From: a virus
Strand: one strand, 5' to 3'
DNA length: 28,181 bases
IMG/VR virus record: IMGVR_UViG_3300044798_000223
Coordinates: 1-28,181 of that record
Shown: positions 1 through 28,181 of the stretch, piece by piece
Layout of the letters: the number at the start of each line of letters is the position of its first letter
How positions within the stretch are numbered: the stretch's first letter is position 1
Notes under the pieces: generated by a model
Database searches by the model: none
What the model was told of the DNA's origin: nothing
Seen by the model: the letters and a program-made list of their open reading frames with translations, nothing else
Made by a program: the position numbers and the translations under genes

Positions 1-265
1 AAAGAGCAAGCAGAGTTGCGACCTCCTCACCCTGAAGCAGTGGCGAACCACCTGTAAGTGTAACCTTTTGATCTTTCACTTGATCAAAAATCTCTTGCAC
101 CGTCATCTTTGTTCCACCATCTGAATCTTGTGCATATGAAGTATCGCAGTATTTGCATTTTAAGTTACAACCTCGAAGACGAATGAAAGTTGAGACCTGA
201 CCAGCTCCATCATATCCATTCGCTTCACCATCAAGGCTTCTGAAAATTGATTGAACTTTCAGCAT
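1..265 (-). CDS. queE: 7-carboxy-7-deazaguanine synthase (QueE), N-terminal part; continues past the window edge
   Basis: Radical SAM enzyme that converts 6-carboxytetrahydropterin to 7-carboxy-7-deazaguanine on the preQ0 pathway. I translated it by hand from the ATG at 265. It begins MLKVQSIFRSLDGEANGYDG, then shows the cluster-binding run RGCNLKCKYCDTSY (CX3CX2C) and TGGSPLLQ near residue 73, where most radical SAM enzymes have GGEP. About 88 residues are present; the rest lies left of base 1. The start overlaps the stop of the preceding small gene. FolE, which supplies an earlier step, lies 2 kb upstream in the same direction, supporting a 7-deazaguanine pathway. The role in DNA rather than tRNA modification is inferred; the inserting enzyme is not in this window. 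Confidence 0.9.
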   Translation of the reverse strand, partial: MLKVQSIFRSLDGEANGYDGAGQVSTFIRLRGCNLKCKYCDTSYAQDSDGGTKMTVQEIFDQVKDQKVTLTGGSPLLQGEEVATLLAL

Positions 266-540
266 AACGGATCTTCTCCCTCTTCTTTATCAGAAGAATC
301 TTCTTCCTTGTCTTCATCTTCCTGTTCTATTTGTTTGGAAGTTTCTCGAAAATCAAGCTTGATATCCTCCAGCATGCCTATAGCATCAAAATAATTCCAT
401 GAGCCCCAGTTAATGGCTTCCCACACAATTCTCCAAGTAGCCTCATGTTTCCGCTCATCCGGAAGCTTCTGTATAAATTCAGCAATGTCTACAACCTTCT
501 TCTCAATAGCTTCTGAGAAAATCTCGTCTTCATGATCCAT
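259..540 (-). CDS. Small acidic protein of unknown function
   Basis: A 93-residue protein. The first 60 residues look helical and contain a tryptophan-rich patch (WRIVWEAINWGSWNYF). The last 25 are almost all Asp, Glu, Ser and Lys (EQEDEDKEEDSSDKEEGED). A good ribosome site, AAGGAG, sits 7 bases before the ATG. It follows the RNA ligase gene by 11 bases, and its stop overlaps the queE start (ATGCTGA), so it is probably translated in the same operon. I do not recognise a family. The acidic tail could mimic nucleic acid or bind a basic partner, but that is only a guess. Confidence 0.8.
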   Translation of the reverse strand: MDHEDEIFSEAIEKKVVDIAEFIQKLPDERKHEATWRIVWEAINWGSWNYFDAIGMLEDIKLDFRETSKQIEQEDEDKEEDSSDKEEGEDPLC

Positions 541-551
541 GGAAGCACTCC

Positions 552-1766
552 TTATAAACTATCGTCAACATCACCAACACCTTCATCATTCATCTTGCTC
601 TCAGCAATCAGAAATTCAGCTGATTTGTGCTTAAGGCAAGTCCACGTGCCGTCTTGTCGTTGGAACCAAAGAACCAATCCTTCCCGAAGAGTAGCAGCGT
701 CAAGAGTTGACTTCCCATCTGCAAAGCAGAGAAGTTCAATAACATCTACACACACAGATCCCACACTCTCTATAAGATCTACGCCGTTGTTATACCATCC
801 CTCCCAAAGAACTGTAGGCTTCTCAAGACCAAGCTCTTCGGCTCTTCTATCAACTTGCTTACGTGAGAGGTCGTAGCACTGTCCATCTGGTGTGGTAATA
901 GTAACTCGGTACAGAAGGACTTTGTAGTTTCCAACTTGAACACCATAGTCAGACAATTTCTGAATTCGAGTACCACCAGCATATCCATAGATCTCATAGT
1001 AGATCTGCTCACCTTGGTGAATGTGCGGAGCGGCCTGTTTTTCAACCAGATGACGGACTTCAGAGATGTGACCATTGATTCCATCGACTCGGCGGGTGCC
1101 ACTGATGACTCTGTACTCCTTTGCAGGACGCCAGAACTGCCACCAGCGCTTGCCTGTGCTACAGAGAAGGTTGCCTGTGCGGCCTGATGTGCCGTGAATC
1201 TTCTCCTCCAAGCGAATTGGTCCTGCAGGAATCGTATCAGATTCCCGCATCAGTTGCTTGGTATCCCAGTGACGCCAGAAGTACTCAGCCGGACAAGGTT
1301 TGGACTTGTTACCAGGAGTGCTGGGAGCACCAACCACGATGACATACTTGTGGCAGATCTCCACTCCATGGATGTGAGTAAACTCAACACCCTCAGTTAG
1401 CAAATCATAATCAATCCAGCTGAGAGAGCCAACTAAGAGTGTTTTGATCTCAGCAACATATCCGTTTGAAATTTCACCTCGAAATCGCTGAGCCGTAACT
1501 CGCCCACTCCTGCCAAAGTAGCCCTTCTTCTCAGGATCAGCATTCATCTCCTTATTGGAGTATAGATTATTGGCCTTGAGATATTGTGAGGAGAGAGCTA
1601 AATTGGAATCGAAGTATACGACCAACTGCCCATCTTCAGCATCTGCACCTACGACCACTTGAGTCCCAAGGACTGTCGCCAGCTTCAATCGGTCAGCGTT
1701 CGGATGCTTACGGACGTTGTTGAGTCGGACGATAATAGCGTTGTTGGTTTCAGATTTGGTGAGCAT
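552..1766 (-). CDS. RNA ligase with N-terminal OB-like domain (Rnl5/DraRnl-like)
   Basis: ATP-dependent RNA ligase of the nucleotidyltransferase superfamily. Residues about 8-110 form a tRNA-binding/OB-like domain (NNVRKHPNADRLKLATVLG), as in the Deinococcus-type Rnl5 family. The catalytic domain has motif I KIHGTS with Lys189 as the expected AMP-accepting lysine. It also has EIYG (258-261, motif IIIa), REGLVLW (361-367, motif IV) and KHK (379-381, motif V). I start it at the ATG at 1766 because AAGGGGA lies just upstream; a longer frame to 1817 would overlap the previous gene. Family members seal nicks with an RNA 3'-OH end. In a phage with many tRNAs, repair of cleaved tRNA is a likely job, by inference. 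Confidence 0.85.
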   Translation of the reverse strand: MLTKSETNNAIIVRLNNVRKHPNADRLKLATVLGTQVVVGADAEDGQLVVYFDSNLALSSQYLKANNLYSNKEMNADPEKKGYFGRSGRVTAQRFRGEISNGYVAEIKTLLVGSLSWIDYDLLTEGVEFTHIHGVEICHKYVIVVGAPSTPGNKSKPCPAEYFWRHWDTKQLMRESDTIPAGPIRLEEKIHGTSGRTGNLLCSTGKRWWQFWRPAKEYRVISGTRRVDGINGHISEVRHLVEKQAAPHIHQGEQIYYEIYGYAGGTRIQKLSDYGVQVGNYKVLLYRVTITTPDGQCYDLSRKQVDRRAEELGLEKPTVLWEGWYNNGVDLIESVGSVCVDVIELLCFADGKSTLDAATLREGLVLWFQRQDGTWTCLKHKSAEFLIAESKMNDEGVGDVDDSL

Positions 1767-1776
1767 TACATCCCCT

Positions 1777-1965
1777 TTAGAAGATCCAATTTGCTGGGCC
1801 TGGACTCTTAATATCATTTAGTTCCCATGGAGATAGGCCGCGAGTAAATCCTTGTATCTCCTCAATAGTTCTGAATAGGAACTTTTCAACCAAGATCTTC
1901 ACAGGAATTCCAACTACGTAGGAGATTGCAAGGTTTACATCTTCTCTACTTGGAATCTTCTTCAT
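1777..1965 (-). CDS. Small hypothetical protein
   Basis: A 62-residue protein with no recognised domain. It begins MKKIPSREDVNLAISYVVG and looks partly helical. The ribosome site GGAGGAG lies immediately before the ATG and overlaps the stop of the preceding gene (GGAGGAGTAAAATG), which argues that it is really translated. It ends 10 bases before the RNA ligase start. Confidence 0.65.
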   Translation of the reverse strand: MKKIPSREDVNLAISYVVGIPVKILVEKFLFRTIEEIQGFTRGLSPWELNDIKSPGPANWIF

Positions 1966-1966
1966 T

Positions 1967-2179
1967 TTACTCCTCCGGGCCCATGGCCTCTATAAGAGAA
2001 TTCAAATAGTTCAAGCGCTCCCCAGGATCAGGAAACGCCTCTTCAATCTGCTTTCGAGCTATTGCCGTCTGGATATCCCAAGTTACTATTTCCTTGAACA
2101 CCTTCTTAGGAAATGCTTGAATTCTGCTGAATGTACGTTTAGGACCTGCTCGCAAGATCTTCTTGTTTTTCGAACTCAT
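1967..2179 (-). CDS. Small basic hypothetical protein
   Basis: A protein of about 70 residues. The N-terminal half is basic (MSSKNKKILRAGPKRTFSRI), and the C-terminal half is probably helical (AIARKQIEEAFPDPGERLNY). The open frame extends to 2227, but a TATAAT box at 2213-2218 falls inside that extension. TGGAG lies 5 bases before the ATG at 2179, so I prefer the shorter form. No family recognised. Confidence 0.65.
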   Translation of the reverse strand: MSSKNKKILRAGPKRTFSRIQAFPKKVFKEIVTWDIQTAIARKQIEEAFPDPGERLNYLNSLIEAMGPEE

Positions 2180-2212
2180 CATTTCTCCAGTATAAACCAA
2201 GTCCTTCAAGGT

Positions 2213-2218
2213 ATTATA
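2213..2218 (-). promoter_or_regulatory. Class 2 promoter box (CAGTATAATA type)
   Basis: CCAGTATAATACC on the minus strand, about 34 bases before the small gene starting at 2179, in the folE intergenic end. No convincing -35 hexamer. It matches the boxes at 10895, 14052 and 15229. Confidence 0.5.
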
Positions 2219-2223
2219 CTGGT

Positions 2224-2793
2224 TCACCTATTTGAACAAAGGGTAAGGAATTCATTTCGGAGCTGTGAATCGGTTTGCATCTCCCCCAGAAGTGTACTGG
2301 TAACTGTTTCCGATCCAGGTTTTTTCACTCCGCGACAAGTCATACAAGCATGTTGAGCCGTCATAATCACCCCCACCCCTCGAGCACCCAGACCTTCATA
2401 TAAGCACTTCGCCACCTGAAAGGTCAGACGTTCTTGTACCTGAAGACGGTGGGCATACATGTCCACTACTCGAGCCAGCTTCGAGATTCCTGTAATCCGC
2501 CCATTCTTCGGAAGGTATCCAACATTAGCCACTCCATCAAACATAACCAGATGATGGGCACAGTGGGAGTAAAATGGAATGTTTCTCACGATAACTAGTC
2601 CATCGGTAGAGTCCGGTTCACTAAATTCTACGGTCAGAACATCTTTTGGGGTCAGTTGATATCCATTGCCAAACTCTTCCCCCCAGGCTCTGGCCACACG
2701 CTCTGGCGTCTTCTTCAAGTGCTGGTCATCAAGACTAAGACCAAGACCTTCAAGAAACATCTTCACACCCTGCTCCATCATCTCCTTATCCAT
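2224..2793 (-). CDS. folE: GTP cyclohydrolase I
   Basis: Converts GTP to 7,8-dihydroneopterin triphosphate, the first step of both folate and 7-deazaguanine (preQ0) synthesis. The 189-residue protein has the full family signature. Zinc ligands are Cys78 and His81 in YSHCAHHL and Cys150 in QHACMTCRG. The central helix reads GISKLARVVDMYAHRLQVQERLT, shown here only as its two conserved parts, SKLARVVDM and RLQVQERLT. KPGSETVTS follows near 158. Usual FolE length is about 190-220 residues, so this copy is complete. The start overlaps the helicase stop and is preceded by GAGGAG. With queE in the same operon, a role in 7-deazaguanine supply is more likely than folate. Confidence 0.95.
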   Translation of the reverse strand: MDKEMMEQGVKMFLEGLGLSLDDQHLKKTPERVARAWGEEFGNGYQLTPKDVLTVEFSEPDSTDGLVIVRNIPFYSHCAHHLVMFDGVANVGYLPKNGRITGISKLARVVDMYAHRLQVQERLTFQVAKCLYEGLGARGVGVIMTAQHACMTCRGVKKPGSETVTSTLLGEMQTDSQLRNEFLTLCSNR

Positions 2794-4288
2794 CTAATCT
2801 CTCCTCATTATGTCTTCTTTTGTAACTACGGATGTAATCCATAAGGTCTTCCACTGAAGATCTACGTTCAAACTGATTAAGCTTTGTAACTTCGTTAATA
2901 CTATACTGCATCACAAGTTCGACAACTAGTGTCTTCTTGACCTGCCCACTTCGAAGCATTCTCCCAATACACTGTTTTCTAATTTTAGGTGATGCCACGA
3001 TATCGTAGAACACGACCATACCAGCAGCAAACCCGTTCCAACCTTCACCTCCAGCACTAATTTGGACAACCGCCCCTTGAACAGCTAAATCCTCTTGAAA
3101 GGCCTTCTCATAAGAGAGTCGCTCCTCCGGAGTGATTCCTCCTTTGAATCTAACGAACTTAATGTTTTTCTCTTGAAGGACTTCTGCAATGAGATCCCCT
3201 GCCTCTTGGAACTCATGGAATACAATAGTTTTGATACCACCATCGAAGAGTTCCATCAGAGCTTCCAGCTTAGGGTTTTCTTTCAATCTATATACTTCTC
3301 TTCCACCATCCTCCTGTGCAAGATAGATAAAACCATCAGTAAGCTGTTTAAGTTTTGAAGCCTGAACAGATGCTTGAGGAAACACGAGAGAGCTACCGCC
3401 CACCCGAATAGACTTCTTTCCAATAATCCGCTCCTCCAAAATCTCGAACTCTTCAGAGCAGGGAACCCTAACCACTTCCTCTTGGCACTCAGGTAGATCA
3501 AAACATTCCTCTCGTTTGAAACTGAGGGACACCCCCGACCATTTTTTCAGAATTGCTTTCTCCATTCCATCCCTGGGCACCCACTCGAAGTCCTCTTGAT
3601 GAAAGTGATCAAATCGAAACCGCCAGAAGTTCCACCCGAAAGTTGAACCGAGATCAAGAACCTTGTGAATATGAAACAGCTCGAACAAATTCTTATCTAC
3701 AGGTGTACCGCTGAGTCCAATAACGTGTTTTGTTCTCTTGCTCAGTTCCAAGCAAATCTTTGATTGAAGTGAACAATTAGTATTACATCGGTGAATTTCA
3801 TCAAAAATAATACAGTCAAAATCCTGAGTGAATGATCCTAAATCAACTATCCACTCTTTTGATTTTCCTACCACCTCTCCCCCTCTAATTCTAGGAGAAA
3901 AACGTCCATAGATGGTTTTCAGCCACTCATATTGCACAACTGAGACATCTGTGGTACCAATCTTGAGTTTGCGTTCAGGAGTTGTACCTGAAACAATCTG
4001 AGCTATGTAATCCGTCCATTGAGAATCACCCATCCAGGATCCAAGAGCGGCTCCTGGGCAGATCACCAAAATCTTCTTACAGCCCCACATCTGAGATGTC
4101 CAGTAGGCAGCTAAGGTTTTTCCGGTTCCCACATCATGCCAAAATCCCGCCCTTTGCTTATCTGCTGCAAAAGCTAAAGAGACCAACTGATGCCAACGGG
4201 GAGGCCGCTTGAACTTCATATGCTCGAAAGCCCATTGAAGACCTTCGAGCTTCAGACCCTTCCAGTTGAAATCAGCTTCACCCCTCAT
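2786..4288 (-). CDS. SNF2-type superfamily 2 helicase/ATPase
   Basis: A 500-residue DNA-dependent ATPase of the SNF2/UvsW-like type. Motif I is DVGTGKT (52-58), motif II DEIH (163-166) and motif III SGTP (193-196). Motif V is SAGGEGWN (411-418) and motif VI QCIGRMLRSGQ (439-449), the last being typical of SNF2 proteins. Length is normal for a phage minimal SNF2 protein with no accessory domain. It overlaps its upstream neighbour by four bases (ATGA) and lies between the exonuclease and folE, so replication, recombination or fork remodelling is the likely setting. The exact substrate cannot be read from the sequence. Confidence 0.9.
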   Translation of the reverse strand: MRGEADFNWKGLKLEGLQWAFEHMKFKRPPRWHQLVSLAFAADKQRAGFWHDVGTGKTLAAYWTSQMWGCKKILVICPGAALGSWMGDSQWTDYIAQIVSGTTPERKLKIGTTDVSVVQYEWLKTIYGRFSPRIRGGEVVGKSKEWIVDLGSFTQDFDCIIFDEIHRCNTNCSLQSKICLELSKRTKHVIGLSGTPVDKNLFELFHIHKVLDLGSTFGWNFWRFRFDHFHQEDFEWVPRDGMEKAILKKWSGVSLSFKREECFDLPECQEEVVRVPCSEEFEILEERIIGKKSIRVGGSSLVFPQASVQASKLKQLTDGFIYLAQEDGGREVYRLKENPKLEALMELFDGGIKTIVFHEFQEAGDLIAEVLQEKNIKFVRFKGGITPEERLSYEKAFQEDLAVQGAVVQISAGGEGWNGFAAGMVVFYDIVASPKIRKQCIGRMLRSGQVKKTLVVELVMQYSINEVTKLNQFERRSSVEDLMDYIRSYKRRHNEERLDG

Positions 4289-4536
4289 AATACGCAGCTC
4301 TGAAGTTCTTTAAGTACAGCTTCGTAGTTCGGATGCCAATTGGTCACAGGGACTTGTGTCGAGCTATCCACAATCTTATAGTCCCCCAGCAAGTGAATAA
4401 CATCAAATCCAATAGCTTCTGTTTGATTCCGAGCATTTCTCTTGATCGCGAAACATATTCTGTTCCACAACTGACGATGCCTTCGAACCTCTATGTCCTC
4501 ATCTTTCAGTAGCTTCAACCAAGTTTCGTAGTTCAT
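4285..4536 (-). CDS. Hypothetical protein between exonuclease and helicase
   Basis: An 83-residue protein starting MNYETWLKLLKDEDIEVRRH, with a basic middle (CFAIKRNARNQTEAIGF). It overlaps the exonuclease at its start and the helicase at its end, both as ATGA-type junctions, so it is translationally coupled. AAGGGA lies 8 bases before the ATG. No family recognised. Confidence 0.75.
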   Translation of the reverse strand: MNYETWLKLLKDEDIEVRRHRQLWNRICFAIKRNARNQTEAIGFDVIHLLGDYKIVDSSTQVPVTNWHPNYEAVLKELQSCVL

Positions 4537-5393
4537 CTCCAGTTCCCTTGAACTGTGGCCAAGTGTTTTCTGAACCCTAGTTCGTTAAATAATGGCACGA
4601 TCTTTGACATCGTTGGACCCCGCCATATCATGTCTTCGAGTGTAGTATCAATTGGAGCGTCCCGAACTATCGTTGCCAGCTTCTTGCTAAGCAATGCCAT
4701 GTTCTTACCTTCGAAGAGTGTGTCCCGGAGCTTACCAGTAACCATGTGAAGCTTTTCATAAATACTCTCAATACAACCAAACCGCTGAATCAGATCAACA
4801 GCCTTCTTGGGACCAATGCCGCGAACTCCTGGAATGTTATCAGCAGGGTCTCCTTGGAGAGCGAGAAAATCAACTAGCTGTATTGGCTCAATTCCCCACT
4901 TCTCCTTCACACCAACAACATCGGTCGTCTGTCCCGACTTTATCTCCCAGATCGTCACATTAGGTGTGACCAGTTGAAGAAGATCTTTGTCCCGTGTACA
5001 GATGATGACCTGGTGACCAGCTTTCTCGCCCATCGTAGCCACTGTGCCGATAATGTCATCTGCTTCGAAGCCTGGGGTCTCGATCACCTTCACACCTAAG
5101 GCCCCCATGATCTCCTTAGAACGTTTGATCTGGACATCAAGACCATCAGGTCGCTCACTTCTGGTACCTTTGTAACCCTCGTAAATCTCTTTACGGAATG
5201 TTGGCTTCGCATGCGAGTCCAGCGCCACGATAATCATGTCCGGTCGCTTCTGGGTAAGAAGTTTCAGCATCTCACCTGTAAAAAGATATGTTCCAGTGGT
5301 AGGTTCTCCTGAGGGGGTGGTCAACTTCATCATCGGAGCGCAAGCTCCTGAGTAGATGTAAAAAGTTCCATCAATGACGTAGAGATTACTCAT
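4533..5393 (-). CDS. 5'-3' exonuclease / flap endonuclease (T5 D15-like)
   Basis: Structure-specific 5' nuclease that removes RNA primers and flaps. Metal-binding signatures are VIDGT near the N-terminus, FEADDIIGT, TRDKDLLQL and ALQGDPADNIPGVRGIG. The last is the helix-hairpin-helix typical of PolI 5'-nuclease and T5 D15 proteins. The 286-residue length matches free-standing phage FENs. I use the ATG at 5393 because AAGG is 10 bases upstream; an in-frame ATG at 5402 has the AAGG only 1 base away. It lies with helicase genes in a leftward replication operon. Confidence 0.92.
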   Translation of the reverse strand: MSNLYVIDGTFYIYSGACAPMMKLTTPSGEPTTGTYLFTGEMLKLLTQKRPDMIIVALDSHAKPTFRKEIYEGYKGTRSERPDGLDVQIKRSKEIMGALGVKVIETPGFEADDIIGTVATMGEKAGHQVIICTRDKDLLQLVTPNVTIWEIKSGQTTDVVGVKEKWGIEPIQLVDFLALQGDPADNIPGVRGIGPKKAVDLIQRFGCIESIYEKLHMVTGKLRDTLFEGKNMALLSKKLATIVRDAPIDTTLEDMIWRGPTMSKIVPLFNELGFRKHLATVQGNWR

Positions 5394-5405
5394 CTTATTC
5401 ATGCC

Positions 5406-6197
5406 TTATTCGGAAAAGAAGTTATTAAGACGCTGTAGTAGTTTCTGAACATCATTCAGCTCGTGCTCCCAGATCATCAGCGTTTTGTATCCTGCGGATT
5501 CGAACAATTTGATTCTTTCTTGTTCATGCTGTTTTTCAGGAATGCCTGTCATCTTCTGAGAGTGCCAATAGTCACCGAAGAGTTCAATAATTAGCTTTCG
5601 CTTTTCGTTGACGAAGTCAGGACACTTGCCAGCGATGATTTTCTGACCATCTCCGGTAAACTGGAATCCTGTAGTGATTTGGTCAATTAAAGATTGAAGG
5701 GACTTTTCAGTCTTGTTCTGAGCTACATGACGAGAATTCATCTGCTTCTGCACGAATTCAGGATCCTGCCAGAGTTGTTTTGTCTTCACCCTCAAATTTT
5801 CACGAACTTCAGGTCGTTTAGAAGGGTTTTTATCTCCTCGCTTAGCATCACCTTGTTTCTTACACGCTTCAGGTGAATGATGTTTCCCCCTATTGCTATC
5901 TCCTCTTTTCTTATTTTCTTCAGGAGAACGAATTCTTCCTTTATTAGCAGCACCAATCTTTTTACAAGTTTCAGAAGAGAGATGTTTTCCTCTGTGTACA
6001 TCTCTTTGCTTTCTTCGTGTGTCTTCAGAAAGAGACCAACCAGTTAATGGTGGCTCACCTCTTCGTATTCTACAAACAACACACATACAATCTAATTTGT
6101 GAGAAGGGCAAATCTCACCACGTTTAGATCTACAAGAAATGCAAGAACAATCATCTTTATGTTTCTGACCTTTAGGTCTACCCATATTGCTCTTCAT
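5406..6197 (-). CDS. Free-standing homing endonuclease, EDxHD (Vsr-like) nuclease with NUMOD3 repeats
   Basis: A 263-residue protein in three parts. The first 50 residues hold two HKxDCxCxxC zinc-like units (HKDDCSCISC, HKLDCMCVVC). Residues about 53-128 hold three NUMOD3-like DNA-binding repeats (GKHLSSETCKKIGAANKG, RSPEENKKRGDSNRG, GKHHSPEACKKQGDAKRG). Residues about 160-263 form a Vsr-like nuclease with CPDF, IIELFGDYWH and GYKTLMIWEHEL, matching the EDxHD homing endonuclease family. It sits between the exonuclease and the DnaB-like helicase, overlapping the helicase stop. The EDxHD assignment is from motif recognition; the target site is not known. Confidence 0.85.
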   Translation of the reverse strand: MKSNMGRPKGQKHKDDCSCISCRSKRGEICPSHKLDCMCVVCRIRRGEPPLTGWSLSEDTRRKQRDVHRGKHLSSETCKKIGAANKGRIRSPEENKKRGDSNRGKHHSPEACKKQGDAKRGDKNPSKRPEVRENLRVKTKQLWQDPEFVQKQMNSRHVAQNKTEKSLQSLIDQITTGFQFTGDGQKIIAGKCPDFVNEKRKLIIELFGDYWHSQKMTGIPEKQHEQERIKLFESAGYKTLMIWEHELNDVQKLLQRLNNFFSE

Positions 6198-7594
6198 CAC
6201 CTATCACCTGTAGGGGTATCCGGCCGAGATTGAACAGTAGTGTAGCTCCAATCTTTAATATGAAATTGTCCAATATCTAAGTTCTGACTAAAAAGTGCTC
6301 CGTAGTCCATGGCTCCATGTCTGCTTGCCATAACCCACCAAAGCATTCGGCCCTTCTGTGCTTCCTGCTCTGTTTGTGAGATCGCATATACAAGGTCGGT
6401 GTTCCCCAGCTTCCGGATGTCTTCTGCGAAATCTTTCTGATCCAGCTTATGCTTCCGGAGGGCTTCTCGTTTGACCTGGCTGACCGTAATCATCAGGAGC
6501 TTCCGCTCATCGGCGATGCCTTTGCTTCGAATATACATCTCGTTGATAAAGTCACACCGGTTCTGAACTGGCAGCTTCATTTTTTCAACATAATCATTGA
6601 TCACTACATCCGGAATGAACCCCTCAAAAGTCTCAAGGTAGTCCAAATATCGATCAATTTCGTCCATTGTGCAAGTGCCCATTGGATACTTGCGTATGAT
6701 AAGTTGTCCACCAAACCGCCTAACCGTATGTCTGACAGTTTGGACCTTGATCATATCTGCGACCGTAGGGATGTCAAAAACGTCTGTTGACTGGGTCTCC
6801 CCAGCATCATTGACATTCTCGATCGTGACCTGCTGTGTTAGATACTCGGTCGATTGTGCGAAACCCCCCAGCATCATGTCGTATCGCTTCTCAGTATCTT
6901 CCAATGATAGTTCGTGTGTGATGTGTACAACTCGAAGACCTGCTTTCAGGGCTACACACCCGAGGTGAGTACAGCCCCAAGACTTCTTTCCTTTATATCC
7001 ACCAAGAATACATACGAAATCGGTACGACAAAGACCCCTTGAGAATTTGGAATCAATAGCTCCGAGTCCAGTCCCCATCAATTTCTCGTTTGAACGGTGG
7101 GGTTGTAGATAAGTAGGAAGGCCGGCTTCAAAGTACTTGAGCCCAACCTCTTCTGAATGAATGCCAGCCCTGAGCATGGTCTGCATCACACTGCGGGCTT
7201 CTAAGAACTTCCCCTCCTTAGCCAACTGTACGACCTGGATAGTACCTTTTTCGAGTTCCCGGGACTGAACAAACTTGTTGATAGAAGCAATAACGTAGGG
7301 AACGTTAGGCTTTTCAATGGCCTGTACCTTATCAAAATACGCCAGGTACAGCTTTTGCTTCTCAGGATCTTTACTTTGGAGGAAGTGGAGAACTTCGTCT
7401 TTGAAATTAGCTCCAGGTGCTACCTTGAACTGGTCAAAGAAGTTGTAACATAGCTGGACTAGATTTGCTGTGATTTCAGAGGCGAAATACGTAATCTTGA
7501 CCACAGGCCTTGCGGCCTGTAGGAACTTCGTGTCCTGGATTGACAGAAGCACGAAAGAATCTTGAATCCCTTGTGAGACAACAGTTTCAGGCAC
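6197..7594 (-). CDS. DnaB-like replicative helicase
   Basis: A 465-residue RecA-fold hexameric helicase that would unwind DNA at the fork. Residues 1-150 form a helical N-terminal domain. The RecA core has a Walker A region GGYKGKKS (198-205), in which the usual glycine before GK[ST] is lysine. It also has HITHELSLEDTEKR, Walker B PDVVINDYVEKM (Asp334 region), TVSQVKREALRK, and YAISQTEQEAQKGRM near the C-terminus as in DnaB motif H4. The GTG start at 7594 has GAGGG 9 bases upstream and overlaps the preceding gene. No separate primase domain is visible here. Confidence 0.88.
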   Translation of the reverse strand: MPETVVSQGIQDSFVLLSIQDTKFLQAARPVVKITYFASEITANLVQLCYNFFDQFKVAPGANFKDEVLHFLQSKDPEKQKLYLAYFDKVQAIEKPNVPYVIASINKFVQSRELEKGTIQVVQLAKEGKFLEARSVMQTMLRAGIHSEEVGLKYFEAGLPTYLQPHRSNEKLMGTGLGAIDSKFSRGLCRTDFVCILGGYKGKKSWGCTHLGCVALKAGLRVVHITHELSLEDTEKRYDMMLGGFAQSTEYLTQQVTIENVNDAGETQSTDVFDIPTVADMIKVQTVRHTVRRFGGQLIIRKYPMGTCTMDEIDRYLDYLETFEGFIPDVVINDYVEKMKLPVQNRCDFINEMYIRSKGIADERKLLMITVSQVKREALRKHKLDQKDFAEDIRKLGNTDLVYAISQTEQEAQKGRMLWWVMASRHGAMDYGALFSQNLDIGQFHIKDWSYTTVQSRPDTPTGDR

Positions 7595-8111
7595 GGGCAG
7601 TATCCCTCTGAATCAGTTCGACAGCGTTCTTCGCATTAAACAGCGAGCATTTCGTGGCATTCCGAAACTCTTTGATGGCATGGATCTTCTGATTAGTTTG
7701 AAGGAAGGTAGTGACCTGCAAGTAGGTATCAGCGTCCAAGCTCTCAATCAAGTAACGAAGAGCTTCTGAACTGACAACTTGCTCTGCTACTTGAGCCTTC
7801 TCTATCAATGGCTTACAGACAGAGTTGACAGCGTTGATGAGTTGTTCCGGAACTGTGGTCCCGAGCTCAGTCAGAATCAGAACAATGTACGGAGTTGAGA
7901 CCTCTCTGGCAGTGACTCTCGCAATGATTTTGAGGATGGCCTTGCTACGAACATCAGCGTCCTGCAGGGCTGTATTGGTCTCGCACTGCAAAATATACAT
8001 GTTATGTGTGGACTCAGACAACTGAGAGGTCAGATCTTGATACCGGAAGAATTCCTTGCGAAATTTCTCCAGCTCCTTCTGCAGTTGGGTGATCTGAGCT
8101 TTCTTATTCAC
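7587..8111 (-). CDS. Protein with L7/L12-like C-terminal segment and initiator-type N-terminal motif
   Basis: A protein of about 174 residues from the GTG at 8111, which has GGAGG 13 bases upstream and a TATAAT box at 8175-8180. A longer frame runs to 8231 but would start upstream of that promoter. The N-terminus is coiled (QLQKELEKFRKEFFRYQDL). Its KFRKEFFRYQDL string is identical to one in the adjacent upstream protein. The middle is helical and the C-terminus, KIHAIKEFRNATKCSLFNAK followed by NAVELI, resembles the ribosomal protein L7/L12 C-terminal domain (KI.AIK..R..T...L..AK..VE). The function is unknown; the place beside dnaB suggests a replication accessory factor. Confidence 0.7.
   Translation of the reverse strand: MNKKAQITQLQKELEKFRKEFFRYQDLTSQLSESTHNMYILQCETNTALQDADVRSKAILKIIARVTAREVSTPYIVLILTELGTTVPEQLINAVNSVCKPLIEKAQVAEQVVSSEALRYLIESLDADTYLQVTTFLQTNQKIHAIKEFRNATKCSLFNAKNAVELIQRDTARA
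8031..8070. repeat. 40-base direct repeat, copy A (second copy at 8522-8561)
   Basis: The 40 bases beginning CAGATCTTGATACCGGAAGA match 8522-8561 at about 36 positions. On the minus strand both encode KFRKEFFRYQDL. The internal differences are synonymous (CGC/CGT, AAG/AAA, GAA/GAG), so the protein motif has been kept. Confidence 0.8.
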
Positions 8112-8174
8112 TATGTTCTTTGTACCTCCACTTGAGTTAAGTTCGTGATTCCAGGCTTTTTTCACTAACCAATA

Positions 8175-8180
8175 ATTATA
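8175..8180 (-). promoter_or_regulatory. TATAAT promoter box before the L7/L12-like gene
   Basis: AGAGTATAATTATTGG on the minus strand, just past the stop of the initiator gene and 64 bases before the GTG at 8111. No good -35 at 16-18 bases. Confidence 0.45.
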
Positions 8181-8182
8181 CT

Positions 8183-9337
8183 CTACTGAAGGCCACACTG
8201 GGCAATGTACTGTGGCATCAGTTGATCCCAAGTGAAATCACCCCACATGTGTCCTATAAAAACATCGTGGCCCACATTGATATATGCTCTCTCAAGACAC
8301 TCAAGAAGAAGCTCAGCCCAAGTATCTCTTTCGCATTGTTCTTTGTGCCTAAAGAACCGCTCACATCTAACCGAGGCGTCAATGAGCTTGTTCTTATCAT
8401 CACTGTTTGGCTGGAAGGACGGGTTGTTAATTAGCTTGCGGAAGGTGCCCAGTAGCTCCTTTGTGAGTTGAGGGTTCGGATCATCTTTGACCGTAGGAGC
8501 GTTTCCTTGCTCATCATTCATCAGATCTTGATACCGGAAGAACTCTTTACGAAATTTCTCTGCAGATAACACATTCTTCTTCCAGAATTTGTGGTCTTGA
8601 GTCCACTCAAGAACTTTCACAACATCTTCAGATGTTATCTTATCTACCCTCAACAATAAATCAAAATGATAAGCCCATTTCTGAAGAAAACTCTCCTTCT
8701 GCCATTCTGTCCCAGTCCTTCGTTTGTGGACATTAGGTAGAGGACCAGTTTCAATTCTTTCTAATAGCCAACTGGATAGGATATACGGATCAGTAGAATG
8801 ACCATAAACCTTCTTGTTAACAACCTGAACCGGCGTTACGGTAGGAGCATTGGCATCTGGGTTTCCCGGATATATATTGTTATTAGTATTGTTATTACTA
8901 CCACAAGAGATAATATCACTACTTAATAATACTATATCCGGGTTTCCCGGATTTGGTGATACATCTACTGTGTGCATATTTGAGTCCTCTCTACTAACCT
9001 CTTCTCTATCTAAAATCAACTGATTTACTAAAAACTCAAATGTTCTAGAGTTCTGAAATTCTTGCGGGGTCCTCCTTATAGATGATACCAACCAAAGGGA
9101 GTACCACTGATGTCTATAATAGACACGATGAAAGAATAGATGCCCTTCTTGAATTAACTCATCAGTGATTCGCTTTAACTTCGTCTCACCGCAGTCTTTA
9201 CGAAGCATCTCATCACGAAAAACTTCTTCTCTATTTTTTGCCAACAGCCTAAGAAGAAGTCCAAAGGCTTCATAGGAAAGATTTTCATATTGTGAAAGCT
9301 GATCAAGAGCTATAACATAAGGAGTTTCAACTAGCAT
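8183..9337 (-). CDS. Putative replication initiator / helicase-loader protein (winged helix plus C-terminal DnaD-like motif)
   Basis: A 384-residue protein. Residues 1-110 look like a winged-helix DNA-binding domain of phage replisome organisers (LSYEAFGLLLRLLAKNREE, KLKRITDELIQEGHLFFHRV). Residues about 118-172 are low-complexity, rich in Asn, Pro, Thr and Val, with the repeated PGNPD. Residues about 175-285 match the C-terminal module of many phage initiators (DHKFWKKNVLSAEKFRKEFF). The remainder is helical. The ATG at 9337 has GAGG 8 bases upstream. Two wHTH genes sit next to the DnaB-like helicase, the same arrangement as lambda O/P-type initiator loci. The assignment is from architecture and context. 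Confidence 0.7.
   Translation of the reverse strand: MLVETPYVIALDQLSQYENLSYEAFGLLLRLLAKNREEVFRDEMLRKDCGETKLKRITDELIQEGHLFFHRVYYRHQWYSLWLVSSIRRTPQEFQNSRTFEFLVNQLILDREEVSREDSNMHTVDVSPNPGNPDIVLLSSDIISCGSNNNTNNNIYPGNPDANAPTVTPVQVVNKKVYGHSTDPYILSSWLLERIETGPLPNVHKRRTGTEWQKESFLQKWAYHFDLLLRVDKITSEDVVKVLEWTQDHKFWKKNVLSAEKFRKEFFRYQDLMNDEQGNAPTVKDDPNPQLTKELLGTFRKLINNPSFQPNSDDKNKLIDASVRCERFFRHKEQCERDTWAELLLECLERAYINVGHDVFIGHMWGDFTWDQLMPQYIAQCGLQ
8522..8561. repeat. 40-base direct repeat, copy B
   Basis: Partner of 8031-8070, about 490 bases away. It lies inside the initiator gene, encoding KFRKEFFRYQDL on the minus strand. Confidence 0.8.
8859..8952. other. Candidate replication origin: two iteron-like repeats around an AT-rich block, inside the initiator gene
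   Basis: GGGTTTCCCGGAT occurs at 8859-8871 and again at 8940-8952, 81 bases apart in the same orientation. The 68 bases between them are almost pure A/T apart from a few G and C (TATATATTGTTATTAGTATT and beyond). They code for the low-complexity linker between the DNA-binding and C-terminal parts of the initiator. In lambda, the origin iterons and AT-rich element lie in the same place inside gene O. Only two copies are visible, so this is inference. Confidence 0.4.
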
Positions 9338-9340
9338 AGA

Positions 9341-9892
9341 TTATACCTCTTCCTGATTCATAATGATGAATAATTCATTGTCTTTTTTTGGTGGAAAGGA
9401 TGTACTCTTAAGCTCTTTTATTCTCTTCCAAACAGCGCTTGAAACACCACTGGGGCACTGTGAAGGAAAAAGATCTTTTTTCACTTCTTCCGTACATCTC
9501 CTAACCCCTTGTAAAGGATCTACGGGCTCAGCGAATGTGCAGTAGATCTTTCTATCTTTTCGTCCTTCGATGCGTATCAGATTCCAGTCCTTTAACTCTC
9601 TGAGTTTCGCCCGGACTAGTGGCGTAGAAGATTTGCTTAATAGCCCCCCAAGTGTGTTGTTAGGTAGATCACAGAACCCCCGGACTTCTACTGCATCATT
9701 GATTATCACGTATAGAAGACGGGCTAATGGCGAAATGAGGGGCTGCCAAGTTACTAAGCACAAGTGACTACAGTGTTTCGAATCCATATAGGACCTTCCT
9801 GTAACTACGTGAAATCGGTTATTGCTCGCCGGGAGCTTGGTGCCCTGAGGTGAGTTACCATCCTGGGAGGGGCTTAGGTCTCGAGGCGTCAC
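9341..9892 (-). CDS. Winged-helix protein, likely replication or regulatory
   Basis: A 183-residue protein with a GTG start at 9892 that overlaps the previous stop (GTGA) and has GGAG 8 bases upstream. Residues about 45-120 look like a winged helix: WQPLISPLARLLYVIINDAV, then NNTLGGLLSKSSTPLVRAKL, then LKDWNLIRIEGRKDRKIYCT as the wing. Residues 1-30 are polar and probably disordered. The stop TAA is part of GGTATAATC, which resembles a -10 box. It lies directly upstream of the initiator-like gene. A DNA-binding role is inferred from the fold pattern only. Confidence 0.7.
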   Translation of the reverse strand: MTPRDLSPSQDGNSPQGTKLPASNNRFHVVTGRSYMDSKHCSHLCLVTWQPLISPLARLLYVIINDAVEVRGFCDLPNNTLGGLLSKSSTPLVRAKLRELKDWNLIRIEGRKDRKIYCTFAEPVDPLQGVRRCTEEVKKDLFPSQCPSGVSSAVWKRIKELKSTSFPPKKDNELFIIMNQEEV

Positions 9893-10290
9893 TCGCCGGG
9901 CTCCATGCCCTCTAATAGGTCATATTCGCGTGGGGGTTCAGCAGGGAAAATTCTGTTTAGAATGTCAGAGGCGAGCTCATACTGATTGCCGTTCCAGACC
10001 TGGAGATTAACTACGATGTTTTCATCTGTGATGCTTACTTCGAATGAAAAAACTCCTATATTAAAGAGCTTTTCAAACTTGGTGTGATATGTATCTCGGA
10101 GGGCATCTGAAGAAGAATTGTTTGAGATTTCGATGTGTTGTTGAATGAAGTGTTGAACTGCATCGCGGATGAATGGCCCAACGTCGGCAGCCCACCCAAG
10201 CTCCTGTAGAATTTGAGTGGGCTTGACAGGGTTCTTAAAACCGGGACCAGTTTGAAAAGCTAATTCAGCATACTGGTCAAATAGATCCAC
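9889..10290 (-). CDS. Hypothetical protein
   Basis: A 133-residue acidic protein with a GTG start; AGGAG lies 8 bases before it. The N-terminal half looks helical (KPTQILQELGWAADVGPFI) and the C-terminal half has beta strands (FSFEVSITDENIVVNLQVW). No family recognised. It is coupled by a 4-base overlap to the winged-helix gene downstream. Confidence 0.75.
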   Translation of the reverse strand: MDLFDQYAELAFQTGPGFKNPVKPTQILQELGWAADVGPFIRDAVQHFIQQHIEISNNSSSDALRDTYHTKFEKLFNIGVFSFEVSITDENIVVNLQVWNGNQYELASDILNRIFPAEPPREYDLLEGMEPGE

Positions 10291-10301
10291 GAGGAGGTCT
10301 C

Positions 10302-10589
10302 CTACTTAATCTGTACGAGAGTGGTATCGGACTTCTCATCAAAGGTCGCAATGCACGAGCCACAGAGGCCAATGGTGTGGCAACGAGAGCCTTTTTTGAC
10401 CCAGACCAAGTAACCACAAGTCCAGCACTTAATCTGAACCGAATTCTTTTTCTCCTTGACCACTACAACCGTTCGCATCCGATTAGTATATTCAACATGG
10501 CGTCCAGCAGTCGGTCGCGGATCTCTTGCTGCGTCGAAGACCTTTGCTCCAATTGTTGATGCCAGCTTTTTTAGTCCACCGAGGTTCAT
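10302..10589 (-). CDS. Zinc-ribbon protein
   Basis: A 95-residue protein. It has a basic N-terminus (MNLGGLKKLASTIGAKVFDA) and a C-terminal zinc ribbon with two knuckles, CWTC (about 55-58) and LCGSC (about 75-79). The ATG has TAGGAG 6 bases upstream and a TATAAT box at 10630-10635. Small ribbons of this type often bind nucleic acid or RNA polymerase, but the partner cannot be read here. Confidence 0.75.
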   Translation of the reverse strand: MNLGGLKKLASTIGAKVFDAARDPRPTAGRHVEYTNRMRTVVVVKEKKNSVQIKCWTCGYLVWVKKGSRCHTIGLCGSCIATFDEKSDTTLVQIK

Positions 10590-10622
10590 TTTGTACTCCT
10601 ATTTGGTTGTTTTAGTTAATCT

Positions 10623-10877
10623 TTAAGTAATTATACTCTGATCATTTGGTGGTGATGGTCTCGGATTAGTAAGCTTTGAGCTTACAAAATCTTGGAAGAG
10701 GTTTACGAGTATAACTCGTCCTTTCTCATCTCCAGAAAGACACGTGCACATGCAGAGGTGGGTGTCCTTCAAACCGTTTATAAATTCACCAGTGCCCCGG
10801 CATATAGAACAGCTCTGAGCTGGTTCACTCTTAACAGTGAATTTAGGATACTTGACTTGGAGTTGGGTTTTGGTCAC
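10623..10877 (-). CDS. DnaJ-type zinc-finger protein
   Basis: An 84-residue protein with CSICRGTGEF and HLCMCTCLSG, resembling a single pair of the CxxCxGxG repeats of the DnaJ cysteine-rich region. It starts at a GTG at 10877 with AGGTG 5 bases upstream, about 18 bases after a TATAAT box. There is no J domain, so it is a zinc-binding small protein rather than a chaperone. Confidence 0.7.
   Translation of the reverse strand: MTKTQLQVKYPKFTVKSEPAQSCSICRGTGEFINGLKDTHLCMCTCLSGDEKGRVILVNLFQDFVSSKLTNPRPSPPNDQSIIT
10630..10635 (-). promoter_or_regulatory. TATAAT promoter box before the zinc-ribbon gene
   Basis: CAGAGTATAATTACTT on the minus strand, within the 3' end of the DnaJ-zinc-finger gene and about 41 bases before the next ATG. 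No clear -35. Confidence 0.5.
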
Positions 10878-10894
10878 TAAAACACCTGTGAGTT

Positions 10895-10900
10895 ATTATA
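10895..10900 (-). promoter_or_regulatory. Class 2 promoter box (CAGTATAATA type)
   Basis: CAACAGTATAATAACTC on the minus strand, between the tRNA-Gly-like gene and the GTG at 10877. No recognisable -35 at the usual distance. Confidence 0.55.
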
Positions 10901-10912
10901 CTGTTGGAACAA

Positions 10913-10981
10913 AGGAGGTGATGGCGGATCCACAACAGCCGGCATGGAAAGCCAACGCTCTGCCAATTAAGCTACACCTCC
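10913..10981 (-). tRNA. tRNA-Gly(UCC)-like gene with truncated T-arm
   Basis: Acceptor GGAGGTG pairs perfectly with CACCTCC. The D-arm is GCTTAATTGGCAGAGC. The anticodon arm TTGGC-TTTCCAT-GCCGG carries UCC with U33. Only 18 bases (CTGTTGTGGATCCGCCAT) lie between the anticodon stem and the acceptor, where 21-22 are expected. At best a 4-bp T-stem (GTGG/CCAT) with a 5-base loop forms, and the TTCGA loop is absent. It may be a pseudogene or a non-canonical tRNA. Its 5' end overlaps the CsrA-like stop codon. Confidence 0.6.
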
Positions 10982-11184
10982 AAAATGATATTCTCTTGCA
11001 ATTTCTCAACTATCCAAAGATAAGCTTCGTTGAAAGAAACCAGTTCAATATGTTGAGTGTAATCGGCTATATAGACCTGGAGTTGAATCTTTTTTTTGGT
11101 TCCGGTGTTGAATGCGTGACCAATTATAACTGTTCCTCGAAAGAAGTCAATTTCTAGATCTTCACCTTGCCGACGTGTGATCAT
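10972..11184 (-). CDS. CsrA-like RNA-binding protein
   Basis: A 70-residue protein whose start MITRRQGEDLEI matches the CsrA opening (LTRRxGExxxI). Strand-like segments GTVIIGHAF and KKIQLQVYIA and a terminal helix follow. CsrA dimers bind GGA motifs in mRNA leaders and control translation. The usual second RNA-binding patch around Arg44 (HREEI) is replaced by ELVSFNEAY, so binding may differ. It overlaps the TOPRIM gene by an ATGA junction, and its last codons run into the tRNA-Gly-like acceptor stem. Family assignment is moderate because the C-terminal half has diverged. Confidence 0.6.
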   Translation of the reverse strand: MITRRQGEDLEIDFFRGTVIIGHAFNTGTKKKIQLQVYIADYTQHIELVSFNEAYLWIVEKLQENIILEV

Positions 11185-12152
11185 TTGATTCCTTTCTCCA
11201 ACATCTTTACGATCCTTTCCCAGCCCCGAGCCGCACCGTTGAGCATTTTGGTACCGAATGACTGCTCATTTATTCTACTCTGCAGAGCCTCTTCATTAGT
11301 TAGGGTGCTCACTTCCTCGGTGATAAGAGCATGAATGACCTGGGGTTCCAAAGCATCGAGTTCCCAGGACTCGTCCCCATACGCAGCAATGTATGAGGTC
11401 GATCTGCTATCAGTGATCTTGGCAGGATTCGGCGGAGGTTGGTACTGATCAATCTGGTCCATTGTCAGAGCAATGCGTTGGACTATGACACAGGAGTTGA
11501 ACATATCTAGGCGATCCTGGATGTCTCTTGTCATGTCAATGCCTGAGGGATCATGGTCACCTAAATGGAGTAGATGACAGGTCTTCCCCGCTTCTTCAGC
11601 CTGTATAAATCTGAGTGAGGACTGCCACATCGTGCTCTGGCTCACATAATCACGGCAGGCCATGTAAGGAACATCTAGGTCTTGGCACACCCGTTCGAGC
11701 ACTCCGATGAGTGCCTCCTTCTCAACCCAGACCTCAATGTAAGTGGGCTGGGTATCACGTGTGTCAACTCGGAAGCTCTGGGCTGCTGATTTGATGATCT
11801 GTTCAGGACCGTCCCAGTGGGAGTTCTGGCACATCTCTCGAGTTCGATCAACAATTGTATCCCAGGGAATACGTCCGGCCAGACGACCATCGTTAATGAT
11901 CATCCCCAACCAGTCGTAGTTTGGATCAGCATTCTTCGTACCATTCTCATCACGAACCCATCGACCGGAGGGGAGCTTAGCCCACTTGCGGTCATCCGGA
12001 AACAGATCCATTGCAACAAACCTATAGTATAGTTGGCGAAGGGTTAGATCATATCCCTCGCCCACGTATTTTAGGATGATCTCAAGAGCTTGGTCGATAA
12101 TTTTGTCCGAGGAGCCCTGGAACCTGTGATCTTTGTAGCAATGATAAATCAT
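11181..12152 (-). CDS. Spo11/Topo VI subunit A-like TOPRIM protein (mini-A type)
   Basis: A 323-residue protein. Residues about 15-55 resemble the winged-helix domain of Topo VI-A/Spo11 with TLRQLYYRFV, where Tyr42 or Tyr43 lines up with the DNA-cleaving tyrosine. The TOPRIM domain follows, with EVWVEKEAL (Glu144/Glu146) and LHLGDHDPSG (Asp199/Asp201) as metal ligands. Compact A-subunit relatives without a B subunit are known in mobile elements as mini-A; no GHKL ATPase subunit is seen in this window. It might make double-strand breaks or help untangle replicating DNA; the activity is inferred. Coupled at both ends by ATGA overlaps. Confidence 0.78.
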   Translation of the reverse strand: MIYHCYKDHRFQGSSDKIIDQALEIILKYVGEGYDLTLRQLYYRFVAMDLFPDDRKWAKLPSGRWVRDENGTKNADPNYDWLGMIINDGRLAGRIPWDTIVDRTREMCQNSHWDGPEQIIKSAAQSFRVDTRDTQPTYIEVWVEKEALIGVLERVCQDLDVPYMACRDYVSQSTMWQSSLRFIQAEEAGKTCHLLHLGDHDPSGIDMTRDIQDRLDMFNSCVIVQRIALTMDQIDQYQPPPNPAKITDSRSTSYIAAYGDESWELDALEPQVIHALITEEVSTLTNEEALQSRINEQSFGTKMLNGAARGWERIVKMLEKGIK

Positions 12153-12352
12153 TCTCTACCTCTCTTACTCAGTAGCCGATAGTGTACGTCGGTTCCGACA
12201 TAGCGGTCCTCTAATTTATACTCCACCGTTTCCCACCACACCCAAACTCCATTGTTAAGTTGCACCGGACGCCAAGCAAACCACCTCTGCCAACTTCTAA
12301 AGGGGTCTTTAGCTACACGACGTGGGTCATCATAATCTAATCCGAATCTCAT
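12149..12352 (-). CDS. Small tryptophan-rich hypothetical protein
   Basis: A 67-residue protein starting MRFGLDYDDPRRVAKDPFRS, with WQRWFAWRPVQ and GVWVWWETVEYK. I use the ATG at 12352 because AGGAG is 6 bases before it; an upstream ATG at 12358 touches the AGGAG. It is the first protein gene after the tRNA array and overlaps the mini-A gene start. No family recognised. Confidence 0.75.
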   Translation of the reverse strand: MRFGLDYDDPRRVAKDPFRSWQRWFAWRPVQLNNGVWVWWETVEYKLEDRYVGTDVHYRLLSKRGRE

Positions 12353-12370
12353 AGTCATCTCCTAAAGTAA

Positions 12371-12441
12371 GTTGACGGGTGGGATTTGAACCCGCTCTCG
12401 CAAAATCACAATCTGCTGTGCTGCCACTACACTACGGCCAC
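12371..12441 (-). tRNA. tRNA-His(GUG) with imperfect acceptor stem
   Basis: The D-arm is GTGTAGTGGCAGCAC. The anticodon arm is GCAGA-TTGTGAT-TTTGC with anticodon GUG. The T-arm is GCGGG-TTCAAAT-CCCAC with one C-A mismatch. The 5' strand GTGGCCG and 3' strand (CGTCAAC) leave two mismatches, and spacing to the T-arm is off by one. The 3' bases GTCAACTTA resemble leader elements elsewhere in the window. No CCA encoded. Confidence 0.75.
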
Positions 12442-12443
12442 AA

Positions 12444-12515
12444 AGCCGAAGGTGAGATTCGGACTCACAGTCGCTGGTTTACAGAACCAGTGCTTCACCG
12501 TTAAGCTACTTCGGC
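12444..12515 (-). tRNA. tRNA-Thr(UGU) with C33 and C55
   Basis: Perfect cloverleaf: acceptor GCCGAAG/CTTCGGC, D-arm GCTT/AAGC, anticodon stem CTGGT/ACCAG, T-stem GTGAG/CTCAC. The anticodon loop TCTGTAA gives UGU, but position 33 is C rather than U. The T-loop TCCGAAT has C at 55. Discriminator is U. The stems are intact, so it is unlikely to be simple decay. Confidence 0.85.
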
Positions 12516-12516
12516 A

Positions 12517-12600
12517 TGGCCAAGGTAGGAGTCGAACCCACACTCTCCGAAGAGAAGCGGCTTTTAAGACCGATGCGTCTGCCTGTTCCGCCACTTGGCC
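12517..12600 (-). tRNA. tRNA-Leu(UAA)
   Basis: Class II tRNA. Acceptor GGCCAAG/CTTGGCC with discriminator A. The anticodon loop CTTAAAA gives UAA. The long variable arm is CTCTTCGGAGAG. T-arm GTGGG-TTCGACT-CCTAC. Canonical. Confidence 0.92.
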
Positions 12601-12605
12601 GATAG

Positions 12606-12677
12606 TGGACCCACAACGACTCGAACGTTGATTTCACGCTTATAAGGCGTGCTCTCTGCCTATTGAGATATAGGTCC
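12606..12677 (-). tRNA. tRNA-Ile(UAU)
   Basis: Acceptor GGACCTA/TGGGTCC with discriminator A. D-stem TCTC/GAGA. Anticodon arm CACGC-CTTATAA-GCGTG with UAU, reading AUA codons directly instead of through lysidine-modified CAU. T-arm CAACG-TTCGAGT-CGTTG. Canonical. Confidence 0.92.
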
Positions 12678-12678
12678 A

Positions 12679-12758
12679 TGTTGAAGAATGACGACCGTTA
12701 TTACGACGGAGCCGCCAGTCAAGACTTCCGAAGTGATCTATATTTATCACTCTTCAAC
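12679..12758 (-). ncRNA. 80-nt tRNA-like structured RNA of unknown kind
   Basis: Fills the slot between tRNA-Ile and tRNA-Leu(UAG) with spacers of 1 and 4 bases. Its ends pair as GTTGAAGAGTGA with TCATTCTTCAAC (12 pairs, one G-U), followed by an A like a discriminator base. Inside are a possible D-like stem TGAT/ATCA and a hairpin CCGT-CGTAATA-ACGG. There is no TTCGA T-loop and no clear anticodon arm. It could be a highly diverged tRNA, a remnant, or a distinct small RNA processed with the tRNAs. Confidence 0.55.
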
Positions 12759-12762
12759 TAAA

Positions 12763-12841
12763 TGGCCAAGATAGGAGTCGAACCTATACGCTTTCGCACC
12801 AGTTTCTAAAACTGACGTGGCTGCCATTACACCACTTGGCC
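12763..12841 (-). tRNA. tRNA-Leu(UAG)
   Basis: Acceptor GGCCAAG/CTTGGCC with discriminator A. Anticodon arm TCAGT-TTTAGAA-ACTGG with UAG. Short class II variable arm GCGAAAGC. T-arm ATAGG-TTCGACT-CCTAT. Its acceptor is identical to that of tRNA-Leu(UAA). Confidence 0.92.
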
Positions 12842-12844
12842 GAT

Positions 12845-13252
12845 TTAATAATACTCAAATTCTGTAGCCCATCTAACCTTCAATTTTTGACTATTCCGAG
12901 AAGGATCAATACGAAGAGTAATACTCTGAAGAGAACTCACGAGATTAATCGGAATAATATACACTTTTTGATTTTCAACACAGTAAAAAGCAAATATATC
13001 TATTTCACCTTGATATGAATAGTGTGTCTTTCGATACCAATTATCTCTGTGCGTTGGACAAGTGATGCATCCGTTTTCAAGGTGTACAGTTTTGCACTGC
13101 ACACGAAGAAACTTCCCATCCTGATCAAGAACCAAATCATAGCTCTGATTATCCCCAAAAGGAAGAAGAACAACTTCTCCATGTTTAAGGAACTCAGATA
13201 GAATGATTCCTTCTGTTCTTTCACCTACGGTTTTGCTATTCTTTCGTTTCAT
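12845..13252 (-). CDS. PD-(D/E)XK homing endonuclease, I-Ssp6803I-like, inside the tRNA array
   Basis: A 135-residue nuclease of the PD-(D/E)XK group found as intron endonucleases in bacteria. It has TVGERTEGIILSEFLKHG as the N-terminal helix. The active-site region is LPFGDNQSYDLVLD, then FLRVQCKTV. A C-terminal portion, DIFAFYCVENQKVYIIPINL, follows. I-Ssp6803I of this family targets a tRNA-fMet gene. Here the gene ends 3 bases before tRNA-Leu(UAG) and starts 13 bases after tRNA-Ser, with no intron around it. AGGTAG lies before the ATG. A tRNA gene as its target is inferred from place and family. Confidence 0.85.
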   Translation of the reverse strand: MKRKNSKTVGERTEGIILSEFLKHGEVVLLPFGDNQSYDLVLDQDGKFLRVQCKTVHLENGCITCPTHRDNWYRKTHYSYQGEIDIFAFYCVENQKVYIIPINLVSSLQSITLRIDPSRNSQKLKVRWATEFEYY

Positions 13253-13265
13253 AACTACCTAATAT

Positions 13266-13350
13266 CGGAGCAGGAAGGATTCGAACCTCCGGTGCCTTTC
13301 GACACGATGATTTTCAAGACCATCGTCATCAGCCTCTCGACCACTGCTCC
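13266..13350 (-). tRNA. tRNA-Ser(UGA)
   Basis: Class II tRNA. Acceptor GGAGCAG/CTGCTCC with discriminator G. Anticodon arm ATGGT-CTTGAAA-ATCAT with UGA. The variable arm is GTGTCGAAAGGCAC. T-loop TTCGAAT. Canonical apart from weak pairs in the anticodon stem. Confidence 0.9.
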
Positions 13351-13356
13351 AACAAT

Positions 13357-13491
13357 TCATCCCCAGAAGCAGTACGCTGCGAAAGCACCCATCAGAACCA
13401 CCCAGAACCACTGACTCGTCATGATCGTCCATATAAGTCCGGCGGCCAAGGCTAAGACAGCGAACCACTTCGGCATATTCACCCCACTCAT
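13357..13491 (-). CDS. 44-residue membrane protein
   Basis: Reads MSGVNMPKWFAVLALAAGLI and continues to AFAAYCFWG, with two hydrophobic stretches separated by TMTSQ-like polar residues, so probably a two-pass or hairpin membrane protein. The ATG at 13491 has GAAGG 5 bases upstream. A second ATG at 13476 has GGGGTG 3 bases away and is an alternative start. It ends 7 bases before tRNA-Ser. The overlapping longer frame on the same strand crosses the tRNA and looks false. Confidence 0.55.
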   Translation of the reverse strand: MSGVNMPKWFAVLALAAGLIWTIMTSQWFWVVLMGAFAAYCFWG

Positions 13492-13627
13492 TTTTGCCTT
13501 CAATTGTTGACAAAGAAAAAGTTGGCCACCTTATTATTGGTTCGACCGACTCTGACGTGACCTTAAGTAAATTCTGGATGGAGGCTGTTATTTATTGGTC
13601 TCGAGTACCGTCTAACACTTTTTGGTA

Positions 13628-13684
13628 GATCCAGCATACTCCAACCAACAGCCCCCGACCAGCATCTACACCCATAACTGGATC
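13628..13684. repeat. Inverted repeat GATCCAG...CTGGATC
   Basis: Seven-base perfect arms at 13628-13634 and 13678-13684 enclose 43 bases just after the stop of the next leftward gene. It could close an RNA stem in the 3' UTR. No U-run follows, so it is not a standard terminator. The rest of 13492-13627 shows no gene I can support. Confidence 0.35.
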
Positions 13685-14000
13685 AGACGATGATCTCCGG
13701 ATTCGGCATCAAATGGGGCTTTACGGGTCCGAAGATGTTATAGACAATGACAGAAGCCGCATTCTTGGACTTCTGCTCGTCTTTACCAGCAGCTTGATAC
13801 ATGACAGTAACGGCGGCGGCCACTTCGGCACGGTTCTTCCCTGCATCCTTCATCTCACGGGCGGTCTTGGTGACGCCCTTCACGCCAACAGCACGAGTGG
13901 CCTTAATGACCTCAGGAGCGGGCGTGGTCTGCTCAACAGGAGCAGCAGCCGGCGGATCTTGGACGGCGCCAGCATCGGCAGTGTTGGTGTTCTCATTCAT
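13683..14000 (-). CDS. Small protein with Ala/Pro-rich linker and helical module
   Basis: A 105-residue protein starting at the ATG at 14000, with AGGAGG 7 bases upstream. A frame extending to 14048 has no such site. Residues 1-35 are rich in Ala, Pro, Thr and Asn and are likely disordered. The C-terminal 60 residues are helical (EVAAAVTVMYQAAGKDEQKS). They align with the end of the neighbouring 14086-14553 protein over MYxxAGK and equal downstream spacing. Function unknown. Confidence 0.75.
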   Translation of the reverse strand: MNENTNTADAGAVQDPPAAAPVEQTTPAPEVIKATRAVGVKGVTKTAREMKDAGKNRAEVAAAVTVMYQAAGKDEQKSKNAASVIVYNIFGPVKPHLMPNPEIIV

Positions 14001-14051
14001 CGGATAACCTCCTACTAAACCTGATTGACCTTGGTTGACTGACTTCATGTT

Positions 14052-14057
14052 ATTATA
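14052..14057 (-). promoter_or_regulatory. Class 2 promoter box (CAGTATAATA type)
   Basis: AGCAGTATAATAACATG on the minus strand, between two leftward genes. Downstream it reads AAGTCAGTCAACC, close to the leader after the class 1 promoters at 14593 and 16532. No clear -35. Confidence 0.55.
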
Positions 14058-14085
14058 CTGCTATCTTCTCTACAAGAGGAGATTT

Positions 14086-14553
14086 TTATGCTAATCTCTT
14101 CTTGGCCTCCAGCTTCCGAATCTCAGCGACGTATGGCTTGAGAAGGTTCCGGGCCACTGTCTCGGTCTTACCAGCTGAGACATACATCGGAACGAGCTTC
14201 TCAACGATGTCAGAATCCATGAGGCCTTGGGCCAGGAATGATCTGATCTGAGCACCGATCCCCATGACCTTCTGCTTCGGTCCGGTAGAAGCTGACCCAG
14301 CTGTTGCTGCGGCACCTAGACCGTCTTTTACAGGTGTGCGGGTTTCAGGAGTCGCAATCGGAATTGCGTTTCTAAACGGAACCCCCAGGACACCAGCAAT
14401 ACCAGATCCGAAGGTCAAGGCCTCCGACTTAATAGTACAGGATATCAGCAGAAACGATTGGATATTATCTGCTTGAACTCGGTACTGCCGATAGACGCCG
14501 TATTCATCAGATAAAGTCATCCGGGCCTCTATCATATCGACACCTAATAGCAT
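14086..14553 (-). CDS. Hypothetical protein sharing a C-terminal module with its neighbour
   Basis: A 155-residue protein. Residues 1-60 look like a small alpha/beta domain (MTLSDEYGVYRQYRVQADN). Residues about 65-100 are an Ala/Gly/Thr-rich linker. Residues about 102-150 are helical and hold DIVEKLVPMYVSAGKTETVA, matching the MYQAAGK segment of the 13683 protein. GGGAG lies 9 bases before the ATG. It is driven by a class 1 promoter at 14593-14621. Function unknown. Confidence 0.75.
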   Translation of the reverse strand: MLLGVDMIEARMTLSDEYGVYRQYRVQADNIQSFLLISCTIKSEALTFGSGIAGVLGVPFRNAIPIATPETRTPVKDGLGAAATAGSASTGPKQKVMGIGAQIRSFLAQGLMDSDIVEKLVPMYVSAGKTETVARNLLKPYVAEIRKLEAKKRLA

Positions 14554-14572
14554 TTGTTACATCTCCCAAATA

Positions 14573-14598
14573 AGTTGACTGTCTACATATATAGTATA
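14573..14598 (-). repeat. Repeated -10/leader segment, copy A
   Basis: The 26 bases TATACTATATATGTAGACAG followed by TCAACT match 16555-16580 on the opposite strand with a single difference in the -10 hexamer. This keeps both the -10 region and the start of the transcript the same at two promoters about 2 kb apart. Confidence 0.8.
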
Positions 14599-14621
14599 AG
14601 ATTTATCTAAGAGAAAGCCAA
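14593..14621 (-). promoter_or_regulatory. Class 1 promoter, TTGGCT-N17-TATACT
   Basis: -35 TTGGCT (14616-14621) and -10 TATACT (14593-14598) with a 17-base spacer on the minus strand. The -35 overlaps the last codons of the 14603 gene. It drives the 14086-14553 gene, and the leader is the 26-base repeat. Confidence 0.75.
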
Positions 14622-14887
14622 CTAAGAAATCTTATCCACAAGGATTTGGAAGAGATCAAGGAGAGCTTAGTAACTTCCCAGGGATGTCGACCACCACCCA
14701 CATACTTTGAGTCGATCCAGATCCCCCAACAGCCAGAAGAAGAAACATTAGGATGGCCAGGATTACAATAGCCTAGTTCATACTGAATACCAATGACCTT
14801 GTGATTCTCTCTGGTTAAATCATCATAGACTTCTTCACCAATATAGAACGGAGGTGTAAGAACGAATTGTAGAGGTGTTTTTGACAT
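14603..14887 (-). CDS. Hypothetical protein
   Basis: A 94-residue protein starting MSKTPLQFVLTPPFYIGEEV, with beta-like stretches and GCWGIWIDSKYVGGG. The ATG lies 3 bases past the 3' end of tRNA-Pro, so the tRNA must be released from the same transcript or the gene read separately. The upstream ribosome site (CGGATTT) is weak. No family recognised. Confidence 0.7.
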   Translation of the reverse strand: MSKTPLQFVLTPPFYIGEEVYDDLTRENHKVIGIQYELGYCNPGHPNVSSSGCWGIWIDSKYVGGGRHPWEVTKLSLISSKSLWIRFLSWLSLR

Positions 14888-14890
14888 AAA

Positions 14891-14966
14891 TCCGAATGGC
14901 CAGATTCGAACTGGCGGCCTCTGCGTCCCAGGCGCAGCGCTCTAAACCAAACTGAGCTACACTCGG
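14891..14966 (-). tRNA. tRNA-Pro(UGG) with C33
   Basis: Acceptor CCGAGTG/CATTCGG with discriminator A. D-stem GCTC/GAGC. Anticodon arm CTGCG-CCTGGGA-CGCAG gives UGG, but position 33 is C instead of U. T-arm GCCAG-TTCGAAT-CTGGC. All stems are paired. Confidence 0.88.
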
Positions 14967-14971
14967 TATTG

Positions 14972-15051
14972 TGGTCACGGATAGGACTTGCACCTATGTC
15001 TTCCGGTACGATCCACCGGGGTCCTAATGTAATCCCTGAACGACTCGTGCC
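14972..15051 (-). tRNA. Aberrant 80-nt tRNA-like gene, possible pseudo-tRNA
   Basis: Sits 2 bases from the initiator tRNA. Acceptor GGCACG pairs with CGTGACC only if one A bulges. A D-stem GTTC/GGAC has a 13-base loop. The anticodon stem CCGGT/ACCGG is perfect, but its loop GGATCGT has G33 and would place AUC as anticodon. T-arm ATAGG-TGCAAGT-CCTAT has G at position 55. All four arms can form, yet many invariant bases are absent, so coding identity is uncertain. Confidence 0.55.
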
Positions 15052-15053
15052 AA

Positions 15054-15127
15054 CAGCGGGAGGAAGATTCGAACTTCCGACCTTCGGGCTATGAACCCAA
15101 CGAGCTACCAGACTGCTCTACCCCGCG
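15054..15127 (-). tRNA. Initiator tRNA-fMet(CAU)
   Basis: Anticodon loop TTCATAG gives CAU. Three initiator marks are present: an unpaired first position (C1 opposite U72), an A11-U24 pair in the D-stem (GAGC/GCTC), and three G-C pairs in the anticodon stem (TTGGG/CCCGA). T-arm GGAAG-TTCGAAT-CTTCC. The sequence start CGCGGGGTAGAGCAG closely follows bacterial initiator tRNA. Confidence 0.93.
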
Positions 15128-15134
15128 AGCCTGA

Positions 15135-15151
15135 AGACGATTTTCTCGTCT
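15135..15151 (-). other. RNA hairpin between minigene and initiator tRNA
   Basis: AGACGA-GAAAA-TCGTCT on the minus strand, a 6-bp stem with a 5-base loop, 7 bases before the tRNA-fMet 5' end and overlapping the minigene stop. It could mark processing of the tRNA precursor. It lacks a U-run, so it is not a normal terminator. Confidence 0.5.
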
Positions 15152-15164
15152 ACTTGCGAATCAT
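15150..15164 (-). CDS. Four-codon minigene (MIRK) with strong ribosome site
   Basis: ATG ATT CGC AAG TAG follows AAGGAGG at an ideal 7-base spacing, about 70 bases past a class 2 promoter box. No longer frame starts here. Either it is translated as a very short peptide, or it is the remnant of a lost gene start. Real translation is not proven. Confidence 0.4.
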   Translation of the reverse strand: MIRK

Positions 15165-15228
15165 GACCTTACCTCCTTACTAAATGTATGTTTGGCCTTT
15201 GTTCTACTTACCAACCTAAGTACGGCCT

Positions 15229-15234
15229 ATTATA
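15229..15234 (-). promoter_or_regulatory. Class 2 promoter box (CAGTATAATA type) for the tRNA array
   Basis: ATCAGTATAATAGGCC on the minus strand in the divergent region, upstream of the minigene, tRNA-fMet and the following array. No recognisable -35. It faces the sigma-factor promoter at 15279. Confidence 0.6.
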
Positions 15235-15266
15235 CTGATGGTCCTACAAAGATTTTCTTGGAAACC

Positions 15267-15292
15267 TGCAGATTTTAGTTTGATTTTCTGCA
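15267..15292. promoter_or_regulatory. Possible operator: TGCAGA...TCTGCA around the sigma-gene -35
   Basis: Six-base inverted repeats at 15267-15272 and 15287-15292 flank the -35 hexamer TTTGAT at 15279-15284. The spacing suits a dimeric regulator, but no regulator is assigned. Confidence 0.3.
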
Positions 15293-15307
15293 AGTAGCCC
15301 TTATACT
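15279..15307 (+). promoter_or_regulatory. Class 1 promoter of the sigma-factor gene
   Basis: -35 TTTGAT (15279-15284), 17-base spacer, -10 TATACT (15302-15307). A further TATGAT follows a few bases later. Confidence 0.7.
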
Positions 15308-15347
15308 ATAAGTATGATAGATAACGAAATAGATCTGGAGGTAACAA

Positions 15348-15899
15348 TTGGAACCCCTTAATTACGAAAAGATCGTATTAGAACATAAGGGTTTAGTGGA
15401 ATCAATGGCGTATATCGCTCTTACCAAGATGCACAAGCCTTCACCACACTCCTTTGACGATTTGTGCCAGGAGGGGTACATTGTCTGCGTTGAGTGGGTC
15501 AGGAGATGGTTCCATCCAGAGAGGGGTGCTTCTCTTAAGACCTTCATCACAGCAGGCCTTAGAAATCGCTTCGCTGACATGGTTCGGGCATCTTTCAGAG
15601 AAAATGTTGAACCTGTGTGGACTGGGAGTTCTGATGAAGACGGAGCTGTTGCAGAACCTGTAATAGATCTTCGGAACACTGACCACGATCCTATCGAAAT
15701 GGCTTCTTTTAATGAAACAGTTAGTTTTTTATCAGAGAAGGAGCTTCGGTATATTACGACGCTCTTAACTCCAAAAGAGAACCACAAAATGCCAACTCGG
15801 GTAGATGTTCGAAAAGCTCTTGGCCTTTCTGAAGATGCTGAATTGAAGATCCGCTATTCTGTTGAAGAGAAGCTCACAGCCCAAATTAAAAAATTCTAA
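15348..15899 (+). CDS. RNA polymerase sigma-70 family sigma factor
   Basis: A 183-residue protein with a TTG start preceded by GGAGGT at 5 bases. Residues about 5-80 match sigma region 2: LVESMAYIALTKMHKPSPHS, then DDLCQEGYIVCVEWVRRWF, HPERGASLKTFITAGLRNRF and ADMVR. This is the pattern DLxQEG...RGxxxxTf...IRxR. An acidic linker follows (residues about 88-122). The last 60 residues (SFLSEKELRYITTLLTPKEN) may be a reduced region 4. Phage sigma factors redirect host polymerase to later genes. It is the first rightward gene and has a sigma70-like promoter, so host polymerase could start it early. Which promoters it reads is inferred. Confidence 0.8.
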   Translation: MEPLNYEKIVLEHKGLVESMAYIALTKMHKPSPHSFDDLCQEGYIVCVEWVRRWFHPERGASLKTFITAGLRNRFADMVRASFRENVEPVWTGSSDEDGAVAEPVIDLRNTDHDPIEMASFNETVSFLSEKELRYITTLLTPKENHKMPTRVDVRKALGLSEDAELKIRYSVEEKLTAQIKKF

Positions 15900-15913
15900 A
15901 AACACCTTTTCAG

Positions 15914-15941
15914 TTTGATATCTTGAGGTAGACCCTATACT
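15914..15941 (+). promoter_or_regulatory. Class 1 promoter
   Basis: -35 TTTGAT (15914-15919), 16-base spacer, -10 TATACT (15936-15941), just after the sigma gene and upstream of the 15976 gene. Confidence 0.6.
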
Positions 15942-15975
15942 TTAAGTATAAGAAACCAATAGAGGAGATGGACAA

Positions 15976-16389
15976 ATGGACAGATTAGTACCGATCGGAC
16001 AAATAGCTACTCCAAGCTGGATCAATGATATGGGGACCTTCAACACGCTTCCAACACCGGCTATCGAAGTTACAGAACTCGATTTCCAATTATCCTTTAC
16101 CTGCCATAGTCTTCAGTACCTAGAGTTTCGTCAGATCCAACTTCCTGGTGAAGAGCAGTTGGGTTTTCAGGATGTTCATATCTTCTACTTTCCGGATATG
16201 GCATTTGCAATGATACATCCGTACAGAAACCAAGGAACTCGGTATTTCAAGATCGGATGTACTCATCAGTGGAGGTCAATGACAAGAGAGGAGTTGAGAA
16301 AGAACAACATTCATATTACAGGTCCTTGCGAGCACGCCAGTATCTGCTCGAAGTGTGGATCTATCAATCACGTTGACAGTAGTGATTAA
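15976..16389 (+). CDS. Hypothetical protein with C-terminal Cys/His cluster
   Basis: A 137-residue protein. The ATG follows GAGGAG and has its own promoter. The main body looks beta-rich (EVTELDFQLSFTCHSLQYLE). The end holds CTHQWRSMTREEL and CEHASICSKCG, so a zinc site made of Cys and His residues is likely. No family recognised. It lies between the sigma gene and a row of tiny genes. Confidence 0.75.
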   Translation: MDRLVPIGQIATPSWINDMGTFNTLPTPAIEVTELDFQLSFTCHSLQYLEFRQIQLPGEEQLGFQDVHIFYFPDMAFAMIHPYRNQGTRYFKIGCTHQWRSMTREELRKNNIHITGPCEHASICSKCGSINHVDSSD

Positions 16390-16401
16390 GGAGTTAAGAA
16401 A

Positions 16402-16494
16402 ATGTGGAGAAAGCTTCTTCCGGAGTACGTGACAGATTTCTGGGGTCCTCAGTGGTGGTGCCTATTCTTCTTCACCACATTGGCTTTAATGTAG
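16402..16494 (+). CDS. 30-residue membrane peptide
   Basis: Reads MWRKLLPEYVTDFWGPQWWC then LFFFTTLALM. AAGGAG lies 8 bases before the ATG. A basic N-terminus followed by a short hydrophobic segment suggests membrane insertion. It sits 12 bases past the preceding stop. Function unknown. Confidence 0.5.
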   Translation: MWRKLLPEYVTDFWGPQWWCLFFFTTLALM

Positions 16495-16531
16495 GGAGTA
16501 GATAATAATCTTGAAATCTTTAACTTTTCAT

Positions 16532-16560
16532 TTGGCTTTTAGTTGAAAATGTCTTATATT
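16532..16560 (+). promoter_or_regulatory. Class 1 promoter, TTGGCT-N17-TATATT
   Basis: -35 TTGGCT (16532-16537), 17-base spacer, -10 TATATT (16555-16560). The downstream leader repeats that at 14573-14598. Confidence 0.75.
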
Positions 16561-16580
16561 ATATATGTAGACAGTCAACT
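16555..16580 (+). repeat. Repeated -10/leader segment, copy B
   Basis: Matches 14573-14598 in inverted orientation, 25 of 26 bases. Confidence 0.8.
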
Positions 16581-16596
16581 AAGTTAAGGGAATCCG

Positions 16597-16710
16597 ATGA
16601 AAACAAAGACGCATTTCAGCATGATTAACAGCTCTCACAAACGACAAGAAAAGAAGTATAGTCATTGCCTTCTCTACTATCCGCTGGTGGACAGTGAAAT
16701 ATGCGATTAG
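16597..16710 (+). CDS. 37-residue basic peptide
   Basis: Reads MKTKTHFSMINSSHKRQEKK then YSHCLLYYPLVDSEICD. AAGGGA lies a few bases before the ATG, which follows the class 1 promoter directly. It overlaps the start of the next gene. No homolog recognised; a leader peptide is possible. Confidence 0.45.
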   Translation: MKTKTHFSMINSSHKRQEKKYSHCLLYYPLVDSEICD

Positions 16711-16957
16711 CTATGCCAACATTCAGAAGGTCGAAGAACATCTAATGCATGCTGTTACTTGTGAGCGGTTAGTACTAGAGAATGTCGTACGGAGAGAACG
16801 GCGGGGGGACCATGTTCGGAACCTGTACTACTTCTGGTGTCCAGGGCTGAAATTCGCCTTTCGCCTGACCAAATTCGAAAGAAGCTCGCCTCATCATCTC
16901 GAGATTGTGGGGGACATTCAGGCTGCAAAACGTTTTCTATGGAGCAGTGGCATATGA
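16694..16957 (+). CDS. Hypothetical protein
   Basis: An 87-residue protein with a GTG start at 16694 and GGTGG 3 bases before it. It is mixed alpha/beta (NIQKVEEHLMHAVTCERLVL, then RNLYYFWCPGLKFAFRL). The start lies inside the end of the 37-residue gene and its stop overlaps the next ATG. No family recognised. Confidence 0.65.
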   Translation: MKYAISYANIQKVEEHLMHAVTCERLVLENVVRRERRGDHVRNLYYFWCPGLKFAFRLTKFERSSPHHLEIVGDIQAAKRFLWSSGI

Positions 16958-17325
16958 ACAATCCTGCTGAACCACTATCATTGTTTAGAAAACTACTTCA
17001 GTTTGGAATCACAGGTCTTATAGTTGTGTCTTTTTGGATCAGCGGCTTGTGGCATCTAGCAAGTCTGCAATACAAATATCACAACAGCGAACTTTTCGAA
17101 GACCTTGGAATAACCTGGTTCGGAACAGGTTTCTTCACTATCATAATAGTGGGTGGTTTGATGGTGATCAGCTTCGCATCATGGACGTACAGACGCTACA
17201 AGTGGAGCATGTATGTTAGAGAAGTAACTGTCTTACGACGTGAGAACAATGAGATGCGGGAGATGCTTGAGTCCATTGAATCCAGGCAGCGCGTCAAAAA
17301 ATATAAAAGAAATCTGTTTTCTTAG
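16954..17325 (+). CDS. Two-pass membrane protein with coiled-coil tail
   Basis: A 123-residue protein starting at the ATG at 16954, overlapping the previous stop (ATGA) with GGAG 9 bases upstream. It has hydrophobic segments at about residues 18-37 (ITGLIVVSFWISGLWHLASL) and 57-75 (FGTGFFTIIIVGGLMVISF). A basic tail follows, rich in Arg and Glu (VTVLRRENNEMREMLESIES), likely a short coiled coil. The longer frame back to 16837 overlaps the upstream gene heavily and is not favoured. Function unknown. Confidence 0.75.
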   Translation: MNNPAEPLSLFRKLLQFGITGLIVVSFWISGLWHLASLQYKYHNSELFEDLGITWFGTGFFTIIIVGGLMVISFASWTYRRYKWSMYVREVTVLRRENNEMREMLESIESRQRVKKYKRNLFS

Positions 17326-17354
17326 TTGGCTTTCGGTCGAGTTGGCTATATACT
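17326..17354 (+). promoter_or_regulatory. Class 1 promoter of the HNH gene
   Basis: -35 TTGGCT (17326-17331), 17-base spacer, -10 TATACT (17349-17354). Only six bases separate the -10 from the ATG at 17361, so the transcript would be leaderless or nearly so. Confidence 0.7.
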
Positions 17355-17360
17355 ATATAT

Positions 17361-17705
17361 ATGAAAGAGAAGCCTTCAGTAGAGATTAGACTTTCCAATT
17401 CGTCGTTGAAGGCAATCATCGACGAAGAGGACTACCTCTTAGTTTCTCAATACACATGGCGGGCTAAGAAGGATAAAGGGATTGATGTGGCGTATGTAGC
17501 AACCAGTAAAAGAATCAATGGTCATGTCCGCACTATCCGTTTGCACCGTTTGGTAATGAATGCTCAGACAGGTATGGATGTGCATCACAAGGATTGTAAT
17601 CCGTTCAACAATCGAAAAAGCAATCTCGAAGAAATCCCGGAAGAATTACACCGGGGCCATCCGAAAGCACATATCACAGAATATGAGGATGAGTGTCCAA
17701 TATGA
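17361..17705 (+). CDS. HNH homing endonuclease (HNH_3 type)
   Basis: A 114-residue protein. Residues about 7-58 resemble the beta-rich N-terminal part common in these enzymes (IRLSNSSLKAIIDEEDYLLV and QYTWRAKKD). The HNH core is RLHRLVMNAQ, then DVHHKDCNPFNNRKSNLEEI, with His and Asn residues in the usual order. No ribosome site is visible, and the ATG falls at the expected transcription start of the promoter at 17326. It is not inside an intron that I can see. Likely a free-standing homing endonuclease. Confidence 0.88.
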   Translation: MKEKPSVEIRLSNSSLKAIIDEEDYLLVSQYTWRAKKDKGIDVAYVATSKRINGHVRTIRLHRLVMNAQTGMDVHHKDCNPFNNRKSNLEEIPEELHRGHPKAHITEYEDECPI

Positions 17706-17890
17706 TAGAAAAGATTGAATGGCCAGAAGAACGTGTACATACGCATACACCACCACGTGTTTTTGTGTGCACAAAAAAATCCTGTGGTGGAAGGATACTC
17801 TCTCGGCACGAAGGAGATAGAAAATTCGTATGCCCTTTGTGCAAGTGTTTTAGGAGAGAAACTCCGATGGTTGAGGTGTTTAAGAGATGA
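17702..17890 (+). CDS. Small zinc-finger protein
   Basis: A 62-residue protein with two cysteine pairs, CTKKSC and CPLCK, separated by a basic stretch (RILSRHEGDRKFV). It resembles a small zinc ribbon. The ATG at 17702 overlaps the HNH stop (ATGA); a GTG at 17693 with GAGG 4 bases before it is an alternative start. No family recognised. Confidence 0.65.
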   Translation: MIEKIEWPEERVHTHTPPRVFVCTKKSCGGRILSRHEGDRKFVCPLCKCFRRETPMVEVFKR

Positions 17891-18093
17891 GAATACGATT
17901 CCGAACATTCATCGCATGTGAGTTGATCGCTTTCTTTGCTGGTATGGTAACAATGGTCTACATCACTAGTGGACCGCTCTCACCAGAAAGCGAAGCTCCT
18001 GAATACATTGAGAGAAAAGCTATTGTCGTGTACTCTGAGATAGCAGAGCGTGCAGCCCAACTTGTTAAGTGTATAGGATCAAGAAGTCGCTGA
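17887..18093 (+). CDS. Small membrane-anchored protein
   Basis: A 68-residue protein with a basic start and one hydrophobic helix (FIACELIAFFAGMVTMVYIT), then a polar tail. An N-terminal signal anchor is likely, with the tail outside. It overlaps the previous stop (ATGA) and ends 12 bases before the convergent hairpin region. A phage spanin or host-envelope role is possible but not supported by any motif. Confidence 0.65.
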   Translation: MRIRFRTFIACELIAFFAGMVTMVYITSGPLSPESEAPEYIERKAIVVYSEIAERAAQLVKCIGSRSR

Positions 18094-18104
18094 ACATAAA
18101 ATTA

Positions 18105-18145
18105 GGGTGGGTCTGGAATTACACAGTTAGGTCACCAGCCCACCC
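18105..18145. terminator. Hairpin between convergent genes, probable bidirectional terminator
   Basis: GGGTGGG-T-CTGG pairs with CCAG-CCCACCC, giving 11 base pairs with one bulge and an 18-base loop. It lies between the rightward gene ending at 18093 and the leftward gene ending at 18167. No U-run follows on either strand, so factor-assisted or transcript-end stabilising action is possible. Confidence 0.55.
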
Positions 18146-18166
18146 ATAGCCAAAAGAGAAGATTTG

Positions 18167-18481
18167 TTAGCTTCGACTACGTTTCTTTTTCACGACCTCT
18201 GTTCCTCCTGGACCCCATCGGTCGTCTCTTTCACTTCCTTTCAAAACGACCTCTCCATCAACATTTACGATTTTGGAACCAAAAACCACCTCTTTCAGGG
18301 GGCTCCCCAGTGTAACTTTTGGTGCTTTTCTAAACTCCTTCACATCAAGTAGCTCCATGTCCGGGGTCAGGATGACGATTCCAATGTCTAGCCCCATTTT
18401 CTTAAAGAGCTTGAACCATTGGTCAAGTGTATCGTCAAGGTAATTAGCACAGTCCCAATTCTCTATCTTCCAAGGCTCCAA
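18167..18481 (-). CDS. Hypothetical protein overlapping the next upstream gene
   Basis: The C-terminal 100 residues look like a real protein: LDDTLDQWFKLFKKMGLDIG, then VILTPDMELLDVKEF, with a basic tail VVKKKRSRS. The start is unclear. The frame runs to 18589, overlapping the 18444-18674 gene by about 145 bases. I suggest a TTG at 18481, but no good ribosome site is present. A frameshift that joins it to the upstream frame is another possibility. No family recognised. Confidence 0.5.
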   Translation of the reverse strand: MEPWKIENWDCANYLDDTLDQWFKLFKKMGLDIGIVILTPDMELLDVKEFRKAPKVTLGSPLKEVVFGSKIVNVDGEVVLKGSERDDRWGPGGTEVVKKKRSRS

Positions 18482-18674
18482 TGATCTTAGGTGAACTTGG
18501 CGGCTGCTCGGCCAGCACTTGAAGAACATCTTGAAGCCAGTAGTTGATTCGGCCCACCTCAGTCTCGATGGTTGCACTGTGATGCTCAACCTGAGGAGGT
18601 GGGACTACTGCACCAGTCAGCTGTGTGAACAGCCTAGACAAATTTGTTAGTCCCTGTGAATACTGCTCGGTCAA
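18444..18674 (-). CDS. Small hypothetical protein
   Basis: A 76-residue protein from a TTG at 18674 with GAAGAG 10 bases upstream. It is helical at both ends (EQYSQGLTNLSRLFTQLTGA, then INYWLQDVLQVLAEQ) with a proline-rich middle. It overlaps the next gene in another frame. No family recognised. Confidence 0.55.
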   Translation of the reverse strand: MTEQYSQGLTNLSRLFTQLTGAVVPPPQVEHHSATIETEVGRINYWLQDVLQVLAEQPPSSPKIIGALEDRELGLC

Positions 18675-18715
18675 CTTTGCACATCTCTTCTCTCCAGCTT
18701 AAACTTTTCCACTTG

Positions 18716-19879
18716 TTATCCTTCAGCGGGATATCCATTAAGTCTTTGGTGGTAAGCTCGGTCGTAAAATGGCACCCATTCAACTCCAAACCGCCCAAGA
18801 GTTCCGTCCTGACGAATGCCTAACGTACAGACACAGAAGCCAACGTGAGCACCGATCTTCTTCTTCCGCATAAAAGGCGTTTGGTCTTCAACACATCCTG
18901 GCATGATAGTAAGAACTTCTCGTGGATAAGACATATCGAACTTGTGGTAGTGACCTAACACTAGAACCTGTGGTTTCTCTCCGCCTTGGAAGGATTCGAC
19001 CATTTTCTGGGAAGGATAGCTAATGGCATATGGAGTTCCATCTCCTGGGTGCATAAGACGCATACGGAAGCTTCCACACTCGGCCTGAAACACAACATCC
19101 TGTTCTAGGTGTCCAATATGAATTAGATCTTTTCGACCCTTCTCCTCACACCAGTTCTGCATATACCAGCCAATACGAAGACCCGTATCTGTTTGCCACC
19201 AACCTTCATGGCAGGTGCCAGTGATAAAATATGTCTTGATGCCCTTCCGTTGTGGGTAGTGATCAGCTAAATAATTACACTGATCCTGAACCCCATGGGC
19301 TTTCAGTTCATACCGATTGAACTTGAACTCACCATCAATGATATTTCCTGCATGATAGACTTGCGTAATTCCAAGACCTGCATAAATATCGTATGCTGCT
19401 TCAAGAACATCTAAACGCTCATGTTCATTACAGATATGAGTATCACTCAAAAGTCCAAACTTAATCTCTCTACCCCGAAGCACTTTGATATTCAGAGGCT
19501 CAACAGGAGGAAGAACATCCGAGAGGCAATAAGCACCATCTGGTCCAGGAACGATATTGTATCCATCGTGATGAGTCAGATGAGACAAAACTCCTTTGAC
19601 ATTATCAACCGCGGTACATAGCTTGTTGGCAATATCCTCTATCGTAATCCCGCTCTTCTTTCGACGGAGCATCTGAAGAACATCTGAACGAACCATTGGA
19701 TTACTTGGATTGAATAGAGGAACAGAATCAGATTTGTTCTTCTGCAACCAACCTAATGCCTTCCGAACACGGTCGGAGGTGCATTTAAGGGATCCAGCTA
19801 ACTCCGCAGCACCCCAAGAAGGGTGCTTGTTCGTAAGCTCTGCAACCTGGTTACGAAAATCACTTATCTTTGTTTTCAT
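18716..19879 (-). CDS. Metallophosphoesterase with N-terminal HTH domains
   Basis: A 387-residue protein. Residues about 1-50 form a first HTH (HPSWGAAELAGSLKCTSDRV). Residues about 60-120 form a second winged helix (VRSDVLQMLRRKKSGITIED). The calcineurin-like phosphoesterase domain runs from about 138 to the end, with LLSDTH, HAGNIIDGE (GNxxD in place of GDxxD), TGTCHE (where GNHE is usual), MHPGD and LGHYHK. I start at the ATG at 19879, 6 bases after GGGGTGG. It overlaps the preceding gene by about 20 bases. DNA-binding plus phosphoesterase domains suggest a nuclease or phosphatase acting on DNA ends, by inference. Confidence 0.85.
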   Translation of the reverse strand: MKTKISDFRNQVAELTNKHPSWGAAELAGSLKCTSDRVRKALGWLQKNKSDSVPLFNPSNPMVRSDVLQMLRRKKSGITIEDIANKLCTAVDNVKGVLSHLTHHDGYNIVPGPDGAYCLSDVLPPVEPLNIKVLRGREIKFGLLSDTHICNEHERLDVLEAAYDIYAGLGITQVYHAGNIIDGEFKFNRYELKAHGVQDQCNYLADHYPQRKGIKTYFITGTCHEGWWQTDTGLRIGWYMQNWCEEKGRKDLIHIGHLEQDVVFQAECGSFRMRLMHPGDGTPYAISYPSQKMVESFQGGEKPQVLVLGHYHKFDMSYPREVLTIMPGCVEDQTPFMRKKKIGAHVGFCVCTLGIRQDGTLGRFGVEWVPFYDRAYHQRLNGYPAEG

Positions 19880-20360
19880 CTTCAACCACCCCTTTATCTT
19901 TCTGTTCTTCTTCAGGTGATGTATGCAAATACAACTCTCGGTTCATCAGCTGGGCAACAAAATTCTCAAGCACCTTCATGTCAGTCATCAACCAGATCTG
20001 CCACATTCTTGGACGAAGTCTAGCACATACCTTCCCCCTTGAAATTTGTCGGTCAAACTCTTGGTCAGCTCCTTTTGATGGTTCCCAGAGATGTGCAAGG
20101 AGTCCATCACATTCATCTCCAACCTCAAAATCTGCCTGAAGAATATTCTCAATCGCTACTTGACCTCGAGCTAAAAGCTTCTGCACGATTCGATCAAAAG
20201 GAGCTACAGAAATCCATTCAATTTCAGGGTACATGGCTTGAAGAACTTGAAGGTTGTGTTTAGCTCGTGTGCAATTCTCCGCCATGTATTGGATAGGAGC
20301 TTTTTCTCCCAGATGTCCTCTAATAGGCGTCGCGTAGTATACACGGGGTCTGCTCAGCAT
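19860..20360 (-). CDS. Nucleoside 2-deoxyribosyltransferase-like protein
   Basis: A 166-residue protein. It opens with VYYATPIRGHLGEK, and the central motif VGDECDGLLAHLWEPSKGAD followed by QEFDRQISRG resembles the nucleoside 2-deoxyribosyltransferase/DUF4406 fold (DxCDxxL...S.GA..E...A). A charged tail (EEEQKDKGVVEDENKDK) ends the protein. AAGGA lies 7-8 bases before the ATG. A role in nucleotide or base handling is inferred from the fold. Confidence 0.65.
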   Translation of the reverse strand: MLSRPRVYYATPIRGHLGEKAPIQYMAENCTRAKHNLQVLQAMYPEIEWISVAPFDRIVQKLLARGQVAIENILQADFEVGDECDGLLAHLWEPSKGADQEFDRQISRGKVCARLRPRMWQIWLMTDMKVLENFVAQLMNRELYLHTSPEEEQKDKGVVEDENKDK

Positions 20361-20389
20361 AGTAATTCCTTACTTTTATCATTTCTACA

Positions 20390-21109
20390 TTAAACTCCAA
20401 AACCTCGATACTTTCTATGATAGCGGACGAATCCTCCAGAAATGATCTTTCGTGGTTGTGTTAAACCTTTTGTTATGGGTGGTGAATTGCTAACTGGTAC
20501 AACTATGTGCTCCTCCTTAGGTGCATCTTGTAAATCTCTACACCTACGAGATGCCTGGTAGTGCTTGATTACAGGATTCTTCACATCAGACATGTAATCA
20601 AAGATTGTACAGTACTCTTCGGGTAAAGTAAAGAAAGGTATTGAACCAATAGCTTGTTGCAAGGCCACCTGATCCCATATGTGAGGCTTGCCTTGGATAC
20701 ACTTCTGAATCCATGCATCAACCAACTGGTGTACAAGCGAAGAGTTCCGAAGAAAAATTGTTCCGCTGAGCATCTCCAGACCAACCAGAGAACGTCCCCG
20801 CTTAGAGTGGTCCAACATGTGGACTCCAATATGAACGTCCGGCTTTTCATCCAGCTGATCAAACAAAGCAGGAAACTGCAAGAACTCAGCATCAATGTCC
20901 ACATAAATAAGAGATTTTGGTGCAAACTTTGTAAGCATTCGCTTCAGGAAATCTGGCTTGTATTGAGTGTTGGAATACCAATCTCCTTTGCTCTCAATTG
21001 GTTCAATGTAATAAGGAATTCCAAACTTCTGAAGAGATGGAATTAGTCTCTTTGCCTCCTCCTCATAAAAAGAATTGATTGTATAATAGCCAACAACTGC
21101 CCAGGCCAT
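20390..21109 (-). CDS. GT-A type glycosyltransferase (nucleotide-diphospho-sugar transferase)
   Basis: A 239-residue enzyme. The start AWAVVGYYTINSFYEEEAKR is typical of a Rossmann-like GT-A fold. The DxD sugar-nucleotide and metal motif is LIYVDIDAEFL (about 68-78). FNAGxxxxR-type features are replaced by LSGTIFLRN, and HIWDQVALQQAI matches the acceptor-side motif of this family. It starts the glycan cassette that runs upstream of it on this strand. Donor and acceptor are unknown; a host-surface or virion glycan is likely. Confidence 0.75.
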   Translation of the reverse strand: MAWAVVGYYTINSFYEEEAKRLIPSLQKFGIPYYIEPIESKGDWYSNTQYKPDFLKRMLTKFAPKSLIYVDIDAEFLQFPALFDQLDEKPDVHIGVHMLDHSKRGRSLVGLEMLSGTIFLRNSSLVHQLVDAWIQKCIQGKPHIWDQVALQQAIGSIPFFTLPEEYCTIFDYMSDVKNPVIKHYQASRRCRDLQDAPKEEHIVVPVSNSPPITKGLTQPRKIISGGFVRYHRKYRGFGV

Positions 21110-21111
21110 AA

Positions 21112-21753
21112 TTACATTCCTAACCAGAGAAACAAATAATAGCTAAGAAAACCACCCCAGAACAGTCGGTTCTGGTTAACTCTGAGATTACAATCCCGAC
21201 AAAGAGTTATTAAGTTTCCAGGCAGAAGATTTGCCTTTACATAATCAATATGATGAACACATAGCTTGTTTCTACCATCATCGCTGGTAGTTCCACAAAG
21301 CCAACATACCCAACCATCCCTCTGAAAAATTTCCTCTTTAAGGTTCTTATGAAACTCAAAAGGGTATGGCTGCTTGGAAACTCCACCTTTCCACTGCCCA
21401 TTTCCAATACCAGAGTTAGCTCTACCAATGGCTTTCTTCTGTTCCTCTGTTGGATGTTTACCGAGAAAACCTTTGTTGTGACCGCTAAAATATCTGCGAT
21501 TTGAAGTAATCAAACATATAAAAGTTTGTCTACATCCACAGAAGCAGCATCGTTCTTCCCTGGGTGTTAAGTTCTTCTTACTCCAAGCCTTTTCTATTCT
21601 AACACACCTAAATCTTTTACAAACCTCCTCAGAGTGTGTTTTTCCCTTGAATGCATGACCGGGGCAGCAAAACTTCTGTTTACTTGTCACAGGCACAACA
21701 AATGTTCTACTACAACCCGGTGCCTGACAAACTCTTGTTTCTCGAGGAAGCAT
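21112..21753 (-). CDS. HNH homing endonuclease with zinc-finger and NUMOD-like N-terminus
   Basis: A 213-residue protein. Residues 1-35 hold a zinc finger (CQAPGCSRTF...CCPGH). A second set of cysteines follows (CCFCGCRQTFICLITSNRRY). A NUMOD3-like unit (GKHPTEEQKKAIGRANSG) lies at about 97-114. The HNH nuclease is RDGWVCWLCGTTSDDGRNKL, then CVHHIDYVKANLLPGNLITL and CRDCN. It lies between two glycan genes with 2-base gaps on either side. It is probably a free-standing homing endonuclease inserted in the cassette. Confidence 0.88.
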   Translation of the reverse strand: MLPRETRVCQAPGCSRTFVVPVTSKQKFCCPGHAFKGKTHSEEVCKRFRCVRIEKAWSKKNLTPREERCCFCGCRQTFICLITSNRRYFSGHNKGFLGKHPTEEQKKAIGRANSGIGNGQWKGGVSKQPYPFEFHKNLKEEIFQRDGWVCWLCGTTSDDGRNKLCVHHIDYVKANLLPGNLITLCRDCNLRVNQNRLFWGGFLSYYLFLWLGM

Positions 21754-21755
21754 AT

Positions 21756-22598
21756 CTACATCTTTTCGATCTGCTCATTAAGCACAGGAATACACAAATT
21801 CTTGCAAAGCTGTTTTGATGTGGAAAGGGATCGATCTATTCTCTTAATATCTTCTGTAGGCGTGATTTTTAGATTTAGATTGAATTTCTGGTCTAACATC
21901 TGAAGGAGTTCAAACTTGTTAATTGTCTGAGGAGAAAATACGTGAAACAGCCCGGTCTGGTACAGATCTCCATCTATTATACTGGCAATCACCTGAGCAT
22001 AGGTCTTAGTTGTAACTCCATTCCAAAAGCTATTTGTATATCCTTTGACCTCCTTATCCTTCTGAGATTTTGTCCACTCAATCAGGCTAACTTTGTTGTG
22101 AATCTCCTCACCAATAATCGAAGTTCTAAGTACCATTGCATTAGTTGAAGGCTCGCCAAGAGATTTGGATCTTCCATATACATCATCGCAGTCATGAACA
22201 TCACTTTCTACGTACTGACCTTTGGCTCCTGAGTAAACACAATCGGTGGTGATGTGAATAAGTTTTGCTCCATGCTCTACACAGTAATCTGCTAAGCGAT
22301 GTGGGAACACAGAATTGATAGCTAACGTGTTAGCATCACCAACCTGTTTCACAAATGGCTTGATAACTCCGATACAGTTGATTACTACATCAACTATTGG
22401 CACTCCAGTGCATTTGTCTACAAGAGGATCGAAAACGAAACCATGAGATGCACCAAGGATTTTGAAAAGAAGCTGCTCGTTCTTACCACCATTTGCTCTG
22501 AATGATAACCAGATGTTGTCCCGACCATATCTCTCTATCATGTACTGTGCAACCGCACTTCCGAGCATTCCGGTGCTTCCTAAAACGACAATCTTCAT
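21756..22598 (-). CDS. dTDP-4-dehydrorhamnose reductase-like SDR (RmlD family)
   Basis: A 280-residue extended short-chain dehydrogenase. It has the NAD(P) motif MKIVVLGSTGMLGSA at the start and VVINCIG. A Thr/Asp-based site, HITTDCVYSG, follows, then DVYGRSKSLGE with the YxxxK pair. RmlD-family proteins reduce a 4-keto sugar nucleotide. I start at the ATG at 22598, 8 bases after GGAG; the frame runs to 22616. It overlaps the RmlC-like gene. The exact sugar is not known. Confidence 0.8.
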   Translation of the reverse strand: MKIVVLGSTGMLGSAVAQYMIERYGRDNIWLSFRANGGKNEQLLFKILGASHGFVFDPLVDKCTGVPIVDVVINCIGVIKPFVKQVGDANTLAINSVFPHRLADYCVEHGAKLIHITTDCVYSGAKGQYVESDVHDCDDVYGRSKSLGEPSTNAMVLRTSIIGEEIHNKVSLIEWTKSQKDKEVKGYTNSFWNGVTTKTYAQVIASIIDGDLYQTGLFHVFSPQTINKFELLQMLDQKFNLNLKITPTEDIKRIDRSLSTSKQLCKNLCIPVLNEQIEKM

Positions 22599-23047
22599 CG
22601 GTAATTCTCCTGCCAAATTTCTTTCCCAAAAACATCCCAGGGTTGACGGATATCATCACCTTGACTTTCTTCCACAGTTGATGTAGAATAAAATGTAAGG
22701 GTGGTATTGTCGGTCAAAGTTTTGAATCCATTATAGTAACCAGCTGGAATGTGAAGGATAGCTGGTGCTTCTGATGACAAGACAAACTTCGTCAGCACAG
22801 GAGGAACAGTTTCAATGGTATCCAAAGTATATAGAGGAGTGAGTATGACCAGCGCAGCTCCTTGGGAAACACATACAAACTTCTCTTCACGCTCATGCCC
22901 GTGGAAAGCCCTGATGAAGCCCGCCCTGTGGTTCTGAACTTGATATGCTCTCCGAATGCCCAGCATGTCCCAAGCATTCCAAAAAGTCAAGGTGCCTCGG
23001 TCATCAACAAACTTACCACCTTGGATGAGGTTAGGTTTCTGAATCAT
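22595..23047 (-). CDS. Cupin, dTDP-4-dehydrorhamnose 3,5-epimerase-like (RmlC family)
   Basis: A 150-residue cupin. It shows DDRGTLTFWNAW, GFIRAFHGHEREEKFVCV (the HxH-type cupin motif) and ILHIPAGYYNGFKTL. These match the RmlC/FdtA-like family that epimerises or isomerises keto-sugar nucleotides. I start at the ATG at 23047, which has AAAGGA 6 bases upstream; earlier in-frame ATGs have none. It overlaps the RmlD-like gene by 4 bases. Whether it epimerises rhamnose or isomerises another sugar is not certain. Confidence 0.78.
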   Translation of the reverse strand: MIQKPNLIQGGKFVDDRGTLTFWNAWDMLGIRRAYQVQNHRAGFIRAFHGHEREEKFVCVSQGAALVILTPLYTLDTIETVPPVLTKFVLSSEAPAILHIPAGYYNGFKTLTDNTTLTFYSTSTVEESQGDDIRQPWDVFGKEIWQENYR

Positions 23048-23252
23048 CAGCATTCCTTTCATTCTGCTTTAATTCTTGTGCTACCTGTTTGGCTTCGTCT
23101 GTGTGATCTGAGTAAGGCTCAAAGTTAGCCAGGCCCCAGACTGAAAGACTCAAGTCAGGATTTACGTACCCTGCGGACAGAAGTACACAAAGACCATCAA
23201 TGATTAAGGTGATCCCATACACCCACCGGACGAAAAGATATGGCAACAACAT
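23031..23252 (-). CDS. Small membrane protein
   Basis: A 73-residue protein starting MLLPYLFVRWVYGITLIIDG, with one or two hydrophobic helices in the first 35 residues and a charged tail (EAKQVAQELKQNERNADD). GGAGGG lies 7 bases before the ATG. It overlaps the RmlC-like gene. No family recognised; a membrane anchor for glycan assembly is possible. Confidence 0.7.
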   Translation of the reverse strand: MLLPYLFVRWVYGITLIIDGLCVLLSAGYVNPDLSLSVWGLANFEPYSDHTDEAKQVAQELKQNERNADDSET

Positions 23253-23278
23253 TGGTCACCCTCCTTAGTTCTTGAATA

Positions 23279-24250
23279 TTACAACCACCTTCGGTATAGA
23301 GCCTCGATATGAGCTTGGTTGGAGTAGATTGGGTCATCAGGACGTTTGATACGTTGTTCTTTGATTACTCGGGCGACCTGTAGAATACCGCTTTGAAGAT
23401 CACATTTCGGATACCAACCCCCTCCTAGCAGTGCTGTATCCTTCCACTTATCACACGACACTTGGTAGTTCCTAAGATCTTCGTATCTACCCTCTGTATA
23501 CTCTATCTTACAACCGGGAATTACAGTTTTCACCTCTTCAGCAATCTCTTTGATTGTACTATTCTGAGTAGCCAGATTGTAAAGACCTGTGATTTCCTGG
23601 ACAGCCCCAAAAACCATTGCATCAGCAACGTCTTGGACATGAATCAGTGGTCTCCACTGGTCCCCACCTGAAACACGCAGGATCTCACCTTGGACAGCTC
23701 GTTTGGTCAGGATATTTACAACCAGGTCAAGTCGGATACGAGAATGCTCGTCCCCAAGACCATATAATGTACCAAGACGAAACACCAGTGCCCGCTCACC
23801 AGCCTTGTCCAGAATGTACTGCTCAGCAGCAAGTTTGGTTGACGCATAAATGGACAGCGGATTCGGCCTAGCATCTTCATCAATCAACTCGTTGTTGACT
23901 CCATACACTGAGCAGGTTGAGGGGTAGATAATTTTGCCTTCGAAGTTCTCAACAAGCCACTTGACTGAGTCTTCATTTACTGCTTGGGTCAAGAACGGAT
24001 CGGCGGCACAGGCGCCATCCCCTACTATCGCTGCAAGAATTACAATAGTGTCATAATTAGGCAAGATCGCTGCGAGCTTGGTCCGATCACGGACATCTCC
24101 ATAGATGAACCGGACGTCCTTCAAGTACCGCTCTTCATAGGCTAACACATCAAATACGGTTGTGTCAAAACCAGCTTTGATTAGTTGATCTGTAAGAGTA
24201 CCACCGACATAACCGGCACCTCCAACAACTAAGATCCTCTTACTTTGCAT
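23279..24250 (-). CDS. NAD-dependent sugar-nucleotide epimerase/dehydratase (extended SDR)
   Basis: A 323-residue enzyme. The Rossmann motif is ILVVGGAGYVGGTL, followed by FIYGDVRDRTKLAAIL. The active site STCSVYGVNNELID and YASTKLAAEQYIL gives the YxxxK pair. A C-terminal substrate domain (GDQWRPLIHVQDVADAMVFG) follows. It resembles GalE/WbpP-type epimerases. It overlaps the radical SAM gene upstream by 11 bases. The sugar acted on is not known. Confidence 0.85.
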   Translation of the reverse strand: MQSKRILVVGGAGYVGGTLTDQLIKAGFDTTVFDVLAYEERYLKDVRFIYGDVRDRTKLAAILPNYDTIVILAAIVGDGACAADPFLTQAVNEDSVKWLVENFEGKIIYPSTCSVYGVNNELIDEDARPNPLSIYASTKLAAEQYILDKAGERALVFRLGTLYGLGDEHSRIRLDLVVNILTKRAVQGEILRVSGGDQWRPLIHVQDVADAMVFGAVQEITGLYNLATQNSTIKEIAEEVKTVIPGCKIEYTEGRYEDLRNYQVSCDKWKDTALLGGGWYPKCDLQSGILQVARVIKEQRIKRPDDPIYSNQAHIEALYRRWL

Positions 24251-25109
24251 GTTCCTGAATCCTCCTATAAATCACTTTGGACATCAAGCAAGTGTTATTC
24301 TGCTGGCACGACCGAACACCAAATTCATATTTATCTTGGTACTTGCAATTTACAACATCATATGGACACTGAATAATTCTTCCTCCGATGAACTGGTTGG
24401 CAAACCTGCATTTCGTATCAGGCAAAGTTGTTGTGCTCTCAAATACACCGCGCTTGGAAACATGAATATCCATCCAGCCATCATACTTCCACATAAACTC
24501 GTGAACCAGCTTCTTGTAGTAAAGAATAGATCCAGTCTCCGCTGTGTCGGTGAAGAACTCCTTCTCTGGATTATCTAATGCTCGCATATTAAAAAGAAAG
24601 AAAGTCTTACATCCATATTCCTCTTCACATACCTTTGCTGAATCCAAAAGTTCTTGGGCTGTGGTCTTTGCTGAAATCATAAAATTCGCATCAAACGAAG
24701 TACCACACCTCGGTATAGAACAAGCTCCTTTTATCTGATCAAAAGAATAGATTGAGACCCGAAGCTTTATACCTCTAAAAAACTCAGGGTTAAACCGACC
24801 AAGAAGATCACCATTAGTATAAATAGTGGTTTTTATTTGATGGTCTCGATTACAATCTAAAATTTCTCTAAGTTGCAGATGAAGAAGCGGTTCACCTCCA
24901 AGAAGGTTGATCTGCTGCCCACCCTTCTCTAAAAACTCTGTTACACACTTTCTATACTCCTGAAGTGGCATATGAGGATAATTTGGATCCATAACATGGC
25001 GAGCGAAACATCCGCTGCACACCCGATTACATACGTTACAAATGAACACTTGAAGGGTATTGCGTCGCTGGAGTGGTAGCTCCTCATACTTACACCAAGG
25101 AAAATTCAT
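24240..25109 (-). CDS. Radical SAM protein with C-terminal cysteine cluster
   Basis: A 289-residue enzyme. The cluster motif is FICNVCNRVCSGCFARHV (CX3CX2C within it), followed by INLLGGEPLLH for SAM binding. TTIYTNGDLL and KLRVSIYSF complete the partial TIM barrel. The C-terminal region has CRFANQFIGGRIIQCPY, CKYQ and CQQNNTC, a SPASM-like extra cluster. It is encoded inside a glycan cassette, overlapping both neighbours. Substrate unknown; a sugar or peptide is possible, inferred from place. Confidence 0.82.
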   Translation of the reverse strand: MNFPWCKYEELPLQRRNTLQVFICNVCNRVCSGCFARHVMDPNYPHMPLQEYRKCVTEFLEKGGQQINLLGGEPLLHLQLREILDCNRDHQIKTTIYTNGDLLGRFNPEFFRGIKLRVSIYSFDQIKGACSIPRCGTSFDANFMISAKTTAQELLDSAKVCEEEYGCKTFFLFNMRALDNPEKEFFTDTAETGSILYYKKLVHEFMWKYDGWMDIHVSKRGVFESTTTLPDTKCRFANQFIGGRIIQCPYDVVNCKYQDKYEFGVRSCQQNNTCLMSKVIYRRIQEHAK

Positions 25110-26200
25110 AATTCTCTCTCCAAAATCTCAACGATATTAGCGGCCGTATGTCCATCACCTAACCACATCGAGCTGGGCTGGGGAGTTGAACATCCTGTGA
25201 TGTAATCATTCACCCAGTCACATGCTGCATCCCATTCAGCAAACCAGTCCAGAGACTTCAGAAGGAAAGAGTTCCCGTTAGCCATTGACTGGGGCCTCTC
25301 TGTATATGCCCGAGGAACTATGACTGGTGTGTTAAGAAGTGCTGGTTCTTCTTGGGCTGTACCTGAATCGGAGATCATGAACAAGCTGTGGTACTGAGCA
25401 GCTAAGAAGTTCTTGTAGGACATTAGCTCTACTATCGAAAAAGCTGTATCAAATGCGAGTCCAAACTTATAAGCAGCTTGCAAACTCCGATTGAAATTCA
25501 GCATCTGAACCGGCACACCAAACTCCCGTTGACATCGTTCGGCGAACCAGAAAATCTGTTGCATTCGGTGCTTGTCTTTGAAATTTTCAGGGCGATGAAT
25601 GTCCAGAAGAATATAGTTACCAGCCTTCTTCTGTTGCCACAGAGGTTCAGCTAATGGCCGGCAGACCTCAACAATAGTATTACCTACATTGAAGATATTA
25701 TTTGCAGGAAGATTCTCTCGAACGAGATTGGCTGCGTAATCTTGGTGATACACGAAGTGAAAGGTCGAGCAGTGATCACAAACGGTGCGGTTGATCTCTT
25801 CAAGCATATGTTTATCACCGCTGCGCATTCCAGCTTCGATGTGACCAATTTCATAGCCCTCTTTCTTTAAGGGCATAGAGACAGCAGCCGAGTTTGAGTC
25901 TCCGAGGAAAAGAACAAGGTCAGGATGAATATTCTCTTTTCGGAATAGTGTAATTACACTTGTAGAGATATCACCTAGCTGTTGAAAATGTTCACGACCA
26001 GGACCACCAATCCCTAGATTGAAATCAGGCTTTCGAATTTGAAGCTCTTGAAAGAAAACATCAGAGAGCATTTTGTCATAATGTTGACCTGAGTGTATGA
26101 GGATATGATTAATCTTATCACTGGCATCCAGATGCTTAAACACTTCGGACATCCGAACAAAGTCAGGGCGAATTCCAACTATTGAAACAACTGTTTTCAT
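25106..26200 (-). CDS. wecB: UDP-N-acetylglucosamine 2-epimerase (WecB family)
   Basis: A 364-residue enzyme that interconverts UDP-GlcNAc and UDP-ManNAc. Motifs: VVSIVGIRPDFVRM at the start, HSGQHYDKMLSDVFF, VLFLGDSNSAA, HIEAGMRSGDKHMLEEINR, LDIHRPENFKD and MISDSGTAQEEPALL near the end. I start at the ATG at 26200 with AGGAATC upstream; a longer frame goes to 26233. It follows the cytidylyltransferase gene by 22 bases. The product sugar could enter surface glycans or wall teichoic acid. Confidence 0.9.
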   Translation of the reverse strand: MKTVVSIVGIRPDFVRMSEVFKHLDASDKINHILIHSGQHYDKMLSDVFFQELQIRKPDFNLGIGGPGREHFQQLGDISTSVITLFRKENIHPDLVLFLGDSNSAAVSMPLKKEGYEIGHIEAGMRSGDKHMLEEINRTVCDHCSTFHFVYHQDYAANLVRENLPANNIFNVGNTIVEVCRPLAEPLWQQKKAGNYILLDIHRPENFKDKHRMQQIFWFAERCQREFGVPVQMLNFNRSLQAAYKFGLAFDTAFSIVELMSYKNFLAAQYHSLFMISDSGTAQEEPALLNTPVIVPRAYTERPQSMANGNSFLLKSLDWFAEWDAACDWVNDYITGCSTPQPSSMWLGDGHTAANIVEILEREL

Positions 26201-26222
26201 CTCTTTGATTCCTACTACCAAA

Positions 26223-26648
26223 CTACTTCCCAAGCTTAGAACGAAGATTTGATGTGCTCACCCCAACCGTCCGAGGAAGAAATGTCACCTTGATAACTTC
26301 TTTAAGACGAAGGAGATTAGGATCATTACTGTTTTCCCAATCAGCCCCTATAAGATAATTAGTAACACCAAGATTTGCTAATCTGTCCAGATCGAATTGA
26401 CGGATCTCCGGAAGAACCAAATCCGGATACGGTAGATTCGAGATAATCTCATACCTAATAGTAAACGATTCAAGTGGAGGACGTTTCTTGTATGTTGTTA
26501 TTAACTCATCGGTCAGAACCCCAACGATAAGAATACCGCCATTGGTTTTAGCTCGCTGTATTGACCTCAGATGTCCCACATGAAACAAGTCCCAACATCC
26601 GGATGTATATACCACCTTATTCTGGTTTGATTTCGCATCCTGGTTCAT
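26223..26648 (-). CDS. Cytidylyltransferase (glycerol-3-phosphate/choline-phosphate type)
   Basis: A 141-residue protein of the nucleotidyltransferase fold. It has GCWDLFHVGHLRSIQRAK (the HxGH motif), YKKRPPLESFTIRYEIISNL and a C-terminal GVSTSNLRSK (ISTT-type motif). It resembles TagD, which makes CDP-glycerol, and RfaE-type enzymes. CDP-choline or another CDP-activated group is also possible. I use the ATG at 26648, with CAGGAG upstream; ATGs further upstream lack proper spacing. It overlaps the LicD gene, which suggests the two act together. Confidence 0.8.
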   Translation of the reverse strand: MNQDAKSNQNKVVYTSGCWDLFHVGHLRSIQRAKTNGGILIVGVLTDELITTYKKRPPLESFTIRYEIISNLPYPDLVLPEIRQFDLDRLANLGVTNYLIGADWENSNDPNLLRLKEVIKVTFLPRTVGVSTSNLRSKLGK

Positions 26649-27273
26649 AATCATACTCCTGAAAATCATCAAAGGCTTTCTTGACACGCGGATCAAGTTG
26701 GTCAGACTCTGCGAGATGTTTCATCCACTTCTTTATCTTCGGAGTTTTCCAATCCTTTCCATAGTAATTCTCAAGACCAACCTCAGAAGATGTCGGACAT
26801 GGAAATTCATGTTCACGAACGGAAGCTAATGATGGATTGCGTATATTATTGATGGGAAAATTCATTCCAGGATATTCAACACATCTGGCGATACCATCTT
26901 TTGTAATGAAAGTAGTGAGGCACATATGGAGAAGATTCAACTTGGAGTAGTACACTGTGATAGAGCACACATATTTATCATGGTTGTTCATCTCGATAGT
27001 ATTCACCATGAGTTGGTAACCAATCTTCTTAAAGTCATCACGAAGCGACATAATCTTCGATACGTCATCATGCCAGACACCAACATCAACATCCTCATCC
27101 CATACAATCAGATCACCGTCACGGACCGCACCAAGAAGCGTACCAAAATTTAACCAATAGGAAATTCCAACTTTGGTGAATAGATCATGAATGAAATCAA
27201 GCATCTCCAGAAGATGATCTTGACAACAGGGGTGTACACCTGCACATCGTTTCGTAGTTTTAGAGCAACTCAT
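26617..27273 (-). CDS. LicD-family phosphotransferase
   Basis: A 218-residue protein of the LicD/fukutin-like nucleotidyltransferase superfamily. It has YWLNFGTLLGAVRDGDLIVW then DEDVDVGV, which is the GTLLGA...WD[DE]D[IV]D site. LicD proteins transfer phosphocholine or similar groups from CDP donors onto glycans or teichoic acids. The next gene downstream is a cytidylyltransferase, which could supply the CDP donor. GAAGG lies 7 bases before the ATG. The group transferred is unknown. Confidence 0.85.
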   Translation of the reverse strand: MSCSKTTKRCAGVHPCCQDHLLEMLDFIHDLFTKVGISYWLNFGTLLGAVRDGDLIVWDEDVDVGVWHDDVSKIMSLRDDFKKIGYQLMVNTIEMNNHDKYVCSITVYYSKLNLLHMCLTTFITKDGIARCVEYPGMNFPINNIRNPSLASVREHEFPCPTSSEVGLENYYGKDWKTPKIKKWMKHLAESDQLDPRVKKAFDDFQEYDYEPGCEIKPE

Positions 27274-27833
27274 TTTATACCTTCAGCATACACCGAAAAT
27301 TGTTCGTGTTCTACTGTGTCCAAACCACCAAAGACGGGATTGCCTGCCCGGTATGGTATTTCAATTGTATTTCTAAAGCCAGCTTGTTTCAGTACCTCCA
27401 CAAGTGTTTCTGCATCAAACCCTGTCACATGCCCAAAACCACGATTAAGATCTTCACCAACAAAATAAGAAAAGGCCCAAGATAGCATCTTGTGAAGATT
27501 TGTATTTGTTCTGCCAGGAATTCGTATACAAGAGCCACTTAGAAAATCTGTGTCTCCTGAGGTGTATGCAGATATTGCTTTCTTCATATCTGGAACACAA
27601 ACCCGTAGTACTCCATCAGGTTTAAGAACCCTGTGGAACTCCCCCAAAACAAAACTAAGTCGATCGGGCCATATGTGCTCCAGTGTATGAGAAGAGTAGA
27701 TAAAATCAACATTGTTGGTTTCAAATGGCAGATGATCTTTAGTTATGTTTAATTGGATATCTGCAGAGGGTTCAAGATCTATAGTTATCCAAGGAGCATG
27801 TCTGCAGTTATTAGCTACATCAAGAAGAATCAT
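27270..27833 (-). CDS. SAM-dependent methyltransferase (type 11) with weak motif I
   Basis: A 187-residue protein. It has DHLPFETNNVDFIYSSHTLE then HI (post-motif I, motif IV), and FHRVLKPDGVLRVCVPD (motif V), as in class I methyltransferases of the COG4627 type. The N-terminal LLDVANNCRHAPWITIDLEP lacks the usual GxGxG, so SAM binding may be weak or the protein non-catalytic. I start at the ATG at 27833 after GGAG. It lies in the glycan cassette. The acceptor is unknown. Confidence 0.75.
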   Translation of the reverse strand: MILLDVANNCRHAPWITIDLEPSADIQLNITKDHLPFETNNVDFIYSSHTLEHIWPDRLSFVLGEFHRVLKPDGVLRVCVPDMKKAISAYTSGDTDFLSGSCIRIPGRTNTNLHKMLSWAFSYFVGEDLNRGFGHVTGFDAETLVEVLKQAGFRNTIEIPYRAGNPVFGGLDTVEHEQFSVYAEGIK

Positions 27834-28181
27834 CATTTCTCCTTTACAAACCACCAGTCGTCAACTTCTTCCACTTCTGTATTAAAACTATGCTGCAAAA
27901 CAAAGCTATTCTTTTCTGCATATTCTTCGGCAGCTTGTTTAACTCCAGGCCACCTTGGATTATAGTCATGCCCACAAACGAAACCGCCAGTCTTCACCTT
28001 GGGAGCCCAAGCAGCTATATCTGGAAGCACACTGATGTAGTCGTGGCTTGCATCGATGTAGACAAAATCGAGACTGTTAGGTTCGAAGCGAGCAGAAGCA
28101 ACTATAGAATCCAGCCTGAGAATTTCAACATTCTCAAAACTACTCAAACTAGTTTTAGCCAGCTGGTATAAATACTCTTGA
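27833..28181 (-). CDS. SAM-dependent methyltransferase, C-terminal part; runs past the right edge
   Basis: The frame is open from 28180 to the stop at 27833, reading QEYLYQLAKTSLSSFENVEI and onward. A TTG at 28147 is internal, not a needed start. LDFVYIDASHDYISVLPDI is the Asp/His acidic loop typical of the Methyltransf_24 family, followed by VKTGGFVCGHDYNPRWPGV. About 115 residues are present; the SAM-binding N-terminus lies right of 28181. Probably part of the same cassette. Confidence 0.8.
   Translation of the reverse strand, partial: QEYLYQLAKTSLSSFENVEILRLDSIVASARFEPNSLDFVYIDASHDYISVLPDIAAWAPKVKTGGFVCGHDYNPRWPGVKQAAEEYAEKNSFVLQHSFNTEVEEVDDWWFVKEK

Follow-up and report, generated by a model that had tools for sequence, protein, structure and literature searches.

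The stretch of DNA analyzed here (the window) comprises 28,181 nt (28.2 kb) of the IMG/VR virus record IMGVR_UViG_3300044798_000223. ARAGORN and Rfam together located nine tRNA genes between positions 10913 and 15128, every one of them on the minus strand, and a tight group within this array (12371-12841) includes an 80-nt element that is read from 12758 to 12679 on the minus strand. The element occupies a normal tRNA slot, with spacers of 4 nt (12759-12762) after tRNA-Leu(TAG) and 1 nt (12678) before tRNA-Ile(TAT). The tRNA calls and the sequence bore out the slot, coordinates, size and spacers given in an initial annotation of this DNA, from which the minus-strand orientation of the array and the element was absent. 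The features of the locus, in the order in which they are read, are:

12763..12841, minus strand, tRNA-Leu(TAG), directly 5' of the element
12679..12758, minus strand, structured RNA element, 5' end at 12758, with a structure common to the homologue at L001:4013-4090 (see below)
12747..12758, minus strand, 5' strand of the 12-bp closing stem P1, pairing with 12680-12691 (5/20,000 shuffles)
12735..12746, minus strand, J1/2, single strand, UAAAUAUAGAUC, from the comparison with the homologue
12723..12734, minus strand, 5' strand of P2 (AC, UU internal loop, CGG, bulged A at 12727, AGUC), from the RNAalifold consensus
12716..12721, minus strand, predicted pseudoknot strand 1, UGACUG in the P2 loop, complementary to 12692-12697, with an equivalent in the homologue
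12703..12713, minus strand, 3' strand of P2 (GGCU, CCG, UC internal loop, GU)
12692..12697, minus strand, predicted pseudoknot strand 2, CGGUCG, directly abutting the 3' strand of P1
12680..12691, minus strand, 3' strand of P1, partner of 12747-12758
12605..12677, minus strand, tRNA-Ile(TAT), directly 3' of the element

Several other features of the window were recorded. The tRNA at 10913-10981 (minus strand) scored 40.7 bits in Rfam with no ARAGORN call, and a PD-(D/E)XK endonuclease gene (PF11645; 12845-13252, minus strand) lies in the tRNA array, adjoining the element. An RNA ligase gene (phrog_968; 552-1817, minus strand) would be relevant if infection damages and repairs tRNAs. The slot between tRNA-Met and tRNA-Pro holds a degenerate or unorthodox tRNA-like sequence (14967-15052, minus strand; tRNA-like part 14975-15049), with an anticodon arm CCGGT-GGATCGT-ACCGG that has no U33, a T-arm ATAGG-TGCAAGT-CCTAT with G in place of U55, and an Rfam tRNA score of only 11.4 bits, under the cut-off.

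The 12-bp closing stem first described for the element was recovered; it contains one further G.U pair, extends to 13 bp with an inner U.G, and is followed by the unpaired, discriminator-like A (12679) that forms the 3' end of the element. When the 85-nt gap was dinucleotide-shuffled, 5 of 20,000 shuffles had a 13-bp closing stem near their ends. The minimum free energy (MFE) of the minus strand was -25.5 kcal/mol (z = -3.3), none of 200 shuffles being as stable, and the plus strand was weaker (z = -2.1). A coding role seems unlikely: two of the three minus-strand frames are broken by internal stops, and the third, open for about 40 codons, extends across tRNA-Ile, with no ribosome-binding site in evidence.

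An Rfam search of the whole window at the gathering threshold returned the nine tRNAs and no known family over the element. With the search opened to E<=10 over a 161-nt segment that includes the element, no tRNA or ribozyme family emerged for it, the only matches being part of the neighboring tRNA-Leu and two weak snoRNA scores (sR44 and sR9), which were dismissed as chance because they lie on the opposite strand and far under the gathering score. Covariance models of tRNA (RF00005), of the self-cleaving ribozymes in Rfam (HDV-like, twister, hammerhead and others) and of YrlA (RF02553) did not match the element at E<=10, and ARAGORN was silent over it. Neither a T-loop nor a 7-nt anticodon loop on a 5-bp stem was seen in its sequence or folds, in agreement with the earlier description.

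A homologue was found in a relative, contig IMGVR_UViG_3300031952_000030 (L001), where the tRNA array adjoins a topoisomerase-like gene that is 82% identical to the one beside the array of the window. The 88-nt gap between tRNA-Ser and tRNA-Ile(GAT) of this contig (L001:4007-4094) is closed by a 13-bp stem of its own (19/20,000 shuffles) and contains the homologue at L001:4013-4090 which, as in the window, directly precedes a tRNA-Ile, with anticodon GAT versus TAT. The covariance model R1, made from the window copy alone, had this gap as its best match beyond the window copy (E = 4.9e-4 in a search of 186 kb); an unfiltered run on 43 kb of arrays placed the gap at E = 1.1e-4 and the next match at 0.34. 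Both copies carry AUAU, UCACUUYGGA, UC, GAC, UCGUAWUA and GGUYG in the same order. The global similarity of the two cores was equalled by 34 of 20,000 shuffles; local alignment of the core was weak, with 217 of 5000 shuffles and 53 of 1412 control windows as good.

Numbering the element from 12758 as position 1, P1 is formed by 1-12/68-79, and J1/2 has two parts in common with the homologue, AUAU and the UC with which the UCACUU motif begins. The 9-bp P2 consists of 25-26/55-56, 29-31/50-52 and, after the bulged A32, 33-36/46-49. A candidate 6-bp pseudoknot (38-43/62-67; 36/20,000 shuffles) is possible in both copies, with five pairs canonical in both and the sixth, G43-C62 versus A44-U61, as a two-sided change; P2 and the pseudoknot were selected with both sequences in view. 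RNAalifold on the two copies gave one fold, exactly P1 and P2, at -25.95 against a column-shuffle mean of -2.88 (z = -11.5, 0 of 2000 column shuffles as good), from an alignment made by hand in structural register, which favors the structure; the region inside P1 alone gave z = -3.2 (23/3000). For single sequences P2 competes with alternative folds of similar energy, and the common fold is not the MFE fold of either copy (-21.3 versus a pseudoknot-free MFE of -23.8 in the window, -18.1 versus -20.4 in L001).

All 21 pairs of P1 and P2 were kept in both copies, eight to 11 of them with both bases changed. In the alignment made by R1, 41 of 41 countable cells pair, with eight two-sided changes (five in P1, three in P2); anchoring the stem ends instead raised the P1 changes to eight and the total with P2 to 11, so that the P1 count, 5 or 8, varies with the register, and the covariation is that of one comparison between two known copies. 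When the 3' partners were slid by 1-3 columns as a control, 35-64% of the cells paired. Between the window and L001, tRNAs of the same kind were 72-91% identical and the whole element 60%; judging from these sequences, the element evolves faster than the tRNAs while its pairing and loop motifs are kept, which fits a functional RNA read through its structure and a few unpaired motifs. Sequence is conserved in the loops and joints, and in P1 it changes while pairing is kept, as expected for such an RNA.

The retention of pairs through two-sided changes, together with a pseudoknot available to both copies, argues against chance, a decaying tRNA and a mobile repeat alike. An inverted repeat arisen by chance, or a small repeat that is mobile, would account for the long closing repeat, and an endonuclease gene of the PD-(D/E)XK type is at hand in the array, but stems of this kind rarely arose by chance in either phage (5/20,000 and 19/20,000), the window has no second copy, and a conserved interior between arms that diverge with compensation is the reverse of what a mobile repeat shows, making this origin most improbable. 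A highly altered or decaying tRNA is scarcely more credible: the slot, the tRNA-like size and a 12-bp P1 equal in length to acceptor plus T-stem would suit it, and a degenerate tRNA-like sequence does sit in another slot of the array (14975-15049), but the element has no tRNA match at E<=10, no T-loop and no anticodon arm, its pair-preserving changes are unlike decay, and L001 keeps this non-tRNA fold too. The initial annotation had left the choice between a new phage small RNA and a highly altered tRNA, noting that a lack of conservation in relatives would count against the element. Conservation was found, and the first option is favored over the second, because a homologue in the same place has the same fold, eight to 11 two-sided changes and a shared candidate pseudoknot, and because the element bears no tRNA signature. 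The element is thus very probably a real, structurally conserved, non-tRNA small RNA of a phage tRNA array.

To judge from the searches made, which covered relatives represented mostly by fragments, the family has two members, both from a single phage group. When the element was compared by BLASTN with phages and plasmids, nothing real came back, and a scan of the window for further copies or long complementary targets gave none above chance. The exact core pattern matched 73 stretches in viral contigs, none element-like or beside tRNAs, which were taken as chance. Motif patterns from the two-copy consensus, searched in viral contigs and a prokaryote genome collection and judged by closing stem and tRNA neighbors, yielded only the L001 copy as real, and the models R1 and R2 found no third copy in DnaB-related contigs, their arrays or T4; one genome scan with R1 missed even the L001 copy, and its empty result counts for nothing.

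The arrays of more distant relatives by DnaB (G012 and G014 at 49-50% identity, G013 at 50%) include other non-tRNA slots, in which R1 and R2 detected no homologue of the element; the RNAs of these slots did not match the window model. A different RNA is kept in G012 and G013 in the slot between tRNA-Leu(TAG) and tRNA-Tyr; in G014 it follows tRNA-Leu(TAG). Its hairpin reads AAGCU-GACG-AGCUU in two of the phages and AGACU-GACG-AGUCU in the third. This RNA is about 140-163 nt long (L168:3764-3926, minus strand; L171:1608-1746, minus strand; L170:1771-1925, plus strand) and has compensatory stem changes around the GACG loop across the three related phages. The G013 RNA and the L001 copy have a 13-nt identity, which was set aside, its pieces being in swapped order and missing from the window copy, as was a hammerhead reading, made by eye, of CUGACGA in this RNA, with no GAAA core in place.

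In G012, the slot between tRNA-Arg(ACG) and tRNA-Ala(TGC) holds an 81-nt RNA (L168:4157-4237, minus strand) with an 11-bp closing stem (MFE z = -4.2, p = 0.0005). The Arg/Ala slot of G014 (L170:1353-1418) is occupied by a tRNA-like RNA that is truncated and has a good T-arm. A possible third family of array RNAs, noticed by eye and then aligned (L169:740-845, minus strand; L170:693-799; L170:478-617), has 5' hairpin loops GAUCCC, GUAUCC and CCUUCUC complementary to GGGAUC, GGAUAC and GGGAAGG before the next tRNA, and in a related 135-kb phage contig a tmRNA gene lies among the tRNAs (L093:938-1273; Rfam 111.5 bits). The Leu/Tyr RNA and the 81-nt RNA suggest a recurrent presence of non-tRNA RNAs in the arrays of this phage group. 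A broader view, in which tRNA arrays would serve as expression and processing platforms for lineage-specific sets of diverse pseudoknotted non-tRNA RNAs, either small functional RNAs or ribozymes, is offered tentatively.

For the element itself, the reading towards which we lean is that of a pseudoknotted, stand-alone small RNA, co-transcribed with the array, excised by tRNA enzymes, stable and acting in trans. Spacers of 1-4 nt and a common orientation imply that element and tRNAs would share one transcript; a scan of the array for minus-strand intrinsic terminators found none, and promoter matches were not informative. Enzymes of tRNA maturation would then cut the element from the precursor. 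RNase P measures the acceptor/T-stem stack, which a 12-bp helix ending in G-C and followed by a 3' A resembles, so that release by tRNA enzymes would be expected: on the 5' side, RNase P would be offered a tRNA-sized terminal helix, and the 3' end of the element would be left trimmed. We infer that the element would finally accumulate and persist as a free, stable RNA acting in trans, in the simplest form by holding the conserved single-stranded motifs AUAU, UCACUU and UCGUAWUA for a protein or RNA partner.

It is less likely, though a serious alternative, that the element acts in cis as a structured spacer that is later destroyed, keeping the tRNA-Ile leader from misfolding, guiding cleavage by RNase P or RNase III, or protecting the precursor. 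It precedes tRNA-Ile in both phages, at 1 nt in the window and about 4 nt in L001, while the upstream tRNA differs (Leu versus Ser), and after each copy comes AU, then the tRNA; on the other hand, other tRNAs of the arrays are similarly spaced with no such element, and a core with P2, a bulged A and a pseudoknot exceeds what a spacer needs.

A new self-cleaving ribozyme that helps to cut the array seems unlikely, and would be proposed by analogy with theta ribozymes. The small size, the conserved unpaired joints, the position in a tRNA array and a pseudoknot between hairpin loop and joint that abuts P1 would fit such a role, and we take the P1/pseudoknot topology to recall twister, as a lead only. 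Against it, the element matches no Rfam ribozyme family even at E<=10, its pairing order differs from the nested order of HDV, no catalytic signature was identified in it, and self-cleavage would be superfluous where tRNA enzymes are present. The HDV-like theta ribozymes of gut phages are frequently tied to phage tRNA sequences, with a proposed role in the processing of tRNA 3' trailers (PMC10879173).

The model of P1, P2 and pseudoknot makes expression, processing and self-cleavage of the element directly testable. As a further structurally conserved array RNA, unrelated to rnaC and rnaD of phage T4, the element suggests, together with the conserved slot RNAs in the arrays of relatives, that the tRNA arrays of phages are a source of non-tRNA RNAs as well; these are easily overlooked because tRNA finders skip their slots.

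Among known systems, the bacterial Y RNAs (YrlA, RF02553) have an end-closed stem and are associated with tRNA-like RNA. The element resembles YrlA in the end-closed stem and has no YrlA match, and YrlA-like scores in the arrays of relatives overlapped tRNA genes under the cut-off. Theta ribozymes are, like the element with its predicted pseudoknot, small pseudoknotted RNAs tied to phage tRNAs, but they adopt nested double-pseudoknot HDV folds, whereas the element has a simple closing stem and matches no Rfam ribozyme. The nearest precedent is provided by rnaC and rnaD of phage T4 (species 1 and 2 RNAs), of unknown function (PMC3014915; PMC9697503), which was still given as unknown in 2025 (PMC12685909). 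They are annotated in the T4 record (AF158101) as small stable RNAs in the tRNA cluster, in the same orientation and with spacers of 6 and 1 nt, and are thus, like the element, non-tRNA small RNAs in tRNA slots; the T4 cluster also has the homing endonuclease gene SegB in a place comparable to that of the PD-(D/E)XK gene here. At 139 and 119 nt they are longer than the 80-nt element, rnaC has a T-arm (CCGGGTTCGAATCCCGG) that the element lacks, and the model of the element found no match at their positions in T4, so that they are not homologous. The element represents a new family, of a kind already known from rnaC and rnaD.

Follow-up and report, generated by a model that had tools for sequence, protein, structure and literature searches.

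Gene content of the cassette

We analysed one stretch of 28,181 nucleotides (the window) from the viral record of a tailed phage, whose contig also carries phage replication genes. An unbroken run of 12 intact ORFs, all on the minus strand, occupies positions 20,390-28,181 and is cut at 28,181 by the contig end. Four of these ORFs encode nucleotide-sugar enzymes, one a probable GT-A glycosyltransferase, two methyltransferases and one a radical SAM enzyme, while the remaining four encode a TagD/RfaE-like cytidylyltransferase, a LicD protein, a small membrane protein and an HNH endonuclease. The run is almost certainly a phage glycan cassette. The preliminary description had read it in this way, as ten genes that make and transfer activated sugars; the glycan cassette holds, but with 12 ORFs, only four of which make activated sugars, it is not a single ten-gene sugar pathway. 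The cytidylyltransferase and LicD genes named there were both confirmed by profile in intact ORFs. The gene overlaps had also been taken to argue for one joint pathway, and this argument fails: overlaps join 7 of 11 adjacent gene pairs in the cassette vs 10 of 17 in the replication gene set (Fisher P = 1), so that overlap as a sign of one pathway is ruled out. No DNA similarity was found between the cassette and named phages. Since the contig is incomplete, a kinase, a flippase or other parts may lie outside the view.

The sugar core and its neighbouring genes

The sugar core consists of an Epimerase_2 enzyme, an SDR, a cupin and an RmlD-like reductase, in an order shared with phages and cells. 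The ORF at 25,106-26,200 is of the non-hydrolysing NDP-HexNAc 2-epimerase type with the conserved residues present; it is filed only under Epimerase_2 (PF02350, 217.5 bits), being below the cut-off of the WecB equivalog TIGR00236 (183.9 bits vs 210.15). The SDR (23,279-24,250; Epimerase, 118.9 bits) is a probable C4 dehydrogenase or epimerase of NDP-sugars; it carries an STCSVYG motif, present in 58 of 60 relatives, and lacks the Asp-Glu dehydratase pair. The cupin (22,595-23,050; dTDP_sugar_isom, 29.9 bits), with R47, H50 and H52, is of the sugar 3,5-epimerase or 3,4-ketoisomerase type. H50 is kept in 59 of 66 alignment rows and, in a departure from RmlC-type epimerases, the catalytic Tyr differs in most members of the family, being present in 12 of the 66 rows, the window cupin among them. 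The RmlD-like NDP-4-ketosugar reductase lies at 21,756-22,598 (RmlD_sub_bind, 72.7 bits). Judged by sequence, this predicted four-enzyme set is a pathway common in cells and also borne by phages.

The order SDR, cupin, reductase is that of the Cj1427-type C4 dehydrogenase route, in which the Campylobacter Cj1427-Cj1430-Cj1428 heptose set (PMC10680097, PMC7949155) likewise places a C4 dehydrogenase, a cupin epimerase and a C4 reductase, and the window SDR is nearest to 6vo6 among solved proteins. Unlike that set, the window has a C2-epimerase-type enzyme, and no GDP-heptose supply genes were seen in it. A UDP-L-FucNAc route (FnlABC/CapEFG) was rejected: the SDR matches PF01370, and Polysacc_synt_2 (PF02719) was not listed at E 0.001.

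Among the core genes lie a radical SAM enzyme (24,240-25,109; Radical_SAM, 39.5 bits), with a 51% homologue in the nearest relative, L015, and a small membrane protein (23,031-23,252) with one hydrophobic segment, whose L015 counterpart is at 7,260-7,493. The HNH endonuclease (21,112-21,753; phrog_119 HNH, 38.8 bits) is missing at this place in L002, L016 and L017, and we regard it as inserted and not as a sugar gene. The ORF at 20,390-21,109 had no family match by sequence; its predicted model (pLDDT 75) matched the fold of the PBCV-1 capsid glycosyltransferase (E 1.1e-8) and it contains a DxD motif (D71/D73), and it is probably a GT-A glycosyltransferase. An alignment scan matched the L002 contig alone, and tblastn on RmlD-selected loci additionally found the gene in L015, L016 and L017. 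At the other end are two SAM methyltransferases, one at 27,270-27,836 (Methyltransf_11, 41 bits) with an L015 homologue at the same place, and one at 27,833-28,180 (Methyltransf_24, 43.7 bits) whose N-terminus is lost at the contig end.

The cytidylyltransferase and LicD pair

The small HxGH cytidylyltransferase (26,223-26,648) and the LicD gene (26,617-27,273) share 32 bases. The former matched CTP_transf_like (38.6 bits) and the TagD structure 1coz (E 9.5e-16) and carries the expected motifs; it reached no equivalog cut-off and is not filed as TagD (TIGR01518 cut-off 165.4 bits). The LicD ORF matched PF04991 with 43.7 bits (cut-off 22.6), over profile positions 3-67 only. It also matched human FKRP by sequence and by fold (Z 20.7), with a GxLLGAxR motif at G44-R51, a DxDxD motif (D59, D61, D63) equivalent to Asp360/362/364, and the FKRP-type Cx6C and CC zinc cysteines (Cys 3, 10, 16, 17), including the Arg preceding the second Cys. 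Unlike FKRP, it is short, has no stem domain, and its partner is predicted to make a CDP donor.

The position of Asp416, which is essential in FKRP (PMC6965139), is occupied by Cys118 in the pairwise alignment, which is uncertain in this part. In the multiple alignment the window LicD again has no acid there, whereas Asp or Glu fills the position in all eight remaining phage LicDs. Neither alternative frame at this point, read by eye, contains an Asp, so a substitution is more likely than a frameshift. In view of the missing acid we keep the ORF in the LicD family but do not claim an active FKRP-type phosphotransferase.

Distribution in relatives

In four relatives (L002, L015, L016 and L017) the core order and reading frame are kept. 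The preliminary description had suggested looking for the same cassette in relatives; the core is there, but the LicD pair is missing at the matching spot in L015. The genes flanking that spot overlap each other directly, which indicates that the pair is very probably a separate two-gene module. Further upstream of the point matching the window end, L015 has seven more glycosyl- or methyltransferase-like genes, and its cassette shares a strand with the gp5-, gp25- and gp6/J-like baseplate genes that it follows. The records of seven relatives, fragments in some cases, yielded no LicD.

Scanning IMG/VR for LicD with the single sequence gave no match, while the alignment gave seven loci. LicD adjoins a cytidylyltransferase in five of the six phage lineages found, and the pair also occurs without sugar genes in other phages (L008, L009). 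The "LicD" matches in L012 and L013 were rejected; they score weakly, do not lie next to a cytidylyltransferase and resemble another nucleotidyltransferase pair. We tentatively suggest that a portable cytidylyltransferase and LicD unit, FKRP-like in some cases, may exist in several unrelated phage lineages, moving in and out of glycan cassettes and adding teichoic-acid-like alcohol phosphates (phosphocholine in Vibrio phages) to phage or host glycans. If the unit works, phages would add phosphate-linked groups to glycans and so change rival-phage adsorption or the virion surface. The repeated pairing provides small enzyme pairs open to testing, and the likeness to FKRP makes them possible compact models for alcohol-phosphate transfer.

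Proposed function and alternatives

As a whole, we cautiously propose, at slightly less than even confidence, a glycan cassette that ends a late tail/baseplate gene run and has acquired a LicD pair. The Epimerase_2 enzyme would epimerise a UDP-HexNAc-type sugar at C2, the SDR would oxidise C4, the cupin would carry out C3/C5 epimerisation or keto-isomerisation, and the RmlD-like enzyme would reduce C4 to give a rare activated sugar. Glycosyltransferases (the one in the window assigned by fold, and more upstream as in L015) would build this sugar into a glycan, whose sugar the methyltransferases and the radical SAM enzyme may modify. The separately acquired cytidylyltransferase would make a CDP-alcohol (in the simplest case, glycerol 3-phosphate would yield CDP-glycerol), whose alcohol phosphate the FKRP-like LicD would move to the glycan. 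The most likely role of the pair is to attach an alcohol phosphate, activated with CDP, to a glycan, with glycerol favoured over choline as the alcohol, and the chances that it is active as a CDP-alcohol phosphotransferase are evenly balanced.

A relic state or an altered function of the window LicD is rather unlikely, as the ORF is intact and overlaps both neighbours, and D59, D61 and D63 are kept together with the zinc cysteines, although the loss at the Asp416 position sets it apart as described. Phosphocholine had been suggested beside phosphoglycerol or a similar group as what the pair adds; the recurrence of LicD next to a cytidylyltransferase in unrelated phages supports the general claim, but decoration by phosphocholine in the style of the lic pathway is very improbable here. 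Vibrio phages 1.031.O and 150E35-1 have a full choline pathway, with a cytidylyltransferase-choline kinase fusion, a BCCT transporter and LicD, and among NCBIfam families the window LicD scores best against a cholinephosphotransferase (59.3 bits, cut-off 225). However, neither a choline kinase nor a choline transporter was recognised in the window, where the contig is cut, and the FKRP-type cysteines of the window LicD are missing from the Vibrio phage LicDs. We also consider it unlikely that the cytidylyltransferase serves the sugar pathway instead of LicD, by RfaE2-like activation of a sugar phosphate for the SDR-cupin-reductase set. Its RfaE2 score is close to that for TagD (58.5 vs 64.8 bits), and such a gene lies just before the SDR in L016 and just after RmlD in L030, both without LicD; but in the window the gene overlaps LicD, it aligns most closely with the gene next to LicD in L010 (37%, compared with 31% for the L016 gene), and L008 and L009 carry the pair without the sugar set.

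For the acceptor of the alcohol phosphate we lean slightly, and with some doubt, towards the virion (tail). On the virion side, we observed the cassette position behind tail genes and the fold match to a capsid glycosyltransferase. Remodelling of the host surface, in which the new sugar and phosphate group would be fed into host LPS, capsule or teichoic acid and block the adsorption of rival phages, is a conceivable but less probable alternative. Similar phage clusters have been read so in print (PMC7824862), and for LicD proteins of bacteria an action in the cytosol on carrier-lipid-linked glycans has been proposed (PMC7188991), so that a phage could use the host flippase. Against this, family and profile searches recognised no flippase, polymerase or carrier-lipid transferase in the window or L015, and the cassette lies directly behind tail genes.

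Comparison with known systems

The pairing of a cytidylyltransferase predicted to make a CDP-alcohol with a LicD protein resembles LicC/LicD, or the TarI-type enzyme and LicD of enterococcal EPA (PMC7188991). It differs in being a phage-borne two-gene unit with no kinase or transporter in view, and its cytidylyltransferase fits no single equivalog. We found no description of LicD with a cytidylyltransferase in phages in the open-access literature. The wider cassette is of a kind already known in phages, so any advance comes from the LicD unit. Clusters for "LPS biosynthesis" or for modifying capsular polysaccharide are described for P-SSM2 and jumbo phages (PMC7824862), in which SDR epimerases, a cupin isomerase, a HIGH-type nucleotidyltransferase, glycosyltransferases and methyltransferases occur together. 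The window matches this description, its glycosyltransferase by fold. In contrast to those clusters, no PfkB sugar kinase was recognised in the window, the phage belongs to a smaller lineage, and LicD, the radical SAM enzyme and Epimerase_2 are extra.

Organization of the cassette

The cassette (20390-28181) lies on the minus strand and is truncated by the contig end. In transcription order, it encodes a methyltransferase (partial), a methyltransferase, LicD, a cytidylyltransferase, Epimerase_2, a radical SAM protein, an SDR, a small membrane protein, a cupin, an RmlD-like reductase, an HNH endonuclease and a GT-A-like glycosyltransferase; downstream (18716-20360) lie one unassigned ORF and a metallophosphatase gene, whose order is the same in relatives. 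The phage replication genes of the window, a virus record of 28181 bases, encode an SNF2-type helicase, a 5'-3' exonuclease, a DnaB-like helicase, a DnaD-like loader, a topoisomerase, an RNA ligase and a GTP cyclohydrolase. GTP cyclohydrolase and the eight tRNA genes were located at 2224-2793 and 12371-15128, and the tRNA-Ser gene overlaps a short ORF.

The preliminary description took gene overlaps as an argument for one joint pathway. We counted overlaps in 7 of the 11 adjacent gene pairs of the cassette and in 10 of the 17 pairs of replication genes (P = 1); because the replication genes overlap comparably, the overlaps are no evidence for a single pathway. The HNH endonuclease gene is separated by 2 bases from its neighbour on either side. 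No such gene was present between RmlD and the glycosyltransferase in the related viral loci L002, L016 and L017, and in L015, the nearest relative, a different endonuclease-like gene precedes the SDR gene (by eye).

A conserved sugar core shared with cells

The order Epimerase_2, SDR, cupin, RmlD, GT-like gene, ORF and metallophosphatase is maintained in the IMG/VR relatives L002 (46-60% identity to the window over sugar and GT-like genes) and L015 (50-85%). The proposed search for the same cassette in relatives thus recovered the core in order, and the LicD–cytidylyltransferase pair was missing at the L015 site. SDR, cupin and RmlD occur in this order in 20 viral loci, and the core genes, often with Epimerase_2, were also found in Ignavibacteriota, Bacteroidota, Bacillota, Chloroflexota, Pseudomonadota, Patescibacteria and other cells. 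In a tree of the SDR built from 22 phage and 38 cellular rows, supported branches imply no fewer than five phage/cell changes, and the window groups with L015, L002, L017 and L016 (support 96/87). The sugar pathway is therefore one that is common in cells, has passed between cells and phages several times and is stable inside the window's own lineage.

4,6-Dehydratases have an Asp-Glu pair at the position where the SDR of the window has STCSVYG; this motif or a close variant is conserved, with STCS in 58 of 60 rows. The best solved relative of the SDR is 6vo6, which we take to be Campylobacter Cj1427. Cj1427 acts as a C4 dehydrogenase; the next enzymes are a cupin epimerase, Cj1430, and a reductase, Cj1428 (PMC10680097, PMC7949155). 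The cupin of the window retains R47, H50 and H52. Because the position of the RmlC-type catalytic Tyr is mostly Phe across its family, this cupin could be either a C3/C5 epimerase or an FdtA-like keto-isomerase. The core product would be an NDP-sugar changed at C2, C4 and C3 and/or C5.

The radical SAM protein (24240-25109) is also kept in L015, without an assignable substrate; should its target be a nucleotide sugar or glycan, the step would be unusual. In L002, a radical SAM protein (4950-6596) contains an intein (Intein_splicing, 53 bits) and the metallophosphatase (14576-16666) is split by an intein-like LAGLIDADG insert; L016 (9445-11514) is apparently interrupted too, at a different place. 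In gut phage DP SC_6_H4_2017 (L003), the DNA polymerase (6910-10188) also appears by eye to have an intein, with an HNH-like part. By eye, the related cassette of L017 has two sulfotransferase-like genes and an APS-kinase-like/nucleotidyltransferase fusion (992-2461 and 6279-7052), which suggests sulfated glycans.

LicD and cytidylyltransferase as a separate unit

In L015, no gene separates the methyltransferase gene, which runs to 2655, from the epimerase gene, which begins at 2652. LicD (26617-27273) and the cytidylyltransferase (26223-26648) of the window occupy exactly this empty site, and the records of seven relatives, some of them fragments, yielded no LicD. The two genes are a unit separate from the sugar cassette. 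Three related phages (L007, L008 and L009) also have LicD adjoining a cytidylyltransferase; in L008 and L009 no sugar cassette was seen near the pair. In phage loci L010/L011, a glycosyltransferase-like region is fused in front of LicD, with a cytidylyltransferase adjacent; in gut phage L003 LicD adjoins an IspD-type enzyme; and Vibrio phages 1.031.O and 150E35-1 have it beside a cytidylyltransferase. LicD was beside a cytidylyltransferase in 5 of 6 lineages (window included) versus 7 of 80 RmlD-selected viral loci with a cytidylyltransferase in reach (Fisher P 1e-4), a comparison that is indicative only, as the sets were chosen differently and we grouped the lineages ourselves. Phage glycan cassettes of this kind are already known; the LicD–cytidylyltransferase unit, recurring in unrelated phages, may be the new part, and no description of it in phages was found in the open-access library to which the literature search was confined.

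Two LicD genes of L007 are FKRP-like, and by eye this phage also has a gene for CTP synthase (1659-2393, 5860-6603, 8872-10494); the L010 fusion (688-1890), next to the cytidylyltransferase, lies ahead of a capsid-like gene (by eye).

The AlphaFold model of the window LicD (pLDDT 71, pTM 0.71) matched human FKRP by far best (Z 20.7 over 174 residues; next family 11.7), with residue 1 aligned to FKRP 287. C3, R9 and C10 correspond to FKRP Cys289, Arg295 and Cys296, C16/C17 to Cys317/Cys318, and D59, D61 and D63 to Asp360, Asp362 and Asp364. Asp416, which is essential in FKRP (PMC6965139), aligns to Cys118. In the phage LicD alignment, the window protein has no acidic residue at this position; the others have Asp or Glu. 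The window protein is thus a LicD-family member, and its activity is in doubt because of the missing acid.

Both the HxGH and the RTxGxST motif of the cytidylyltransferase are intact, and the enzyme scores below every equivalog cut-off (TagD 64.8/165.4 bits, RfaE2 58.5/181.5 bits). With no kinase or transporter recognised in the sequenced part, glycerol 3-phosphate would be its simplest substrate. Phosphocholine, also among the groups initially proposed, would need genes that were found in the Vibrio phages and are missing from the window contig as sequenced. Alternatively, the enzyme might serve the sugar set by activating a sugar phosphate, which is compatible with the position of such a gene in L016 and in L030, where it directly follows RmlD.

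The Vibrio phage loci (L004, 3623-6621; L006, 2626-5627) apparently encode a complete phosphocholine pathway, for which the annotation gives no more than 'coil containing', 'TMhelix containing' and 'LicD'; on L004 we saw a cytidylyltransferase-choline-kinase-like domain fusion, a BCCT transporter and LicD.

Site of action

In L015, the cassette lies on the same strand behind gp5-, gp25- and gp6/J-like baseplate genes, which are followed by further long same-strand genes without a recognised family and then by sialyltransferase-like, GT2, GT32-like, methyltransferase and GT10 genes. Neither in the window nor in L015 did we recognise a flippase, polymerase or carrier-lipid transferase. The small membrane protein is the only clear membrane protein; a single weakly hydrophobic stretch occurs in some sugar enzymes and fits their known soluble folds. 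The best fold match of the window glycosyltransferase was the PBCV-1 capsid glycosyltransferase, although GT-A folds resemble each other. The tail-gene position, the lack of a recognised flippase, polymerase or carrier-lipid transferase and the capsid glycosyltransferase match tilt slightly towards the virion as the site; the interpretation published for similar phage clusters leans to the host surface (PMC7824862). A GT-like domain was also observed inside an 836-residue protein of a 462-kb uncultured phage (L005, 11227-13737), together with other glycosyltransferase-like regions.
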